Part shown: positions 1 through 64,000 of the stretch, piece by piece | Position numbering within the stretch: the first letter of the stretch is position 1 | Layout: each line of letters begins with the position of its first letter | From: Rothia sp. P100 | GTDB lineage: Bacteria > Actinomycetota > Actinomycetes > Actinomycetales > Micrococcaceae | NCBI RefSeq assembly: GCF_023712425.1 | Contig: NZ_JAMAYG010000001.1 | Span: 372,001 to 436,000 of the forward strand | Reading direction: 5' to 3' | Length of the DNA stretch: 64,000 nucleotides | Program-made: the position numbers and the translations under genes | The notes under the pieces: generated by a model | Told to the model about the DNA's origin: nothing | Seen by the model: the letters and a program-made list of their open reading frames with translations, nothing else | Databases searched by the model: none

Positions 1-1269
1 GACCTCTCCGTCGCAGCGACTAAGCGCAACGCCCGCGTCGCTACCCTCTACGGTGGCCGTCCTTACGAAAGCCAGGTTAAAGAACTTGAAGCAGGTGTTG
101 AGGTCATCGTTGGCACCCCGGGGCGTCTCATTGACCTGCAACGCCAGCACTTTTTGAACCTTTCTCAGGTCAAAATTGTGGTGCTCGATGAGGCCGACGA
201 AATGCTAGACCTGGGCTTCTTGCCCGATGTTGAAAAGCTGCTTTCCCTGATCCCCGAAAAGCGCCAGACCATGCTCTTCTCGGCTACCATGCCCGGTGCC
301 GTGCTGACCATGGCGCGCCGCTACATGAGCCGTCCCATGCACATTCGTGCTGAAAGTGGCGAGGACGAAACCGCCACCAAGGCTTCTATCCGCCAGGTTA
401 TTTACCGTGCCCATCCCATGGACAAGGACGAGCTGGTCGGCCGCATCCTGCGTGCCGAAGGCCGAGGGCGCACCATCATCTTCACCAAGACCAAGCGCAG
501 CGCCGCCCGCCTTTCAGAGGAACTCATGGGCCGCGGGTTCGCAGCTGGCGCTATCCACGGCGACCTCAACCAGGGCGCTCGCGAACAGGCGCTGCGCGCC
601 TTCCGTAACGGCAAGGTTGATATTCTGGTCGCCACCGATGTGGCAGCGCGCGGCATCGACGTTGAGGACGTTACCCACGTCATCAATTTCCAGTGCCCTG
701 AAGACGAAAAAACCTACCTGCACCGTGTAGGCCGCACCGGCCGTGCGGGCAACACCGGTACCGCTGTCACCCTGGTGGACTGGGAAGATGTACCCCGCTG
801 GAAGCTCATCAATGCTGCCCTAGAGCTGGGCGTTGATGACCCGGTAGAAACCTATTCTTCTTCCCCCCACCTCTTCGCTGACCTGGGCATCGAGAAGGGC
901 ACCAAGGGCAAGCTTCCCAAGAGTGAGCAGACTGCTGCCGGTCTGGATGCTGAAGAGGCAGAGAATTACGGGGAGGGCCACGAACACCGTAGCCCTCGCG
1001 GAGGTAATGAGCGGCGCCGTTCCAATAGCCGCGAAGGCAACCGTAATCGCGGTGAGGGCCGTGGCCGTCGCTCCGGTGCTCGCGATGGCTCACGTGAACG
1101 CTCATCGGAAGGTGTCGAGCGCACCGTGGATAAGCCCCAGGGTGAGCGTCGCCGCCGCACCCGTCAGGGCGATGGTAGCGCTGAGCGTACCCCGAGGGAA
1201 AAGTCAGTGGAGAAGAGTGGGGAGGGCACCCGCCGTCGTCGCCGCCGCACTCCCCGCGCAGAAAACTAA
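1..1269 (+). CDS. DEAD-box ATP-dependent RNA helicase, 5' end missing
   Basis: The frame is already open at base 1, so the N-terminus lies outside the window; the TTG at 154 is internal. Visible helicase core motifs are GG, TPGR (motif Ib), VLDEADEML (motif II), SAT (motif III, near 277), a second RecA domain with ARGID, and HRVGRTGRAG (motif VI). These identify an RNA-unwinding or remodelling ATPase of the DEAD-box family. The last ~110 residues are an Arg/Gly/Glu-rich, low-complexity basic tail ending in a run of arginines, typical of actinobacterial RhlE/CsdA/DeaD-like proteins that bind RNA non-specifically. The exact paralogue cannot be assigned without the N-terminus. It ends just before a strong hairpin and converges on guaB1. 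Confidence 0.95.
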   Translation, partial: DLSVAATKRNARVATLYGGRPYESQVKELEAGVEVIVGTPGRLIDLQRQHFLNLSQVKIVVLDEADEMLDLGFLPDVEKLLSLIPEKRQTMLFSATMPGAVLTMARRYMSRPMHIRAESGEDETATKASIRQVIYRAHPMDKDELVGRILRAEGRGRTIIFTKTKRSAARLSEELMGRGFAAGAIHGDLNQGAREQALRAFRNGKVDILVATDVAARGIDVEDVTHVINFQCPEDEKTYLHRVGRTGRAGNTGTAVTLVDWEDVPRWKLINAALELGVDDPVETYSSSPHLFADLGIEKGTKGKLPKSEQTAAGLDAEEAENYGEGHEHRSPRGGNERRRSNSREGNRNRGEGRGRRSGARDGSRERSSEGVERTVDKPQGERRRRTRQGDGSAERTPREKSVEKSGEGTRRRRRRTPRAEN

Positions 1270-1289
1270 ATTAATTTAATCTAAATGGC

Positions 1290-1340
1290 TATGGCTGGGT
1301 TGGTCAGAAAGAAATTTTCTTTCTGACCAACCCAGCCATA
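1290..1340. terminator. Bidirectional intrinsic terminator (helicase / guaB1)
   Basis: A 25-bp perfect inverted repeat (1290-1314 with 1316-1340) with a minimal loop of AAATTTT character, followed by TTTCTT on the plus strand. It lies between two convergent genes and should stop transcription from both sides. Confidence 0.85.
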
Positions 1341-1407
1341 TTTCTTAGGTAGGAGGGTTTACCCACCGGGTAAACAAGTGCCCCCCGGTAATGATTAAGG
1401 GGTCGGG

Positions 1408-2841
1408 CTAGCGGGTTTCGCGTGCCTGGCCCTCGGCATAGCCGGCCGCGGACTGGATGCCTACGGTGGCACGCTCAGCGAATTCTGCGATGCTTGAGGC
1501 GCCGGCGTAGGTGAAGGAGGATCGGACGCCGGAGATGATGGAATCGATTTGGTCTTCAACCCCGCCCTTGCCCTGGGGAAGGTAGATGCGGGCTGATGAG
1601 ATTCCTTCTTCGAACATTTCACGGCGGGCTTTTTCAAAGGCTTCGGTTTGGGCGTTGCGGTTGGTGACGGCGCGACGGGATGCCATGCCGAAAGATTCCT
1701 TGTAGAGACGGCCGTCGGCGTCCTGCAGAACGTCACCGGGTGACTCGTAGGTGCCGGCGAACCAGGAGCCAATCATAACGTTGGAGGCACCTGCTGCTAG
1801 GGCTAGGGCCACGTCGCGGGGGTCTTGGACGCCGCCGTCTGCCCAGATATGGATGCCCAGTTTTTTGGCCTCGGCTGCACATTCAAGCACGGCTGAGAAT
1901 TGGGGGCGCCCTACGCCGGTCTGCATGCGGGTGGTGCACATGGCGCCGGGGCCAACGCCGACCTTTATGATGTCAGCGCCTGCTTCAGCAAGGTCACGAA
2001 CGCCAGCAGCGGTGACGACGTTGCCGGCGACGACGGGCACCTGCGGGTTGAGAGCCTTCACCTTTTTGAGGGCTTCAATCATGCTTTCCTGGTGGCCGTG
2101 GGCGGTGTCTACCACCAGCACGTCGGCACCGGCGTCCAGGAGCGTGCGGGCACGGCCGGCTACATCGCCGTTAATGCCGATAGCGACCCCGATGCGCAGG
2201 CGGCCCTGGTCATCGGTGGCGGGGGTGTAGAGGCTGGCGCGCAGTGCTGCTGCGCGGGTGAGAACACCTACCAGGTTGCCCTGCGCGTCCACAACGGGTG
2301 CTACCTTACGGGAGTGCTGGTGCAGAATCTCGAAGGCTTCCTGGGGGCTGACGGTGTCGGGAAGGGTCAGCAGCTCGGTGGACATGACGTTTTCCACCTG
2401 GTCGAAGTTATCGCAGCCGCGCAGGTCTTTTGCGGTGACAACACCCATGGGTTGCTCTCCGTCCATGACGAAGGCAGCTCCGTGGGCGCGTTTGGGCAAA
2501 AGGTGGCGCACATAGCCAGCAGTGTGGTGGGGTTTGACCGTGATGGGAGTTTCAAAGAGCAGGTGGGCGTTCTTCACCCGAGCGATGGTCTCAGCCACAA
2601 TGTCGGCGGGAACATCCTGAGGGATGATGGCGATTCCACCGCGGCGGGCAACAGTTTCTGCCATGCGTCGGCCTGAAACGGCGGTCATGTTGGCAACGAC
2701 CAGAGGGATGGTAGTGCCGGTGCCGTCAGCGGTTGCAAGGTCAACACCCATACGTGAGCCTACAGACGAGTGAGAGGGCACCATAAAAACGTCGTTGTAG
2801 GTCAGATCGGTGGAGGGAGTCATATCGTTCAGGAACTTCAT
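1408..2841 (-). CDS. guaB1: GuaB1-type IMP dehydrogenase-related protein (probable GMP reductase) with CBS domains
   Basis: 477 aa. It has an IMPDH/GMPR TIM barrel interrupted by two CBS domains (about residues 95-205, beginning near TVKPHH), a phosphate/NAD-binding stretch VDTAHGH, and the catalytic loop GVGPGAMCTTR with Cys near residue 302. Actinobacterial GuaB1 proteins are distinct from the essential IMPDH GuaB2; the mycobacterial one is reported to be a CBS-containing GMP reductase, so a purine-salvage role (GMP to IMP) is the best inference. The frame is open 27 codons upstream, but I choose the ATG at 2841 because it begins with the family-typical MKFLND and has a TAAGCT box 7 bases upstream with no Shine-Dalgarno, which suggests a leaderless mRNA. 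It is divergent from the GH13 gene. Confidence 0.9.
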   Translation of the reverse strand: MKFLNDMTPSTDLTYNDVFMVPSHSSVGSRMGVDLATADGTGTTIPLVVANMTAVSGRRMAETVARRGGIAIIPQDVPADIVAETIARVKNAHLLFETPITVKPHHTAGYVRHLLPKRAHGAAFVMDGEQPMGVVTAKDLRGCDNFDQVENVMSTELLTLPDTVSPQEAFEILHQHSRKVAPVVDAQGNLVGVLTRAAALRASLYTPATDDQGRLRIGVAIGINGDVAGRARTLLDAGADVLVVDTAHGHQESMIEALKKVKALNPQVPVVAGNVVTAAGVRDLAEAGADIIKVGVGPGAMCTTRMQTGVGRPQFSAVLECAAEAKKLGIHIWADGGVQDPRDVALALAAGASNVMIGSWFAGTYESPGDVLQDADGRLYKESFGMASRRAVTNRNAQTEAFEKARREMFEEGISSARIYLPQGKGGVEDQIDSIISGVRSSFTYAGASSIAEFAERATVGIQSAAGYAEGQARETR

Positions 2842-2848
2842 GTAACCC

Positions 2849-2854
2849 AGCTTA
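2849..2854 (-). promoter_or_regulatory. Candidate leaderless -10 box for guaB1
   Basis: TAAGCT on the minus strand, followed by 7 bases and then the ATG at 2841. This spacing puts the transcription start on the start codon. There is no obvious Shine-Dalgarno. Confidence 0.5.
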
Positions 2855-3055
2855 CGGGGAGAAACAGGAGCGCGCACATTCCTCTTTCTTCTACTTAGCT
2901 CATAGCCAAATACTGATTTCACGGCGGGCTGGATGAAGCAGATGGAGGTGATGGGGTCGCTCCAAAGTCAGGAATTTTTGCCAAGAGCGCTCGAAGGCGC
3001 AGACGGTTCTATAGGCTTAGACATAAGCCCTCCTCCGACTGAAAGGCACTTCACT

Positions 3056-4720
3056 GTGAGCACCCTCGAGAACCTCCTGGTCCCCGCTGCTGATGATCCT
3101 AACTGGTGGCGTCAAGCCACCGTCTACCAAATTTACCCCCGCTCATTTGCCGATGCCGACGGTAACTCTATCGGTGATCTAAAGGGCATCACCAGCCGGG
3201 TTCCCTACCTCAAGAAGTTGGGTGTAGACGCTGTTTGGCTGTCGCCCTTCTACCCCTCCAAGCTGGCAGATGGTGGCTACGATGTGGACGATTTCCGCAA
3301 CGTTGACCCCAAAATCGGCAGCCTGGAGGATTTTGATGAGATGTCTGGGGTTCTGCACGAGGCCGGTATCAAGCTCATTGTGGATGTGGTGCCAAACCAC
3401 AGCTCAGACCAGCATGTCTGGTTCAAAGCAGCTCTAGCCGCAGGCCCCGGTTCACCCGAGCGTGACCGTTACATCTTCTGTGATGGCTCGGGCGAACAGG
3501 GTGAGCTACCGCCCTCAGATTGGGAATCAATTTTTGGTGGTCCAGCCTGGGAACAGGTCGGGGACGGCCAATGGTATCTGCATATCTTTGCCAAGGAACA
3601 GCCCGACCTGAACTGGCGCAACCCCGAGGTACACCAGGACTTCCTGGACACCTTCCGCTTCTGGGCAGATCGGGGTGTTGATGGTTTCCGCATTGACGTC
3701 GCCCACGGCCTCGCTAAGGGTGACATGTGGGGCGAGTTGCCCAGCGAAGCAGAACTGCAGAAACTGCCTAAGGACGGAACTCACCCTATCTGGGATCGCG
3801 ACGAGGTCCACGAGATTTACCGCGAATGGCGAACCGTTTTCAACGAGTACACCCCGCCACGCACTGCCGTTGCTGAGGCTTGGGTAGAGCGAGACCGCCG
3901 CCACGCTTACGCCAGCCCCGAGGGTTTGGGGCAGGCTTTTAACTTTGATTTGCTCACCGCTCACTTTGATGCTGACGAGTTCAAAAAGATCGTGACCGAG
4001 AACCTGGAACTGTCTGCTGAGTCCGGCTCATCCAGCACCTGGGTGCTCTCAAACCACGACGTGGTGCGGCACCCCAGCCGCTACGGCCTACCTTTTGTCG
4101 AAGGGAAGACCAACGAGAAGGTGGGCCACGAGTGGCTACTCGCCGGTGGCCCCGAAAGTCAGCTGGATCGTGCCCTAGGTTTGGCCCGTGCGCGTGCAGC
4201 CACCCTCTTCGAACTCGCTTTGCCGGGCTCAGCCTACCTCTATCAGGGTGAAGAACTCGGTTTGCACGAGGTTGCCGACATCCCCGATAGCCAGCGTCAG
4301 GACCCCACCTTCTTCAACTCCCCCGGGGTCAATGTTGGCCGCGACGGCTGCCGGGTGCCCCTGCCCTGGAAGAGCCACGGAAGCTCCTACGGCTTCGGCC
4401 CCGGCACTGCACACCTACCCCAGCCCACCTGGTTTGCTGACGTTGCAGTGAGCCTGCAGGATGCCGACCCCAGCTCAACACTCAACCTCTACCGGGCAGC
4501 GCTGGCAGCCCGCCGCAAGCTCCAGGGGGCTGAAGAACTAGAGTGGCTGGAGACAGACTCTGAGCAGGTACTCGCCTTCCGCCGCCCCTCCGGCTGGGTT
4601 AACGTCACTAACTTCGGCGACCAGACCATTGAGCTTCCGGCAGGTCAGCTGGTTCTAGCCTCAGCGGAGTTAGTAGACGGCCAGCTACCCGGCCCAGCGA
4701 CCGCTTGGCTCCAGCAGTAA
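3056..4720 (+). CDS. GH13 alpha-glucosidase (oligo-1,6-glucosidase / trehalose- or maltose-type)
   Basis: 554 aa from the GTG at 3056, preceded by GAAAGG at 8-9 bases. The frame is open further upstream (to 2933) but that part has no family similarity. Conserved GH13 regions are all present: region I DVVPNH, region II GFRIDVAHG (nucleophile Asp near 214), region III EAW (acid/base Glu near 274) and region IV SNHD (Asp near 335), plus YQGEELGL before the C-terminal beta domain. The N-terminal WWRQATVYQIYPRSF is the hallmark of the oligo-1,6-glucosidase subgroup. It should be cytoplasmic, since no signal peptide is seen, and release glucose from short alpha-glucans. Substrate preference (isomaltose, maltose, sucrose, trehalose) cannot be read from the sequence by eye. 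Confidence 0.92.
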   Translation: MSTLENLLVPAADDPNWWRQATVYQIYPRSFADADGNSIGDLKGITSRVPYLKKLGVDAVWLSPFYPSKLADGGYDVDDFRNVDPKIGSLEDFDEMSGVLHEAGIKLIVDVVPNHSSDQHVWFKAALAAGPGSPERDRYIFCDGSGEQGELPPSDWESIFGGPAWEQVGDGQWYLHIFAKEQPDLNWRNPEVHQDFLDTFRFWADRGVDGFRIDVAHGLAKGDMWGELPSEAELQKLPKDGTHPIWDRDEVHEIYREWRTVFNEYTPPRTAVAEAWVERDRRHAYASPEGLGQAFNFDLLTAHFDADEFKKIVTENLELSAESGSSSTWVLSNHDVVRHPSRYGLPFVEGKTNEKVGHEWLLAGGPESQLDRALGLARARAATLFELALPGSAYLYQGEELGLHEVADIPDSQRQDPTFFNSPGVNVGRDGCRVPLPWKSHGSSYGFGPGTAHLPQPTWFADVAVSLQDADPSSTLNLYRAALAARRKLQGAEELEWLETDSEQVLAFRRPSGWVNVTNFGDQTIELPAGQLVLASAELVDGQLPGPATAWLQQ

Positions 4721-4772
4721 ACAGAGAATAAGCGTCCTGTCTAGGGACAGCTCAGCGGCAGAAGGTAAGAAT

Positions 4773-5594
4773 CTAACGCGCCTGCTCGCGGATCCGGGCA
4801 ACGGTTTCGCCGTCAGTCGTGTTCTCACCCAGACGGTTAGGTTTGCCTGCGCCGTGGTAGTCGGATGAGCCGGTGACCAGCAGGTCGTGTTCTTTAGCTA
4901 GCTGTAGTAGCCAGGCGCGGTCTTCAGGACCGTTGTCCCGGTGGTAAATCTCTAGCCCAGCAAGACCGGCGTCTATCATGGCAAAGATCAGCTCTTCAGA
5001 CGCTACCCACCCTCGGGCTACCGCCCGGGGGTGAGCCATGACAGGAACTCCCCCGGCGGCTCGCACTAAGCTAACCGCCTGTACAGGGTCCACCGCGTAG
5101 TGAGGCACATAGTATTTGGAGCGGGCCGTCAAAATGGTTTCAAAGGCCTCGGACCGGTTAGCTACCACTCCGGCAGCTACCAGTGCATCTGCAATGTGCG
5201 GGCGTCCCACGGTAGCCCCTTCATGGGTATGATCTTGAACCGCCTCCCAGGTGAGCGGATAGTCCTCTGCCAGAAGTTGCACCATGCGCTGGGCTCTTCC
5301 CACCCTCGACTCCCTGGCCCTAGAAATTTCAGCCAGCAGAGCGGTGTCCAGAGGATCATGCATATACGACAGGAGGTGGACGCTGACTCCCTGGCCGGAA
5401 CACGAGACCTCCATACCGGGCAAAAAATCCAACCCAAAGTGTTCTGCCAGCTGCCCAGCGCGCTGCCACCCGGCGGTGGTGTCGTGGTCGGTGAGGGCGA
5501 AACCGGTCAGCCCGGTGGTAGCGATTTCACCGACTAACTCATCCAAGCTCTGGGTGCCGTCAGAAATCTGTGAGTGGGTGTGGAGGTCGTACAT
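4773..5594 (-). CDS. PHP-domain metal-dependent phosphoesterase
   Basis: 273 aa. It starts MYDLHTHSQISDG and carries the PHP metal-binding motifs HTHS (motif I), DHDT (motif II), a mid-protein His/Glu set including MAHPRAV (motif III), and GSSDYHG near the C-terminus (motif IV). Related actinobacterial and enterobacterial proteins (YciV/RNase AM-like, PHP family) hydrolyse phosphoesters such as 3',5'-nucleoside bisphosphates or short RNA 5' ends; which applies here is unknown. The frame runs 25 codons further upstream, overlapping pepP, but the ATG at 5594 is supported by the family start and by a TACAGT box 7 bases before it. It is transcribed divergently from pepP, with only 57 bases between the starts. 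Confidence 0.88.
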   Translation of the reverse strand: MYDLHTHSQISDGTQSLDELVGEIATTGLTGFALTDHDTTAGWQRAGQLAEHFGLDFLPGMEVSCSGQGVSVHLLSYMHDPLDTALLAEISRARESRVGRAQRMVQLLAEDYPLTWEAVQDHTHEGATVGRPHIADALVAAGVVANRSEAFETILTARSKYYVPHYAVDPVQAVSLVRAAGGVPVMAHPRAVARGWVASEELIFAMIDAGLAGLEIYHRDNGPEDRAWLLQLAKEHDLLVTGSSDYHGAGKPNRLGENTTDGETVARIREQAR

Positions 5595-5601
5595 ACCCTC
5601 T

Positions 5602-5607
5602 ACTGTA
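5602..5607 (-). promoter_or_regulatory. Candidate leaderless -10 box for the PHP gene
   Basis: TACAGT followed by 7 bases and the ATG at 5594. A weak -35-like TTCGCA lies about 18 bases further upstream on the minus strand. Confidence 0.5.
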
Positions 5608-5639
5608 CCGAGCACCCAAGCGGGTGCGAAACCATAGGT

Positions 5640-5645
5640 TAGAGT
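5640..5645 (+). promoter_or_regulatory. Candidate leaderless -10 box for pepP
   Basis: TAGAGT followed by 6 bases and the ATG at 5652. The intervening GGAGA could alternatively act as a ribosome binding site, so the two readings compete. Confidence 0.4.
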
Positions 5646-5651
5646 GGAGAT

Positions 5652-7196
5652 ATGACCACTTCTGAACATACAGCAGGCTCTGAACAGCCCATCGAAGAGC
5701 GCGTAAATAACCGCTCAGCAGCACCTTCTTCCAAAGCCTTTATTGATTTCATGGCAGTCAATTGGGCACCGGCAGACACCGAGCTACCCGCGCGCTCCAC
5801 CGTCGCGGACTTTACCGCTCAACGCCGTGCCGCTATCTCAGCGATGTTCCCCGGCGAACGACTGGTTCTCCCAGCTGGCCCGCTGAAGGTACGTTCCAAT
5901 GACACCGACTACCGGTTCCGCCCCCACTCAGCTTTCGCTCACCAGACCGGGTTAGGCTTGGATCACGAACCGGATGCCGTGCTGGTCTTTGAGCCGGTTG
6001 AAGAAGGCACCGGTGATAACGGGTCTAACCATGAAGCGACCCTCTACTTCCGCCCTCTGGCGGGCCGGGACACCGAGCAGTTCTATAAGAACCCGCGTTA
6101 CGGTGAGTTCTGGGTAGGCGCCCGCCCCACCCTTGAGGCTTTGTCGGCCGAGTACGGTATTGCCACCGCTGACCTGTCCGAACTTGAAGTTGCGATCACC
6201 AAGAACGCCGGTAACCAGGCGCTGGGCGGCATTCGCATCCGCCTAGTCCGGGATGTTGACCTCAACGTGGATGCCCTGGTCGATACCTCCCGCTACAACA
6301 CCGCCGTCGATTTAGAAGAATCTGACAAGCTGGACGCTGCGCTTACCGAGGCGCTCTCAGAGGCACGTCTGGTCAAGGACAGCATTGAGATAGAAAACCT
6401 ACGCCGCTCGGTAGCGAACACCATTGACGGTTTCGCAGAGGTCATCAAAGCTCTACCTGCTGCCCGCGACCACCACCGCGGCGAGCGCATCATCGAAACC
6501 GCTTTCTTTGCCAAGGCCCGCGCTGAAGGCAACGACTTAGGCTACGACACCATTGCCGCCTGCGGTAACAACGCCACTGTTTTGCACTGGATCCGTAACA
6601 ACGGCACCGTCGAAGACGGCAAACTCATGCTGGTGGACGCCGGTGTTGAAGATGACACCCTCTACACTGCAGATATCACCCGTACCTTCCCCGTCAACGG
6701 TAAGTTCACCGAGGTTCAGGCTAAGGCGTACAGCATTGTCTTGGAAGCATCAGAGGCCGCTTTTAAAGCAGCTGTTCCTGGTGCCCGTTTCAAGGATATT
6801 CACGCCGCAACTATGCAGGTGCTGGCGAGCCGTCTTGAGGAGTGGGGTTTGCTGCCCGTCACGGCTGAAGTTTCCCTGTCAGAAGAAGGCGGGCACCACC
6901 GCCGCTGGATGCCCCACGGCACCAGCCACCACCTGGGCCTAGATGTGCATGACTGCGCCCAGGCAAAGCGTGAGCTCTACATGGACGGTGTACTAGAACC
7001 CGGCATGGTATTCACCATTGAACCCGGTCTTTACTTCAAGGAAGAGGATCTAGGGATCCCAGCGGAGCTACGCGGCATCGGCATCCGTATTGAGGATGAC
7101 GTGCTCGTCACCGAAACCGGCAACGAGAACCTTTCAGCCGCCCTGCCCCGCACGGTAGAGGGCATTGAGGATTGGATGGCTCAGCTCAGCAGCTAG
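5652..7196 (+). CDS. pepP: Xaa-Pro aminopeptidase (M24B)
   Basis: 514 aa. An N-terminal AMP_N domain (about residues 45-210) is followed by a pita-bread M24 peptidase fold. The dinuclear metal ligands are visible: Asp329 in VDAGVEDD, Asp341 in TADITRTFP, His in TSHHLGLDVHD, Glu in IEPGLY and Glu in IRIEDDV. The enzyme removes an N-terminal residue preceding proline and is expected in the cytoplasm. The first ~40 residues are polar and poorly conserved in character, as in other actinobacterial PepP. The start at 5652 follows both a GGAGA and a -10-like box. It ends at a 15-bp terminator hairpin and converges on the stress-protein gene. Confidence 0.93.
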   Translation: MTTSEHTAGSEQPIEERVNNRSAAPSSKAFIDFMAVNWAPADTELPARSTVADFTAQRRAAISAMFPGERLVLPAGPLKVRSNDTDYRFRPHSAFAHQTGLGLDHEPDAVLVFEPVEEGTGDNGSNHEATLYFRPLAGRDTEQFYKNPRYGEFWVGARPTLEALSAEYGIATADLSELEVAITKNAGNQALGGIRIRLVRDVDLNVDALVDTSRYNTAVDLEESDKLDAALTEALSEARLVKDSIEIENLRRSVANTIDGFAEVIKALPAARDHHRGERIIETAFFAKARAEGNDLGYDTIAACGNNATVLHWIRNNGTVEDGKLMLVDAGVEDDTLYTADITRTFPVNGKFTEVQAKAYSIVLEASEAAFKAAVPGARFKDIHAATMQVLASRLEEWGLLPVTAEVSLSEEGGHHRRWMPHGTSHHLGLDVHDCAQAKRELYMDGVLEPGMVFTIEPGLYFKEEDLGIPAELRGIGIRIEDDVLVTETGNENLSAALPRTVEGIEDWMAQLSS

Positions 7197-7214
7197 CCCC
7201 AGCCTAGAACCAAG

Positions 7215-7248
7215 AAGCCCCTCACGAGTTACTACTCGTGAGGGGCTT
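7215..7248. terminator. Intrinsic terminator (pepP / stress protein)
   Basis: Perfect 15-bp stem (7215-7229 with 7234-7248) with a TACT loop, GC-rich in the middle and flanked by AAG/CTTT. It lies between convergent genes and probably acts in both directions. Confidence 0.85.
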
Positions 7249-7314
7249 TGTGTTGGGAGTGCACGCGCTAACGGGCACAGGGGCGGCATTTACCAGCAGA
7301 TTGACGGCGGCATC

Positions 7315-8250
7315 CTAGCTTTCTGGGCTGCCATCGTCCTTTTTCGGTGCAGGAGCGGGTGCCTGGCGAATGGTTTTCTCAAACTCTGCCTCATCCTCCA
7401 CGCGGATTCCGTAGCGTGACTCGCTCTGCTGGGCACGTACCTGCTCCACCCGTTCATTGGTGGTGGCGGGAGCGGGCTGCTCACGAATCTGTTGCTCAAA
7501 CTGCTGAGGGTTGTCGATACGCAGACCGAACTTACCGGCGGCTCTTGACCCGTCCTTGTTGGTTTCAGCCGGTGGGGTGAAAACCGGAGTGGGCGCTTCG
7601 ACCTGTCCGTGAGCAGGCTGAGGTGCTGCTAGTGAGCCCGCGGGCACGGAAGTGGCGTGAGGGTGCTGGGCTGGTGCTACCGGCTGCCCAGGAGCTTGGT
7701 CGTGAGGTGCCTGCTGATGGGGCATCTGCTGGTGGTGATGCTGGGCGGGCTGGTGAGGCTGGCCCTGCAGAGGAACGCGCAGCAGATGACGCGCGGCGGC
7801 AGCTGTAGCGGGGATAGCCATGAGGTCTAGGCGAGTCGGCAGCATCTGGGTGCGGGTGCGAATCCCCTTTCCCTTAGCTCGGGAAGCAACCAGGATGGAC
7901 CAGATGATGCAGAAGGCAATCGCCAGTGGAACGATGCTCAGAATGTTGGCGAGCATGGAGGTTTGGGTAAGAATCGAGTTGAAAACACCTACCATGATGC
8001 CTAGCATGATGCCCTGTAGTGCACCGTTCAGGGCGGCTCGGGGGTAGGTTGCCTGGCCGGTGACGTAGTCCACCTGCTTGACGTCATGACCCACGATGAA
8101 GAGGCTGTGCACGGGGAACTTTTGGCTTGCCAGAAATTCGACCGCCTTGTTAAGTTCTTTGCGGTCAGAAAAAGTTGCCACAAGTTCACCGGGCGGGATG
8201 TTCGAGCCGTCTGCCATGGTGAGGGCCGGGGGTGCTTTCAGTTGGTCCAT
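7315..8250 (-). CDS. General-stress-type membrane protein with disordered, repeat-bearing tail
   Basis: 311 aa from the ATG at 8250, preceded by GGGGGA; the frame extends upstream past the divergent gene but that part looks non-coding. The N-terminal part (about residues 20-65, ATFSDRKELNKAVEFL, then FIVGHDVKQVDYVTG) resembles the YflT/general-stress-protein domain. Two hydrophobic helices follow (about 72-95 and 100-123). The C-terminal half is His/Gln/Pro/Ala-rich and probably disordered, and ends in two copies of a ~22-residue motif of form (K/R)(F/Y)G(L/I)R..(N/E)..(Q/E)FE..IR..PAP, near residues 240 and 279. Molecular function is unknown; a membrane-tethered stress or adaptor role is inference only. 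It is divergent from the MgtE-N gene. Confidence 0.75.
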   Translation of the reverse strand: MDQLKAPPALTMADGSNIPPGELVATFSDRKELNKAVEFLASQKFPVHSLFIVGHDVKQVDYVTGQATYPRAALNGALQGIMLGIMVGVFNSILTQTSMLANILSIVPLAIAFCIIWSILVASRAKGKGIRTRTQMLPTRLDLMAIPATAAAARHLLRVPLQGQPHQPAQHHHQQMPHQQAPHDQAPGQPVAPAQHPHATSVPAGSLAAPQPAHGQVEAPTPVFTPPAETNKDGSRAAGKFGLRIDNPQQFEQQIREQPAPATTNERVEQVRAQQSESRYGIRVEDEAEFEKTIRQAPAPAPKKDDGSPES

Positions 8251-8427
8251 TCCCCCATTTTCTCTTACTCTGCTGACAGCTTGCTGGATGGGCGGTGCTT
8301 TATCGCCCCTGGTGAACGCAGAGGTGCTCCTGGGCGGGACGAGAGCACTGGCGTCCTTGCTGCCTCGGAAAGAGGAAAGGACGGCTGTCACAGCGGGTGC
8401 GGCGTAGCGGGGCGTTGTAAAGGCTAG

Positions 8428-8433
8428 TACGCT
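8428..8433 (+). promoter_or_regulatory. Candidate leaderless -10 box for the MgtE-N gene
   Basis: TACGCT followed by 8 bases and the GTG at 8442. No Shine-Dalgarno is visible. Confidence 0.4.
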
Positions 8434-8441
8434 TAGAAACT

Positions 8442-9749
8442 GTGAGTACTGCACCGAATAAGATTTTTATTGCCCGCCTTCTTGGTCTGGATGTCTTTGA
8501 CCCGCACGGTGACCGTTTAGGCCGCTTGCGGGATGTTGTGGTGCTTAAACACGGTTTCACGCAGTTCTCAGCGGTGGGTTCCCTGGGCAAGCTCAAAGAG
8601 CCGGTGGTTGTGGGTATCGTGATTGAGATTTTGGGCAAAAAACGTATTTTTGTGCCCATGACGCGCGTGACCAGCATCGATTCCACCCAAATTATTCTGA
8701 CGGGTCTGGTGAACCTGCGCCGTTTTGAGCAACGCGGTTCAGAAGCCCTGGTCGTCGGTGAACTTTTTGACCGTAAGGTGCAGTTGCGGGACGGCTCTGG
8801 CAGAGCCCAGATTGAGGACGTTGCGATGGAGCAACGCCGCAATGGTGACTGGTTCATTTCTGAACTTTTCGTCTCCCGCGGGCACAACACGCTGATGCGC
8901 CGCCGTAAAGAAACCCTCATTATCGACTGGCATGAAGCTATCCTTTCCACCGATTTTGAGCCCCAGGCAGCCACTGCATTCGTGGCAAGCCATGAGGACT
9001 CCAACCCCGCTGACCTTGCGGATGCCATCCACGAGATGAACAAAAAGCGCAAGGTAGAGGTAGCCCAAGAGCTACAAGATGAACGCCTAGCGGACGTCTT
9101 GCAGGAGCTACCCGAGGACGATCAGGTAGAGATTCTCTCCCACCTTGAGGTAGAGCGCGCGGTCAACGTGCTGGAAGAAATGGAACCCGATGACGCCGCT
9201 GACTTGCTCAGCGAACTCTCTGATCAGCAGCGTGAAGAGTTGCTGACCCTCATGGACCCTGATGATTCCGATGACGTGCGCCGTCTGCTCGAATATGAGG
9301 AGGGCACCGCCGGTTCGTTGATGAACCCCGTACCTATTGTGCTCTCCCCCGAAGCTACTGTTGCCGAGGCACTAGCGCACATTCGCCAAGAGGAAATTTC
9401 CCCTGCCTTGGCCGCTGCCGTTATGGTGGCGCGTCCACCCCTAGAAACTCCCACCGGCAAGTACCTGGGTCTGGTGCATATGCAGCGTTTGTTGCGCCAT
9501 TCCCCCAGCGAGCAGGTGGGCAACATTTTGGATACTTCAATTGAGGCAGTCAACGATGCCGCCAGCATCGAGGAAGTCTCCCGTGTGCTGGCAACCTATG
9601 ACCTTACCATCGTGCCGGTAGTTAATGAGTTTGACCGCCTGGTCGGAGCTGTCACGGTGGATGACGTGCTCGATGAGATGCTGCCCGATGACTGGCGCAC
9701 CTATGATGATGGGACCCCGATCCGAAAGGTAGGCCGACGCTTTGAGTGA
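8442..9749 (+). CDS. Soluble PRC-barrel / MgtE N-terminal / CBS protein (no channel domain)
   Basis: 435 aa, GTG start. Order: a PRC-barrel-like N-terminus (FIARLLGLDVFDPHG) and a second beta-rich segment up to about residue 165; an MgtE intracellular N-domain with superhelical repeats (ADVLQELPEDDQVEIL, AVNVLEEMEPDDAADLL, LMDPDDSDDVRRLL); then a CBS pair (about 285-425). The transmembrane MgtE pore domain is absent, so this cannot be a channel by itself. The same architecture is conserved in actinobacteria next to DUF1003 and mrp genes. A Mg2+- or nucleotide-sensing regulator is a reasonable inference. Its stop overlaps the next gene's start by 8 bases, so the two are translationally coupled. 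Confidence 0.85.
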   Translation: MSTAPNKIFIARLLGLDVFDPHGDRLGRLRDVVVLKHGFTQFSAVGSLGKLKEPVVVGIVIEILGKKRIFVPMTRVTSIDSTQIILTGLVNLRRFEQRGSEALVVGELFDRKVQLRDGSGRAQIEDVAMEQRRNGDWFISELFVSRGHNTLMRRRKETLIIDWHEAILSTDFEPQAATAFVASHEDSNPADLADAIHEMNKKRKVEVAQELQDERLADVLQELPEDDQVEILSHLEVERAVNVLEEMEPDDAADLLSELSDQQREELLTLMDPDDSDDVRRLLEYEEGTAGSLMNPVPIVLSPEATVAEALAHIRQEEISPALAAAVMVARPPLETPTGKYLGLVHMQRLLRHSPSEQVGNILDTSIEAVNDAASIEEVSRVLATYDLTIVPVVNEFDRLVGAVTVDDVLDEMLPDDWRTYDDGTPIRKVGRRFE

Positions 9750-10440
9750 TGCACGCCCTTCGCTAGATACCGCGCAGACTCTGGGCACCCCCCAAGAGAA
9801 AAAGCGGCGCAGGTTCTTCTTGGCCAACCCCAACCCGGATGCCTTCGGTCAGATGACCGAAAAAATTGCCCGTTTCATGGGCACCCCGCAGTTCCTACTG
9901 TGGATGACCGTTTTCTGTGCCGTCTGGTTGGGCTGGAATACCCTGGCACCCGAGGAAATGCAGTTTGACCCTCGGGCACTGAACTTCACTCTGCTCACCC
10001 TCATGCTCTCCCTGCAGGCCTCCTATGCCGCGCCTCTGCTGCTTCTAGCGCAGAACCGGCAGGACGACCGCGACCGCGTGGTCTCTAAACAGGACCGCCA
10101 GCGCGACCAGCAGAACCTGGAAGAAACTGAGTACCTGACCCGCGAAATTGCTTCCCTGCGCATCACTTTGCGTGAGGTAGCCACCCGCGACTTCGTGCGC
10201 AGTGAAATGCGAGATTTGATGGACGAAATTCAAGAGGTTCAAAAACGCCAGGAAGAGCTCTTTGCCCGCGCTGAGCATCTGGCACGCGGCCTGGATGAGA
10301 GCGACCACGAAATGGAGCTCCCGGACTTTGACCCCAACTCAGCCAACCCTTCCACCAGCGCTTTTGACTTGCTGAGTGAACACCGCCCTAAGAACCGTAA
10401 GAAGAAGATGGTGAAGGATATCGACGGCTCACCTGAGTAG
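9742..10440 (+). CDS. DUF1003 membrane protein
   Basis: 232 aa, TTG start inside the end of the preceding gene (8-base overlap). Two hydrophobic segments (about residues 52-72, QFLLWMTVFCAVWLGWNTL, and 85-105, with LQASYAAPLLLLAQNRQDDRD) define the DUF1003 domain. They are followed by a long charged, coiled-coil-like helix (about 110-185) and an acidic/basic tail. The role is unknown. The coupling to the MgtE-N/CBS protein suggests the pair forms a membrane-associated complex; that is inference. A 14-base gap separates it from mrp. Confidence 0.85.
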   Translation: MSDARPSLDTAQTLGTPQEKKRRRFFLANPNPDAFGQMTEKIARFMGTPQFLLWMTVFCAVWLGWNTLAPEEMQFDPRALNFTLLTLMLSLQASYAAPLLLLAQNRQDDRDRVVSKQDRQRDQQNLEETEYLTREIASLRITLREVATRDFVRSEMRDLMDEIQEVQKRQEELFARAEHLARGLDESDHEMELPDFDPNSANPSTSAFDLLSEHRPKNRKKKMVKDIDGSPE

Positions 10441-10454
10441 TCGGCCCCGTAAAC

Positions 10455-11588
10455 ATGACTGAACAGACCCCCGATACCTCTCTTAACAGCGCTCTAGCCA
10501 CGGTCATTGACCCGGAGCTGCGTCTACCCATTACCGAGCTGGGTATGGTGGAAACTTCCCAGGTGGATGGCACCACCGCTCGAGTAAAAATCCTGCTCAC
10601 CATCGAGGGGTGCCCGCTCAAGAACACCATCGAAGCGGACGTGCGGGAAGCCGTTGGTCGGGTTGCCGAGATAGAGCACCTGGATCTTGAAATCGGTTAT
10701 ATGAGTGCCGACCAGCGTTCCGAATTGCGTCAGCGTCTGGGGCATACCAAAGCTAACCCTTTTATCGCGCCGGAATCCCTCACCCGCATTTTTGCTGTCG
10801 CCTCCGGCAAGGGCGGTGTTGGTAAATCCTCAGCAACCGCCAACCTGGCAGCAGCCTTTGCCTCGGCCGGGCTGAGCGTCGGCATCATCGACGCCGATGT
10901 GCACGGTTTCTCTATCCCCGGCCTACTGGGCCTGGTCGAAGGTCCCACCCGCATGGATGACATGATCATCCCCCCGGTCGTTGAAGCACCCACCGGCAAC
11001 GGTCATATCAAAGTCATCTCAATCGGCATGTTCGTAGCCGCAGATCAACCGGTGGCCTGGCGTGGTCCCATGCTTCACCGAGCCCTGGAACAGTTCTTGA
11101 CTGACGTCCATTTCGGCGCTCTGGACATCCTCCTCCTGGACCTGCCTCCCGGCACCGGGGATGTCGCCATCTCGATGGCACAGCTACTCCCCCATGCAGA
11201 AATCCTGCTGGTTTCAACCCCGCAACATGCCGCTGTGGACGTTGCCCAGCGCGCTGGTACCCTCAGCCTTCAAACCCAGCAGAAAGTGACCGGCGTTATC
11301 GAGAACATGGCAGCTATGACCCTGCCCGATGGCTCCACTATGGCTCTTTTCGGTGAGGGCGGCGGCCAAATCCTGGTTGATTCCCTGGGCAAAGCCCTGG
11401 GCTACCCCGTGCCGCTCCTGGGATCTATCCCCTTGGATATGGCACTGCGCGAGGGCGGGGACGCTGGTACCCCGGTGGTCTGGTCGGCACCAGAAACTAA
11501 GGCAGCAGCTGTCTTCACCGATATCGCAACTCAGCTAACCCACCGCCCCCGCGGGCTGGCCGGGAAGCCCCTGCCCTTCAACGTCTAA
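10455..11588 (+). CDS. mrp: Mrp/ApbC-type P-loop ATPase (Fe-S carrier family)
   Basis: 377 aa. An N-terminal DUF59/MIP18 domain (about residues 8-85, containing the single cysteine, in IEGCPLK) precedes the Mrp/NBP35 P-loop domain with deviant Walker A ASGKGGVGKSS (about 115-126) and Walker B LLLDLPPGTGD. Family members carry and transfer Fe-S clusters to apo-proteins in the cytoplasm. The CxxC that binds the bridging cluster in ApbC/Mrp is missing: the equivalent region after VIENM reads AAMTLPDGSTMALFG, with no Cys. Function as a cluster carrier is therefore less certain. It is last in the MgtE-N/DUF1003/mrp operon and is followed by a terminator. Confidence 0.9.
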   Translation: MTEQTPDTSLNSALATVIDPELRLPITELGMVETSQVDGTTARVKILLTIEGCPLKNTIEADVREAVGRVAEIEHLDLEIGYMSADQRSELRQRLGHTKANPFIAPESLTRIFAVASGKGGVGKSSATANLAAAFASAGLSVGIIDADVHGFSIPGLLGLVEGPTRMDDMIIPPVVEAPTGNGHIKVISIGMFVAADQPVAWRGPMLHRALEQFLTDVHFGALDILLLDLPPGTGDVAISMAQLLPHAEILLVSTPQHAAVDVAQRAGTLSLQTQQKVTGVIENMAAMTLPDGSTMALFGEGGGQILVDSLGKALGYPVPLLGSIPLDMALREGGDAGTPVVWSAPETKAAAVFTDIATQLTHRPRGLAGKPLPFNV

Positions 11589-11669
11589 CAGTATTATTTA
11601 GGGTTCTTGCTCTTTTGGTGCTCGCTAGCGATGTCCATCCCTGGTGAATACTTGTTTTTTGCAGAAGGA

Positions 11670-11700
11670 AAGGGCCCGCACCTTCTTGGTGCGGGCCCTT
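11670..11700. terminator. Bidirectional terminator (mrp / tatB)
   Basis: Perfect 13-bp stem (11670-11682 with 11688-11700) and a TTCTT loop, followed by CTTCT on the plus strand. On the minus strand it is followed by TTCCTTCTGC. It lies between convergent genes. Confidence 0.85.
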
Positions 11701-11719
11701 CTTCTAAAGAGTGAGGGGA

Positions 11720-12085
11720 TTAGGTTGCCTCGGAGTCAAAGGGTGCCCAGGCGCCGCGGGGCAAGCGGGAGGTCACCGATGCGGCTGGTGCAGACTGAGT
11801 CCTAGCCTCAAGTTCTTTGCGGCGCTCTTCCTCGTCCTCAGCAAAAGCCTCACGCACAATCACGCGGGGGTCATACTGGCGAGGGTCGTACTGGCGCCAG
11901 TTGATGTCGCCCAAATCAGGGCCGAGAGTTTCCTTGAGGTCGTCCTTAGCGTCAAAGGCAATGCGGCGTATTTGCTTGACGAAATCTTTGAGTTGCTGGG
12001 CGTATTCGGGCATGCGTTCAGGCCCGATGACCACAAATACCAGGATCGCCAGGACGATGAACTCGAGACCACTAATTCCAAACAC
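11720..12085 (-). CDS. tatB: Twin-arginine translocase subunit TatB
   Basis: 121 aa, GTG start. One N-terminal transmembrane helix (about residues 7-22, ending VFVVIGPERMP with the conserved Gly-Pro hinge and Glu) is followed by an amphipathic helix (about 24-50, with KDFVKQIRR) and a charged tail. This is the TatA/B/E fold; the FVVIGPERMPEY signature and length favour TatB, which with TatC recognises twin-arginine signal peptides. The osmolyte-binding lipoprotein at 34.8 kb carries such a signal. A TAATCT box 6 bases before the GTG suggests a leaderless mRNA. It is divergent from the O-methyltransferase gene. Confidence 0.88.
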   Translation of the reverse strand: MFGISGLEFIVLAILVFVVIGPERMPEYAQQLKDFVKQIRRIAFDAKDDLKETLGPDLGDINWRQYDPRQYDPRVIVREAFAEDEEERRKELEARTQSAPAASVTSRLPRGAWAPFDSEAT

Positions 12086-12091
12086 ACCACG

Positions 12092-12097
12092 AGATTA
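12092..12097 (-). promoter_or_regulatory. Candidate leaderless (extended) -10 box for tatB
   Basis: TGGTAATCT on the minus strand, i.e. TG-N-TAATCT, followed by 6 bases and the GTG at 12085. It resembles an extended -10 promoter with a start-codon TSS. Confidence 0.5.
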
Positions 12098-12175
12098 CCA
12101 GTATTCCCTGGGCAAAACGGGCAATCTTGGGTACCGTTCAATAAGATGTTCTCAGAATCATGAAGAGGTAGGGCC

Positions 12176-12817
12176 TTGAACACCAACCAACAGATTCGTA
12201 GCTGGCGTTACGCTGAAGAGTTCCCTTATGAGGCGCCAACTCTCGCCCAGGCGAGGCAGCAGGCTGAGCGTCAGAGTGCCGCCCCGGTGGCTCCCTCGGT
12301 AGCTTCTTTGTTGACCGTTTTAGCGGCGTCCACCGGGGCGGAGCACACCGTTGAAATTGGTACCGGTTGCGGCGTCTCAACGGTTGCTCTGCTCTTGGGA
12401 CTGCGTGAGGGAGCGGCGCTGACCTCCCTCGATATTGATGCTGCCCATTCCCAGCTCACTCGTGAACTACTGGCAGAAGCTGGGCTCGATAAGAACCACC
12501 GGGTGCGCATTATTACCGGGGACGCCACCGATGTGCTCCCCCGCCTCTCGGCAGCCTCCTATGATTTCGCCTTTATCGATGCAGGTGCTGACCAGGCTGA
12601 GCAGTTCACCTATGATGCCCTGGCTCTGCTTTCGCCCGGCGGTCTGCTGGTGGTTCATGATCCGCTGGCAGGTGGTGCTGTTGCTGATCCGGTAGCACGC
12701 GATGCCCGCAGCGTTTCCCTGCGGCGCCTGCTCACCGACGTCGCAGCCTGTGTGGACGATGTACACGTCTCCTTAGTTTTTGCCGGCAGCGGACTGTACC
12801 TCATTTACAAAAAGTAA
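12176..12817 (+). CDS. Class I SAM-dependent O-methyltransferase
   Basis: 213 aa, TTG start preceded by an AGAGG/GGTAGGG purine run. The SAM-binding motif is VEIGTGCGVSTVALL (about residues 60-75), followed by acidic LTSLDID, then IITGDATDVL and the metal-binding-type FAFIDAGADQ. This is the methyltransferase 3 (catechol/caffeoyl-CoA O-methyltransferase-like) fold. It is the counterpart of mycobacterial Rv1220c, which also sits near tatB. The substrate is unknown. Confidence 0.85.
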   Translation: MNTNQQIRSWRYAEEFPYEAPTLAQARQQAERQSAAPVAPSVASLLTVLAASTGAEHTVEIGTGCGVSTVALLLGLREGAALTSLDIDAAHSQLTRELLAEAGLDKNHRVRIITGDATDVLPRLSAASYDFAFIDAGADQAEQFTYDALALLSPGGLLVVHDPLAGGAVADPVARDARSVSLRRLLTDVAACVDDVHVSLVFAGSGLYLIYKK

Positions 12818-12840
12818 ACCCCGGCGCTAAGCACCGGGGT
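12818..12840 (-). terminator. Probable terminator of the DUF3117 gene
   Basis: 7-bp stem ACCCCGG/CCGGGGT (12818-12824 with 12834-12840) with a 9-base loop. On the minus strand it is followed by TTACTTTTTG, a U-rich tract; on the plus strand there is none. Confidence 0.55.
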
Positions 12841-12868
12841 GAACTAAAAATTCAGGGTTCTAAGGTCT

Positions 12869-13030
12869 TTAGAACTTTTCAACGCATTCGCGGATTGCCT
12901 CTACCTCAGCTTCAGAGAGGTCCAACACCAGACGTCCACCGCCCTCTACAGGGATGCGCATAACGATGCTGCGGCCTTCACGGACAATTTCAAGCGGGCC
13001 CTCGCCAGTGCGGGGTTTCTGTGCTGCCAT
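12869..13030 (-). CDS. DUF3117 small protein
   Basis: 53 aa, ATG at 13030 with a good AGGAGAG ribosome site 8 bases upstream. The longer upstream frame is non-coding. MAAQKPRTGEGPLE, then VMRIPVEGGGRLV and DLSEAEVEAI are near-invariant in the actinobacterial DUF3117 family (mycobacterial Rv1211-like). The function is unknown; it is cytoplasmic, with no hydrophobic segment. It has its own terminator. Confidence 0.88.
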   Translation of the reverse strand: MAAQKPRTGEGPLEIVREGRSIVMRIPVEGGGRLVLDLSEAEVEAIRECVEKF

Positions 13031-13152
13031 CGGTGGTCTCTCCTTTGCGATGCTGTCTAAAAAACGCGGCTCTGAGGCGAACCCGCTGTGTGACTCCTTT
13101 AATAATAAAGCCTGTGCACCTTTTTGTGGGGACATCCCGTTTCCAGCTCTGT

Positions 13153-14493
13153 TTAGGGTGGGTAATCTCCCCCGCCGGGTAACTGCTTCCAGTGCCACAG
13201 CCAACCTACCCAGCCAAACTGCATGGCTACCCCGCTCAGCACCAGCAGCCCCCGGTAGGCCCGAGAGGATGAGAGCATAACTAGCGGCAGATACAGTGCA
13301 AAGAGCGGCAGGAGCAACCTGAAGGTAGATGACTGAGGGTTAAAGAACATCAGCATGTAGAGGGTATAGCTCCAGACCCAAAGCAGCAGGGGCAGGGGCA
13401 GGCTAAGTCGCACGGTGCGGCTCAGCAGAGCCGCGAAAAAGAGCAGGAGGAGAAGGGTGAGCACCAGCGGCCCCGCAACTCCCAGATAGTGCTGGCTTTG
13501 ATGCACCCATGGCATGAAAGGCAGAACGTGTTCCCCGCCTGCCCGCCAGGCTGTCTCGGTGGCGGTATAGGCGTCGATTCTGCCGGTCACCAGCCAGGCG
13601 TGGGCAGGGTGAATGAAGGCAAAAGCGCAGACCATCACTGCTGAAATTAGCTGCCAGCCGGTAGTGCCGAGAGCGGCCAGGGCGGCACCGCGCTGAGGTC
13701 TACGGGCTGAATAATCTCTTAGCCAGCAGACCATCCACCACATTCCAACGGCGGCTCCCAGGGGAACCCCCACCGGTCGGGTAAGGGCGGCAAATAGGGC
13801 TGGCACCAGCATCAGGGTGTAGGAACCCTGGACCAGGCAGAGAAGGGTCCAGATGAGAAAGAGCAACCCCAAAGACTCTGCATAACCGGTTTGTAGCACC
13901 GGGGCCACAGCGCAAAAACTGACAGCAGCTACAGCCCACAGGGCGGTAGTATGCCATCGCTCTTCACCTCGGTCAGTGCCGAGAGAGTCGGATGCCCGCT
14001 GACAGCAGAGGCGAAAGAGGCGGTAGAGCAACCAGGCAGCACCAAAACCAGCTAGTAGAGAAAGGGTGGGGGCTACGGTCTCGTAGGGTAAGCCTGTCAC
14101 CGTCACCAGCGTGCGGGCTAGAAGCGGATAGAGAGGGTAGAAGGCCCACTCATTTTGAGCTACCCGTCCGTTCGCATCCAGAGGGAGGGTCTGCGGGTAA
14201 CCCTGCTGCGAAATTTTCTGGTACCAGTCGGCATCCCACATCATCACGAACTCGCCGTAACTCATAGCGCCCTGCTTCCAGGGGCTGAAGGTCTGCTGTA
14301 AACCAACCGTACTGAAAATAAACCAGCTAACAATACGGCTGGCAAGGTAGACCAGCATAACCTGCACCGCCGCCGGCCACCTGCCAAAGTGAAGGGCCAG
14401 TCTAAGAGCTATCGCATTCAGTCGCAGGCTCAGCCTGTCCAGGGTTGAAAGCGTAGCGGCAGATCCTTGCCCCTCCGAGCGGTTGTCCTGCAT
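13153..14493 (-). CDS. PIG-V-like integral membrane mannosyltransferase
   Basis: 446 aa with about ten hydrophobic helices. After the first helix comes a large extracellular loop with WDADWYQKI, an Asp-x-Asp catalytic-type motif, and then AFYPLYPLLAR. This combination marks the GT-C fold GPI-mannosyltransferase 2 (PIG-V)/actinobacterial mannosyltransferase family, which uses polyprenyl-phosphate sugars on the outer face of the membrane. The acceptor (lipomannan, glycoprotein or glycolipid) is unknown. Its ATG directly abuts the stop of the DivIVA-like gene, so they form a two-gene operon. Confidence 0.78.
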   Translation of the reverse strand: MQDNRSEGQGSAATLSTLDRLSLRLNAIALRLALHFGRWPAAVQVMLVYLASRIVSWFIFSTVGLQQTFSPWKQGAMSYGEFVMMWDADWYQKISQQGYPQTLPLDANGRVAQNEWAFYPLYPLLARTLVTVTGLPYETVAPTLSLLAGFGAAWLLYRLFRLCCQRASDSLGTDRGEERWHTTALWAVAAVSFCAVAPVLQTGYAESLGLLFLIWTLLCLVQGSYTLMLVPALFAALTRPVGVPLGAAVGMWWMVCWLRDYSARRPQRGAALAALGTTGWQLISAVMVCAFAFIHPAHAWLVTGRIDAYTATETAWRAGGEHVLPFMPWVHQSQHYLGVAGPLVLTLLLLLFFAALLSRTVRLSLPLPLLLWVWSYTLYMLMFFNPQSSTFRLLLPLFALYLPLVMLSSSRAYRGLLVLSGVAMQFGWVGWLWHWKQLPGGGDYPP

Positions 14494-14853
14494 CTAGGGT
14501 CGCTCCGAGGAGATCTGCCCAGGGTTATCCGTTTCAGCTGAGGAACTATCGCTCTCAAGGAGGGAACGCAGGCGTGCGTTCTCGTCTATGAGTTTAACCA
14601 GCACGCCGTCCACCTCATCTCGGTGATAGCCAAAAAAGGCCGTAGAGAAACGGATGCTGTGCAGTTCTTTACCGCGAGGGTGATCCGAGAGAATCAGCGG
14701 CAGCTCGCCACCCACCGCGGCATCCACCCCGTCAGAGCTCAGAGCGTCTAACACCCTGCGCCCCGGTATCAAGCGATCAGTTCCCAGCACCGCGCAAGCA
14801 GCTACCACTACCGCCAGTACTAGAAAAGTCAGGCCAACTAAAAGATAATTCAC
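14494..14853 (-). CDS. Single-pass membrane protein with DivIVA-like motif
   Basis: 119 aa. An N-terminal transmembrane helix (about residues 4-24) is followed by a short linker and IRFSTAFFGYHRDEVDGVL (about 67-85), which matches the DivIVA/GpsB N-terminal signature (F...GY...EVD..L), then a short charged helix. Classical DivIVA proteins have a long coiled coil and no transmembrane helix, so this is a truncated, membrane-anchored relative. Similar small proteins occur widely in Actinobacteria; a role near sites of polar or septal wall growth is inference. It is first in the operon with the mannosyltransferase. Confidence 0.75.
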   Translation of the reverse strand: MNYLLVGLTFLVLAVVVAACAVLGTDRLIPGRRVLDALSSDGVDAAVGGELPLILSDHPRGKELHSIRFSTAFFGYHRDEVDGVLVKLIDENARLRSLLESDSSSAETDNPGQISSERP

Positions 14854-15001
14854 GGTCTCTTCCCACCATCAACGGCTGGCGCTTTACTGTTTGTCACCCC
14901 ACTCAAACACTTATTACTCGCTCCACCCCCTGCCGTGTAACTTTCTGTTTACGTTTGAGAGGGTAAGGTAAAGCACATACACCTTTTTGTCTACACACGT
15001 T

Positions 15002-15019
15002 CGGTAGCCCATGCTACCG
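15002..15019 (+). promoter_or_regulatory. Small hairpin in the gluABCD leader
   Basis: CGGTAGC-CCAT-GCTACCG: a 7-bp perfect stem with a 4-base loop, about 25 bases upstream of the gluA ribosome site. A weak promoter candidate lies upstream (TTGAGA at 14955-14960, 17 bases, TACACC). It could be an operator or an mRNA stem. Confidence 0.35.
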
Positions 15020-15058
15020 GCGAGGCAGTCAATACACCACATAGGGAGGGAAACCCGC

Positions 15059-15802
15059 ATGACTCACGACGCACTGGTCCAGGTAACCGGAGTCAATAAG
15101 TACTTCGGTGACCACCACGTCCTCAAGGACATCAATCTCGAAGTGGGCAAGGGTGAAGTCATCATCCTGCTCGGCCCCTCGGGCTCCGGCAAGTCCACGC
15201 TCTGCCGCACCATCAACCGCCTCGAAACCATCTCTTCAGGCGACATCAAAATCGACGGCGTCAGCCTGCCTGAAGAAGGTAAAGCGCTGGCTGATCTGCG
15301 CGCTGAAGTGGGCATGGTCTTCCAGTCCTTCAATCTCTTCGCGCACAAGTCCATCCTTGACAACGTCACTCTAGGCCCCCGCAAGGTTCGCGGTCTCAGC
15401 AAAACTGAAGCTGAAGAACTGGCGATGAGCCTGCTCAAGAAGGTCGGCGTTGATAATCAGGCACACAAGATGCCCGCCCAGCTCTCGGGTGGCCAGCAGC
15501 AGCGTGTAGCCATTGCCCGCGCCCTAGCGATGCAGCCCAAAGTGATGCTCTTCGATGAGCCCACCAGCGCCCTTGACCCCGAAATGGTCAACGAAGTTCT
15601 TGACACCATGATTTCCTTAGCCCGCGAAGGCATGACCATGATTGTGGTAACCCACGAAATGGGGTTCGCCCGCAAGGCAGCCGACCGCATTGTTTTCCTG
15701 GCAGATGGTGAAATCGTCGAAGAATCCACACCCGATCAGTTCTTCACCAACCCCCAGTCAGATCGTGCCAAGGATTTCCTCGGCAAGATTATCGGTCACT
15801 AG
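15059..15802 (+). CDS. gluA: Glutamate-type amino acid ABC transporter, ATPase
   Basis: 247 aa from the ATG at 15059, with AGGGAGG 8 bases upstream; the frame extends to 15011 but that start lacks support. It has Walker [11 protein letters not shown]-loop VFQSFNLF, signature LSGGQQQR, Walker B VMLFDEP and switch His in VVTHEMG. It is a typical polar amino acid importer ATPase (GlnQ/GluA class) that works on the cytoplasmic face with two permeases. The gene order ATPase, binding lipoprotein, two permeases is that of the corynebacterial gluABCD glutamate uptake operon; 12 bases separate it from gluB. Confidence 0.93.
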
Positions 15803-15814
15803 GGCAGGTGCACC

Positions 15815-16663
15815 ATGAACTTCTCACAGCTCAAAGGCAAGGCACTAGCCGCTGTAGCCCTGGCTGCGACCGGCGTCCTCGCCCTCTCAGGGTGTGGCTC
15901 TTCATCTGACGGTGAGAGCATCCGCATTGGCATCAAGTACGATCAGCCCGGTCTGGGCTATCAGGACGGCCGTGACTACACCGGCTTTGATACCGACGTC
16001 GCCCGCTACGTTGCCAAGGAACTCGGCTACTCAGAAGATCAGATTGAGTGGGTTGAGGCTCCCTCAGCTAACCGCGAGAATATGCTCGTCAACGGACAGG
16101 TCGACATGATTTTTGCGACCTACTCCATCTCTGAATCACGTCTCAAAACCGTAGACTTCGCCGGCCCCTACTTCTACGCAGGCCAGGACCTGTTAGTACA
16201 GCAGGAGAACACCGATATCACCGGCCCAGATTCCCTGGCAGGGAAGAATCTCTGCTCCGTCACCGGTTCTACCTCTGCAAAAAAGATTCAGGATAAGTAC
16301 TCCTCAACCGTGCAGCTGGTTCAGCAGAACTCCTACTCTGACTGCGTGGTCGCCCTCAACGCCGGCATGGTCGATGCTGTCACCACCGATGACATCATCC
16401 TGGCAGGTCTTGGCGCTACCAGAGCTAATCAGGGCGAACTAAAGCTGGTGGGCAACACGTTCACCGAAGAACGCTACGGCATTGGTCTGCCCAAGGGCTC
16501 GGATCAGTGCGCTGATATCAACGCAGCCATCAACAAGATGGTAGAAACCGGCGCCTGGGAAGAAGCTGTCGAAAAGAACGTGGGAGCATCGGGTTATGTC
16601 TATAACGCCGAGCTGAACCCGCCCGTTCTTGATAGTGCCTGCGCCACCGTCCCCGCCCAGTAA
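15815..16663 (+). CDS. gluB: Glutamate-type ABC transporter, substrate-binding lipoprotein
   Basis: 282 aa. Signal peptide with lipobox LALSGC (lipidated Cys27), then a periplasmic-binding-protein class 3 fold: IRIGIKYDQPGLGY, GFDTDVARYVAKELGY, a substrate-contacting FATYSISESR, and KNLCSVTGST at the start of the second lobe. It should capture glutamate, or a closely related amino acid, outside the membrane and deliver it to GluC/GluD. Two extra cysteines in the second lobe (KNLC and YSDC) could form a disulfide, as in other Gram-positive members. Confidence 0.9.
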   Translation: MNFSQLKGKALAAVALAATGVLALSGCGSSSDGESIRIGIKYDQPGLGYQDGRDYTGFDTDVARYVAKELGYSEDQIEWVEAPSANRENMLVNGQVDMIFATYSISESRLKTVDFAGPYFYAGQDLLVQQENTDITGPDSLAGKNLCSVTGSTSAKKIQDKYSSTVQLVQQNSYSDCVVALNAGMVDAVTTDDIILAGLGATRANQGELKLVGNTFTEERYGIGLPKGSDQCADINAAINKMVETGAWEEAVEKNVGASGYVYNAELNPPVLDSACATVPAQ

Positions 16664-16702
16664 ACATTCTCAACACACATTTTCTAGATTTTGGAGGCTT
16701 TC

Positions 16703-17386
16703 ATGTCGTTCTCTGAACAGCTCTCCACGCTCTTTGCCACCTATGACGTTCTCGGAGCGTTCTGGACCAACGTGCAGCTGACCTTCTGGGCAGCTATCGG
16801 CTCGTTCGTCCTCGGTTCGGTGCTGGCGCTCATGCGTATCTCCCCGGTGCCTTCATTGCGCTGGGCAGGTACCGCTTACGTGCACCTGATCCGTAACACT
16901 CCGCTAACTATTCTCATGACCCTGGCAATTTTGGGCGTGTGGACCCAGTTCCAACTCTCACTGGCTACCAGCTTTGAATGGAACTTCTTTATCTACGCCG
17001 CCATCGTTCTCGCGATCTACCACGCGGCCTTCGTCTGCGAAGCAATCCGTTCAGGTGTGAACACGGTGCCCGTTGGGCAGGCAGAAGCAGCACGCGCTAT
17101 CGGTCTAAGCTTCATGCCGACCGCCCGCTATGTCATCTTCCCGCAGGCGTTGCGCGGCTCCATTACCCCGCTAGGTAACACCTTGATCGCGCTGGCTAAG
17201 AACACCACCGTTGCCACCGTAGCCTCGGTTGCAGAAGCATCGGGCATGATGAAGTCCATGATTGAGTTCAATTCAGACCTCATTTTCATGATCTTCTTTG
17301 TCTTTGCCATGGGCTTTGTCATCATTGTCGTCCCCATCGGTCTACTGACCACCTGGGCCTCTCGTAAACTGGCGGTGAAGCGATGA
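16703..17386 (+). CDS. gluC: Glutamate-type ABC transporter permease
   Basis: 227 aa from the ATG at 16703, preceded by GGAGG at 16693-16697. Five hydrophobic helices. The HisMQ-type N-terminal part contains HLIRNTPLTILM, and the EAA loop reads GQAEAARAIGLSF, which contacts the ATPase. It forms the membrane channel with GluD. It overlaps gluD by 4 bases (ATGA). Confidence 0.92.
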   Translation: MSFSEQLSTLFATYDVLGAFWTNVQLTFWAAIGSFVLGSVLALMRISPVPSLRWAGTAYVHLIRNTPLTILMTLAILGVWTQFQLSLATSFEWNFFIYAAIVLAIYHAAFVCEAIRSGVNTVPVGQAEAARAIGLSFMPTARYVIFPQALRGSITPLGNTLIALAKNTTVATVASVAEASGMMKSMIEFNSDLIFMIFFVFAMGFVIIVVPIGLLTTWASRKLAVKR

Positions 17387-18297
17387 AACGTATGACCTCA
17401 ACCTCTGTTCTCTTTGACGTTCCGGGGCCCAAGGCACGTGCCCGTACCCGTATTTTCAACATCATTGCCATTCTGCTGCTGGCAGGTATGCTGGCCTACG
17501 TTCTCATGGTGATGGGGCGCCAGGGGCAGCTCGAAGCCGATAAATGGACTTCACTCTTCACCGGTAACCTCTGGGTTAACTACATCCTGCCTGCTCTGGG
17601 TAAAACCCTGCTGGCCGCACTAATTTCAGTTGTTACCTCAGTGATATTTGGTCTCTTCTTCGGCATGGCACGCCTAGCACCCAATAAATATATTCGTGGC
17701 TTTGGCACCGTGGTGGTCGAGTTCTTCCGCGCTGTACCCGTGCTGATGATGATGATTTTCTTCTGGCTCTTCCTGGGTCAGTTCACCTTCTTCTCACCCT
17801 CCCAGTTGCCCTTCATCGCCGTCGTTCTAGGCTTGACCCTCTACAACGGTTCGGTGATTGCTGAGTTACTACGCTCCGGTGTCCACCAGCTGCCAAAGGG
17901 TCAGGGTGAGGCCGGCCTGGCCATCGGTCTGACTCCCTGGGCTGTGCTGACTTCAGTTCTCATGCCTCAGGCACTGACCGCTATGATGCCCTCTCTGCTC
18001 TCGCAGTTCGTGGTCATCCTCAAGGACACCGCCCTGGGGTACATCATCTCCTACCCCGAGCTATTGGCAGCCGCCCGCCGCTTTGGCTCCGGTGAAGGTA
18101 ACATCCTGCAGATGTTGCTGTTGGCTGCTCTCATCTTCGTAGTGATTAACTTCGCTCTCACCTTGCTAGCTGAGTGGCTTTCCCAGTTCCTAAGCTCACG
18201 CACCGATGTTGAGATTAAGCACGCTGATGGTGTGCCCGGCGAGGTCGATAACGCTAGGCCTAAGACCGAAATGATGTTTAAGATCCCTAAGCACTAG
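17383..18297 (+). CDS. gluD: Glutamate-type ABC transporter permease
   Basis: 304 aa; ATG overlapping the gluC stop. Longer than GluC, with an N-terminal extra helix (about residues 24-43) and a C-terminal charged tail of about 35 residues. HisMQ signature VEFFRAVPVLMMM and EAA loop GQGEAGLAIGLTP are present. It is the partner permease of the importer. It ends before a very long hairpin terminator. Confidence 0.92.
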   Translation: MKRMTSTSVLFDVPGPKARARTRIFNIIAILLLAGMLAYVLMVMGRQGQLEADKWTSLFTGNLWVNYILPALGKTLLAALISVVTSVIFGLFFGMARLAPNKYIRGFGTVVVEFFRAVPVLMMMIFFWLFLGQFTFFSPSQLPFIAVVLGLTLYNGSVIAELLRSGVHQLPKGQGEAGLAIGLTPWAVLTSVLMPQALTAMMPSLLSQFVVILKDTALGYIISYPELLAAARRFGSGEGNILQMLLLAALIFVVINFALTLLAEWLSQFLSSRTDVEIKHADGVPGEVDNARPKTEMMFKIPKH

Positions 18298-18309
18298 GGT
18301 TCCTTAGTT

Positions 18310-18373
18310 CCGGTCCATGAAAAGGTCGGCGGGTCCACCATCTGGTGGGCCCGCCGACCTTTTCATGGATCGG
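18310..18373. terminator. Very long bidirectional terminator (gluD / dapE)
   Basis: About 31 bp of stem (18310-18340 with 18343-18373) broken only by G:U pairs, with a 2-base nominal loop. The inner part is GC-rich and is followed by TTTT of the stem itself. It lies between convergent genes. Confidence 0.85.
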
Positions 18374-18398
18374 GCTTTAAACGGTTACAGCCTCTGCC

Positions 18399-19538
18399 TT
18401 AGGCGGTCAGCCAGGTAGCAAGTGCCTGGTAACAGGCTTGGACTTCACGGGCTTTCACATGCTCGTTATCCGTGTGGGCCAGCAGGGCGTCACCCGGACC
18501 GAAGTTGACCGCGGGGATACCGATTTCACTGAAGCGGGCAACATCCGTCCAGCCGTACTTGGGCTTGGGTTCGCCCCCCACCGAGGCAATCAGGGATGCC
18601 GCCATAGGTGCGTCCAGGCCAGGGCGGGCAGCCGGGGACTGATCGACAAAATCTAACTCATAGCCGTCAAAGACCTCTTGGAGATGGTCTAGAGCCTGGC
18701 GCAGAGTTTTGTTAGGGGCAAAGCGGTAATTGATGTGGACGCCAGCAGTATCGGGGATAACGTTACCGGCAACACCGCCAGAGATTTGCACGGCGTTGAG
18801 ACCTTCTCGGTAAGCTAGCCCTTCCACCTCGTAGGTCTGAGGCTGGTAGACGGCCAGGCGGCCCAGGACATCCGCCATCTTGTGAATGGCGTTCTCCCCC
18901 TTCCATGCACGCCCCGAGTGGGCAGCCAGCCCCTCAGTATGAATCCAGAAACGGATGGTGCCGTTACAGCCACCCTCGATAACGCCATCGGTAGGTTCAA
19001 GGAGCACCGCGAAATCGGCGTCGGTCAATAGTTGCTCGTGGTGACGCATGAGGCGGGCAAGACCCGAGAGCTCTGAAGCAACTTCTTCGTTGTCGTAAAA
19101 AACGTAGGTAATGTCGTAGGCAGGATTAGCCAGGTGGGCGGCTAGCGCCAACTGAACGGCAACCCCGCCCTTCATATCCACCGCCCCGCGTCCGTACAGC
19201 ACCTGCTCCCCCTCGTCGTTCCTCCATGCTGAAGGCACCGTGCCCAAAGAGCCCTCAGCGCGGGGCAAGGGAACGGTATCCAGGTGACCGGCCAGCACAA
19301 TGCGCTGGCTCCTTCCTAGATGGGTGCGGGCAATGAGGGAGTCTCCATCACGGGTAATCTCTAAGCCGCCGATGCCTTCAAGGGCAATCTGCACTGCATC
19401 TGCCAGCCTCGTTTCCTCACCAGATACGGAGAAAATATCGAGCAGGTCAGCGGTTAGCTGTTCCACGGGCTGGATGAGGTCAAGGGTGGCCGGGCCAAAG
19501 CTGGCAAAGTCACGGGAAGTAACACGGGGTTCAGTCAT
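18399..19538 (-). CDS. dapE: Succinyl-diaminopimelate desuccinylase
   Basis: 379 aa from the ATG at 19538. It is an M20 metallopeptidase fold with the zinc ligands and catalytic residues in LAGHLDTVPL, GRGAVDMKGG, FYDNEEV and LLEPTDG. It hydrolyses N-succinyl-LL-2,6-diaminopimelate to LL-DAP in lysine and peptidoglycan synthesis. The frame extends 97 codons upstream into dapD but that part is antisense noise. A TATGGT box lies 6 bases before the ATG, so the mRNA may be leaderless. It is divergent from dapD, which makes its substrate's precursor. Confidence 0.93.
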   Translation of the reverse strand: MTEPRVTSRDFASFGPATLDLIQPVEQLTADLLDIFSVSGEETRLADAVQIALEGIGGLEITRDGDSLIARTHLGRSQRIVLAGHLDTVPLPRAEGSLGTVPSAWRNDEGEQVLYGRGAVDMKGGVAVQLALAAHLANPAYDITYVFYDNEEVASELSGLARLMRHHEQLLTDADFAVLLEPTDGVIEGGCNGTIRFWIHTEGLAAHSGRAWKGENAIHKMADVLGRLAVYQPQTYEVEGLAYREGLNAVQISGGVAGNVIPDTAGVHINYRFAPNKTLRQALDHLQEVFDGYELDFVDQSPAARPGLDAPMAASLIASVGGEPKPKYGWTDVARFSEIGIPAVNFGPGDALLAHTDNEHVKAREVQACYQALATWLTA

Positions 19539-19544
19539 ACGTCC

Positions 19545-19550
19545 ACCATA
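19545..19550 (-). promoter_or_regulatory. Candidate leaderless -10 box for dapE
   Basis: TATGGT on the minus strand followed by 6 bases and the ATG at 19538. No Shine-Dalgarno is visible. Confidence 0.45.
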
Positions 19551-19583
19551 CAAGCAGAGACTGCACAGTACATCTTGATTTCG

Positions 19584-19589
19584 TAAACT
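19584..19589 (+). promoter_or_regulatory. Candidate leaderless -10 box for dapD
   Basis: TAAACT followed by 7 bases and the ATG at 19597. The two dap promoters face away from each other within 58 bases, so a shared regulator is possible. Confidence 0.45.
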
Positions 19590-19596
19590 GGTATCT

Positions 19597-20553
19597 ATGA
19601 CTGAACAAAAGACCCGCACAGCAGCAGGCCTGGGCCTGGCAACTATTGTCGCAAGCGGCGAGCACGAAGGTACCGTACTAGATGTCTGGTACCCCGCCCC
19701 CACTCTCGCACAGACCTCCGACCAGTCCGTGGTCGCTGATCTGGAAGCCCTGGTAGAGACCGATGAAGACCGTAACGTGGTGCGTGAAATCGTAGACGTC
19801 ACCATTGATTTGGACGCCGCCCCCGCCAACGCAGAGGACGCCTACTTGCGCCTTCACCTGCTATCTCACACTTTAGTAGAACCCAACACCATCAACCTTG
19901 AGGGTCTTTTCGGCAAGCTGGCCAACGTCGCCTGGACCAATTTTGGCCCCGTTTTGGCCAGCGAATTCAATACGGTCTCCCTGAAGCTGCGCCGCCGCGG
20001 TGCCCTGGTCGTTACCCACGTCGATAAGTTCCCCCGCATGATTGATTACGTCGTGCCCGCAGGCGTCCGTATCGGTGACGCTGACCGTGTGCGTCTAGGT
20101 GCTCACCTGGCAGCCGGCACCACCGTCATGCACGAGGGTTTCGTGAACTTTAACGCCGGCACCCTGGGTGAATCCATGGTGGAGGGCCGTATTTCTCAGG
20201 GCGTAGTCATCGGCAACGGCACTGACATCGGTGGTGGCGCTTCAACCATGGGCACTCTCTCAGGTGGTGGCACCCAGCGCGTTGCCATCGGCGAGCGCTC
20301 CCTGCTAGGCGCCGAGGCCGGTATTGGTATTGCTCTGGGCGATGACTGCGTCGTTGAGGCCGGTCTGTATGTGACCGCAGGTTCACGCGTCACCCTGCTT
20401 AACCCCGGCGCAGAGCCTCAAATCATCAAGGCTGTCGAGCTATCGGGTGTCAATAATCTGCTTTTCCGCCGCAACTCGGTGACTGGTGCCATTGAGGCGC
20501 TTCCTCGTGAGGGTAAAACCGTTGAGCTGAACTCAGAGTTGCACGCTAACTAA
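19597..20553 (+). CDS. dapD: 2,3,4,5-tetrahydropyridine-2,6-dicarboxylate N-succinyltransferase
   Basis: 318 aa. The C-terminal half is a left-handed beta-helix of hexapeptide repeats (about residues 165-270, with [15 protein letters not shown] and [12 protein letters not shown]). The N-terminal domain and length match the actinobacterial DapD group (mycobacterial Rv1201c type) rather than the shorter proteobacterial form. It transfers succinyl from succinyl-CoA to tetrahydrodipicolinate, the step before DapC and DapE. It ends before a hairpin with a T-run. Confidence 0.94.
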
Positions 20554-20572
20554 AGCGCACTAACCGGCCAAG

Positions 20573-20625
20573 AGCCCTGACCTGCAATTTTAACCTCCTC
20601 TATGGGGTGGCAGGCCGGGGCTTTT
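20573..20625 (+). terminator. dapD terminator
   Basis: AGCCC..CCTGC pairs with GCAGG..GGGCT (20573-20585 with 20610-20622) with a small internal mismatch and a ~24-base loop, followed directly by TTTT. Confidence 0.65.
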
Positions 20626-20694
20626 GCCCTTTAAACTGAAGAGAGCTCGCACACACAGGTATTCAACACACTATCTGATGAAAGATCCTCTTTT

Positions 20695-22818
20695 ATGAAG
20701 CGTTCTCTCGCTCTACTGACAGGCCTTGGCCTGGTCTCATCCGCGTTTTTAGCACCGGCTGCTGTAGCGGATGACGGTGACACCGATTTAGGTAACCTCA
20801 CCGTTCTTGCTACCACCGATATTCACGGGCGGCAACTGAACTATGACTACTTCACCGGAGAGCCTTACGGCACTGGGGATAAGGCGCTGGGTATGGAACA
20901 CCTAGCAACCGCCATCGAACAGACGCGCAGTGCAAAGGGTGAAGACTCCACCGTCCTGCTCGATAATGGGGACGCTAACCAAGGCAATCCCCTGGCCACC
21001 TACTACCAGAAGAACCGTTCGGCAAGCACAGTGGACCCCATGGCGTCGGTCTTTAACCTGCTGGGGTATGACGCGGGTGTGGTGGGAAACCACGAATTCA
21101 ACTACGGATTGCAGGCATCCGCCCAGTATAAGGACAGCCTTGCTATGCCTCTGCTGGCTGCCAATGTTATTGATGCCCGCACCGGCCAGCCCGCCTATGA
21201 GCCCTATACCATGATCAATAAAACCGTGGGTGGTGAGACCGTTCAGGTTGGCGTCATTGGTGTAGTAACCCCCGGGGTGAGGGTCTGGGATAAGGCAACC
21301 GTTGAGGGCAACCTCGAGTTTAGGGACACCGCTGCCACCGCTGCTGAATGGGCACCCAAGGTGAAAGCGGCTGGCGCTGATGTGGTTATCGTGCTTGCTC
21401 ATACCGGTCTGGATGCTACCGGTTATACCTACAACCCTGCTGATCTCAACGAAAACATTGCCCAGTCGGTCGCTGAACAGTCCACGGATGTTGATGTGGT
21501 GGTAGGCGGACACTCCCACGTCACCAACAAGGTTCAAGAGTATTTCACCAATAAAAACGGGGAGCCGGTGCTCTTCACCCAGCCGGGCTACTGGGCTCGC
21601 TTCCTCTCTGAAGTGACCCTTCCCCTGACGAAAGATGCCGATGGGGAGATTGAAGTTAAGTGGGACGAGACCGGGCGTCCTACCGCCGCGCCGCTGGCTG
21701 CCGGTAACTACGCTGCCGACCCGCGTATCCGCGCGGCTATTGAGCCCTATCACACGGAAACCACCCAGTGGGTGCAGACCGTGGTTGCCCAGGCTACCGA
21801 AGACATGCCGGCAGCTACCTCTGCTTGGGAGGACACCGCGGTGCTGGACTTCATCAACCGTGTACAAACCGATGAGGTAGCACGCGCACTGGAAGGCACC
21901 CCCTACGCTGATCTACCGCTGATTGCTGAGGCATCACCTTTCTCACGCACTGCCGTTTTCAAGCAGGGCCCTGTGACTATCGCTGATATGGCCTCACTCT
22001 ACATCTATGACAACACCCTTTATGCGGTTGAACTGACCGGAGCCCAGCTACGGGACTACCTGGAATACTCGGCACGCTACTATCAGCAGCAGGAGCCTGG
22101 AGCAGTCATTGAGGACTGGTCAACGGTCACCAATGCTCTCTACGACGGTGCGACCCGCGGTATTCCGGACTACTCCTACGATGTGCTTTCTGGCGTTAAC
22201 TACCACATCAACATCTCCCAGCCTGTGGGCCAAAGAATTGAGAATCTAACCCTTGCCGACGGCTCGCCCCTGGCCGATGACCAGAAGGTCATTCTGGCTC
22301 TTAACAACTACCGCTGGAGCGGTGGCTCGGGCTACCCACACGTGACCTCAGCTCCCATTGTCTATGAGGAGCAGAAGGCCGTCCGCGATCTGATGATCGA
22401 CTGGGCGGCAGCCAATAAGACCATTGACCCCGCCGACTTCTTCGTCAAGAACTGGACGGTCGGGACCAGCTCACTAGATCACAGCGTGGGCCCTGTTCCT
22501 ACTCCCAGTCAGACCCCCGAACCTTCAGCATCAGCTGAACCCACTGCAGAGCCCACTGCTCCGCCCACCGCAGAACCCACTGCAGAGCCCAGTATTGAAC
22601 CTACCGATGAGCCAACCTCTGCCCCCAGCGAGGAAGCTCCCACACCGGTAGCAACATCAGGTGAAGCCACAGGCAACCAACAAGCTGCGGCAAGCTCCAC
22701 GCCCAAGCGCTTCTTGGCCCATACGGGCGCTCCGCTGCTCACTCTGCTCGCTGTTGCTCTCCTGCTACTAGTAATCGGAGGTATTGCCATGCGAGCCACT
22801 CGCAAGGGCAAGCAGTAA
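20695..22818 (+). CDS. Cell-wall-anchored 5'-nucleotidase / cyclic phosphodiesterase
   Basis: 707 aa. Sec signal peptide (cleavage probably after APAAVA, about residue 24). A calcineurin-like phosphoesterase domain with TTDIHGR, DNGDANQG, VGNHEFNYG and VGGHSHV (metal ligands Asp, His, Asn, His) is followed by a 5'-nucleotidase C-terminal domain (about residues 350-560, with YDNTLYAVELTG). A Pro/Thr/Glu/Ser spacer of EPTA-like repeats (about 605-650) leads to a sorting signal: LAHTG, hydrophobic helix, basic tail. LAxTG is the motif used by class E sortases of high-GC Gram-positives. The enzyme should dephosphorylate extracellular nucleotides or 2',3'-cyclic nucleotides for nutrient salvage, and possibly modulate host nucleotide signals (inference). 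Confidence 0.9.
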   Translation: MKRSLALLTGLGLVSSAFLAPAAVADDGDTDLGNLTVLATTDIHGRQLNYDYFTGEPYGTGDKALGMEHLATAIEQTRSAKGEDSTVLLDNGDANQGNPLATYYQKNRSASTVDPMASVFNLLGYDAGVVGNHEFNYGLQASAQYKDSLAMPLLAANVIDARTGQPAYEPYTMINKTVGGETVQVGVIGVVTPGVRVWDKATVEGNLEFRDTAATAAEWAPKVKAAGADVVIVLAHTGLDATGYTYNPADLNENIAQSVAEQSTDVDVVVGGHSHVTNKVQEYFTNKNGEPVLFTQPGYWARFLSEVTLPLTKDADGEIEVKWDETGRPTAAPLAAGNYAADPRIRAAIEPYHTETTQWVQTVVAQATEDMPAATSAWEDTAVLDFINRVQTDEVARALEGTPYADLPLIAEASPFSRTAVFKQGPVTIADMASLYIYDNTLYAVELTGAQLRDYLEYSARYYQQQEPGAVIEDWSTVTNALYDGATRGIPDYSYDVLSGVNYHINISQPVGQRIENLTLADGSPLADDQKVILALNNYRWSGGSGYPHVTSAPIVYEEQKAVRDLMIDWAAANKTIDPADFFVKNWTVGTSSLDHSVGPVPTPSQTPEPSASAEPTAEPTAPPTAEPTAEPSIEPTDEPTSAPSEEAPTPVATSGEATGNQQAAASSTPKRFLAHTGAPLLTLLAVALLLLVIGGIAMRATRKGKQ

Positions 22819-22857
22819 AAGCTCGCCTAGGCGCCGGGGCATCAGCTTCTCGCTGAG

Positions 22858-22907
22858 GACGCCCCGCCTGTGAACGGTTCCGACAAGAACCGCACGGGCG
22901 GGGCGTC
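22858..22907 (+). terminator. Nested hairpin terminator of the nucleotidase gene
   Basis: 15-bp outer stem (22858-22872 with 22893-22907, one G:U) enclosing a second CGGTT/AACCG hairpin. It is followed by TCATTGTCC, so the U-tract is poor, as often in actinobacteria. Confidence 0.65.
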
Positions 22908-23014
22908 ATTGTCCGTGCATGTGCCCACATCTGTGTGCCAAACCCCGCCGCTGTGCTACTAAGCCGCTAAGCTAGAAACATCACAAATAACCACACCTTA
23001 ATTGAGGGGAATAC

Positions 23015-24028
23015 GTGAAAATTCTCGTTACCGGCGGCGCCGGCTACATCGGCTCGCACACCGTCCTTGAACTGCTCAACGCTGGGCACGAGGTCACCGT
23101 CATGGACAACCTCTCCAATTCCTCCATGGAGTCGCTGGCTCGTGTTGAAGAACTGACCGGAAAGACCGTAGAGTTTCGCAAGGTTGATCTGCTGGATCTG
23201 CCCGAGATGAAGCAGCTCTTCAACCTGGTCAAGCCAGATGCAGTCATCCACTTCGCGGGTCTCAAGGCCGTGGGCGAGTCAGCTGAAAAGCCCCTCTGGT
23301 ACTACCAGACCAACGTGACCGGTACCCTCAACCTGCTCTACGCCATGGAAGAGGCTGGCTGCACCTCCATCGTTTTCTCTTCATCAGCTACCGTTTACGG
23401 TGAGCCGGAGTCCATGCCGCTGACCGAAAAAATCAACATGGATGCTCAGAGCTGCTACGGCCGCACCAAAGAGCACATCGAAGATATGCTGGTCGACCTT
23501 GCTGCATCTGACCCCAAGTGGAACATCGCCCTGCTGCGCTACTTCAACCCGGTAGGCGCACACGAGTCCGGCCGTATTGGTGAGGACCCCGCAGGTATCC
23601 CCAATAACCTGGTGCCCTTCATCGCCCAGGTAGCTGTGGGCCGCCGCGAGCACCTAAATATTTTTGGTAACGACTACCCCACCGTTGATGGCACCGGCGT
23701 GCGCGACTACATCCATGTCTCTGATCTGGCAGATGGCCATCTCAAGGCGCTGGACTATATCACCAGCCATCAGGGCCTGCATACCTGGAACCTGGGCACC
23801 GGCAACGGCTACTCGGTTCTCGAAGTTCTGCATGCCTTTGAGAAGGCTGCAGGCAAGGAGCTTCCCTACAAGATGGTGGACCGTCGCCCCGGCGACGTCG
23901 CCGTCTCCTACGCTGACCCCTCAGCTGCCCTCTCTGACCTGGGGTGGAGCGCCCACCGCGACATTGAGACTATGGTGCGCGATCACTGGAACTGGCAGAA
24001 GAACAACCCCAACGGTTACGAAGCCTAA
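23015..24028 (+). CDS. galE: UDP-glucose 4-epimerase
   Basis: 337 aa, GTG start with GAGGGG 6 bases upstream. NAD-binding GGAGYIGSHT at the N-terminus, VIHFAGLKAVGES, SSSATVYG (catalytic Ser/Thr) and YGRTKEHIEDM (catalytic Tyr-x3-Lys) define an extended SDR of the GalE type. It interconverts UDP-glucose and UDP-galactose in the cytoplasm, feeding surface polysaccharides and galactose use. It stands alone between terminators. A TAAGCT at 22968-22973 could be its -10. Confidence 0.95.
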   Translation: MKILVTGGAGYIGSHTVLELLNAGHEVTVMDNLSNSSMESLARVEELTGKTVEFRKVDLLDLPEMKQLFNLVKPDAVIHFAGLKAVGESAEKPLWYYQTNVTGTLNLLYAMEEAGCTSIVFSSSATVYGEPESMPLTEKINMDAQSCYGRTKEHIEDMLVDLAASDPKWNIALLRYFNPVGAHESGRIGEDPAGIPNNLVPFIAQVAVGRREHLNIFGNDYPTVDGTGVRDYIHVSDLADGHLKALDYITSHQGLHTWNLGTGNGYSVLEVLHAFEKAAGKELPYKMVDRRPGDVAVSYADPSAALSDLGWSAHRDIETMVRDHWNWQKNNPNGYEA

Positions 24029-24049
24029 ATAAATCGTGGCTAAATAAAA

Positions 24050-24079
24050 AGAGCCGGCCCCCATAAGGGGGCCGGCTTT
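24050..24079. terminator. Bidirectional terminator (galE / gltA)
   Basis: 11-bp perfect core stem (24052-24062 with 24067-24077), extended by further pairs, ATAA loop, followed by TTTAG on the plus strand; on the minus strand it is followed by TTTTTATTTAG. Confidence 0.88.
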
Positions 24080-24097
24080 AGCTGTTAAACCCTAGGT

Positions 24098-25378
24098 TTA
24101 CGCACCCGGGTAGTGGCGCTCGTTTTCGCCAATGTAGACCTGGCGGGGGCGTCCGATCTTACGGTCGGGGTCCTGCATACTTTCGGTCCACTGGGCGATC
24201 CAGCCGGGCATACGGCCCAGGGCAAAGAGAACGGTGAACATCTTCTCGGGGAAGCCCATCGCCTTGTAAATCATGCCAGTGTAGAAGTCTACGTTGGGGT
24301 AGAGCTTACGCTCAATGAAGTAGTCATCGTTCAGTGCCTTCTCTTCAAGGCGCATAGCAATATCCAACAGCTCGTTATTGCCACCCAGGGTCTCAAGCAC
24401 CTCGTCAGCGGTTTTCTTGGTAAGGCGGGCACGGGGGTCGTAGTTCTTATAGACGCGGTGACCGAAGCCCATGAGGCGCACACCGTCTTCCTTACGCTTG
24501 ACCTTCTCCATGAAGTCCTCAGGGCTGATGCCCTCCTGCTGGATCTGAGTCAGCATCTTCAGCACAGCTTCGTTGGCACCCCCGTGCAGGGGGCCGTAGA
24601 GAGCGTTGATGCCGGCGGAGACCGAGGCAAACATGTTGGCGTTAGATGAACCTACGAGGCGCACCGTGGAGGTGGAACAGTTCTGTTCGTGGTCTGCGTG
24701 CAAGAGCAGCAGAAGGTCAAGAGCCTTAGCATGCACGGGGTTAACTTCGTATTCCTCAGTGGGGAAACCGAAGCACATGCGCAAGAAGTTCTCTGAGTAA
24801 TTGAGCTCATTGCGGGGGTAAATCAGGGGCTCGCCCTTGGACTTCTTGTAAGCATAAGCCGCCAGGGTAGGAACCTTGGAGAGCAGACGGAAGGTAGAAA
24901 TCTCTACCTGGCGCGGATCAAAAGGATCCAGTGAATCTGAGTAGAAGGTAGACATAGCTGAAACGCTGGACGCCAGCACAGCCATGGGGTGGGCATCACG
25001 GGGGAAGCCGTTGAAGAAGGTCTTGAAATCCTCATGCACCATGGTGTGGCGGCGGATCATCTGGTCAAACTCTTCCAGCTGATCAGCGGTGGGAAGCTCC
25101 CCATAAATCAGCAGGTAAGCGGTTTCGATGAAGCTTGATTTCTCCGCCAGCTCTTCGATGGGATAGCCGCGGTAACGCAGGATTCCGGCGTCACCGTCAA
25201 TATAGGTCACCGCTGATTTTGCGTTAGCAGTATTCATGAAGCCGGGGTCGTAGGCTACCTTACCGGTCTCTTTAAGCATGCCAGCTACTTCGAAGGCACC
25301 GTTACCTTCGGTTGCTTCCACCGCTGCCAGCGGCAGTTCCTTGCCCTGATAGCTGAGGGTCGCGTGGTTTTCTGTCAT
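24098..25378 (-). CDS. gltA: Citrate synthase (type II)
   Basis: 426 aa, ATG with AGGAGG 5-6 bases upstream. The catalytic residues are in [15 protein letters not shown] (His), [10 protein letters not shown] (His) and [14 protein letters not shown] (His and the Asp region). It condenses oxaloacetate and acetyl-CoA in the TCA cycle, the same pathway as the icd gene at 44 kb. A 16-bp inverted repeat at 25439-25473 lies about 60 bases upstream of the start. Confidence 0.96.
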
Positions 25379-25438
25379 TGTTCCTCCTGGTGTGTGAGGT
25401 CAAACGTACACGAATCGCTAGAGAGGATTTCATAGAGA

Positions 25439-25473
25439 GCGGTGTGGCTTTCAACCGTTGAGAGCCACACCGC
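25439..25473. repeat. 16-bp inverted repeat between dapC and gltA
   Basis: GCGGTGTGGCTTTCAA pairs with TTGAGAGCCACACCGC (one G:U) around a CCG loop. It follows the dapC stop by about 115 bases and precedes the gltA start by about 60. It lacks a U-tract on either strand, so it may be a terminator of the actinobacterial U-less kind or a cis-element in the gltA leader. Confidence 0.6.
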
Positions 25474-25587
25474 ACGCGTACGCATGTCATCTATGGTTCA
25501 CATTACAACAGAACCATGGGTGAGGTCACATTCAGAGGAGAGGTAGGGTAAAAGATTACGCCCTAATAAGACCTCTAAAACCGCTGT

Positions 25588-26721
25588 TTATGCAGTTTTT
25601 AGACGAGCTGCTGCTTTCTCAATATCTGAGTCAGAACCGGTGAGTGCTAGGCGCACATAGCCCTCACCTGATTCACCGTAGAAAACTCCTGGACCAATAA
25701 GGATACCCAGCTCAGCAAAGCGTTGAACAGTCGTCCAGGTATCTTCACCGGCAGTCGCCCAGAGGTAAAGACCGGCCTCAGAATTTTCAACGGTCAGCCC
25801 GAACTTTTGCACAGCTGGCAGCAGTAGGTCACGGCGGGCACGGTAGAGATCCTTCTGCGCTTCCACATGGGCATCGTCATTGAGCGCAGCTGCCATAGCA
25901 GCCTGCACGGGGGCTGGCACAATCATGCCTGCGTGCTTACGAGAATTAATGAGGTTGGGCATGATCTCTGCGTCCCCAGCGATAAAAGCACCTCGGTAGC
26001 CAGCAAAGTTGGACTGCTTTGAAAGGGAGTAGACCGAGAAAACCAGCTGCTGACTCTCACCGCACACACGAGAATCAAGGATGGAGGGCACAAGCTTTCC
26101 ACCGCGCTGGGTGTCCCACTCACCCCAACCCAGCTCTGCATAGCACTCATCAGAGGCGACCACAGCACCGAGGCTGCGGGCGTCATCAACCAGCTTCTTT
26201 AGCTCATCAACACCACGGACAATACCGGTGGGGTTTGCGGGTGAATTAACCCAGACCAGACGCACCCGGGCGCGGGTATCGGCGTCCAGCTCATCGAGAG
26301 AATCAGCTGCAACAGCAGTGGCACCAGCCAGCTGAGCACCAATATCATAGGTGGGATAAGCAACGGAGGGGCGCACCACCACATCTCCCTCCCCCAACCC
26401 CAGGAGGAAGGGCAACCAGGCGACCAATTCCTTGGAACCGATGGTCGGCATAACCTGCTCGACACTCAAACCTGGCACTCCGCGGCGGCGGTTAAACCAG
26501 TCCACAATCGCCTGACGCACCTGCACAGTGCCGTGCGTGGTGGGGTAACCGTGAGCGTCAGTGGCCGCTGCTAAGGCATCCCGAATAACAGCAGGAGTAG
26601 GGTCCACGGGAGTGCCAATGGAAAGGTTGACCAATCCGTCCGGGTGCGCCTTAGCCGTTTCCAAGTAAGGAGCCATGGTGTCCCAGGGGTAGTCGGGCAG
26701 AGAAAGGCCAAAGGCGCTCAT
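25588..26721 (-). CDS. dapC: Succinyldiaminopimelate aminotransferase
   Basis: 377 aa, ATG with GAAGGA upstream. A fold type I PLP aminotransferase: SIGTPVDPTP, GSKELVAWLP, VWVNSPANPTG, SDECYAELGW (the Asp binding the PLP pyridine) and SLSKQSNFAGYR (Schiff-base Lys). This sequence class, next to a 7Fe ferredoxin, is the actinobacterial DapC, which converts N-succinyl-2-amino-6-ketopimelate to succinyl-LL-DAP using glutamate. Its partners dapD and dapE lie 6 kb away. A strong terminator separates it from fdxA, so it needs its own promoter in the 26722-26860 gap. Confidence 0.9.
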   Translation of the reverse strand: MSAFGLSLPDYPWDTMAPYLETAKAHPDGLVNLSIGTPVDPTPAVIRDALAAATDAHGYPTTHGTVQVRQAIVDWFNRRRGVPGLSVEQVMPTIGSKELVAWLPFLLGLGEGDVVVRPSVAYPTYDIGAQLAGATAVAADSLDELDADTRARVRLVWVNSPANPTGIVRGVDELKKLVDDARSLGAVVASDECYAELGWGEWDTQRGGKLVPSILDSRVCGESQQLVFSVYSLSKQSNFAGYRGAFIAGDAEIMPNLINSRKHAGMIVPAPVQAAMAAALNDDAHVEAQKDLYRARRDLLLPAVQKFGLTVENSEAGLYLWATAGEDTWTTVQRFAELGILIGPGVFYGESGEGYVRLALTGSDSDIEKAAARLKTA

Positions 26722-26863
26722 AGGTTTTCCTTCACTAGGCTACGTTCTGTTCTGTCCCTAGTCTACGCAAGGACGCCGCGGCCCGGCTGGCAGCTGCTCG
26801 AATGCTGGCACGGTTGCAGAGCGGATGTGGCACCATTGGGCTACTGCGAGCTTAAAAGCAAAG

Positions 26864-26897
26864 CCCCTCTCCTCACCCTGTTAGGGGAGGAGAGGGG
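26864..26897 (-). terminator. fdxA terminator
   Basis: 11-bp stem CCCCTCTCCTC/GAGGAGAGGGG (26864-26874 with 26887-26897), with three further C:G pairs inside. On the minus strand it is followed by CTTTGCTTTT. Confidence 0.8.
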
Positions 26898-26908
26898 TAG
26901 AAAGCTAT

Positions 26909-27232
26909 TTAGCCCTGGTTTTGTGGGGGCAGAGCAGCGATAAAGGGGACGTCCTTTTCGATGAGGCCCATGCGGGCTGCACCACCGGGTGAGCCCAGGT
27001 CGTCAAAGAAGTCGGCGTTAGCCGCTGTGTAGTCTTCCCATTCTTCGGGGACGTCGTCTTCGTAGTAGATGGCTTCTACGGGGCAAACGGGTTCGCAGGC
27101 GCCGCAGTCCACGCATTCATCAGGGTGAATGTAGAGGGAGCGTTCGCCTTCGTAGATGCAGTCGACGGGGCATTCTTCGACGCATGCACGGTCTTTGACG
27201 TCGACGCAGGGCTGGGCGATAACGTAGGTCAT
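26909..27232 (-). CDS. fdxA: Seven-iron ferredoxin
   Basis: 107 aa. The N-terminal half has the two cluster motifs: C-x7-C-x3-C-P (CVDVKDRACVEECPVDC) and C-x2-C-x2-C-x3-C-P (CVDCGACEPVCP). This is the [3Fe-4S][4Fe-4S] pattern of actinobacterial FdxA/FdxC, a small soluble electron carrier. The C-terminal 45 residues form the family tail with WEDYTAANADFF. Adjacent dapC is a conserved arrangement in Actinobacteria. AAAGGCAGAG precedes the ATG. Confidence 0.95.
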   Translation of the reverse strand: MTYVIAQPCVDVKDRACVEECPVDCIYEGERSLYIHPDECVDCGACEPVCPVEAIYYEDDVPEEWEDYTAANADFFDDLGSPGGAARMGLIEKDVPFIAALPPQNQG

Positions 27233-27371
27233 CTCTGCCTTTCTGGGCGCGGGTGGGGGCTGGTGCGCTGGGTAGGTTTTGTTCTGTGCTCTAGTTTATA
27301 GGGTGCATGCCTATGGAGCTTATTTTTGTGGTCTAGGCAACAGTCAAAATATGTAACCTTAGTCGCCGCAT

Positions 27372-28685
27372 CTAACCGCGTTTGAGGCGGTAGCGGGTGG
27401 TAGCGATGAGGGATAGTGTTGCTGCGACCAGGGATCCCATCGCCCAGAGGGTTCCGGCTATTCCCGGCGGATTGATGGGGTTAATGTAGACCAACATGGA
27501 GTTGCCCTTGGCATAGGCAAAGATACTGATGAGGGTGAAGGCGGTGAAGCCAACCAGTGCTGCAGTCCAATTTTTGCGGGTGTGCAGGGTAGACCATGTT
27601 GCGGCAAAGAAGACGGTCAGGCAGCCCAGCAAGGCGCCCCAGGGCACCCAAAGGTCTTGATTGATGTACCAAATCCAGGAATGATATATGGTGCCTGAAA
27701 AACCTGCGAGCAGACCTAGGGCTATGGAGGTAATCAGACTATTGATAACCCCAGGGGGTTCTTCTTGGGTCTCTGATGAGTTCTGGTGTGCGGTGAGAGG
27801 TGCTGGCTTAATCCCCTCAATTTCACCGCCAAGGAGCCGGTAGGTTTCGACGGCTGAGATGGGTTGGGGCACTCCGTTGGAGTATTCGAAGGTGGTATCT
27901 CCAGTGATGGTGATTTGGGTGGCGTGCGCCGCCATAGCGTCGCGTTTACGCACCAGGTCCCCGGTAATGACAGCCTGTTGCCGGGTATCTGTTGCATCAG
28001 CTTCACCCTCGATACCCCAGAAAAGGGTGGGTGCGGCGTCCGAACCTTTAAGCAGCTCAACAGCAGCCTGTGTTGCTTCATAGGTGCGCTTGTGGTCGGG
28101 GTGCCCGTAGCCGCCGTCCGCATCATAAGTCACTAGGACGTCGGGGCGAACCTGCTCTATCAGTGCGGCGATAGCCTCGGCTTGGGGCTCTAGAGAGGTG
28201 CGAGTTAGGCAGTCGGGTGCGGCGAGGGGGTTGGGGGCAGCTCGACCGTCTTCCCCCCAGGTCATGCCAGAGTCACGGTAAAGAGGTGGGGTCTGGGTGG
28301 CCCTGGCATTCCCTTCTCCCAGAAAAGTATGCTGTGTGATGCCCAGAGCAGCTAGCGCTTGTTTTAGTTCAGCGGTGCGCAGTTTGCCCAGGGCTACTCC
28401 CCCATCGGTGTTCGCGGGGTTTTCAGCTTCAAGGTGGGCGAGGGAACGGTCGATAACCTCCCCCATTTCCCCGCGGGTCATGGTCAAGAGGTGCACTTGG
28501 GCGCCAGCCTTAGCAAGGGCCCCCATGGTGGCACCTGTGGATGATGATTCATCATCTGGGTGGGCGTGCACAAATAGAAAGACGGTCTCTCCCGATGACT
28601 TACCTGCCGGGGCGAGGGTATCAACTGCGGTCTCCGTAATAAGTTCACCGGCTACCGGGTAGTAGGGGGTGTTGTCCTGACTCAA
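27372..28685 (-). CDS. mshB: Mycothiol pathway deacetylase MshB fused to a C-terminal membrane domain
   Basis: 437 aa, TTG start preceded by GAGGAC. Residues 35 to ~300 form the PIG-L/LmbE zinc deacetylase: HAHPDDE (His42, Asp45), TMTRGEMGE, and GGYGHPDHKR (His195/His198). This family removes acetate from GlcNAc-inositol in mycothiol synthesis. The deduced protein then has about 125 extra residues (313-437) with four hydrophobic helices, ending in a basic RYRLKRG. Ordinary MshB is about 300 aa and soluble; a small membrane protein of similar type is often a separate gene beside mshB in related actinobacteria, so this looks like a fusion. I see no stop or frameshift at the join. Confidence 0.88.
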   Translation of the reverse strand: MSQDNTPYYPVAGELITETAVDTLAPAGKSSGETVFLFVHAHPDDESSSTGATMGALAKAGAQVHLLTMTRGEMGEVIDRSLAHLEAENPANTDGGVALGKLRTAELKQALAALGITQHTFLGEGNARATQTPPLYRDSGMTWGEDGRAAPNPLAAPDCLTRTSLEPQAEAIAALIEQVRPDVLVTYDADGGYGHPDHKRTYEATQAAVELLKGSDAAPTLFWGIEGEADATDTRQQAVITGDLVRKRDAMAAHATQITITGDTTFEYSNGVPQPISAVETYRLLGGEIEGIKPAPLTAHQNSSETQEEPPGVINSLITSIALGLLAGFSGTIYHSWIWYINQDLWVPWGALLGCLTVFFAATWSTLHTRKNWTAALVGFTAFTLISIFAYAKGNSMLVYINPINPPGIAGTLWAMGSLVAATLSLIATTRYRLKRG

Positions 28686-28739
28686 AACGTCCTCATTCTC
28701 TGTGCTTTTGCCGGGCTAGGATGCCTAGCTGGTACAGCT

Positions 28740-28770
28740 ACAGGGGAGCAGGTTTACCCTACTCCCCTGT
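28740..28770 (-). terminator. Probable typA terminator
   Basis: 9-bp stem ACAGGGGAG/CTCCCCTGT (28740-28748 with 28762-28770) plus an inner AGG/CCT. It lies just after the typA stop (minus strand). The U-tract is poor. Confidence 0.6.
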
Positions 28771-28806
28771 TGCTAGTGGGTAGCTATGATGGCTACCTCT
28801 GCCTCG

Positions 28807-30720
28807 TTAGGCGCGTGCGCGCTTACGTGCCTCGCGGACGCGCTCGTTGGCGTTCAACACGACCTTGCGGATGCGGATTGCCTCGGGGGTCACCTCAACG
28901 CACTCGTCTTCACGGGCAAATTCGAGGGACTCTTCGAGGGTCAGCTTGCGGGGAGGGGTCAGGTTTTCGAAGTTATCAGCCGATGCCGAACGCATATTGG
29001 TGAGCTTCTTTTCCTTGGTGATGTTGACTTCCATGTCATCCGCACGGGAGTTCTCGCCAACAATCATTCCCTCGTAAACCTCGGTGGTGGGTTCTACGAA
29101 AAAGGATCCGCGTTCCTGCAGGTTAATCATGGCGTAGGGGGTCACAACACCTGCGCGGTCGGCAATCATGGAGCCGTTGGTGCGGTACTCGATGGTGCCA
29201 GCCCAGGGCTCGTAGCCGGTGGCGTAGGAGCTAGAGATACCAGCACCGCGGGTCTCGGTGAGGAACTGGGTGCGGAAACCAATCAAACCACGGGCAGGGA
29301 CGGCAAATTCCATGCGGACCCAGCCGGTGCCATTGTTTGCCATGTTCTCCATGCGGCCCTTACGAGCTGCCATGAGCTGGGTAACTGCGCCCAGGAATTC
29401 TTCGGGAACATCGATAATCATGTGTTCCATGGGCTCGTGGACCTTGCCATCCACAACCTTGGTCACGACCTGGGGCTTGCCGACGGTCAGCTCGAAACCT
29501 TCGCGGCGCATCTGCTCAACCAAAATCGCCAGGGCGAGCTCGCCACGGCCCTGCACTTCCCAGGCGTCAGGACGCTGGGTGGGAAGAACCTTGAGGGATA
29601 CGTTACCGATCAGTTCCTTATCAAGACGGTCCTTGACCTGACGCGCGGTTACCTTAGCGCCCTTGACCTTACCGGCCAAAGGTGAGGTGTTGATACCGAT
29701 GGTCATGGAGATTGCGGGGTCATCAACCTTGATCAGGGGCAGGGGCTTGGGGTTCTCTGAGTCGGTCAAGGTTTCACCGATGGTGATGTCCTCGATACCG
29801 GCAACAGCCACGATTTCACCGGGGCCAGCTGATTCAGCGGGAACACGCTCCAGCGCCTTGGTAGCAAGAAGTTCTGAGATACGTACGTTCTTGGTCTGAC
29901 CGTCCTGGCGTACCCAGGCAACGGTCTGACCCTTCTTCAGGGTGCCGTTAAAGATACGCAGCAGCGCCAGGCGACCCAGGAAGGGTGAGGAGTCAAGGTT
30001 AGTAACGTGTGCCTGTAGAACCTCATCGGGGTTGTAGGTGGGGGCAGGGACGTGCTCAAGAATGGTCTGGAAGAGGGGTTCCAGATCTTCGTTATCGGGC
30101 AGGGCGCCGTCAGCGGGCTGGTTCAGTGAAGCAGCGCCAGCTTTACCGGAAGCGTAGACAACGGGCACGTTGAGCAGAGCGTCAATGTCTAGGTCGGGAA
30201 CCTCGTCCGCCAGGTCGCCAGCAAGACCCAGCAGCAGGTCCATTGACTCGCCAACAACCTCATCGATACGCGCATCGGGGCGGTCAACCTTGTTAACAAC
30301 CAGGATGACGGGCAACTTAGCTGCAAGTGCCTTGCGCAGAACGAAGCGGGTCTGGGGCAGGGGGCCTTCTGAAGCGTCCACCAGCAGAACAACGCCGTCT
30401 ACCATAGACAGGCCGCGCTCAACCTCACCACCGAAATCAGCGTGGCCGGGGGTATCAATCACGTTAATGGTGATGGTCTCACCGTTAGCTGCAGGGCCTG
30501 AGTAGAACACGGTGGTGTTCTTGGCCAAAATGGTGATGCCCTTTTCTTTTTCAAGGTCACCGGAGTCCATGACTCGATCTTCAACGTCGCCGTGGGTTGA
30601 GAAGGCGTTGGTCTGCTTGAGCATCGCATCAACGATGGTGGTCTTGCCGTGGTCAACGTGAGCCACGATTGCCACGTTGCGAAGGTCGCTACGTGAAGCG
30701 GTGTTCTGAGTTTCAGACAT
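28807..30720 (-). CDS. typA: Ribosome-associated GTPase TypA/BipA
   Basis: 637 aa. Translation-factor GTPase: G1 AHVDHGKTT, G2/G3 DTPGHADFGGEV, G4 NKVDRPDAR, then EF-Tu-like domain 2, an EF-G-like domain V, and the BipA-specific C-terminal domain. It binds the 70S ribosome and is needed for growth under stress and low temperature in studied species. The ribosome site is weak (GCGAGA). A -10-like TATACT lies about 95 bases upstream, which would give a moderately long leader. It is the equivalent of mycobacterial Rv1165. Confidence 0.95.
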   Translation of the reverse strand: MSETQNTASRSDLRNVAIVAHVDHGKTTIVDAMLKQTNAFSTHGDVEDRVMDSGDLEKEKGITILAKNTTVFYSGPAANGETITINVIDTPGHADFGGEVERGLSMVDGVVLLVDASEGPLPQTRFVLRKALAAKLPVILVVNKVDRPDARIDEVVGESMDLLLGLAGDLADEVPDLDIDALLNVPVVYASGKAGAASLNQPADGALPDNEDLEPLFQTILEHVPAPTYNPDEVLQAHVTNLDSSPFLGRLALLRIFNGTLKKGQTVAWVRQDGQTKNVRISELLATKALERVPAESAGPGEIVAVAGIEDITIGETLTDSENPKPLPLIKVDDPAISMTIGINTSPLAGKVKGAKVTARQVKDRLDKELIGNVSLKVLPTQRPDAWEVQGRGELALAILVEQMRREGFELTVGKPQVVTKVVDGKVHEPMEHMIIDVPEEFLGAVTQLMAARKGRMENMANNGTGWVRMEFAVPARGLIGFRTQFLTETRGAGISSSYATGYEPWAGTIEYRTNGSMIADRAGVVTPYAMINLQERGSFFVEPTTEVYEGMIVGENSRADDMEVNITKEKKLTNMRSASADNFENLTPPRKLTLEESLEFAREDECVEVTPEAIRIRKVVLNANERVREARKRARA

Positions 30721-30814
30721 GCGTAAAATATCTCGCTTTATCTAGGGTAAAAGGACGCCGGAGCTCACCGAACGCTCATTAAAGAGAGCCGGGTGCTTTT
30801 GGGCTTTCGTTCTG

Positions 30815-30820
30815 AGTATA
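30815..30820 (-). promoter_or_regulatory. Candidate -10 box upstream of typA
   Basis: TATACT on the minus strand, close to the TATAAT consensus. No good -35 is seen at 17 bases. It would give a leader of about 90 bases. Confidence 0.35.
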
Positions 30821-30870
30821 CCGCCCCACGGTTCAAGTGGAACTATCACGTGGAACACATATTTATAGAG

Positions 30871-30928
30871 GTGCGGCGCCCCTTTCTGACTACTTGAGGT
30901 ACAAGTGAGTAGAAAAGGACGCCGCCAC
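30871..30928 (-). terminator. Imperfect long hairpin after the BCCT gene
   Basis: GTGCGGCG..CCTTTCT pairs with AGAAAAGG..CGCCGCCAC, with a bulge and an internal ACTTG/CAAGT stem. It sits about 25 bases after the stop of the minus-strand BCCT gene. A shorter CTCATT/AATGAG palindrome (30934-30947) lies between. Confidence 0.5.
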
Positions 30929-30952
30929 AATAACTCATTTTAATGAGGTGGG

Positions 30953-32824
30953 TTACTTATCCCAGGGCTTTTCCTGTGTCTTAGGAGTAACGACGGGGAT
31001 TGCACCGGTGGAAGTACGAATCTGATCGATTGCTGCTGTGTTCGCTGAGATCTGAACGTTGACCTCATCTACTGCTTTCTCAACCGCTTCTTCAACCGCT
31101 TCTTCAACCTTAGCTTCTACGGCTTTGTCGAGGGCTGCATCGAAGTGGCTATCAAGGTGCTCGTCCACGCGGTCAGTCACCGAGTCCATCAGCTCTTCGC
31201 GGGCGTTGCGTCGCTGAGCGCGCACAAAGAGGCGGTGCTCAACGCTTAGTGCCTTATAGAGCGAGATACACATCAGGATGATGACAACTGAGAAGGGCAG
31301 AGCGGTCAGAATCGCGATGGTCTGGATGGCGGAGAGCGCTTCGCTACCACCCACAATAATCAGGGAGATAGAGGTTACTGCAGCTACGCAGACCCAGAAG
31401 ACACGGATCCAGGTCTTGGGCTCGGGTGAGCCGTTGGTGGACAGCATACCCAACACCAGAGCGCCTGAGTCAGCCGAGGTCACAAAGAAGACGGTAATCA
31501 GCAAAACTGCACCAACGGTTAGAACAACACCGCCGGGCAGGTTGCTGAACATCTCAAAGAGAGCGTGCTCAGCGGAGACGCTGCCGTCAGCATTCCTGAG
31601 GGTCTCGCCACTGAAGAGCTCCTGGTGCAAGGCGGTGCCGCCGAGCACAGAGAACCAGAAGAAGGAGGTTAGGGCAGGGACCAGCAGGACGCCGGTGACG
31701 AACTCACGCACGGAGCGTCCCTTGGAGACGCGGGCGATGAACATGCCCACGAAGGGCGACCAGGAGATCCACCAGCCCCAGTAGAAGGTAGTCCAGGCAG
31801 CCTGGAACTGTTCGCCGTCCACGCCGTAAAGGGCCAGGGTTTCGAAGGTCATGGCCACAATATTTTGTAGGTAGTGACCGAGGGAACCGATGAACTCGCG
31901 GAAGATGAAGAGGGTGGGGCCGACCAGCAACACAAAGATACAGACGATAGCCGCCAGAATCAGGTTGCCGTTTGAGAGCCACTTCATGCCCTTCTCAAGG
32001 CCGGTGACTACAGAGAAGAGGGTAATTCCCATGAGCACCAGGATGATGCCAATTAGCCAGAGGTTACCCTCAGCCGGAATGTTGAGGTAGCCAAGACCCG
32101 CTGCAATCTGCATCACGCCCAGCCCAAGAGAGGTGGCGACACCGAAGAGGGTGCCCACCAGGGCAACGATATCAATGAGGTTGCCCCAGTTGCCGGTGAC
32201 ACGGTCGCCCAGCAGCGGCTTGAGGGAGTAACGAATAGAGAGGGGCTGTTTGAGGCGGTGAGCTGAGTAGGCAATCGCAAGGCCCACAATTACGTAGATA
32301 GCCCAGGGGTGTAGTCCCCAGTGCAGGAAGGACTGGCTCATGGCCGCCTGCGCTATCTGCTCTTTACTGCCGCCTTCTACACCGGGGCGGGGGTCAACAT
32401 AGTGCATCAGCGGTTCGGTCGCGCCGTAGAAGACCAGGCCGATGCCCATACCAGCAGCGAAGAGGAAAGCAAACCATGTGGTGAAGGTGTAGGCTGGCTC
32501 GTCGTCATCATCACCCAGTTTGATGTCGCCCATGCGGGAGAACCCTAAGTAGAGGGCAAAAACCACGAAGAAGGCGACGATGGCAACGTAGTACCAACCA
32601 AAGTAGTTGATGACGTCCGTCTGCAGGGCGTCAAAAATTGATTTTGCACGTTGAGGGAAGGCTATAGTCAGACCAACGAAAAGCACCATGATGGCTGCGG
32701 CGGGCCAGAAAACCTTGGGAGCAAGATTGCCCTCACGCATATTTTGACGCTGCTCCTTACTCAGGCCTCCCTTCCGCAGGTCTACGCCCGCACCGGGCGG
32801 GGTTTGGTTCTGAGAAGTAGTCAT
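30953..32824 (-). CDS. BCCT-family betaine/choline/ectoine-type transporter
   Basis: 623 aa. A 12-helix LeuT-fold transporter. Signatures are the glycine-rich AAGMGIGLVFYG of TM3 and FYWGWWISWSPFVGMFIARVSKG of TM8-9. GMGIG, with Met in the G-x-G-x-G glycine stretch, suggests Na+ coupling (family knowledge). The C-terminus carries a ~100-residue cytoplasmic tail with an Ala/Glu/Lys/Val helix (VEAKVEEAVEEAVEKAV), of the type that senses osmotic stress in BetP-like proteins. The substrate is not readable. AAAGGA precedes the ATG. The 251-base gap to pgi (32825-33075) is AT-rich and should hold two divergent promoters; a TAAGAT at 33030-33035 is one candidate. Confidence 0.9.
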   Translation of the reverse strand: MTTSQNQTPPGAGVDLRKGGLSKEQRQNMREGNLAPKVFWPAAAIMVLFVGLTIAFPQRAKSIFDALQTDVINYFGWYYVAIVAFFVVFALYLGFSRMGDIKLGDDDDEPAYTFTTWFAFLFAAGMGIGLVFYGATEPLMHYVDPRPGVEGGSKEQIAQAAMSQSFLHWGLHPWAIYVIVGLAIAYSAHRLKQPLSIRYSLKPLLGDRVTGNWGNLIDIVALVGTLFGVATSLGLGVMQIAAGLGYLNIPAEGNLWLIGIILVLMGITLFSVVTGLEKGMKWLSNGNLILAAIVCIFVLLVGPTLFIFREFIGSLGHYLQNIVAMTFETLALYGVDGEQFQAAWTTFYWGWWISWSPFVGMFIARVSKGRSVREFVTGVLLVPALTSFFWFSVLGGTALHQELFSGETLRNADGSVSAEHALFEMFSNLPGGVVLTVGAVLLITVFFVTSADSGALVLGMLSTNGSPEPKTWIRVFWVCVAAVTSISLIIVGGSEALSAIQTIAILTALPFSVVIILMCISLYKALSVEHRLFVRAQRRNAREELMDSVTDRVDEHLDSHFDAALDKAVEAKVEEAVEEAVEKAVDEVNVQISANTAAIDQIRTSTGAIPVVTPKTQEKPWDK

Positions 32825-33075
32825 GTATCTATTCCTTTAGTATGCAGTCTGTATGTTTGTCGTCGTCTTTACACATTAAAAAGTGCCCTCCCCTGCCCCT
32901 TGGCTTAGGTCTCGAGGTTGAGGCACTCACTGGCAACAACCATAACACTACTGATAATTTCTGGCTAGAATTTACCGTCAAAACCACAAAAAACCACACG
33001 AAAAACATCAAAATCCCACCAATCCAACATAAGATGGAAACAAGTAACCCATAACAGCAAGGGAGATGCAGGCAC

Positions 33076-34755
33076 ATGTCTGTTAACACCATCGTTGACC
33101 CCGTCACCACCACCGCGTGGAAGGCACTGGACGCTCACAGCCAGGGTTTGGATGCCAACCTACGCACCTGGTTTGAGCAGGACGCCCAGCGCGCTAACAA
33201 GCTCAGCTTCACCGCCGCAGATTTGCACGTTGATCTTTCCAAGAACCTCATTACTGATGAAACACTTGACCTGCTGATGAAGCTGGCAGGCGAAGTTAAT
33301 TTAGAAGACCGCAGGGCTGCCATGTTCGCCGGTGAGCGCATCAACGTCACCGAGGACCGCGCCGTCCTGCACACGGCACTGCGCCGCCCTGCTGATGCCC
33401 AGCCCCCGCTGATTGTGGACGGTCAGAACGTGGATGAGGACGTTCACGAGGTTCTTGCCAAGGTCTACGACTTCGCTGACCGTGTACGTTCAGGTGAGTG
33501 GACCGGCATCACCGGCCAGCAGATCGAAACCGTGGTTAATATCGGTATCGGCGGCTCTGACTTGGGCCCCGTCATGGTCTACGAAGCTCTCAAGCCCTAC
33601 GCTCAGCCCGGCTTGACCGCTCGTTTCATCTCCAATATTGACCCCACCGACGCCGCTGAGACCGTGGCTGACCTGGACCCAGAAACCACCCTCTTCATCG
33701 TTGCTTCCAAGACTTTTGGCACTCTGGAGACCCTGACCAACGCACGTGTTTGCCGCGAGTGGTTGCTGACCAATCTGCGCCAAGCCGGGGCGCTGGAAGG
33801 CAAGGATGAGAAGGACGCCGTTGCAGCCCATTTCGTCGCCGTCTCTACCGCCCTGGATAAGGTCGCTGATTTCGGTATCGACCCCGAGAATGCTTTTGGT
33901 TTCTGGAACTGGGTGGGCGGCCGCTACTCCGTTGACTCAGCTATCGGCACTCCCCTGGCGATCGTGCTGGGCCCCGATGTTTTTGAGCAGTTCCTGGCTG
34001 GCTTCCATGCTATGGATGAGCACTTCCGTACCGCTCCCCTGGCAGAGAACGTCCCTGCTCTCATGGGTCTGCTGAACATCTGGAACGTCAACTTTCTGGG
34101 TGCCGAAACCCACGCCGTCCTACCCTATGACCAGTACCTGCATCGTTTCCCCGCCTACCTGCAGCAGCTGACCATGGAATCCAACGGTAAGTCGGTACGC
34201 GCGGATGGCACCCCTGTCACCACCGAGACCGGTGAGGTTTTCTGGGGCGAGCCCGGCACCAACGGCCAGCACGCCTTTTACCAGCTTATTCACCAGGGCA
34301 CCCGCCTAATCCCCGCTGATTTCATTGCCTTCGCCAACCCGGTGCACCCCACCAAGGATGGCGAGCAGGATGTTCACGAGCTCTTCCTCGCTAACTTCTT
34401 CGCCCAGACCAAGGCACTAGCCTTCGGCAAGACCGCTGATGAGGTACGCGCTGAAGGCACCGCCGAAGAGATTGTACCCGCACGTGTCTTCTCCGGTGAC
34501 CGCCCCACCACCTCCATCATGGCCTCCCAGTTGACCCCGTCAGTTCTGGGTCAGCTCATTGCCCTCTATGAGCACATCACTTTCGTGCAGGGTGTCGTCT
34601 GGGGCATCGACTCCTTCGACCAGTGGGGCGTTGAACTGGGCAAGCAGCTCGCCCTGCAGTTGGCACCCGCTGTGAGCGGTGACCGCGAGGTCCTGGCTCA
34701 GCAGGACTCCTCAACCCAGAGTCTGATTGAGTTCTACCTGAACAACCGCAAGTAA
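33076..34755 (+). CDS. pgi: Glucose-6-phosphate isomerase
   Basis: 559 aa, ATG after GGGAG. PGI signatures: [35 protein letters not shown], the [15 protein letters not shown] loop and [17 protein letters not shown] near the C-terminus. It interconverts glucose-6-phosphate and fructose-6-phosphate. It stands alone between the two osmolyte transporters and ends at a strong terminator. Confidence 0.96.
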
Positions 34756-34782
34756 ACGCTCAGTCACAAGTAGCTAAAACTA

Positions 34783-34818
34783 AAAAGGTGCCCGGTTCTT
34801 ATGAACCGGGCACCTTTT
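34783..34818. terminator. Bidirectional terminator (pgi / osmolyte ABC operon)
   Basis: Perfect 16-bp stem (34783-34798 with 34803-34818), TTAT loop, with A-run and T-run flanks on both sides, so it should act on both strands. Confidence 0.92.
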
Positions 34819-34834
34819 GTCTAGCAGTGCGTGT

Positions 34835-35770
34835 CTAGAGCTTTTCGCCAACCCAATCCTGGGCGGCGGTGGCAGGGTTAGCCTTTTCTTCGCCAGAAAC
34901 ACGGGTGTTGAGCGCGATCAAATCCTCGGTGGTGAGCGCCGCTGAGACCTCGTTCAGCACCTGCGCTGCGGCGTATGAGACAAGCTCACCGTTGATGACT
35001 GGCAGTACCTGCTGGGGCAGGAAGTTGTTCTTGGGGTCTTCTAGCACTACCAGGTCGTTGGCGATGATGGCTGGGTCGGTGGAGAAGAGATCAGCGATCT
35101 GTACCTGGTCATCCAGCAGTGCCTTGACGGTCAGGGGGCCGCCACCATCGTTGATGGGCTCAAAAGATTGCGGGGTGAAACCGTAGTTTTTTTCTAGGCC
35201 GGGCAGTCCATAGCCTCGCTCTGCGAATTCTGGGGGTGCACCTAGCACCAGTTGACGGTTGTGTTCTGATAAGTTATCCAGGCTACGCAGGCCCAACTTC
35301 TGCGCGGTCTGGGAGGTAATTACCATGGAGTCTTTGTTCTCCGCGGTTGAGGGTTTCAGAGCGGATAAGGTCTCACCCAGTGCTTGGGGCAGGGCAGCAA
35401 TAATCTCTTCAGCGGTGACCGCGGTGCTTTGGGCATCGAAGTAGAGCAGCAGGTTACCGGAGTAGTCAGGGACCACGCCCACCGACCCTTCTTGCAGGGC
35501 ACCGATGTAGGCTTCACGGGCGCCTATAGCGGGGTGGGTTTCAGCTGATATGCCCCGCTGATTGAGTGCCGCCGCGTAGATTTCAGCGATGATTTGGGAT
35601 TCGGGAAAGTCGGCTGACCCAACGATGATGGGCCCGCCCTGGGTACCGGTGCCGAAGGCTGTTTCCCCGGAGATGCCGCAGGCGCTCAGGGCGCTCACGC
35701 TTGCCCCGATGCCCAGGACGCCAAGGAACCGGCGTCGGTTCAGGGAGGTGGTGTTCAAAGAAATATTCAT
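34835..35770 (-). CDS. Osmoprotectant (glycine betaine/choline-type) ABC binding lipoprotein
   Basis: 311 aa. The signal region has NRRRFLG, a twin-arginine motif, followed by a hydrophobic stretch and lipobox ALSAC (Cys31), so it is predicted to be a Tat-exported lipoprotein. The mature part is an OpuAC-type binding fold: IIVGSADFPESQIIAEIYAAAL, then GVVPDYSGNLLLYF. This resembles OpuCC/ProX-type proteins that bind quaternary amines. It is the last gene of the four-gene importer operon transcribed leftward; 9 bases separate it from the permease. Confidence 0.88.
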   Translation of the reverse strand: MNISLNTTSLNRRRFLGVLGIGASVSALSACGISGETAFGTGTQGGPIIVGSADFPESQIIAEIYAAALNQRGISAETHPAIGAREAYIGALQEGSVGVVPDYSGNLLLYFDAQSTAVTAEEIIAALPQALGETLSALKPSTAENKDSMVITSQTAQKLGLRSLDNLSEHNRQLVLGAPPEFAERGYGLPGLEKNYGFTPQSFEPINDGGGPLTVKALLDDQVQIADLFSTDPAIIANDLVVLEDPKNNFLPQQVLPVINGELVSYAAAQVLNEVSAALTTEDLIALNTRVSGEEKANPATAAQDWVGEKL

Positions 35771-35779
35771 GAGGGTGTC

Positions 35780-36439
35780 CTAGGATGTTCCGGCGGGAGT
35801 CGTGAGGCGTTGTAGACCTGCGAGCAGAAGATCTACCAGCAGGGCGAGGGCGGCGACCAGAAGAACCGCGCCCACCATACGGGAGTAGTCGCGCACGGCT
35901 AACCCGTCAATGAGGAAACGACCCAGACCACCCAGGTTGATATAGGCAACGATGGTGACGGTAGCAATCACCTGTAAAGCGGCGTTACGGATTCCGCCGA
36001 AGATGAGGGGCAGGGCCAGGGGAATTTCTACCCGACTCAAGATCTGCCATTCGGTCATTCCCTGGGCACGAGCGGCGTCCACGGTGATTGGATCTACTGC
36101 TGCAATTCCGGCGTAAACCCCTGCCAGTAGAGGTGAGATGGCAAGAATGACGAGCGCTGCGATGGGAGCGGTGAGCCCCAACCCCAGCCACAGAGCAAAC
36201 AGGGTCAGAAGACCCAGGGTGGGCAGGGCACGCAGGGCACCGGTGAGTGCAACCACCAGGTTTTCGCCTTTACCGGTGTGACCTACTAAGAGACCCAGCG
36301 GAAAAGCGATGAGGGCTGCAATGAGGAGCACCAGCGCAGAGTAGCCCAGGTGCTCTGTGGTGCGTTGGATGATACCGCCGGCACCTGCCCAGGCGCCCTC
36401 AGCAGTAAACCAGGCTGCGGTGCTTTCAAAGATATTCAT
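35780..36439 (-). CDS. Osmoprotectant ABC transporter permease
   Basis: 219 aa, about five to six helices. The OpuCB/OpuCD-type permease core has ALRALPTLGLLTLFALWLG and the EAA-type loop AARAQGMTEWQIL that docks on the ATPase. The start overlaps the neighbouring permease stop by 4 bases. Confidence 0.9.
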   Translation of the reverse strand: MNIFESTAAWFTAEGAWAGAGGIIQRTTEHLGYSALVLLIAALIAFPLGLLVGHTGKGENLVVALTGALRALPTLGLLTLFALWLGLGLTAPIAALVILAISPLLAGVYAGIAAVDPITVDAARAQGMTEWQILSRVEIPLALPLIFGGIRNAALQVIATVTIVAYINLGGLGRFLIDGLAVRDYSRMVGAVLLVAALALLVDLLLAGLQRLTTPAGTS

Positions 36440-37110
36440 GCTTTCCTCCAGCGAGTATTCCAGGCGCCCAGGGCTGCCAGCACTCGGTCTAGGACGAGGG
36501 CGAGCAGGACGGTGCCAACGATGCCCACAATAATTTCAGCGGGAATGTTGCGGCGCAAACCGTCGGTGAAGAGGGTGCCCAGGGACTGAATGCCAATAAC
36601 GGCACCCACCGATACCATGGAGATATTAGAGACCAGAGCCACCCGCAGACCGGCGACCATGACGGGGATAGCCAGAGGCAGTTCAACCATCCAGAAACGC
36701 CTGACCGGGGTGTAGCCCATCGCTGTGGCGGCTTCTAAGGTGATGGGTGAGACGGATTCGAAGGCGTCAACGGAGCTGCGCACCATCATGGCCAGCACGT
36801 AGAGTGAAAGCGCCACGTAAACGTTGAGCAGGGAGGTAATCGAGGTGCCCAGGATGAGGGGCATGAGTACAAAGAGTGCCAGCGAAGGGATGGTATAGAG
36901 CAGGGCAGCAGAGTTAATAACCGTAGCCCTGCGCACCTTACCGGCGGTGGTGCTCAGTTCTGTGGAACGGCCGTCGCGGCGGCGTCCTACCGCCAGACGG
37001 GCCAAAGGCAGGGCAATCAGTGTGCCAGCCACCAGCGGGATGAGGGCTTGCAATACATGGAGAGCTGCTAACTGCGCAACATAGTCGAGGTTAGAAGACA
37101 GCCAGTTCAC
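36436..37110 (-). CDS. Osmoprotectant ABC transporter permease
   Basis: 224 aa, about five to six helices. YTIPSLALFVLMPLILG and the EAA-type loop LEAATAMGYTPVRRFW mark an OpuC-type permease. It pairs with the 219-aa permease in the membrane. It overlaps both neighbours by 4 bases, so the operon is tightly coupled. Confidence 0.9.
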   Translation of the reverse strand: MNWLSSNLDYVAQLAALHVLQALIPLVAGTLIALPLARLAVGRRRDGRSTELSTTAGKVRRATVINSAALLYTIPSLALFVLMPLILGTSITSLLNVYVALSLYVLAMMVRSSVDAFESVSPITLEAATAMGYTPVRRFWMVELPLAIPVMVAGLRVALVSNISMVSVGAVIGIQSLGTLFTDGLRRNIPAEIIVGIVGTVLLALVLDRVLAALGAWNTRWRKA

Positions 37111-38255
37111 GCGCCCACTCCGTAACGACGCTGGCGTTCGGTTTCCGTGGCGTCCAGAACGTCATCGGATTTGAGCAGGCCCAGCAGCTTGCCCTCATTA
37201 TCCACGGCAACGCCCCAACCTGAAGGTGAAGACAGCACCGAATCTAGGGCATCGCGCAGGCTAGCTCCTTCGCGGTAGAGGGAACCTCCCGGGATCAACC
37301 GCCCGTCCACGAGCCAGCCAGCAGGTTTACCGTCCTCAACCTTCAGTTGCCAGTTCTGCCAGGGGGTCTCTAGAGCTTGAAGGGGGTGAATGGTGACATC
37401 GGATGCTGAGGCAAACGTCAGGCGGCGCATGCCACGGTCGCGGCCCACGAATGAGGCTACGAAATCATCGGCAGGCTGACGCAGGATTTCTTCGGGGGTG
37501 CCGAACTGGGCAATACGCCCGCCGCGAGCAAAAACTGCTAGCTGGTCACCCAGGGTGATGGCCTCGTCGATATCGTGGGTAACAAAGATGATGGTCACCC
37601 CCAGCTCACGTTGCAGACGCAGCAGCTCATTTTGTAGGTCGCTGCGCACTACCGGGTCAACGGCGCTGAAGGGCTCGTCCATCAGCAAAATTGAAGATCC
37701 GGAGGCCAGGGCTCGGGCCACTCCCACACGCTGGGCCTGACCGCCCGATAGTTGGGCGGGGTAGCGTTTCGCGAAGGATCGGTCCAGCCCCACCCTCTCC
37801 AATAGCTCTAGTGCCTGGGCACGAGCTTCTTTGGTAGAGACCCCTTTGAGCACGGGAACGGTAGCGATGTTATCGACGATGGTGCGGTGGGGCATCAGAC
37901 CGGCCTGCTGCAGCACGTAGCCGATAGACCGCCGCAGTTCGTGCGCGGGGCGTCCAGTATTGGGCTGACCGTCTACCAGAATCTCGCCTCTGGTGTGCTC
38001 CACCATGCGATTAATCATGCGTAGGGAGGTAGTTTTACCGCAGCCTGACGGCCCCACGAAAACGGTAATTTTTCCTGCAGGGACGCTCAGGCTGAGATCA
38101 TCGACCACGGTGTTCTCACCATAGGTCTTGGTGACGTTCTTGAATTCGATAGCGGGGGGTATAGGCATGAAAGCCGCCTTATCGGTTGGTAAAGGTTGAG
38201 GGTCAGTTGGATGGATCTGTGGGCTGGTAACATTCTGAAGTTTTTTAGATGACAT
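37107..38255 (-). CDS. Osmoprotectant ABC transporter ATPase with C-terminal CBS region
   Basis: 382 aa from the ATG at 38255, preceded by GAAGAGA. An alternative start is Met30 (38168), where family similarity begins (MPIPPAIEFKNVTKTYG). Walker A GPSGCGKTT, signature LSGGQAQR, Walker B ILLMDEP and switch VTHDIDE are all present. The last ~110 residues are a degenerate CBS-like region, as in OpuA/ProV-type ATPases where it senses ionic strength or c-di-AMP; that role here is inference. It is the first well-supported gene of the importer operon. Confidence 0.9.
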   Translation of the reverse strand: MSSKKLQNVTSPQIHPTDPQPLPTDKAAFMPIPPAIEFKNVTKTYGENTVVDDLSLSVPAGKITVFVGPSGCGKTTSLRMINRMVEHTRGEILVDGQPNTGRPAHELRRSIGYVLQQAGLMPHRTIVDNIATVPVLKGVSTKEARAQALELLERVGLDRSFAKRYPAQLSGGQAQRVGVARALASGSSILLMDEPFSAVDPVVRSDLQNELLRLQRELGVTIIFVTHDIDEAITLGDQLAVFARGGRIAQFGTPEEILRQPADDFVASFVGRDRGMRRLTFASASDVTIHPLQALETPWQNWQLKVEDGKPAGWLVDGRLIPGGSLYREGASLRDALDSVLSSPSGWGVAVDNEGKLLGLLKSDDVLDATETERQRRYGVGA

Positions 38256-38529
38256 AGTTCTCTTCTTTGCCTTCGGCCCCTGCCCCCATCAATAATCCGG
38301 CCAGGGGCCCATCAAGGAGATAGATGCCTTGGGCTGAGAGTAACAGCAAAATAGCAAGTAGGGTGTCGAACCTGCCGATATTGGATCCAAGATTATAAAT
38401 AGAAGCCATTGCTAAGGTGTTATAGTCTTCCTGCCCGCCCTTGCCAGGCAAGGACAAAGTAGAGACGGGATGAGCGAGCACCTGCATCTCGGGGACTAAA
38501 GCAGCCGCCGTGGTATGTAATAGGGTCAT
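38245..38529 (-). CDS. Unrecognised 94-aa frame upstream of the osmolyte operon (doubtful)
   Basis: An open frame of 94 codons with ATG at 38529 whose stop overlaps the start of the ATPase gene by 11 bases. One hydrophobic segment (about residues 56-82). It resembles nothing I know, and its codon use (many TTA, AGG, GGA, AAT) differs from neighbours. The stretch 38256-38593 may instead be a non-coding leader: TATAAA on the minus strand near 38556-38561 could be the operon's -10. I record it because the overlap is the kind that couples translation. Confidence 0.28.
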   Translation of the reverse strand: MTLLHTTAAALVPEMQVLAHPVSTLSLPGKGGQEDYNTLAMASIYNLGSNIGRFDTLLAILLLLSAQGIYLLDGPLAGLLMGAGAEGKEENYVI

Positions 38530-38593
38530 TCCCGAGTTGATACCCCATGGTCGGTTTATAGTACGAGACCGGGGCGGTTAAGAGCTAGTCGCA

Positions 38594-39268
38594 TCACGCC
38601 CTTGCGGTAATGAGCACTGACTGCTCAATGATGCCAGCGAGTTGCCCCTCGGCGAGAGTGGGCAGCTCGCCGCTTTCTACCCCACCAGTATCAGCGTGAG
38701 CACGGATGGGCTCGCCGGCGTCCTGCTTCAGGGTTTCTGGTGCATGATTTGGGTGAGAGAGCGGAATATGGATGAAGCCAGCTGGAATACTGCCCTGGGT
38801 AGCGTGCATCAATTCGTAGAAGACGTGGTTGCAGACGAAAGTCCCGGCTGTGTAGGACAGCTCTACCGGCAGCCCGGTTCTGTTCAATTCCTCATAAATG
38901 GTGCGGGTGGGCAGAGCAGAAAAGTAGGCGTCCGGCTCATCCAGATGGATAGGAGTATCGTTGAGCTGGGCACCCGCGTTATCGGCGATGCGCGCTGCAT
39001 CTAGATTGATAGCCACTCGTTCTAGGCTGACCTTCTCCCGCCCAGCCGCCACACCGAGGCTGATAGCGATATCGGGCTCATATGCATCTAAGGCTTCGCT
39101 GAGCGCCCGGCTAGAACCGGCAAATTCAACCGGGAGCTCCTTGAGGTGCACCGTTAAATCTGGGGCGCTGACGGCAAGCAGGTCAGCAGCCCGGCGGGCA
39201 ACTACCCGGGTGGGATTGTAGGGTACCCCTTCAAAGGCACCGAAATAGGTGAGCAGTAGCGTGGCCAT
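38594..39268 (-). CDS. pcp: Pyroglutamyl-peptidase I (C15)
   Basis: 224 aa, ATG with GGAAAGA upstream. The N-terminal FGAFEGVPYNPT corresponds to the family's F.pFgg...NPs. GREKVSLERVAINLDAARIADN holds the catalytic Glu region, YTAGTFVCNHVFYELMH the catalytic Cys, and GFIHIPL the catalytic His. It removes N-terminal pyroglutamate from peptides in the cytoplasm. It is divergent from the DUF805-like gene, 50 bases apart. Confidence 0.93.
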   Translation of the reverse strand: MATLLLTYFGAFEGVPYNPTRVVARRAADLLAVSAPDLTVHLKELPVEFAGSSRALSEALDAYEPDIAISLGVAAGREKVSLERVAINLDAARIADNAGAQLNDTPIHLDEPDAYFSALPTRTIYEELNRTGLPVELSYTAGTFVCNHVFYELMHATQGSIPAGFIHIPLSHPNHAPETLKQDAGEPIRAHADTGGVESGELPTLAEGQLAGIIEQSVLITARA

Positions 39269-39305
39269 CTCTATCTTTCCGTATGATTTATGGGGCTGGT
39301 TTGGG

Positions 39306-39311
39306 TAGGCT
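39306..39311 (+). promoter_or_regulatory. Candidate leaderless -10 box for the DUF805-like gene
   Basis: TAGGCT followed by 7 bases and the ATG at 39319. The intervening GGTGAG could alternatively be a ribosome site. Confidence 0.45.
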
Positions 39312-39318
39312 GGTGAGT

Positions 39319-39744
39319 ATGTCTGAGAAAAATCCTACCCCCAGCTTCGTCTATGAGACCCTGAGTGACGATACCCCCGATGCTCTTGCCGCAGGCGGTT
39401 TCACTGAGGACGAGCTGGCCGACGAGCGCCGCGCGCCTGCCGTTGCTGAAGAGGTAGGTTTTGGGCGCGCTGTTCGGCTTTTTTACCGCCATTACTGGAA
39501 TGACCGTGGCACGGCGTCCGCTTCTGAGTTTCGCTGGGCCATGATTTACGTGGTGGTAGGCACCGTGCTCTATATCGGTACCACTCTGCTTCTGAACTAT
39601 TTCGTGATCCCTGCTGATGCGTCCTCACTGGTGCGCACGCTCTTTATGCTTTTTGTCATTACTAACCCCTTGTGGTTAGCAATCAACATTGCGCCGACGG
39701 TCTCGCTGGTTAAACGCCGGCGCAAAGCAAAAGAAGGGCTTTAG
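39319..39744 (+). CDS. Small membrane protein, DUF805-like
   Basis: 141 aa from the ATG at 39319 (the frame is open 12 codons further up). An acidic N-terminus of about 45 residues is followed by FYRHYWNDRGTASASEFRW, similar to the DUF805 entry motif (Y.nF.GRASRSEFW), and two hydrophobic helices, then a basic KRRRKAKEGL end. The function is unknown. Its stop codon overlaps the stop of the convergent S9 peptidase gene by 4 bases, leaving no space for a terminator. Confidence 0.7.
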   Translation: MSEKNPTPSFVYETLSDDTPDALAAGGFTEDELADERRAPAVAEEVGFGRAVRLFYRHYWNDRGTASASEFRWAMIYVVVGTVLYIGTTLLLNYFVIPADASSLVRTLFMLFVITNPLWLAINIAPTVSLVKRRRKAKEGL

Positions 39745-41741
39745 CCCAATAGTTCAGGTGCTTGGAACTCCTGGCCACCCAGGTGTTGCGCCAACCAGGC
39801 GCCAAAGACCTGATACCAGAGACGGGAGTTGCCCGGCTTGAGAATCCAGTGGCCTTCGTCCGGGAAGTAGAGGTACTTGTGCCCCAGCTCGGGTGAGTGG
39901 TGCTGCAGGTCAGCCCAGAGGTGGTGGGCCTGGCCGATGGGCACACGGTAGTCTTTATCGCCGTGAATGACTAGCATGGGCGCAGCAATGTTGGCAGCGA
40001 ACTGGCGCGGTGAGATACTATCGCCTTCCCCACCTTCGCTGAGTTTCCACTCGTGCCAGGCACCGTTATCAGAGACAAAGTACATAGCCTGGTAATCCCA
40101 GATGGACGCGTGGGTGACGTAGCACTTGAAGCGGGTGCCAGCCTGCCCGGCCACCCAGTTAGTCATAAACCCACCGTAGGATCCGCCAGAGAAGGCAACG
40201 TTATCGCCCTGAATATCGGGGCGGTCAGCTACCTCTTCGATTACCTGCAGGATGTCCCGGTAGGGGGTGCCCCCCAAATCGTCCCCACCGCGGTCAATCA
40301 TCTGTTGGCCGTAGCCAGTGGAGATTGCCGGGTCTGGCATCAACACGGCGTATCCAGTCTGGGTAAAGTACCAGGGGTTCCAGCGGTAGCTCCAGGAGTT
40401 CCAGGAGCCCCAAGGCCCACCGTGAGCAAAGACTAGCAGGGGCAGCGGGTCACTCTTTTCATCGCTGCTTTCTGGCAGTGCAAGGAAGCTGGTCAGCTGG
40501 GTGCCATCCTCAGCGGTACTGGTGAGACGCTCCAGACGCCCGGGAGCGCGTAGTTCCTGCGCGGGAGCGGCCAAGCGGGTGACCTCACCGGTGGCAGGGT
40601 CAATACTGACCGGGTAGGCAGAGTGCTGGTGACTATTTTTCAGAGCCACCAGTTGCCCCCTGTTATAGGCAAGATGGGAGAAGTAGCTGGCGCCATCATC
40701 AACCAGAGCGCGGGTTTCGCTGCCGCCGATACTACCGGTAAAGATAGCGGTTGCCCCCAGGTGATCGGTGACGAAGGCGTAGTCGGTATCCGTTAGCCAG
40801 ACCAGGTTAGAGGACCAGCGGTCCAGATCGCTGGACAACTCGGTGAGATTCGCGCTGGTTAGGTCATAGTAGTGAGCGTTGAGCTTAATGGACTGGCCCG
40901 GTTTCCAGCGGCGTACCTTCAAAATTTCTAGCCCAGTACCGCCGGGGTTGAAGCTCCCGGGGTCGTAGTCATGGGTGCCGTCTGCTGCCGCAATCTGCTG
41001 GGGCTCCTTGCCGCCGTCGAGGTCTAGTAGCCAGACGCTGGAGCGCTGGTAAATACCGCGTTCTTTGGTTTCCACGCTGACTGCCACCAGTTTGCCGGTG
41101 GGGCAAACAGTGAAGCCACTGAGTTGAGCGCGCGTGCCGCCAGGTAGTTCTATGCGCCGAGGTTCGCCGTCCCCGTCTTTGACGAAGAGGGCGGGGACGC
41201 CGGTGCCCAAGTCATGATCCCAGTAGCGGGTGGGGAACTCGGTGTAGAGCACCCCGCTGGTGCCGGTTTTCTTCCGTGAGTCCAGGGTTGATGCCTGTTC
41301 TTCCAAGCTACCGCGGTGGGCTTTGGCGCTAAAGATATAGCGGGTTCCCTGCTCGCGCTCGCGCACCACTAGAGAGTCGATACCGCCGGGGTACGTAAAG
41401 ACCAGTTCAGGTTCGCCCTGCTCAGGCAGCCGGTAGACTCCCTTGAGGCTCTCGGAGTCGGCCTCGTCCACGTCTTTGCCCAGGCTCAGGTAGAGCGTCC
41501 CTTCATCGGTAACGGTGAGGACGCTGGCCCCGGAGTCGGGTGCGGTCAGCGGGTAGGGGCGCCCACTGTGACCAGTGTGCTTTTCCAGTGCCCAGAGACG
41601 GGGGCGATACGTGGCGCCGTCCTTGTTAAGGGTGTTGATGGTCAGCACAGGGTTACCCTCGCGGCCTGCGGTCAGGGAGACCATGCGGGGGTGTTCAATC
41701 AGTTGGGTCAGGTAATCGGTGTTGTGCGGTGTTTCTGTCAT
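39741..41741 (-). CDS. S9-family prolyl oligopeptidase-type serine peptidase
   Basis: 666 aa from the ATG at 41741. The N-terminal ~400 residues form a beta-propeller-like region. The C-terminal alpha/beta-hydrolase has GGSYGGFMTNW (nucleophile Ser), HGDKDYRVP (Asp) and DEGHWILKPGN (His). This is the dipeptidyl/acylaminoacyl-peptidase group; it should cleave short peptides in the cytoplasm, since there is no signal peptide. A full promoter, TTGAGG-17-TAACTT, ends 7 bases before the ATG, which fixes the start and suggests a leaderless mRNA. Confidence 0.92.
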   Translation of the reverse strand: MTETPHNTDYLTQLIEHPRMVSLTAGREGNPVLTINTLNKDGATYRPRLWALEKHTGHSGRPYPLTAPDSGASVLTVTDEGTLYLSLGKDVDEADSESLKGVYRLPEQGEPELVFTYPGGIDSLVVREREQGTRYIFSAKAHRGSLEEQASTLDSRKKTGTSGVLYTEFPTRYWDHDLGTGVPALFVKDGDGEPRRIELPGGTRAQLSGFTVCPTGKLVAVSVETKERGIYQRSSVWLLDLDGGKEPQQIAAADGTHDYDPGSFNPGGTGLEILKVRRWKPGQSIKLNAHYYDLTSANLTELSSDLDRWSSNLVWLTDTDYAFVTDHLGATAIFTGSIGGSETRALVDDGASYFSHLAYNRGQLVALKNSHQHSAYPVSIDPATGEVTRLAAPAQELRAPGRLERLTSTAEDGTQLTSFLALPESSDEKSDPLPLLVFAHGGPWGSWNSWSYRWNPWYFTQTGYAVLMPDPAISTGYGQQMIDRGGDDLGGTPYRDILQVIEEVADRPDIQGDNVAFSGGSYGGFMTNWVAGQAGTRFKCYVTHASIWDYQAMYFVSDNGAWHEWKLSEGGEGDSISPRQFAANIAAPMLVIHGDKDYRVPIGQAHHLWADLQHHSPELGHKYLYFPDEGHWILKPGNSRLWYQVFGAWLAQHLGGQEFQAPELLG

Positions 41742-41748
41742 GCCTACC

Positions 41749-41777
41749 AAGTTACCCGCTAGTGACACTGGCCTCAA
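41749..41777 (-). promoter_or_regulatory. Promoter of the S9 peptidase gene (leaderless)
   Basis: On the minus strand: -35 TTGAGG (41777-41772), 17-base spacer, -10 TAACTT (41754-41749), 7 bases, ATG. This is the best-formed of the leaderless candidates in the window. Confidence 0.65.
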
Positions 41778-41793
41778 TGTCACCGGCTACGCA

Positions 41794-42681
41794 TCAGGCA
41801 GAGTGAGCGCGCAGCTGATTATTCCAAGGGTCCATGAAGTTCAGCGATTGCCCATCAAAAGTGGTAGCAATGCCCTTGTATTTCAGGCGGTCAGCCAGCG
41901 CATCGAGCGCTCCCTCCCCCGGCAGGTGAAGATTCACCACTCCTAGACCCAGCGTGTTTTGGCGAGGGCTGGCACCCAGGGAATTCCAGACATTCATGGC
42001 CATGTGGTGGTGGTAGCCGCCAGCAGAGACAAAAACCGCGGCGTTACCCAAACCGGCAGTGCGCTCAAAGCCCAGGGCATCAACATAGAACTGTTGAGCA
42101 GTAGCCACATCACCCACCTGTAGGTGCACGTGGCCCACGGTGCCTGCGTAGTCTGCTGGGGTCTCTGCCGCCAAGGCGATCTGCTCATCGGTCAAGTGTT
42201 GGCGAATAAATTCAACGGGGTCAATATGGAGAGTGTCCATAGAAACCTCACCGTTAGACCACTGCCATTGGTCGCGCGGGCGGTCAATGTAGAGTTCAAC
42301 TCCGTTGCCCTCTGGATCAGCAAAATAGAAAGCCTGGGAAACCAGATGGTCGCCTGAACCTACATATCGGTTGCGGTAGGAGGTCAAGCCTCGAATGAGT
42401 GACCTAGCGAGATCCTGCGGGGTGTCAAAGAGAATTGCGACGTGGAAGAGGCCGGCTTCGGTGCGGGCGGGGGCGCGCAGGGAAGGGTCATGCTCAAGGG
42501 TCACCAACACCTGATTACCCAACCCTAGGTGGACGCCGGGCAGGTCAGAAGTCAGTTCAACTAAACCCACGCCACGGGTGTAGTAGTCATAGACAGCTTT
42601 TAGATCTTTGACGCGCAGGCGGACAGTGCCCATGGTGGTATTTGCTGGCAGAAAGTTAGTTCCATGCGAGGCTGCAGTCAT
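41794..42681 (-). CDS. VOC-family (glyoxalase/catechol 2,3-dioxygenase-like) protein
   Basis: 295 aa, ATG with GAAAGG upstream. Two vicinal-oxygen-chelate modules: residues ~17-135 (GTVRLRVKDLKAVYDYY, FADPEGNGVELY) and ~180-290 (VGHVHLQVGDVATAQQFY, GGYHHHMAMNVW). The HVHL and HHHM histidines plus the acidic end of the second half are plausible metal ligands. It resembles Bacillus CatE/MhqO-type ring-cleaving dioxygenases that detoxify catechols and quinones. An 18-bp perfect palindromic operator 22 bases upstream indicates tight local repression, in keeping with that role (inference). Confidence 0.85.
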   Translation of the reverse strand: MTAASHGTNFLPANTTMGTVRLRVKDLKAVYDYYTRGVGLVELTSDLPGVHLGLGNQVLVTLEHDPSLRAPARTEAGLFHVAILFDTPQDLARSLIRGLTSYRNRYVGSGDHLVSQAFYFADPEGNGVELYIDRPRDQWQWSNGEVSMDTLHIDPVEFIRQHLTDEQIALAAETPADYAGTVGHVHLQVGDVATAQQFYVDALGFERTAGLGNAAVFVSAGGYHHHMAMNVWNSLGASPRQNTLGLGVVNLHLPGEGALDALADRLKYKGIATTFDGQSLNFMDPWNNQLRAHSA

Positions 42682-42703
42682 GGCGGGGCCTTTCGAAAAT
42701 ATT

Positions 42704-42721
42704 TACTTTACTTGTAAAGTA
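42704..42721. promoter_or_regulatory. 18-bp palindromic operator before the VOC gene
   Basis: TACTTTAC-TT-GTAAAGTA: 8-bp perfect arms, 22 bases upstream of the ATG. The form TACT...AGTA resembles boxes bound by DUF24/HxlR-type quinone-sensing repressors (YodB/CatR/QorR), which control CatE-like genes elsewhere. No such regulator is encoded next to it. Confidence 0.7.
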
Positions 42722-42833
42722 TTTCCTAGAAAGGGGCACCCGTCAACCCCTCACCCTAGAGAAAAGGACAGCCCCCAAGAAAGTTTATTTCTCTTAGTCG
42801 AACTCACCTCTATAGTGACACCCCAGGCTGCCG

Positions 42834-43793
42834 CTACCAGCCCAGCTCCGCAAACAGCTGATCCACGTCCTGCACCACCGTTAAGGCCTCAAAATAGCGG
42901 CTATCCACAAAGCCAGCGTCCGCCATCGATTCGAGCGCCTCAATCAGCGGGTTCCAGTAACCGCCCACATTCAGCAGATAGAGAGGCTTATTATGCTGGT
43001 TGAGGTAGTACCAGGTCCAGGTTTCAAAAAATTCTTCAAGGGTTCCGGGGCCACCGGGCAGAGCAACGAAAGCATCCCCTTCCTCTGCCATACGAGCCTT
43101 GCGCTCGTGCATGGTTTCCACGACCACTAGCTCGGTGAGGTTCTTATGCGCTTTTTCTAGAGGAACCATGAATTCGGGAATGACACCTAGAACGTGGCCT
43201 CCCGCGGAGAGAGCAGCGCCTGCCATCTGCCCCATTAGACCAATCTGCGCACCGCCGTACACCAACCTGACGCTGCGCCGGGCAGCTTCAAGCCCCAGCC
43301 GGTTTGCTTCAACCGAGAAGACAGGGTTATTTCCCATGGACGAGCCCATAAAGACGGTCAGGGATTTCTGCACATCGAAGTCCTCAAACTGCTCGACCAG
43401 GGCAGGAAAGACCGCCTCGGTGTTGAGCGGCGCCTGGTGTTCTAGGTTTCCTGCAACGGGGTGAACCCAGCGGATCTGCTCAATTTCAGCCTGCGGGTGC
43501 ACCTTACCCCAGCTGGTATCAACGATGGGCGCCAGATAGACATGAGCTTCAACCATCATTCCGGGTTCGTTGAGGGCGGGCTGGGTAAAGACGCCGATCT
43601 CCTGCAGTCCGGGAACAGAAATCCTCAACCCCAACTCCTCATAGACTTCACGCACGGCTGTCTCTGCAAAGCTTTCCCCCGGTTCCGGTTTACCCCCGGG
43701 CAACATAAAACCGGTGGTGCCCCGTTTGCGCACGGTCAGCACCTCCATATCGTCATTAACAAAAACTACTGCTGAAACACGGATAACAGACAT
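42834..43793 (-). CDS. Nudix hydrolase fused to a LOG/TIGR00730 domain
   Basis: 319 aa from the ATG at 43793. The N-terminal Nudix domain (about residues 1-135) has a complete Nudix box, GGKPEPGESFAETAVREVYEE followed by LG. The C-terminal domain (about 143-319) begins LTVFMGSSMGNNPVF and has the LOG motif PGGPGTLEEFFE and the upstream MHERKARM: a Rossmann-type nucleoside 5'-monophosphate phosphoribohydrolase. One protein could thus hydrolyse a nucleotide diphosphate derivative and then split the monophosphate at the N-glycosidic bond; the substrate is unknown. A TACTCT box lies 7 bases before the ATG. Confidence 0.88.
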   Translation of the reverse strand: MSVIRVSAVVFVNDDMEVLTVRKRGTTGFMLPGGKPEPGESFAETAVREVYEELGLRISVPGLQEIGVFTQPALNEPGMMVEAHVYLAPIVDTSWGKVHPQAEIEQIRWVHPVAGNLEHQAPLNTEAVFPALVEQFEDFDVQKSLTVFMGSSMGNNPVFSVEANRLGLEAARRSVRLVYGGAQIGLMGQMAGAALSAGGHVLGVIPEFMVPLEKAHKNLTELVVVETMHERKARMAEEGDAFVALPGGPGTLEEFFETWTWYYLNQHNKPLYLLNVGGYWNPLIEALESMADAGFVDSRYFEALTVVQDVDQLFAELGW

Positions 43794-43800
43794 GCTTTCT

Positions 43801-43806
43801 AGAGTA
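43801..43806 (-). promoter_or_regulatory. Candidate leaderless -10 box for the Nudix-LOG gene
   Basis: TACTCT followed by 7 bases and the ATG at 43793. No Shine-Dalgarno of normal spacing stands out. Confidence 0.45.
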
Positions 43807-43975
43807 CCGGCCAGAAGGGCCAAGCCAGCTCACCCCACAAGCGCCCTGCGGCAGAGCTAATTCAGCTCTTCTCAACACATAGACTTATCGCTTCGTAAAA
43901 TTATGTGAGGGTTGGCACAAGATAGTATTCTGAATAACAGTACCTGCCTAAAAACTGATCAAGGGAGACCACCCT

Positions 43976-46195
43976 ATGGCAAAGATTATCTACACCCACA
44001 CCGACGAAGCGCCGCTGCTGGCCACCTACTCGTTCAAGCCCATCGTTGAGACTTTCGCTGCTACCGCCGGTATTGAGGTTGAGACCCGCGACATTTCGCT
44101 GTCCGGCCGCATTTTGGCACAGTTCAGCGACATTCTGCCCGCTGACCAGCAGGTTGCAGATGCGCTGACCGAACTGGGCGAACTCGCTAAGACCCCCGAA
44201 GCTAACATCATCAAGCTACCCAACATCTCGGCGTCCGTGCCCCAGCTCAAGGCAGCTATTGCTGAGCTTCAGGCACAGGGTTACGGCATCCCCGACTACC
44301 CTGATGAAGCTGAGACCGAGGAGCAGAAGGACGTCCGCGCTCGCTACGACCGCGTCAAGGGTTCAGCAGTTAACCCCGTGCTACGTGAGGGTAACTCTGA
44401 CCGCCGCGCTCCCCTATCGGTCAAGAACTACGCGCGCAAGAACCCTCACTCCATGGGTGCGTGGAGCGCAGAGTCCAAGACCAACGTGGCCACTATGGGT
44501 CAGAACGACTTCTTCAGCAACGAAAAGTCAGTGGTTATCTCTGGTGATGACACTCTGAAGATTCAGCACGTGGCAGAAGACGGCACCGTAACCGTTCTCA
44601 AGGAATCTCTGCCCGTTTTGGATGGCGAAATCATTGACGGCACTTTCATGGACGTCGCCAAGCTGGATGCCTTCCTGGCTGAGCAGATCGTCCGCGCCAA
44701 GGCTGAGGGCGTGCTCTTCTCCGTGCACCTCAAGGCAACCATGATGAAGGTTTCTGACCCCATCCTCTTTGGCCGCGTGGTACGCGCCTACTTCTCCGAG
44801 CTCTTCGATAAGTACGGCAAGCAGCTGGACGAGGCCGGTCTCAACGGTAACAACGGCCTAGCAGCAATCATTAGCGGCATCGAGACCCTGCCCGCCGACA
44901 TCCAGCAGGAGGTCCGAGACCTCATTGAGAAAGGCCTGGCAGAAGGCCCCGAGCTGGCGTACGTCAACTCAGATAAGGGCATCACCAACCTGCACGTCCC
45001 CTCAGATGTCATTGTGGACGCTTCGATGCCCGCGATGATCCGCACCTCGGGTCAGATGTGGGGCAAGGAGGGCCAGCAGGCTGACACCCTGGCTGTCCTG
45101 CCTGATTCCTGCTACTCCGGTGTTTACCAGACCGTTATTGACGACTGCCGTAAGAACGGCGCCTTTGACCCCGTCACCATGGGCACCGTGCCCAACGTTG
45201 GTTTGATGGCTCAGAAGGCTGAGGAGTACGGCTCACACGATAAGACCTTCCAGCTAGATGCAGCCGGTAAGGTGCAGATTGTTGCATCCAACGGCGATGT
45301 GCTCATCGAACACGACGTGAAGGCTGGCGACATTTGGCGCGCCTGCCAGACCAAGGACATCCCCGTTCAGGACTGGGTCAAGCTAGCTGTCTCCCGTGCC
45401 CGCGATTCTCAGACCCCCGCCGTTTTCTGGCTGGACGAGAAGCGCGCACACGATGCAAACCTGATTGCTAAGGTCAACAAGTACCTGGACGACTATGACA
45501 CCGAGGGGCTGGACATCCGCATCCTGGCACCCGAGGCTGCCACTCAGTTCTCCATTGACCGCATCCGCAAGGGTGAGGACACCATCTCGGTGACCGGTAA
45601 CGTTCTGCGTGACTACCTGACCGACCTCTTCCCCATCCTCGAACTAGGCACCAGCGCGAAGATGCTCTCCATTGTTCCGCTGATTAACGGTGGCGGTCTG
45701 TTTGAGACTGGCGCTGGCGGTTCTGCGCCCAAGCACGTTCAGCAGTTGGTGGAGGAAAACCACCTGCGTTGGGATTCACTGGGTGAGTTCCTGGCACTGG
45801 CGGCTTCTTTCGAGCACTTGGCAAAGACTACTGATAATGCGCGTGCGCAGGTTCTGGCGAACACTCTGGACGCTGCGACCGGCACTTTCTTGAACGAGAA
45901 CAAGTCACCGTCACGTAAGGTGGGCGAGATTGATAACCGCGGTTCACACTTCTATCTGACTAAGTTCTGGGCTGAGGAGTTGGCTGCTCAGACCGAGGAC
46001 ACCGAGCTGGCTGAGGCTTTTGCACCGCTAGCTGAGGGTCTGGGCGAGAAGGAAGAGGCTATTGTGGCTGAGCTGCTGGAGGTTCAGGGTAAGCCCGTGG
46101 ACCTGGGCGGCTACTACAAGCCCTCCGACGAGCTGGCAGATAAGGTAATGCGCCCGAGTGCTACCTTGAACGGTGAGCTGACTAAGCTCAAGTAA
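43976..46195 (+). CDS. icd: Monomeric NADP-dependent isocitrate dehydrogenase
   Basis: 739 aa, the full length of the monomeric IDH-II family, with GGGAG 8 bases before the ATG. It starts [20 protein letters not shown], has the substrate motif [11 protein letters not shown] and KNYARKNPH, and later [14 protein letters not shown] and [16 protein letters not shown]. It decarboxylates isocitrate to 2-oxoglutarate with NADPH production in the TCA cycle; this isoform is typical of Actinobacteria such as Corynebacterium and Micrococcaceae. Confidence 0.96.
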
Positions 46196-46204
46196 GTAGA
46201 TTAT

Positions 46205-46252
46205 AAAAAAGGCTGGTGACCTTCCCACTCAGGGAGGTCACCAGCTTTTTTA
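46205..46252. terminator. Bidirectional terminator (icd / lipoprotein)
   Basis: A-run, GCTGGTGACCT stem (46212-46222 with 46235-46245) with three further C:G pairs, then a T-run on the plus strand; AAAAAA on the 5' side gives the U-tract on the minus strand. Confidence 0.9.
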
Positions 46253-46261
46253 TTAGTGGCT

Positions 46262-46876
46262 CTAAAAGGTTGAATAGCCTTCACGGCTCATGGTTACACC
46301 GTGACCGGTTTTAGTGTTGGTACAGGTCATCGCCTCCTCCTCAGAGCGGCATTGAATTGAACCGTACGTAGCAGTCGTACCGTACTCAACAACCTGCGGG
46401 GCGCTACCCTCATGCTCCCCCATCATGAAGAACATGGCATCACCACGCGAATTCAGCGATACCTCATCCAGCTCATCATCTAACGCAAAGACCCAGGCAG
46501 GGCCGGTAATATCATCGGTCGGGTACTTCGCCTCATCATAGTAGGACTTCACGCCGCACCGGGCGAAACCCTCCACCGCCCAGATGTCACACCCAATATT
46601 GCCGGTTGGGCTGACCAAGATACCTATTTTCTCATCGGCCGCCACCTCCGTACCCACCGGGAAAGTAGTAGCCACCTCAACTAGATCAGCCTGGGCATCA
46701 TGTGAGTTAGAGACCGAAGGCATCGGGCTCGGCGTAGGTGCCGAGGGACTTGCTGCAGCAGCTGACGAAGCAGGTGGGGTTACCCTTTCATTATCTGCTG
46801 TTCCTGTGCCAGATGAGCCGCACCCGGCCAAGAGAACGGTGGCAGCCAGAAGTGTCAGTCCAGTATAAGACTTCAT
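46262..46876 (-). CDS. DUF6636-like lipoprotein
   Basis: 204 aa, ATG with GAAAGGAAAG upstream. Signal peptide with lipobox LLAGC (about Cys19), a Ser/Ala/Pro-rich linker (about 33-58), then a compact domain with SPTGNIGCDIW, RCGVKSYY, IQCRSEEEAMTC and a closing GHGVTMSREGY. The S-P-x-G-N-I-x-C start, paired cysteines and GHG..SR.GY end match the actinobacterial DUF6636 pattern as I remember it. It is surface-exposed; function unknown. Confidence 0.72.
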   Translation of the reverse strand: MKSYTGLTLLAATVLLAGCGSSGTGTADNERVTPPASSAAAASPSAPTPSPMPSVSNSHDAQADLVEVATTFPVGTEVAADEKIGILVSPTGNIGCDIWAVEGFARCGVKSYYDEAKYPTDDITGPAWVFALDDELDEVSLNSRGDAMFFMMGEHEGSAPQVVEYGTTATYGSIQCRSEEEAMTCTNTKTGHGVTMSREGYSTF

Positions 46877-46968
46877 TGTCTTTCCTTTCTCGATAGTGAT
46901 TCCAGGCTAACAGCACATAGCCTCCACACACCTCACTAAAACTATCCATTAGTCCCCAAAAAAAATAG

Positions 46969-47005
46969 AGGGGTGGTGGGCCAGAAAGCCTGGCCCACCA
47001 CCCCT
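46969..47005 (-). terminator. Terminator of the 140-aa gene
   Basis: Perfect 15-bp stem (46969-46983 with 46991-47005), 7-base loop; on the minus strand it is followed by CTATTTTTTTT. Confidence 0.9.
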
Positions 47006-47037
47006 TATATTGATCTATCTTTTCCTAAGAAAGATTC

Positions 47038-47460
47038 CTAGGAAAGAGAGGACGCTAGTTCGCAGCCATCTAGCGGTTTATCCGAAAGATGGGCCAGTGC
47101 GAAACCATGATCGAAACGCCTGCCCAAAAGTTTATAGGTGGAATTCCACAGCAGCTCCGTTGAAGCCGCCTCCCCATCAGTCTCGCTATCAGGGTTATCA
47201 CCGGCTTCAGGAGCGCACAGGTAAGCCACGCGCTGCGGGTCGTGGTGCCAGAAGTAAGATGCACCATCCGCTGTTTGCAGCCGCAACCGGGTGCCACGAT
47301 GAGCAGTAACAGTGGCTTTCTCCCACACCATATTTGAAGCGTTCATACCAACAGCAGGCACAATTCCGTGACCGGCAGTGTGAAGAATACAGCGGGTACC
47401 AACAGATTCTTTGCTGGTTTCTGCATCGGCATTGGAAGAAGAAAAAGAAAGCTGACCCAT
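47038..47460 (-). CDS. Unrecognised 140-aa protein
   Basis: 140 aa, ATG at 47460 preceded by TTTAGGAGG, an excellent ribosome site. No transmembrane helix or signal peptide. It has a beta-rich look (ATVTAHRGTRLRLQTADGASYFWHHDP), three cysteines, and a Ser/Glu-rich N-terminus. I do not recognise the family. The dedicated strong terminator, the good ribosome site and a plausible promoter about 140 bases upstream argue that it is a real, monocistronic gene. Confidence 0.7.
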   Translation of the reverse strand: MGQLSFSSSNADAETSKESVGTRCILHTAGHGIVPAVGMNASNMVWEKATVTAHRGTRLRLQTADGASYFWHHDPQRVAYLCAPEAGDNPDSETDGEAASTELLWNSTYKLLGRRFDHGFALAHLSDKPLDGCELASSLS

Positions 47461-47603
47461 GAGGGCCTCCTAAAATAATCGCTACTTTCACCGGATCATT
47501 TGAGCCGGGTGACCGATTTTCCTTTGAAGGCACCGTCTGCGAAAGGCGGTTGCCAGCCAACAAGTCAAAGGGCTTAGCGTTGGGCTTCTGAATCGTGATT
47601 ACT

Positions 47604-47633
47604 ACCTTAACAGAGCTTTATAAAACAGCGCAA
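47604..47633 (-). promoter_or_regulatory. Candidate promoter for the 140-aa gene
   Basis: TTGCGC (47633-47628), 18-base spacer, TAAGGT (47609-47604) on the minus strand. It implies a leader of about 140 bases, which includes a TCACCCGG/CCGGTGA stem close to the ribosome site. Confidence 0.35.
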
Positions 47634-47659
47634 GCGTCCTGCAGAAAAATAATGGATGC

Positions 47660-48277
47660 CTAGCTCAGCACCCCGCCAGATTCTTCTAGGTAACAGGTAG
47701 CACACAGGGACTCGTAGCCCACGTGCACGCCGTCGATGGCCACCTGGTCGCCGTCGAAGATGAACTTTCCGTCCAGCGTCCGCCCGTTAAAGAGAGCTTT
47801 CCGGCCGCACCGGCAAATAGTCTTAAGTTCTTCAAGAGTGTGGGCAATTTCAAGCAGGCGGGCAGAACCGGGGAAGGCGTGAGTACGAAAGTCGGTGCGG
47901 ATGCCGTAAGCAAGTACTGGGATGTCCTCCAGCACGGCAATACGCATCAGGTCATCGATTTGTTCTGAGGTCAAGAACTGTGCCTCGTCCACTAGCAGAC
48001 AGGAGACGGGCAGATGCCAATGCATCCGGTCAGGGTCTTCAGCTACTTCAGCAGCGGCATGAAAGAGGTCCTTAGCTGAGTCCTCAGGGCCAATGAGGAA
48101 GTCAGCATGGCGGGTCACGCCCAGGCGAGAAACAATGAGGGCATCACCCTTGGTATCCACACGGGGCTTAGCTAGCAGGACGCGCTGGCCCCGCTCCTCG
48201 TAGTTGTAGGCAGCCTGCAGCAGGGCCGTAGACTTGCCCGAGTTCATCGCCCCAAAACGGAAATACAGCTTAGCCAC
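47660..48277 (-). CDS. tdk: Thymidine kinase
   Basis: 205 aa from the GTG at 48277, with AAGGGG 10 bases upstream; the longer frame upstream runs into a terminator hairpin. P-loop GAMNSGKST, Walker B-like CLLVDEAQFLT, and the zinc-binding lasso cysteines in CRCGRKA and CATCYLEES are diagnostic of type II thymidine kinase. It phosphorylates thymidine to dTMP (salvage). The lasso domain LDGKFIFDGDQVAIDG is intact. Confidence 0.93.
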   Translation of the reverse strand: MAKLYFRFGAMNSGKSTALLQAAYNYEERGQRVLLAKPRVDTKGDALIVSRLGVTRHADFLIGPEDSAKDLFHAAAEVAEDPDRMHWHLPVSCLLVDEAQFLTSEQIDDLMRIAVLEDIPVLAYGIRTDFRTHAFPGSARLLEIAHTLEELKTICRCGRKALFNGRTLDGKFIFDGDQVAIDGVHVGYESLCATCYLEESGGVLS

Positions 48278-48334
48278 GTGCGCTACCCCTTCACCAGAAA
48301 AATCAAACGGCACCAGTCTACCCGCAAACAAAAA

Positions 48335-48384
48335 CACCAGCATGGCTGCTCCCCCTCGCGAGCGAAAGGTGAGCCATGCTGGTG
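48335..48384 (-). terminator. Terminator of the lysP-like gene
   Basis: Perfect 13-bp stem CACCAGCATGGCT/AGCCATGCTGGTG (48335-48347 with 48372-48384), with an inner GCTC/GAGC stem. On the minus strand it is followed by TTTTTGTTTG. Confidence 0.85.
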
Positions 48385-48454
48385 CAGTGGTGGCGGAGTG
48401 GACGTGCTTGTAGCCGGCGAGAGCCCGCCCGCCCCGCCACCGTTCAGTTTGAAG

Positions 48455-49939
48455 TTAGCCCTTGACGGGTTCTACCTCGATGCCAGAGACATCCACCTGA
48501 TTGAGGGGAATGGTCTTTGAGCCGCTGACCATCTTGTGGACCAGGTAGACGCCGATGATGATGGGCACACCAATGTAGGCTGAGACAACCTCAAACCAGT
48601 GGCCCTCAAAGATGGCGTTGTAGTTCTGGCCGCCAATTACCAAGAGGCACATGAGCAGCGCAACGATGGGCCCAATAGGGAAGAGCGGTGCCTTGTACGG
48701 CAGGTCTTTCACATCGAAGCCCTGGGCGACGTAGGCGCGTCGGAAGCGGTAGTGGCAGATAGCGATGCCCACCCAGGTGATGAACCCGGAGAGGCCGGAG
48801 ATGTTAATCAGCCAGGTGTAAGCGGCACCCTGGCCTACAAGGGCGGTGACGAAGCCGAAGAGACCGATAGCTGCGGTCATCAGCAGGGCGGGCATGGGGA
48901 TGCCGCGCTTGTTGACGCGCATGAAGATTTTGGGTGCTTTGCCTTCAACGGCCAGAGAGTAGAGCATACGCGATGAGACGTAGAGGCCTGAGTTACCGGC
49001 AGAGAGGATAGCGGTCAGAATGACCGCGTTCATGACGGAAGCTGCGAGCGCGATACCCAGGTTATCGAAGACCATAGTGAAGGGCGAGTAGGCTATGTCG
49101 GTTTCATCAGCGCGCAAGAGGTTGGGGTTGGTGTAAGGAATCAGGGTACCGATCACCGCGATAGCACCAATGTAGAAGAGCATGATGCGCCAGAAGACGC
49201 TCTTGAGGGCACGGGGGACGTCGCGGCGGGGGTTTTCTGATTCGCCAGCAGCAACACCGATCATTTCGGTGCCTTGGAAGGAGAAGCCCGCGACCATGAA
49301 GATGGCCAGGATGGAGATGAAACCGCCCTTGAAGGGTGCTTCGCCGTCGGTCCAGTTACCAAAGCCCGCCTCGTGGTTGCCCAGGATTCCAAAAATCATG
49401 AGGATACCTGCAATGAGGAAGACGATGACGGTGAGCACCTTGATGGCGGCCAACCAGTATTCTGATTCGCCGTAAGCACGCGCTGAAAGAATGTTGATGC
49501 CCAAGATGATGAAGAGGAAGAGACCCGCCCAGATCCAGCCGGGGACGCCGGGGAGCCAGTAGGACATAATGACGCCGGCAGCGACCAGTTCTGCGGCAAC
49601 GGTAATGGCCCAGTTGAACCAGTAGTTCCACCCCATAGCGAAGCCAAAGGACTCTGAGACGTAGCGTGAAGCGAAGGTCTGGAAGGAGCCTGCTACGGGC
49701 AGGTTGGCTGCCATTTCGCCCAGGGACTGCATGAGGAGCAGCACCATGATGCCGATGAGCGAGTAGGCGAGCAGAGCACCGCCGGGACCAGCGGTTGCGA
49801 TGGTGGAACCTGAAGCGACAAAGAGGCCGGTGCCAATAGCGCCGCCAATAGCAATCATGGAGAGGTGACGGCTGCGCAGGCCCCGCTTCAGCTCTTCTTT
49901 ATTCTCACCAACCGGGGTGGGAACTGCATCAGTAGACAT
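48455..49939 (-). CDS. APC-family amino acid permease, LysP-like
   Basis: 494 aa, 12 hydrophobic helices. It starts with the amino-acid-permease signature LRSRHLSMIAIGGAIGTGLFVASG (TM1) and has GTEMIGVAAGESENPRR and, late, FRRAYVAQG followed by LPYKAPLFPIGP, which fits the lysine-permease subgroup of this family. It is predicted to import lysine by proton symport; that specificity is inference. No clear ribosome site precedes the ATG. The 260-base upstream gap holds two small inverted repeats (CTGGA..TCCAG near 49971-49988, CCCCA..TGGGG near 50004-50027). Confidence 0.85.
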   Translation of the reverse strand: MSTDAVPTPVGENKEELKRGLRSRHLSMIAIGGAIGTGLFVASGSTIATAGPGGALLAYSLIGIMVLLLMQSLGEMAANLPVAGSFQTFASRYVSESFGFAMGWNYWFNWAITVAAELVAAGVIMSYWLPGVPGWIWAGLFLFIILGINILSARAYGESEYWLAAIKVLTVIVFLIAGILMIFGILGNHEAGFGNWTDGEAPFKGGFISILAIFMVAGFSFQGTEMIGVAAGESENPRRDVPRALKSVFWRIMLFYIGAIAVIGTLIPYTNPNLLRADETDIAYSPFTMVFDNLGIALAASVMNAVILTAILSAGNSGLYVSSRMLYSLAVEGKAPKIFMRVNKRGIPMPALLMTAAIGLFGFVTALVGQGAAYTWLINISGLSGFITWVGIAICHYRFRRAYVAQGFDVKDLPYKAPLFPIGPIVALLMCLLVIGGQNYNAIFEGHWFEVVSAYIGVPIIIGVYLVHKMVSGSKTIPLNQVDVSGIEVEPVKG

Positions 49940-50110
49940 AAGGTGCGTGCTACTTTCGGTAGTTAGGAGGCTGGAGGATTACATCCAGGACCCAAGAACT
50001 TACCCCAACAGTTTTGCTAATGGGGCATAAGACAAACTTTAGATTACCACCGCAGCGTCCATTTGACCCCTAAACAGCGCGTGATATCCAGCCTAGAGGG
50101 CAGAAAAGAG

Positions 50111-50154
50111 CCGCCCTGCACTCCAGCGAACATGGGGGCTGGAGCGCAGGGCGG
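50111..50154 (-). terminator. osmC terminator
   Basis: 17-bp stem (50111-50127 with 50138-50154) with one A:C mismatch; on the minus strand it is followed by CTCTTTTCTG. Confidence 0.8.
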
Positions 50155-50201
50155 CGCGGTTGAGACGACGAAGAGCGGGCTACAAATGCGCCCGGGTTGA
50201 C

Positions 50202-50645
50202 CTAGGCGTTCTCGTTGATAAAAGTAACCTTGGTGGCGTGCTCTACAGTGCGGCTGACGGTGCAATCCTTCTCGGCCGAGAGTTTAATCAGACGATCCAC
50301 CATCTTCTGCGCCTTCTCACCCTCAGCACCGGCGGGGAAGGCTACCTTGAAGCTCACCTCAATATCATCAAGCCGAACAGCGCCGTCCTCATTTTGCTTG
50401 ATGGCAGAGGACAGCACCTCAAAAGTCTCGGGCTCCACCTTTCGGGAAGTCACCACATCGACGTCCACAGCGGAGCAACCAGCGATTGCAGCAAGCAGTA
50501 GCTCGACCGGAGTCAGCATCCCCTCCCCCTGGCCAAAATCTAAGGTAGCCCCGTTAGCACCGGTGGCTCGGTAGTGCTTTTTACTAATGCGCTCAACGGG
50601 CACAGCGCGGTAGTTAGGGTCTTCAGTGCGGGCATTTTCTGCCAT
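50202..50645 (-). CDS. OsmC/Ohr-family protein
   Basis: 147 aa, ATG with AAGGAG 7 bases upstream. The two redox-active cysteines of the family are present in AAIAGCSAVDVD (peroxidatic) and EKDCTVSRTV (resolving). Members reduce organic or fatty-acid hydroperoxides with lipoylated or low-molecular-weight thiols. It belongs to the OsmC branch rather than Ohr judging by the TPVELLLAAIAGC stretch. Monocistronic. Confidence 0.9.
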   Translation of the reverse strand: MAENARTEDPNYRAVPVERISKKHYRATGANGATLDFGQGEGMLTPVELLLAAIAGCSAVDVDVVTSRKVEPETFEVLSSAIKQNEDGAVRLDDIEVSFKVAFPAGAEGEKAQKMVDRLIKLSAEKDCTVSRTVEHATKVTFINENA

Positions 50646-50737
50646 GGTGTTCTCCTTATACGAATGGAGTAAGAGGTCTTTTTATAAAAACGTGCGGTGC
50701 TAGCTACTTATTCCGTGCGCTGTCAAGGCTTGGGCGG

Positions 50738-51175
50738 TTAGGGCGCTTTGAGTAGCTTCATGGTGATCCGCGAATCGATGCGGGAGATGTACTCGTGCTG
50801 AGAGGCGAGCGCGCTGTACCAGCGCTCATAGGCTTCTGAGTCTTTCACGCGTACCTTGATGTAGTAGTCGGGCAGACCGAACATGCGGCGGAATTCGATG
50901 ACAGCTGGATCGGCAAGGACGGTGCTCTCAAAGGCTTCTACGCTGGGCAGGTCGTTGCGTGAAAGATCTACGAAGACCAGCACCTCAAAGCCTTCATCGA
51001 GCAGGGCATGGTTGATGCGGGCCGTATAGCCAGCAATAATTCCAGCTTCTTCTAGCCGACGCACCCGGCGCAGACAGGGGGCAGCTGTTAGCCCTACCCG
51101 AGCAGCAAGTTCCTGGTTGGTGAGCCGACCATTAGCGGTAAGCTCTTCAATAATTGCGCTATCAAGGTTGTCCAT
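50738..51175 (-). CDS. lrp: Lrp/AsnC-family transcriptional regulator
   Basis: 145 aa from the ATG at 51175. The N-terminal winged helix-turn-helix (LDSAIIEELTANGRL, TNQELAARVGLTAAPCLRR) is followed by a RAM ligand-binding domain (about residues 60-140, GLPDYYIKVRV). It is divergent from brnF-brnE. In Corynebacterium the Lrp in this arrangement activates brnFE in response to branched-chain amino acids and methionine; the same role is very likely here. GCTTTTTA half-sites lie in the shared promoter region. Confidence 0.92.
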   Translation of the reverse strand: MDNLDSAIIEELTANGRLTNQELAARVGLTAAPCLRRVRRLEEAGIIAGYTARINHALLDEGFEVLVFVDLSRNDLPSVEAFESTVLADPAVIEFRRMFGLPDYYIKVRVKDSEAYERWYSALASQHEYISRIDSRITMKLLKAP

Positions 51176-51199
51176 GTGCTTTATCTTGCTATAAGAGCT

Positions 51200-51241
51200 G
51201 CTTTTTAGCAATAAAAAGCAAACACTTTGCGGGGCTTTTTA
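51200..51241. promoter_or_regulatory. Three GCTTTTTA half-sites between lrp and brnF
   Basis: GCTTTTTA at 51200-51207, its reverse complement TAAAAAGC at 51212-51219 (4-base spacer, forming a palindrome), and GCTTTTTA again at 51234-51241. They lie between the divergent starts and are candidate Lrp binding sites. Confidence 0.6.
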
Positions 51242-51243
51242 TC

Positions 51244-51249
51244 TAGACT
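51244..51249 (+). promoter_or_regulatory. Candidate leaderless -10 box for brnF
   Basis: TAGACT followed by 8 bases and the ATG at 51258. A GCTTTTTA half-site ends three bases upstream, well placed for a regulator to contact polymerase. Confidence 0.45.
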
Positions 51250-51257
51250 TGTTTCTT

Positions 51258-52091
51258 ATGTACCAGGAAAGAACCACCACCGCTTCACTGCCGTTTGTGA
51301 CAACCAGCGAGGTCACCAGCCCCGCTACAGCGACCGGGGCACTGCCCGTAATTTCTGGCGAGCATGTGCATACTTTGCCTGGTGAGAGCGGCTTCCGCGA
51401 GGGCTTGCGCGTTGCCGGTTTCATGTGCCTTGGCTTTGTGGTGATGGGTATGGGTTTGGGTGTGCTGGTGTCATCCTACGGGTTAGCCTGGTGGGTTGCC
51501 CCCGTGCTGTCTGCCGTGGTTTTCGCCGGATCTGTTGAATTCTTGTTGGTAGGCATGATCGCGGCCGCCGCTCCCCTATCGCTCATTGCATCCACCACCC
51601 TAATTATGAACGCCCGGCACCTGGTCTACGGCATCAGCTACCCGCTACAGAATGTGCGGGGCGGCTTCGCCAAGGCGCTAGCTGTTTACATGCTCTGCGA
51701 TGAGGCCTATGCAGTAAATACAGGGCCGGGCTCTAAGAATTACCGCCAGGGTAGAATCCTGACCGTTTCGATACTCCTCTGGGTCAGCTGGTGGGGTGGC
51801 TCCACCCTGGGCTACTTCGTAGGCGCAGCTTTCCTGAGCAACCTAGCAGGCGTGGACTTCGTCATGACCGGCATGTTCATCATTCTTTCCATCGACGCTT
51901 ACCGCGCTGTCAAGGATCATGTCACCGCTTCGCTGGCTGCCGCGGCGTCCATCACCGCTATTATTCTCTACCCGCAGTCCATGCTCTTGGTTGCCCTGCT
52001 AGCCCTGGTGTGCTTCTTGATTCTGCGCCATCTTGTGCAAGGCCGTCAGGGCGCCTGCAAGAACTCTACCCAGGAGAGTCAGTATGCCTAA
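51258..52091 (+). CDS. brnF: Branched-chain amino acid exporter, large subunit (AzlC family)
   Basis: 277 aa from the ATG at 51258; an in-frame TTG at 51249 is less likely because it would overlap the -10 box. About seven helices. AzlC signatures are FSGSVEF-like FAGSVEFLLVGM and LIMNARHLVYGISY. A polar N-terminus of about 45 residues precedes the first helix. With BrnE it exports isoleucine, leucine, valine and methionine in Corynebacterium. Its last 8 bases overlap brnE. Confidence 0.92.
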   Translation: MYQERTTTASLPFVTTSEVTSPATATGALPVISGEHVHTLPGESGFREGLRVAGFMCLGFVVMGMGLGVLVSSYGLAWWVAPVLSAVVFAGSVEFLLVGMIAAAAPLSLIASTTLIMNARHLVYGISYPLQNVRGGFAKALAVYMLCDEAYAVNTGPGSKNYRQGRILTVSILLWVSWWGGSTLGYFVGAAFLSNLAGVDFVMTGMFIILSIDAYRAVKDHVTASLAAAASITAIILYPQSMLLVALLALVCFLILRHLVQGRQGACKNSTQESQYA

Positions 52092-52410
52092 TACCGGCTA
52101 CATTCTGACGGCAATTTTTCTGGCTGCCGGCATCACCTTTGCTCTGCGCCTGATTCCCTTCGGTATCAAGAGCGCGCTGAAAGGCAACGCACTGGTAGAG
52201 AATCTCTCGCAGTGGGTGCCTATGGGTGCAATTATTTGTCTGGGTTTTTACGTACTGGTTAGCATCGACTACTCCTCAGCCGACACCGCTATCCCCTATC
52301 TGGCCGGTTCAGTGACCACTGCCGGTCTGCACCTGTGGCGCGGAAACCTGGCCCTGAGCCTGGTGGCTGGCACCGCGGTCTGCGTAATCCTTTCTAACTG
52401 GGTTTTCTAA
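52084..52410 (+). CDS. brnE: Branched-chain amino acid exporter, small subunit (AzlD family)
   Basis: 108 aa, ATG at 52084 inside the end of brnF with GGAGAG upstream. About four helices: ILTAIFLAAGITFALRLIPF, MGAIICLGFYVLV and two more. The size and FALRLIPF motif fit AzlD/BrnE. It forms the two-component exporter with BrnF. Confidence 0.9.
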   Translation: MPNTGYILTAIFLAAGITFALRLIPFGIKSALKGNALVENLSQWVPMGAIICLGFYVLVSIDYSSADTAIPYLAGSVTTAGLHLWRGNLALSLVAGTAVCVILSNWVF

Positions 52411-52428
52411 CAGCCTGCTTAAAGACAC

Positions 52429-52464
52429 CTGGCCCCCGCTTGCAGTAGCGAGGGCCAGTTTTTT
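52429..52464. terminator. Terminator (brnE / tpx)
   Basis: 12-bp stem (52429-52440 with 52447-52458) with one mismatch, loop TGCAGT, then TTTTTT on the plus strand. Confidence 0.85.
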
Positions 52465-52472
52465 ATGGAGCA

Positions 52473-52967
52473 TTAGAGGACTGCGAGTGCTGCTTCGTAG
52501 TCAGGTTCGGTGGTGATTTCATCGACCAGCTGGGTGTAGATCACTTCACCAGCGGAATTGAGGACAACCACGGAGCGTGCCAGGAGGCCTGCTAGAGGGC
52601 CATCGGTCATGGTCACGCCGAAGTCTTCGCCGAAGCTATCGCGGAAGGCGGACGCTGAGACGACGTTCTCGATGCCTTCAGCACCGCAGAAACGATCCAG
52701 GGCGAAGGGTAAGTCCTTGGATACGCAGAGCACAGCGGTGTTCTCAAGCTTGGCAGCTTCTTCATTGAACTTGCGCACTGATGCGGCGCACACACCGGTG
52801 TCAATCGAGGGGAAGATGTTGAGAACAAGGTTTTTGCCCTCAAAGTCTGCGCCGGTGGTGTTTTCGAGACCTGTGGTGACCAGGGTGAAGTTGGGGGCCT
52901 GTGAGCCGACGGCAGGCAGTTCGCCTACGGTCTGGACGTCGGTGCCTTGAAATTTAGTTGTAGCCAT
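52473..52967 (-). CDS. tpx: Thiol peroxidase (atypical 2-Cys peroxiredoxin)
   Basis: 164 aa from the ATG at 52967, where family similarity begins ([11 protein letters not shown]). Peroxidatic Cys in [14 protein letters not shown] and resolving Cys in [11 protein letters not shown], with FTLV before them, are diagnostic of Tpx. It reduces H2O2 and alkyl hydroperoxides using thioredoxin. It is divergent from the lipoate ligase gene. Confidence 0.94.
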
Positions 52968-53113
52968 AGGTTTATTGTGTCTCTGATTACCTACTTCTGG
53001 CAAGGTATTTGGCTCTACGCTTACTCTCACTGCTACCTGAGCCTCGACCCTTGTAGGCGCTCATTGCTGGAGAATAAAATACGACTAACGCCAGAAGAAA
53101 GGGCAGAGTCAAT

Positions 53114-54187
53114 ATGTCAGAAAAGCAGAGCTACCACGGCGAGCGCAAGGTGGTGAACGGTAAGTTGGTGGTGGTTGATTTTGAGACCGATGGGCAGGTT
53201 CTCACCAGCGCTAAGGTTTCAGGTGATTTCTTTATTGAGCCGGAGGAGGCTTTCTTTGAACTTGCACCTGCTTTGGTAGGAGCGTCGGTGCATGAGGACG
53301 CCGATGCCCTGGTCACCCGCATTTACTCAGCTCTTGTGCAGTTTGACGATGATTTATCTTTACACGGCTTTACTGTAGAAGACATCGCTTTTATTGTGCG
53401 CCGTACTCTGGCTGGTGCCAAGGAATTTACAGACTACGACTGGACCATTCTGCGCCCCGGCGTTCTGCCCACTGCGATGAACGTTGCCCTGGATGAGTAT
53501 CTACTTGAAGAGGTACTGTCTGGGCGGCGCGGGCCTATTGTGCGGTTCTGGGATTGGGAGGACCGTGCCACGGTGATTGGCTCCTTCCAGTCCTACACCA
53601 ATGAGCTGTGGCCTGAAGGTGTGGCTGAGCACGATGTGCAGGTGGTACGCCGTATTTCTGGTGGCGGTGCAATGTTTATGGAGGGCGGCAACTGCGTCAC
53701 CTATTCCATCTACGCACCCAAGGAGCTGGTGGCAGGGCTGTCCTATGAGAAGTCCTATGAGTTCTTGGATCAGTGGGTGCTGGCTGCACTGGCAGAGCTG
53801 GGTGTGAAAGCGTGGTACAAGCCCATTAACGACATCACCTCAGAAGCAGGCAAGATTGGCGGTGCTGCACAGAAACGCAACACCCGCGGTCTGCTGCACC
53901 ATGTCACCATGAGCTATGACATTGACGCCGATAAAATGCTGGAAGTCCTGCGTATCGGGCAGGCAAAGATTGTGGATAAGGGTATCCGTTCCGCCAAGAA
54001 GCGAGTTGATCCCCTGCGCCGTCAGACAGGCGCCAGCCGTGAAGAAATCGTGCAGACCATGATTAATACTTTCACCGGCAGGTACGGTGCCAGCCTGGGT
54101 GAGCTCACCGATGCCGATATGGCTGCTACCCAGAAACTGGTCGATGAAAAGTTCGCCACCAAAGAATGGACTCACCGCGTGCCCTAG
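53114..54187 (+). CDS. Lipoate-protein ligase family protein with N-terminal accessory domain
   Basis: 357 aa, ATG with AAAGGG upstream. Residues ~8-100 (GERKVVNGKLVVVDFE, GDFFIEPEE) look like the lipoate-ligase accessory domain that is C-terminal in E. coli LplA; here it precedes the catalytic domain. The catalytic part (about 115-340) has MNVALDEYLLEEV, VVRRISGGGAMFMEGGN (lipoyl-AMP loop) and INDITSEAGKIGGAAQKR with the active Lys. It should attach lipoate to 2-oxoacid dehydrogenases or GcvH. The reversed domain order also occurs in corynebacterial relatives, as I recall. Confidence 0.88.
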   Translation: MSEKQSYHGERKVVNGKLVVVDFETDGQVLTSAKVSGDFFIEPEEAFFELAPALVGASVHEDADALVTRIYSALVQFDDDLSLHGFTVEDIAFIVRRTLAGAKEFTDYDWTILRPGVLPTAMNVALDEYLLEEVLSGRRGPIVRFWDWEDRATVIGSFQSYTNELWPEGVAEHDVQVVRRISGGGAMFMEGGNCVTYSIYAPKELVAGLSYEKSYEFLDQWVLAALAELGVKAWYKPINDITSEAGKIGGAAQKRNTRGLLHHVTMSYDIDADKMLEVLRIGQAKIVDKGIRSAKKRVDPLRRQTGASREEIVQTMINTFTGRYGASLGELTDADMAATQKLVDEKFATKEWTHRVP

Positions 54188-54210
54188 TAGGTCTTCAGCG
54201 TTTATCTCTG

Positions 54211-54243
54211 AGCAGGGGCTGCGGCGGCGTCCTTCCACCTGCT
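54211..54243. terminator. Weak hairpin between convergent genes
   Basis: AGCAGG/CCTGCT (54211-54216 with 54238-54243) with a GC-rich interior and no U-tract. It is the only candidate terminator in the 77-base gap between the lipoate ligase and the YdcZ-type gene. Confidence 0.3.
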
Positions 54244-54264
54244 GGGAACTTCACCCGCAGTACG

Positions 54265-55212
54265 TTAGGTGAGGCGAATGAGTGCAACACCGGCCAGCAT
54301 AACCGCGATACCGGCAGCCTGCAGGACGGTCACAGGGCGACGGGGAGCCTCGAAGATTCCGAACTTATCAACGATGAGTGAGGCAGTCACCATGCCGGTC
54401 AATGCGGCCATAATGGTAGAGCCTGCACCGAGAATGGGCACGAAAAGGGCGTTAAAGGTGACGAAGATGGCGCCTAGCGGGCCGCCTACCCACATCCAAA
54501 GCGGATTGGCAGTTTTACCGCCTGGCACCCTCACTCTAAATTTGAGGCGGAGCGCCAAGGCAATGAACAGTAATACCAAGGTGCCTACTGTAAAAGAAAC
54601 GAGAGCAGCCTTCAGCCCGGAACCGATGAGGGTGCCCAGACTCGCGTTGATGGGTGACTGCATGGCCATGAGAAAACCCGAGAAAATAGCCAAAGCCTGC
54701 CACCCCAGCTGACTGCCAGGTGAGGTCGCTCCCTGTTGCTGCGTACCACTAGCCGGTGCCTTGGCGCGGCGTCCTAGCAAAACAGCAGCGAACACACCAG
54801 TCAAAACCAGAGCAGCCCCGATACTTCTGAAGGGGGTCAGGGAGGTCTGAGGTGCGTGAAAGAGACCGAACTGGTCGATGATGAGGCCCATGAGGATTTG
54901 CCCGGTGATGGGCAGGATGACGGACTGCACCCCGCCCAATTTGGGAAAGATAAAGATATTGGTGGTAAGACCGATGACGCCCAGCAGGCCGCCGGTCCAA
55001 ATCCAAAAGGGTTGTCCGCTCACGTCCTCCGGGGAAAACCAGAAGTGGCCCTCAACAACCGTGGAGAGAAAGAGCAGGAAGAGCGTACCACCGATGAAGG
55101 ACGCCAAAGATGAGAGGAAAGGGGAACCTACAGACTCCCGCAACCTGGAATTAAAGGTGGTTTGAATGGGAAGCAAAGCCCCACCCAGAATCATGAGGGG
55201 CAAAGCGAACAT
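54265..55212 (-). CDS. DMT-superfamily transporter, duplicated YdcZ/DUF606 type
   Basis: 315 aa, about ten helices arranged as two similar halves (about residues 1-145 and 170-315). Both halves carry the DUF606 pattern: an N-terminal helix with a P-x-x-x-x-N motif (LPIQTTFNSRL and MQSPINASLGTLIGSGL), then FWIWTGGLLGVIGLTTNIF in one and LWMWVGGPLGAIFVTFNAL in the other, and finally GLIIDQFGLF or ASLIVDKFGIF. The halves are joined by a charged linker. Many bacteria encode the halves as separate small genes, so this is a fused version. The substrate is unknown. Divergent from the UvrA-like gene. Confidence 0.85.
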   Translation of the reverse strand: MFALPLMILGGALLPIQTTFNSRLRESVGSPFLSSLASFIGGTLFLLFLSTVVEGHFWFSPEDVSGQPFWIWTGGLLGVIGLTTNIFIFPKLGGVQSVILPITGQILMGLIIDQFGLFHAPQTSLTPFRSIGAALVLTGVFAAVLLGRRAKAPASGTQQQGATSPGSQLGWQALAIFSGFLMAMQSPINASLGTLIGSGLKAALVSFTVGTLVLLFIALALRLKFRVRVPGGKTANPLWMWVGGPLGAIFVTFNALFVPILGAGSTIMAALTGMVTASLIVDKFGIFEAPRRPVTVLQAAGIAVMLAGVALIRLT

Positions 55213-55311
55213 GCGGTAGTCAACTTTCTAGGTCTAGAGGACGTTTAGCATTTTACTCTTGTTCGCTAAACTTGAGCCTAATCAAACTCGCACCACCCTA
55301 GAGGGGCAGAA

Positions 55312-57699
55312 TTGTCGCATCCCGCAGATACGCACCAGGTTATTCGTATTACCGGTGCCCGCAATAACAATCTGAAGAACGTCACGGTTGAAATCCCTAA
55401 GCGCCGTTTGACGGTCTTCACCGGTATCTCGGGGTCGGGTAAAAGCTCCCTCGCGTTTGGTGTGGTGGCAGCTGAGTCACAGCGCCTGATCAATGAAACG
55501 TACTCAGCCTTTGTGCAGGGTTTCATGCCCCACCAGGACCGCCCCGACGTTGACTCAATTGAAGGGCTGACCAGCGCCATCATTGTGGACCAGGAACGCC
55601 TGGGCGCCAATCCGCGCTCAACCGTGGGTACAGCCACCGACGCTCTACCCATGCTGCGTATGCTCTTTGCCCGCGTCGGCTCCCCCAACCTTGGTTCCCC
55701 TACCGCTTTTAGTTTCAACCAGGCATCGGTACAGGCAACCGGTGCCCGCAAGGTAGGCAACGGCAAGGTGGAGCATGTTACCTTCTCTCGCGCCGGCGGC
55801 ATGTGCCCCCGCTGTGAAGGCCTGGGTAGAACCAGCGACATCAACATGGCGGAGCTTTTTGATGAAAACCTCACCCTAGAAGACGACCTTTTCACCATTC
55901 CCGGCTACAACGCCGGAGGCTGGAACGTGCGCCTCTATAAGGAAAGCGGGCTCTTTCCCGCCGACGTGCCCATCAAAGATTTCACCGAGCAGCAGCGGGA
56001 GGACTTCCTCTATAAAGAGGCAACCCGCATGAAAATTGCCGGTATCAATATGACCTATGAGGGCCTCATCCCCCGCCTGCAAAAGTCGGTGCTCAGCAAG
56101 GACGCCGAGGGGCTACAGCCGCACGTGCGTGCCTTCGTCGAGCGCGCGGTGACCTTTGTGGATTGTCCCGATTGTGGAGGCTCCCGCCTCTCTCAGGCAG
56201 CTCTTGAATCTAAGGTAGCTGGCAAGAACATCGCCGAGTTGAGCGATATGCAGGTCTCAGATCTGCTGACCTGGGTAAAGGAGCTGAATGAGCCCTCTGT
56301 GGCTCCACTGGTTGCTAGTCTTGAACACCTGCTGCAGTCTATGGTCACCATCGGCCTGGGCTATATCGCGCTCTCCCGTTCGGCGTCCTCTCTTTCAGGC
56401 GGCGAGGCGCAGCGCGCCAAGATGGTACGCCACCTGGGCTCCCCGCTCACTGACGTCACCTACGTTTTTGATGAACCCACCGCAGGGCTGCACCCCCACG
56501 ATGTGGCAAAAATGAACCAACTGCTCCTGGCCCTGCGCGACCGCGGCAACACCGTGCTGGTGGTTGAACATAAACCAGAAACCATTGCGGTAGCAGACCA
56601 CATTATTGATATGGGCCCGCTAGCCGGTTCAGGCGGTGGCACCGTGGTCTTTGAAGGTAGCTACGACAATCTGCGCGCAGCTGACACCGTGACCTCCCGC
56701 CACCTCTTTGACCGTCAGGGCCTCAAAGGTAGCGTCCGCACGCCGACCGGCGTCCTCACCGTCAAGGACGCCCAGCGCAACAACCTGCGTTCGGTCAGCG
56801 TTGACCTGCCGACCGGCGTACTGACCACCTTGACCGGAGTAGCTGGCTCGGGTAAGTCCTCCCTGATTGCTGAGTTCTTCAGCCAGCACGAGGGCAGTGA
56901 AGAGCGCATTATCTTTATCGACCAGTCAGCCATCAAGGGCTCGCTCCGCTCTAATCCCGCCACCTACACCGGGCTGCTAGAGCCCATCCGCAAGGCCTTC
57001 GCCAAGGCCAACAGAGTAAAGCCCGCTCTCTTCTCTGCAAATTCTGAGGGCGCCTGCCCCGAATGTAAGGGCACCGGTGTCATCGAAACCCAGCTGGGCT
57101 TCATGGAAAAATCAACCGCCACCTGTGAAGCCTGCGAAGGCAAGCGCTTTAGCCCTGCCGTGCTGGAATACACATTTGGCGGCAAGAACATCAGCCAGGT
57201 GCTCACTCTGCCGGTCGCTGAAGCACTCACCTTCTTCACCAGCTCGGAGGGCAAGATTCCCGCCGTCGCCAAGATTCTCAAGCGCCTATCAGACGTTGGC
57301 CTGGGCTACCTTACCCTGGGCCAGCCACTCTCTACTCTGTCAGGTGGTGAACGCCAGCGCATCAAACTGGCAACCCATATGGCTGAACCGGGCGGAATCT
57401 ACATCTTTGATGAGCCAACAACCGGCCTGCACCTGGCTGATATCGAGCAGTTCTTGGGTCTGCTAGATCAGCTGGTGGACGGTGGAACCACCGTCATTTG
57501 CGTGGAGCATCACCAGGCTGTGGTAGCTCACTCCGATCATGTGATCGATGTAGGCCCCGGAGCAGGTCACGACGGCGGCACCATCGTTTTTGAAGGCACC
57601 CCGGCACAGCTTGCCCTAGCCACAACCCTGACTGCTCAGCATTTAGCCGCTTATCTCCCACCCACAGAAAACGAGCGCCAAAACCTGCCCGCCTTTTAA
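55312..57699 (+). CDS. UvrA-like ABC protein lacking the UvrB-binding region
   Basis: 795 aa, TTG start after GAGGGG. Two ABC domains: Walker A GSGKSS at Lys44 and Lys515, signatures LSGGEAQRAKM and LSGGERQRIKLA. The stretch between the first Walker A and CPRCEGLG (Cys165) is about 100 residues shorter than in UvrA, so the UvrB-interaction region and part of the first zinc module are gone; the second zinc module (CPECKG, then CEACEGKRF) is kept. This is the class II UvrA/DrrC-like group, often linked to drug tolerance. Two TetR genes follow on the same strand. Confidence 0.88.
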   Translation: MSHPADTHQVIRITGARNNNLKNVTVEIPKRRLTVFTGISGSGKSSLAFGVVAAESQRLINETYSAFVQGFMPHQDRPDVDSIEGLTSAIIVDQERLGANPRSTVGTATDALPMLRMLFARVGSPNLGSPTAFSFNQASVQATGARKVGNGKVEHVTFSRAGGMCPRCEGLGRTSDINMAELFDENLTLEDDLFTIPGYNAGGWNVRLYKESGLFPADVPIKDFTEQQREDFLYKEATRMKIAGINMTYEGLIPRLQKSVLSKDAEGLQPHVRAFVERAVTFVDCPDCGGSRLSQAALESKVAGKNIAELSDMQVSDLLTWVKELNEPSVAPLVASLEHLLQSMVTIGLGYIALSRSASSLSGGEAQRAKMVRHLGSPLTDVTYVFDEPTAGLHPHDVAKMNQLLLALRDRGNTVLVVEHKPETIAVADHIIDMGPLAGSGGGTVVFEGSYDNLRAADTVTSRHLFDRQGLKGSVRTPTGVLTVKDAQRNNLRSVSVDLPTGVLTTLTGVAGSGKSSLIAEFFSQHEGSEERIIFIDQSAIKGSLRSNPATYTGLLEPIRKAFAKANRVKPALFSANSEGACPECKGTGVIETQLGFMEKSTATCEACEGKRFSPAVLEYTFGGKNISQVLTLPVAEALTFFTSSEGKIPAVAKILKRLSDVGLGYLTLGQPLSTLSGGERQRIKLATHMAEPGGIYIFDEPTTGLHLADIEQFLGLLDQLVDGGTTVICVEHHQAVVAHSDHVIDVGPGAGHDGGTIVFEGTPAQLALATTLTAQHLAAYLPPTENERQNLPAF

Positions 57700-57782
57700 A
57701 GCCCACCAACGTTCATATATTCACAAGAAAAAGAGAGTTTTTATTAACACACAAAATGAAGTTTTTAGCGCATCACTAAGAT

Positions 57783-58379
57783 GTGCCAAAATTCATTAAC
57801 CATCAAGAACGTAAACAGCACATAGCTCAGGCGGTATGGGCTGTTCTGGCGCGCGAGGGCGTTCGTGGCGTTTCTGTCCGGACTGTGGCAGCAGAAGCCG
57901 GTATCTCAACAGGCTCCCTGCGCCATGTTTTTCCCACCCTGAACGATATGATGCTCTACTCCCTTGATTACAGCGGTCAAAAATTTTTGGCATCGCTCAC
58001 CAGCCGGAAGGTCACCGGCCCCCTCATCGATCACCTTGAGGATTTGCTGTTCGACTTTTTACCCACGAGCAACGAAAGCCGCATGTACTCTGAGGTGGTA
58101 GTTGGCATGCTGGCAGAAGCATCTAACATCCCGGGTGCTGCGCGCATGCTTCAGCAGCAGGAAACCGAGCTGTCCTACACTTACAGTTTTATTCTGAGCC
58201 AGCTGAAAGCTCACGGGCGCATCAGATCAGATATCGACGTTCAGTATGAAACTGATACCCTTGTCTCGCTTTTGTTCGGGGTACATGTCTCCTACATGCT
58301 CTCTGACCAAACAGCCTCTGACCAGGAGCTGCAGGCGCCACTTAAGATGCATCTCGCGTCCTTAAAGAACACTGACTAG
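57783..58379 (+). CDS. TetR-family regulator 1
   Basis: 198 aa, GTG start. The N-terminal TetR helix-turn-helix reads GVRGVSVRTVAAEAGISTGSL followed by RHVF (about residues 25-50). The C-terminal ligand-binding helices are divergent. It opens MPKFINHQERK, closely paralleled by the next gene's MPKLIDHTERK, so the two are tandem paralogues. It lies 83 AT-rich bases after the UvrA-like gene; the ligand is unknown. Confidence 0.88.
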   Translation: MPKFINHQERKQHIAQAVWAVLAREGVRGVSVRTVAAEAGISTGSLRHVFPTLNDMMLYSLDYSGQKFLASLTSRKVTGPLIDHLEDLLFDFLPTSNESRMYSEVVVGMLAEASNIPGAARMLQQQETELSYTYSFILSQLKAHGRIRSDIDVQYETDTLVSLLFGVHVSYMLSDQTASDQELQAPLKMHLASLKNTD

Positions 58380-58396
58380 AACCCAAGGAACCTCTT

Positions 58397-59077
58397 GTGC
58401 CTAAACTTATCGATCACACAGAACGTAAAGAGTTTCTCTCAGCAGCAGTGTGGAAGCTCCTTGATGAGCATGGAGTCAGTGCCATTTCAATCAGAAACGT
58501 AGCTGCTGAAGCGGGTATTTCGGCGGGTTCTTTGCGGCACTCTTTTAAAAGTCGGCTGGATTTACTCGAGTACGCGCTGCAACTTTTGACGGATCGTATT
58601 CAAGAGAACGTGAGAGCCCGGGCTAGAGACGGTCTCACTGTTGATGGTGCCGTGAGGATTCTAGAGTTTCAGATTCCTCTTATTCCTGCCACTGAAACCT
58701 ACGCACGGGTGATGATGGGCATGATCGCCGAGATGAGATCCACCCCTGAGCTACGGAAAATTGCCCACCGCAGTCTTCAGCAGCTTCGCATCACCTATCA
58801 TGACATGTTCGCCTGGCTGGAGCGCGCTGGGGAGCTCAAACCGGGCACGGACGCTGCAGCGCAGGCTGATCAATTGCTGATTTTAGGCCAAGGTATCACC
58901 GCCAAAACAATTTTAGATGGGCGACGCTCTGAGCCGGTAGATTTGAGCCGAGCCTTTAGAACCCACCTTAATATGGTTCTGGTTCACCCGGTGCCCTATC
59001 TAACCGAGGAAGAAATCGCTGAGCTGACTAAAGAACTCGCCAGGTATCGCAGCACTTCTTCCTCGTCGGTCCATTGA
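58397..59077 (+). CDS. TetR-family regulator 2
   Basis: 226 aa, GTG start with AAGGAA upstream, 17 bases after regulator 1. HTH: GVSAISIRNVAAEAGISAGSL then RHSF. It has a similar DNA-recognition helix to regulator 1 but a longer C-terminal domain ending in a Ser-rich tail. The near-identical recognition helices suggest both act on related operators, possibly as a pair controlling the UvrA-like gene or themselves (inference). Confidence 0.88.
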   Translation: MPKLIDHTERKEFLSAAVWKLLDEHGVSAISIRNVAAEAGISAGSLRHSFKSRLDLLEYALQLLTDRIQENVRARARDGLTVDGAVRILEFQIPLIPATETYARVMMGMIAEMRSTPELRKIAHRSLQQLRITYHDMFAWLERAGELKPGTDAAAQADQLLILGQGITAKTILDGRRSEPVDLSRAFRTHLNMVLVHPVPYLTEEEIAELTKELARYRSTSSSSVH

Positions 59078-59194
59078 CGCAGAACGTAGCCGCAGATATA
59101 AAAACGCCGTCCTGAACCTAATTGGGTCTGGGAGCGGAGTTTATTGTTCTGTCGGTATGTTCGCTTCTACTATGGCAGAAATACACAGATGAAA

Positions 59195-59237
59195 AACCGC
59201 CCCTACCAACGCTTAGCAACGCGGGCAGGGGCGGGTT
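59195..59237 (-). terminator. Terminator of the YtxH-like gene
   Basis: AACC.GCCCCT pairs with AGGGGCGGGTT (one bulge) around a 22-base loop with its own small CGTTG/CAACG stem. On the minus strand it is followed by TTTTTCATC. Confidence 0.7.
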
Positions 59238-59257
59238 ACTAAACCTCACACAAAGGC

Positions 59258-59626
59258 TTAAGAGACGGCGGGGCCTTCAGCCTCAGGTGCAGTTGCGGGG
59301 TCTGAAATGACGTCAGCGGGAGCGTCCTTGACTGCCTTCTCAGCAGCCTTTTCAACCTTGTGCTCTGCTCGAGTTTCTTTGACCTCTTCGACCTTAGCCT
59401 TGGTCTTGTCAGCTGCAGTGGCAGCTGCTTCCTTAGCCTTTTCAGCTACAACAGGAGCCTTTTCCTTGATGGTCTCTTCGGTAGCCTTGATGCCTTCTTG
59501 CACCTTGGGGTCGTGCCAGACGTTGGTGGCCTGGGTCTTGATCTTTTCGTAGCTTTCGCGGCCTGCGCGAGCGCCCAGAACATAGCCGATGCCGATGCCA
59601 GCTACTAGTGCGATACGTGCTCTCAT
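59258..59626 (-). CDS. YtxH-like membrane-anchored helical protein
   Basis: 122 aa from the ATG at 59626, which has AAAGGTGG 5 bases upstream (a GTG three codons earlier is less likely). A short N-terminal helix MRARIALVAGIGIGYVLGARAGR anchors it, with the family's GYVLGARAGRE. The rest is an Ala/Lys/Glu-rich amphipathic helix with apolipoprotein-like 11-residue character, then an acidic tail. The role is unknown; the family is common in actinobacteria and often stress-linked. It is monocistronic. Confidence 0.8.
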   Translation of the reverse strand: MRARIALVAGIGIGYVLGARAGRESYEKIKTQATNVWHDPKVQEGIKATEETIKEKAPVVAEKAKEAAATAADKTKAKVEEVKETRAEHKVEKAAEKAVKDAPADVISDPATAPEAEGPAVS

Positions 59627-59676
59627 GATGTCCACCTTTACGGTTGCTAATAGTGCTGACTACATAATACGCCTAC

Positions 59677-60207
59677 TTAGGGCACTGAGGTAGGTGACAC
59701 ACCGGCCGTTGGTTTTGTGGCGGTTGCATAGCGCCCGGTAATCCCGTCAATCAGGAGGCGGTGACTTCGGGTTTCGGCATACCAGTTGGGCTTCCATACG
59801 GCCTCTTGAACATGCTCAAGTAAAAACTCGAAGCTTGCAGCAAGCCTGTAGTGCTTAAGAAATTGTACGTAAGCTGCCTCTTGCGCGATTTTCACCAGCT
59901 GCTGACGCTCTACATCATCCAAGGGCTCTTCTTGCACCAGGTCAGAATCTACTGGTTCGCTCGAGAGGTTCCAATCATCCGAAGTCCAAGCTCTGCGAGT
60001 GCGGGGGTCTACGAGCACACGAATAAGCTGGCCATTTAGCCGGCGTGAAGGCCCTTTGGGCGACGATACCCTGAACACCACACCTGTAAGCCGGTAATAG
60101 CTGGGCTCAAGTGTTCGCGTCCAATCCTTTTCAGGGAAGACCTTTTGAGCTAGCTCAAGAGCTTCGTGGTAGGTCACCGACGCTTTAATAGCCTTCTGCT
60201 GTGGCAC
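59677..60207 (-). CDS. Unrecognised 176-aa protein in the symporter operon
   Basis: 176 aa, GTG start 5 bases after the symporter stop, with its ribosome site (GGTGGG/GTAGAG) within that stop region, so it is co-translated. It is soluble, with no transmembrane segment. It has YHEALELAQKVFPEKDW, then YYRLTGVVFRVSSPKGPSRRL and ends with RSHRLLIDGITGRYATA. I do not recognise the family. The tight coupling suggests a partner of the symporter or of the substrate's metabolism. Confidence 0.78.
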   Translation of the reverse strand: MPQQKAIKASVTYHEALELAQKVFPEKDWTRTLEPSYYRLTGVVFRVSSPKGPSRRLNGQLIRVLVDPRTRRAWTSDDWNLSSEPVDSDLVQEEPLDDVERQQLVKIAQEAAYVQFLKHYRLAASFEFLLEHVQEAVWKPNWYAETRSHRLLIDGITGRYATATKPTAGVSPTSVP

Positions 60208-60212
60208 GGTCT

Positions 60213-61751
60213 CTACCCACCTTCCGGCATCTGGGCCGACAGGTCAATGTCTTCCTTGACATCCCGAGTTGAGCGGGTGCTAGTGACGCTAGCAGCGCTA
60301 TCAATGGCGTCCAAAATATGCGCTGAGACTGGGTGTGATTTTTGGGTGAGAAGCGATCCAACAATCATTGCCACCGTTGAACAGACGATACCTATCAGCA
60401 TGGGGTCCAGCCCAGTTACCGCCCCCAAGTCTCCAAGCTTCCACACAACAGAGACCGAGCTACCTACCAGCATGCTGGCAAGGGCACCCACCTTATTAGC
60501 TTTTCTCCACCAGACTGCGCATATATAAGCAGGGGCAAAGGCTGCACCGAGCACAGTTGCCGCGAAAGTAGCGAGGAAGAGGACGGACGGGGGCTGAAGC
60601 AACGCCATCGTCAGACCTCCCAGTGCCATAACTAATACGGTGATTCGCGAAACCTTCACCAGGGTATTTTCAGAGACCTCTTTGAGGAAGAAGCGCCCAA
60701 CAAGGTCACGAGAAGCGATGGTTGAAGCCTGGAGTAGCAGGGCATCAGCGGTAGACATAATTGCGGCCATCACCGCAGCCATAACAATACCTACAGCGAA
60801 GCTCGGCAATACAGTTTTTGCAACCTCAAAAATAGCTTGTTCAGGGGCTGCCAGGTTAGGCACCACGATGAGGGCAAGAAGACCGACCAGGTAGGGAGCG
60901 GGGATAAAGAGTAAGTTGAAGGCGGTTGAATAAACGCCGGCCATGCGCGATACCGAAGGCTTTTTCATTGCCATATGGGATACAACAACATGGGGCCAGC
61001 CCATGTAACCAATCGAGAAGATCAGAAGGGCACCAATAATCAATCCCCACTGATTCTGATATTCAAGGTCAGCACCAAACATGGTGAGCAGGTTGGGGTT
61101 GATGGCTTCAATCTGCTGGTGGCCGGCGGTCAGGCCCCCTACTGCCTGCAAGGTGGCGATAAGAATCCAGACCATGCCAATCAACATGATGATGGCCTGG
61201 ACGAAGTCGGTGTAGGCGACAGCAAGGTAGCCACCGAGGAAGGTGTAGGAGACAATCACCGCTACCGCGATGACAAGGGCAATATCGAAGCTTATACCGG
61301 TCACAGAGGCCAACCCGGCACCACCTGCGATGAACTGGCTCATCAGGTAGAGAAAGAGACCACCCAGAGCCAAGATGGATGCAACCATTCTCACGGCTGA
61401 AGACTGGTAGCGATTTTCAAGGTACTCAATGGAGGAAATTGATCCCAGAATCTTGGTGAGCTTACGCATGCGTCGGCCGATAATAGAGAGGTTGAGGACG
61501 CCGCCGCCCAAATCACCCAGGGCGTACCACATACCAAAGTAACCCGATGAGTACCCGAGAGAGCCAGCTCCAGCGAACATATAGCCCGACATCGAGGAGG
61601 ACTGCAAACGCAAGGCTGTCACTGCTGGGCCCAAGGAGCGTCCGGCAAGGAGGAAATCTTCTGAGTCATTACCGGACTTTTTCATCGCCCAGATTCCGAT
61701 CAGAATCATAGCGAGAAAGTAGATGATGAGGAATGCTACTGCAATGTTCAC
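60213..61751 (-). CDS. Sodium:solute symporter (SSS family)
   Basis: 512 aa, GTG start with GAGGAGG 10 bases upstream, overlapping the stop of a 40-aa gene. About 13 helices of the LeuT-like fold; DFLLAGRSLGPAVTALRL at TM1 and the SSS signature with SIGYMGWPHVVVSHMAMKK and MAAIMSTADALLLQAST (Na2-site helix). It is nearest in flavour to proline/pantothenate-type SSS transporters. The substrate is unknown; a nearby class III aminotransferase and mmsA remnant hint at an omega-amino acid or amine (inference). Confidence 0.9.
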   Translation of the reverse strand: MNIAVAFLIIYFLAMILIGIWAMKKSGNDSEDFLLAGRSLGPAVTALRLQSSSMSGYMFAGAGSLGYSSGYFGMWYALGDLGGGVLNLSIIGRRMRKLTKILGSISSIEYLENRYQSSAVRMVASILALGGLFLYLMSQFIAGGAGLASVTGISFDIALVIAVAVIVSYTFLGGYLAVAYTDFVQAIIMLIGMVWILIATLQAVGGLTAGHQQIEAINPNLLTMFGADLEYQNQWGLIIGALLIFSIGYMGWPHVVVSHMAMKKPSVSRMAGVYSTAFNLLFIPAPYLVGLLALIVVPNLAAPEQAIFEVAKTVLPSFAVGIVMAAVMAAIMSTADALLLQASTIASRDLVGRFFLKEVSENTLVKVSRITVLVMALGGLTMALLQPPSVLFLATFAATVLGAAFAPAYICAVWWRKANKVGALASMLVGSSVSVVWKLGDLGAVTGLDPMLIGIVCSTVAMIVGSLLTQKSHPVSAHILDAIDSAASVTSTRSTRDVKEDIDLSAQMPEGG

Positions 61752-61754
61752 AGC

Positions 61755-61877
61755 CTAATCCTCCTCATCCGCGTTAGCCCAGTCTCGGGTCATAAAGTAG
61801 AACCCTGCGGTGTATATAATCCAGAACAGTGGAATAACGGTCATCACTAGGACGGTAAACCCTGGTAATCCAAACAT
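61755..61877 (-). CDS. Small symporter accessory protein (40 aa)
   Basis: ATG at 61877, GAAAGGG 7 bases upstream, 40 codons, stop 3 bases before the symporter start. The protein starts MFGLPGF, has one hydrophobic helix (about residues 7-28: VLVMTVIPLFWIIYTAGFYF) and ends in an acidic ADEED. Small single-helix proteins of this kind are a known companion of SSS symporters in many bacteria, presumably helping assembly or stability. It is short enough to be missed by gene finders. The stop region provides the symporter's ribosome site. Confidence 0.8.
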   Translation of the reverse strand: MFGLPGFTVLVMTVIPLFWIIYTAGFYFMTRDWANADEED

Positions 61878-62203
61878 TTCAAACCCTTTCCGTCTGAGCC
61901 TGTAGGCCATTTACGAAACAACCCCATACTTTGAGGCATGGAACACATTGCTGTACTTACTAGTGTTGTGGACAAAGCCTCATTGCTCAATTATCAAAAC
62001 GTTCTCTTTAGACGGTAATAGATAACAGAGTGTTGCCGGCAGGAATCCTACCTTCGGAACGCTACTGAACTGAATCTACTTTAATAAAAATAAACACCCT
62101 AATCTCCCCGCTGCCCCGTTCTTCTCAAGAACGGGGCAGAGCGTGGTGATAGATATTCAATGCTCTGTAGATGAGAATGAGGCTTTATTCCTTTGCTAAG
62201 GTA
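61878..62203. other. 326-base intergenic region between symporter and aminotransferase genes
   Basis: No credible coding frame on either strand. It must hold the promoter of the leftward symporter operon and the end of the leftward aminotransferase gene. The part near 62078-62097 is AT-rich (AATAAAAATAAA). The only strong structure is the hairpin at 62111-62139. Confidence 0.6.
62111..62139 (-). terminator. Hairpin after the aminotransferase gene
   Basis: Perfect 13-bp stem CTGCCCCGTTCTT/AAGAACGGGGCAG (62111-62123 with 62127-62139) and CTC loop, 65 bases after the stop. There is no U-tract on the minus strand. Confidence 0.7.
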
Positions 62204-63508
62204 TTAGTTTTTCTCATCTAGTTCGGCAAGAGCGGCGTCATAAACATCCAAGCCCCGCACCAGTTCCTCCTCCGAAATCACCAGCGGTGGAGCAACGTGC
62301 ACCCTGTTAAAGTGCACGAAGGGCCACACGCCGTTCTGCTTGCAGTAACCCGCAAAATCATTCATCGGAGCAGCATCGGCACCAGAGGCGTTGAAGGGCA
62401 CGAGAGGTTCCCTCGTTTCCCTATCTTTGACCAGTTCGATAGCCCAGAAAAGCCCCAGCCCACGAACCTCACCTACAATGCTGTATTTCTCTTTCATCTC
62501 CTCGAGCCGGGGACGCACCACCCTCTCACCCAGGTCACGCACCCGATCAAGAATCCTGTCCTCATCAAAAATTTTGAGGGTCTCTAAACCTGGGGCACAA
62601 GCCAAAGGATGACCTGAATAGGTCAGCCCACCTGGGTAAGCCGTCGTAGACCAGGTCCTCTGGATTTCCTTGGAAATAATGACCCCGCCCAGAGGAACGT
62701 AACCAGAGTTCACTCCCTTAGCGAAGGTGATGAGGTCAGGCACAACCCCAAAGTTTTCAACAGCAAAAAGAGTGCCTGTGCGCCCGAAACCGGCCATGAC
62801 TTCATCGGCAATATAGACAATGCCGTACTTGTCACACAGCGCGCGTACCCCTGGCAGGTAACCCTCAGGTGGTACCAGAATTCCATTGGTGCCTACCACT
62901 GTTTCCAAGATAATGGCTGCAATGGTCTGAGATCCCTCAAGAATAATCTGCTGCTCCAGATGAGCCAAGGAACGCTCACATTCCTGCCTCTCATCTTCCG
63001 ACCAGAATGCTGAACGGTAAGTGTAAGGACCAAAGAAATGCACCACCGAGGAATCCGAAGGTTCATTTGCCCAACGTCGCGGGTCGCCTGTCAAAGAAAT
63101 CGCGGTAGAGGTCGCTCCGTGATAGGAGCGGTAGGCTGACATCACCTTTCGCCGCCCAGTGTAGCCCCGCGCCATGCGCACGGCGTTCTCGTTAGCTTCT
63201 GCTCCACCATTGGTGAAAAATACTGAACCGAAGCTCTCCCCCGCCCGCTCCACTATCTCTTGAGCAAGTTGACTACGGGTGTCATTTTTGAAGGAAGGCT
63301 GGATGGTGACCAGTCGATCTGCCTGATCTTTGATGGATTGAATCAACCGCTGGTTGCCATGCCCTAGAGCTAGATTAACCAGTTGGGATGAAAAATCAAG
63401 GTAGTCTCGGCCCTGGTCATCGGTGAAGGTAGAGCCCTGACCAGAAACCACGTTGACAGGGTCAATGAGGTCCTGAGCTGACCAAGAGTGAAAGACGTTG
63501 CCGTCCAT
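62204..63508 (-). CDS. Class III PLP aminotransferase
   Basis: 434 aa. Fold type I, class III: FTNGGAEANENAVRMAR, YRSYHGATSTAISLTG, the PLP-contacting IADEVMAGFGRTG, and TFAKGVNSGYVPLGG with the Schiff-base Lys. Family members move amino groups from omega-amino acids (beta-alanine, GABA, taurine, 3-aminoisobutyrate) to pyruvate or 2-oxoglutarate. A neighbouring methylmalonate-semialdehyde dehydrogenase, here broken, is the usual partner for beta-alanine or valine/thymine catabolism, so beta-alanine/3-aminoisobutyrate is favoured. It lies leftward of, and in the same direction as, the remnant. Confidence 0.9.
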   Translation of the reverse strand: MDGNVFHSWSAQDLIDPVNVVSGQGSTFTDDQGRDYLDFSSQLVNLALGHGNQRLIQSIKDQADRLVTIQPSFKNDTRSQLAQEIVERAGESFGSVFFTNGGAEANENAVRMARGYTGRRKVMSAYRSYHGATSTAISLTGDPRRWANEPSDSSVVHFFGPYTYRSAFWSEDERQECERSLAHLEQQIILEGSQTIAAIILETVVGTNGILVPPEGYLPGVRALCDKYGIVYIADEVMAGFGRTGTLFAVENFGVVPDLITFAKGVNSGYVPLGGVIISKEIQRTWSTTAYPGGLTYSGHPLACAPGLETLKIFDEDRILDRVRDLGERVVRPRLEEMKEKYSIVGEVRGLGLFWAIELVKDRETREPLVPFNASGADAAPMNDFAGYCKQNGVWPFVHFNRVHVAPPLVISEEELVRGLDVYDAALAELDEKN

Positions 63509-63542
63509 AAGTGTTACTCCTTATCTGTGCTAATGAGCAAAG

Positions 63543-63845
63543 TTAGTTGGTTGGGAAGCCCAGATTAATTTGGGACTCACTCGCCAGCGGCCACCTCTGC
63601 GTGACGACCTTACGGCGGGTATAGAAATTAAAAGCTTCTGGGCCGTAAATGTGGGTGTCCCCAAACAAGGAGTCTTTCCACCCACCAAAGGAGAAGGCCC
63701 CGATAGGTACAGGGATGGGGACGTTAATGCCGACCATGCCAACCTCAATGTTGAACTCAAATTCTCTGGCGGTACGGCCATCACGAGTGAAGACAATAGC
63801 GGCGTCCGCTGCCGCATCAAAATCAGCATCAGGCATAACCGCCAT
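63543..63845 (-). pseudogene. mmsA: Remnant of CoA-acylating methylmalonate-semialdehyde dehydrogenase
   Basis: A 100-codon frame encodes two widely separated pieces of the ~500-aa enzyme joined in frame. First [14 protein letters not shown], which in intact enzymes lies before the catalytic Cys near mid-protein. Then directly [13 protein letters not shown] and [13 protein letters not shown] through [10 protein letters not shown] to the C-terminus ([13 protein letters not shown]). About 140 residues between these, including the catalytic Cys segment, are missing. A stop (TAG at 63863-63861) and no family sequence upstream mean the N-terminal half is gone as well. It cannot be active. It is 34 bases upstream of the aminotransferase gene start, so the pair was probably an operon. 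Confidence 0.8.
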
Positions 63846-63863
63846 ACAGCTATCGAATTTCTA

Positions 63864-64000
63864 GTGGCCACCGGCGCTAGGGGGCCCGTTGACTTAAGTT
63901 CTGCCCTGCACAGAATGAGCGCTCTGAACGCTCAGATTCCTGAGACCGGGGTTGCTTTGCGACGGGCTGACCGAAACCAGTTCGATGGTCTAGTGAACTA
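63864..64000 (+). CDS. Possible 5' part of a plus-strand gene running off the window (doubtful)
   Basis: A plus-strand frame is open from upstream of a GTG at 63864 to the window end (about 45 codons), with possible starts there or at the ATG at 63915. The predicted start VATGARGPVDLSS and MSALNAQIPETG do not match a family I know. It would be divergent from the mmsA remnant. It may be a regulator, a rearrangement partner, or chance. Confidence 0.22.
   Translation, partial: MATGARGPVDLSSALHRMSALNAQIPETGVALRRADRNQFDGLVN

Follow-up and report, generated by a model that had tools for sequence, protein, structure and literature searches.

What has become of the gene upstream of an intact aminotransferase gene in Rothia sp. 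P100? The window, by which we mean the whole 64,000-nucleotide stretch that was analysed (G000:C11:372001-436000), comes from a 2.40-Mb genome in 20 contigs and lies on a contig of 1.07 Mb. At one end of it, the aminotransferase gene is preceded on the same strand by an open reading frame of 100 codons that resembles only the tail of a (methyl)malonate-semialdehyde dehydrogenase (MMSDH). The features in question, in window coordinates, are these:

60213..61751 (-), sodium:solute symporter, 512 aa, PF00474
62204..63508 (-), class-III aminotransferase, 434 aa, intact, second gene of the former operon
63543..63845 (-), open reading frame of 100 codons from ATG to TAA, 100 aa
63543..63795 (-), MMSDH C-terminal remnant, matching the 496-codon Rothia endophytica gene from the final base of codon 413 through its stop
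63796..63846 (-), 51-bp mmsA island, beginning at codon 256 and reaching the second base of codon 272, with one further base shared with the second join
63846..64000 (+), continuing past the window to 64277, 3' remnant of a PucR-type regulator gene, codons 396-538

Taken as a whole, the locus is very probably the remnant of a catabolic unit in which a PucR-type regulator gene stood divergent from an MMSDH-aminotransferase pair, and which was disabled by deletions.

The remnant dehydrogenase frame

The 100-aa product covers only profile positions 408-477 of 477 (the last 70) of the MMSDH model TIGR01722; it scores 107.5 bits, well below the curated cut-off of 448.5. Its Pfam Aldedh match is the tail alone (positions 395-461 of 461). 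The preliminary description had read the frame as a VMPDAD segment joined directly to a FTRDGR segment, with about 140 residues and the catalytic Cys skipped and the N-terminus absent, and this reading holds throughout: the join is present in the frame, 141 codons are gone together with Cys283, and a second missing stretch removed codons 1-255. Cys283 belongs to the GERCM motif, whose Cys we take to be the catalytic residue of MMSDH; it falls within the 423 bp that are absent, so the remnant lacks it. By sequence comparison the frame is what is left of a gene for a predicted CoA-acylating MMSDH, and it cannot yield a working dehydrogenase.

The intact unit of Rothia endophytica

R. endophytica 56QC2O2 (NZ_CAKMSJ010000001.1, here L042) carries the unit intact at the same place and in the same gene order, and with it the whole dehydrogenase gene, so that the alignment with a relative proposed in the preliminary description finds its counterpart. 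A second record of this unit (G007:C1) is 100% identical over 3368 bases, has the same length of 465,910 and is evidently the same contig. The positions in L042 are as follows:

4599-9305, the unit as a whole: PucR-type regulator gene, divergent from the MMSDH and aminotransferase genes, intact
4599-6215, PucR-type regulator, divergent from MMSDH, 538 codons
6476-7966, MMSDH, 496 codons counted from MTTLT (longest open reading 542)
9759-11297, sodium:solute symporter, next to the unit as in Rothia sp. P100

The intact MMSDH scores 635.4 bits on TIGR01722. What remains in Rothia sp. P100 is very close to this unit: the aminotransferase is 99% identical, the MMSDH tail (window 63543-63795 against L042 7714-7966) has 252 of 253 bases equal with one mismatch, the island (window 63796-63846 against L042 7290-7240) has 49 of 51 equal with two mismatches (96%), and the pucR remnant is 97% identical over 432 bases (L042 4599-5030). 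The regulator remnant comprises 143 codons, whose product is 98.6% identical to that of R. endophytica and retains the C-terminal PucR helix-turn-helix domain (PF13556, 49.9 bits against a cut-off of 27). The difference is that the unit is whole in R. endophytica, whereas Rothia sp. P100 lacks 423 bp and 2209 bp of it.

The two species also differ beyond the unit. In R. endophytica (G007:C1), a methyltransferase-like gene has 247 bp of its sequence in two copies about 8.8 kb apart, and an island of DNA seems to have entered the gene; in Rothia sp. P100 this gene is whole (247 codons; window coordinates 64616-64862, L003 6616-6862). Just to the right of the broken operon is a variable site: about 10 kb (window coordinates ~65671-76043) matched nothing on the same strand when compared with 120 kb of R. 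endophytica, which has about 11 kb of other DNA at that place. On the other side of the operon, within the window, two tandem genes for TetR-type regulators with a BetI-like C-terminal domain (57783-59077; 198 and 226 aa) encode proteins whose first 50 residues are alike by eye.

Two missing stretches and their joins

When the window and its continuation are aligned to L042 base by base, they fall into three collinear pieces: positions up to 63795 correspond to L042 down to 7714, 63796-63846 to 7290-7240, and 63846 onward to 5030 downward. The first missing stretch is thus 423 bp (L042 7291-7713), or 141 codons, in frame. The second is 2209 bp (L042 5031-7239), which held MMSDH codons 1-255 (minus the last base), pucR codons 1-395 and the intergenic region between these divergent genes, so that mmsA codon 256 now adjoins codon 396 of the divergent pucR. 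The in-frame loss inside the dehydrogenase gene had therefore been described correctly, but it is not the only one: there is a second, larger loss, which also took the intergenic region and most of the regulator. It could not be seen in the window, because most of the pucR gene lies beyond its end.

When the missing 2.7 kb were sought across the whole assembly, three matches were returned, namely the 51-bp island (96%) and two paralogues (65 and 66%), and the missing DNA was found nowhere beyond these. A close relative whose orthologue is whole and sits at this very position, together with a missing segment that was not found elsewhere in the assembly, is the picture of a deletion pseudogene. 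Illegitimate deletion would have removed the 423 bp and the 2.2 kb with the 51-bp island left between them, and would so have taken the N-terminal and catalytic parts of the dehydrogenase, the intergenic region and most of the regulator. One observation counts against the deletion reading: the island has two differences from R. endophytica, both non-synonymous, and none that is synonymous.

The join at 63795/63796, where 423 bp are absent, has no shared bases, and that at 63846, where 2209 bp are absent, has one. We rejected direct repeats as the cause of the losses, with nothing longer than 1 bp exactly at the joins; the 423-bp stretch has the motif GA[C/T]AGCGG close to each of its ends, but the join is not located on it. 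Nor is Ku-based end joining a likely route: a search of the genome with PF02735 gave no match for Ku (the same search matched in 1 of 14 control genomes, B. subtilis). Since Ku appears to be lacking, replication slippage, alternative end joining or template switching would be likelier routes than classical nonhomologous end joining.

Did one event or two produce this arrangement? In a single complex event, a replication fork would have jumped from pucR to about 51 bp of mmsA and from there to the mmsA tail, with the island as filler. We regard this as a real, if somewhat doubtful, possibility. The joins are only 51 bp apart and share 0 and 1 bases, the lack of a Ku match makes the classical route improbable, and the island has changed at 2 of 51 bases against 1 of 253 in the tail. 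On the other hand, the island keeps the ancestral order and orientation, as it also would after two plain deletions, and no genome was found to carry one loss but lack the other. The fork jump is a variant of the deletion reading and no alternative to it; in a single genome the two look alike.

Age of the loss

How long ago did these deletions occur? The PucR remnant differs from R. endophytica at 13 bases in 143 codons, 11 of the changes being synonymous and 2 non-synonymous (dN 0.006, dS 0.108), and the MMSDH tail has a single difference in 83 codons, which is synonymous. Over the codon-assigned remnants, synonymous changes account for 12 of 15 differences, as expected if most of them arose under selection, and the loss would thus be young against the split from R. 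endophytica. We reject an old loss on this synonymous excess, and the loss of the MMSDH and regulator DNA looks recent, as the preliminary description had proposed. That proposal had pointed to a nearly perfect C-terminus. The sequence itself is as stated, but its fresh look partly reflects a recent exchange, because the whole of 54.2-63.8 kb is unusually close to R. endophytica: window 54216-63795 (9.6 kb) has 98.1% identity, whereas single kilobases of the first 54 kb range from 86 to 98%. The region seems to be a recombination tract, lately exchanged or shared between the lineages. It is not the only near-identical stretch: one at 77-79 kb on the Rothia sp. P100 side reaches 98.6-99.8%.

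Paralogues and the fate of the pathway

Another mmsA copy, which had been suggested as something to look for, does exist; in fact there are two full-length MMSDH genes:

C14:231102-232532, in an inositol (iol) cluster
C11:1015133-1016566, in a valine-like cluster, near acyl-CoA-dehydrogenase-like and 3-hydroxyisobutyrate-dehydrogenase-like genes

Neighbour gene names here are readings of translations. The two proteins score 667.9 and 652.5 bits on TIGR01722 (cut-off 448.5), and their identity to the lost MMSDH is 52% and 53%. The broken gene is not the valine-type mmsA; loss of a valine-type gene can be dismissed, since a full-length MMSDH is present in the valine-like cluster. The claim that the pathway had lost its second step does not follow either, as the two intact paralogues might serve that step. 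Because two full MMSDH genes remain, the chemistry need not be lost, and it is possible that the aminotransferase feeds another dehydrogenase. The loss may be tolerated in one of two ways: the substrate is unused, or a paralogue covers the step.

The genus contains a second, independent MMSDH remnant, a 98-codon frame in another genome (L135, G028:C4:98001-118000, at 10738-11034). It matches residues 400-495 only, at 49% to the R. endophytica protein; by eye it is nearly the same as the tail of the valine-type MMSDH of Rothia sp. P100, and it lies beside an enoyl-CoA-hydratase-like gene.

Which substrate did the unit serve? In the ancestral arrangement (L042), a class-III aminotransferase and an MMSDH are adjacent on one strand, as in beta-alanine operons. 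By analogy, the ancestral substrate may have been beta-alanine or a related omega-amino acid, with a route to malonate semialdehyde and then acetyl-CoA. This assignment is tentative, because the aminotransferase matches an uncharacterised subfamily (NF004718 / PRK06062 'hypothetical protein'; cut-off 472, score 678.8 bits) and the full-length regulator of R. endophytica resembles PmfR only weakly (37.8 bits; cut-off 800).

The orphan aminotransferase

The aminotransferase, of 434 aa, is intact, as had been described. The AAGGAG motif upstream of it is kept. The operon promoter presumably went with the deleted DNA, and the aminotransferase is probably left without promoter and regulator. It is likely to be unexpressed or read through, because the larger loss took the upstream region with the presumed promoter and the regulator; it would now be silent or driven by read-through.

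Could it still be expressed, by read-through from two upstream genes or from a new promoter, and now feed the valine-type MMSDH or IolA? We consider this rather unlikely, although it is compatible with the deletion reading. In its favour, the gene is intact and has diverged from R. endophytica with dN 0.005 and dS 0.062, and the genes at window coordinates 64378-65644 run in the same direction. In the part of the source available (PMC6572756), MMSDH paralogues are described as substituting for each other in Cupriavidus necator, where all three had to be removed to stop 3-hydroxypropionate use, and other such enzymes are said to take both substrates. However, the old operon no longer has its upstream region, and the constraint may simply predate the loss. 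A scan of window coordinates 63300-65200 gave no sigma-70-like match on the aminotransferase strand; the one promoter-like site is on the other strand (shuffle mean 1.3). Terminator-like sites in the same stretch number 6 against 1.7 in shuffles (sd 1.3), on both strands and with stems of 5-6 pairs, and three weak stems face the read-through direction (63798-63815 and 63698-63714, two of them overlapping). In the intact unit of R. endophytica, the scan likewise gave no sigma-70-like match on the MMSDH strand, so that such scans are no proof of promoter loss; it gave 1 promoter-like site on the pucR strand (shuffles 0.7) and 0 terminator-like sites (shuffles 0.7). Nor need paralogues interchange: the accessible part of PMC4907197 describes the dehydrogenase of Pseudomonas sp. 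AAC as selective for malonate semialdehyde.

Distribution and origin of the unit

For neighbour counts, we kept the best 80 of 198 aminotransferase loci. An MMSDH was counted as adjacent if it had at least 50% identity and ended at most 400 bp upstream of the aminotransferase on the same strand; a divergent regulator was counted if a PucR-type gene lay at most 500 bp from the MMSDH. By these rules, an MMSDH adjoins the aminotransferase in 64 of these 80 loci, L042 included, and a divergent PucR-type gene stands beside it in 56. One of the 16 loci with no adjacent MMSDH (L046) begins at a contig end; among the 8 with MMSDH but no PucR by the rule, L065 and L068 hit a contig end, and in L053, L081 and L111 a PucR match is present in the locus beyond the distance limit. 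The symporter lies near the aminotransferase in just 2 of the best 80 loci (one of them R. endophytica, the other with 28% identity), and we treat it as a neighbour of the unit and not as a demonstrated member of the operon.

Within the genus, pucR-MMSDH DNA at a minimum of 95% identity was found in 2 of 35 genomes, Rothia sp. P100 and R. endophytica (up to eight first-look candidates were scored per genome, and two genomes are 65-72% complete). Because a search of the 34 other genomes turned up the intact unit, at no less than 95%, in a single one, the direction of change, loss in Rothia sp. P100, rests on R. endophytica and on the wider synteny. Aminotransferases at 53-56% occur in eight other genomes of the genus, and one at 47% in a further genome; in about 1.5 kb on each side of the eight, no MMSDH or PucR match (E 1e-5) was found.

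A dehydrogenase tree of 63 rows was built from 61 of the 64 adjacent MMSDH proteins and the two paralogues of Rothia sp. P100, whose long branches make their placement unsure; an adjacent protein was admitted if a single aligned stretch was longer than 400 residues with a minimum of 50% identity, a rule that excluded L065, L068 and L081. In this tree the MMSDH of R. endophytica is paired with Corynebacterium flavescens (100/100), inside a group of four rows that also contains two further Corynebacterium (100/99); it does not join the two Arthrobacter rows, which belong to its own family. This placement suggests that the unit was probably gained horizontally from Corynebacterium-like bacteria. 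A gain before the two Rothia lineages split, or by one of them that then passed it on, followed by the later loss here, would fit best. A fuller history can be imagined, in which a small Rothia lineage gained the Corynebacterium-like unit, a single template jump with a 51-bp filler then disabled it in one species (no Ku gene was found), and the orphan aminotransferase was re-wired to the valine-type MMSDH or IolA; as a complete chain we hold this to be improbable.

Two further explanations fare worse. That both joins are assembly artefacts and the strain has an intact unit is very unlikely: the genome was assembled in 20 contigs and the joins are known from the assembly alone, but a false join would have no repeat to explain it (0 and 1 shared bases), the missing 2.7 kb are not on another contig, the locus is inside a contig of 1.07 Mb, and two errors 51 bp apart would be needed. 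Hardly credible is the idea of a 100-aa product that is still made and serves some separate purpose, for example as an oligomerising fragment. The frame does stay open and its MMSDH tail has no non-synonymous change, but a single difference over 253 bases is insufficient evidence of constraint since the deletion. The original start and ribosome-binding site of the gene have been lost, and by eye nothing like AGGAG stands in the 30 bases before the ATG.

Comparison with known systems

The case is one of ordinary, apparently fresh operon decay in an accessory catabolic unit, and it is readable to the base: an enzyme, its control region and its regulator were lost together while two paralogues of the enzyme were kept. 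It carries two warnings for annotation. On the one hand, an intact aminotransferase does not imply a working pathway; on the other hand, a broken 'mmsA' does not imply lost valine breakdown.

The titles and abstract starts among the listed matches of a literature search on R. endophytica mention nothing on this locus. In Corynebacterium flavescens CCUG 28791T (L043), the same three-gene arrangement is found as in R. endophytica, with proteins 85% (MMSDH), 77% (aminotransferase) and 54% (PucR-type regulator) identical; the matches are full-length there, and the host belongs to another bacterial family. Identity of the R. endophytica unit to Arthrobacter is lower, at 64-66% (best 80 of 198 loci). 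In C. necator H16, as far as the available part of PMC6572756 describes it, a role in beta-alanine use is proposed for aptA-mmsA1 and one in valine use for mmsA3; here too a transaminase gene stands beside a (methyl)malonate-semialdehyde dehydrogenase gene and further MMSDH paralogues are present in the genome, but the regulator proposed for mmsA1 is of the MocR type, whereas that of the Rothia unit is of the PucR type. The same pairing is described in Pseudomonas sp. AAC, whose KES23458-KES23460 operon encodes a transaminase and a dehydrogenase and, according to the accessible part of PMC4907197, converts beta-alanine to acetyl-CoA. What sets Rothia sp. P100 apart from both of these operons, as so described, is that its dehydrogenase is broken.
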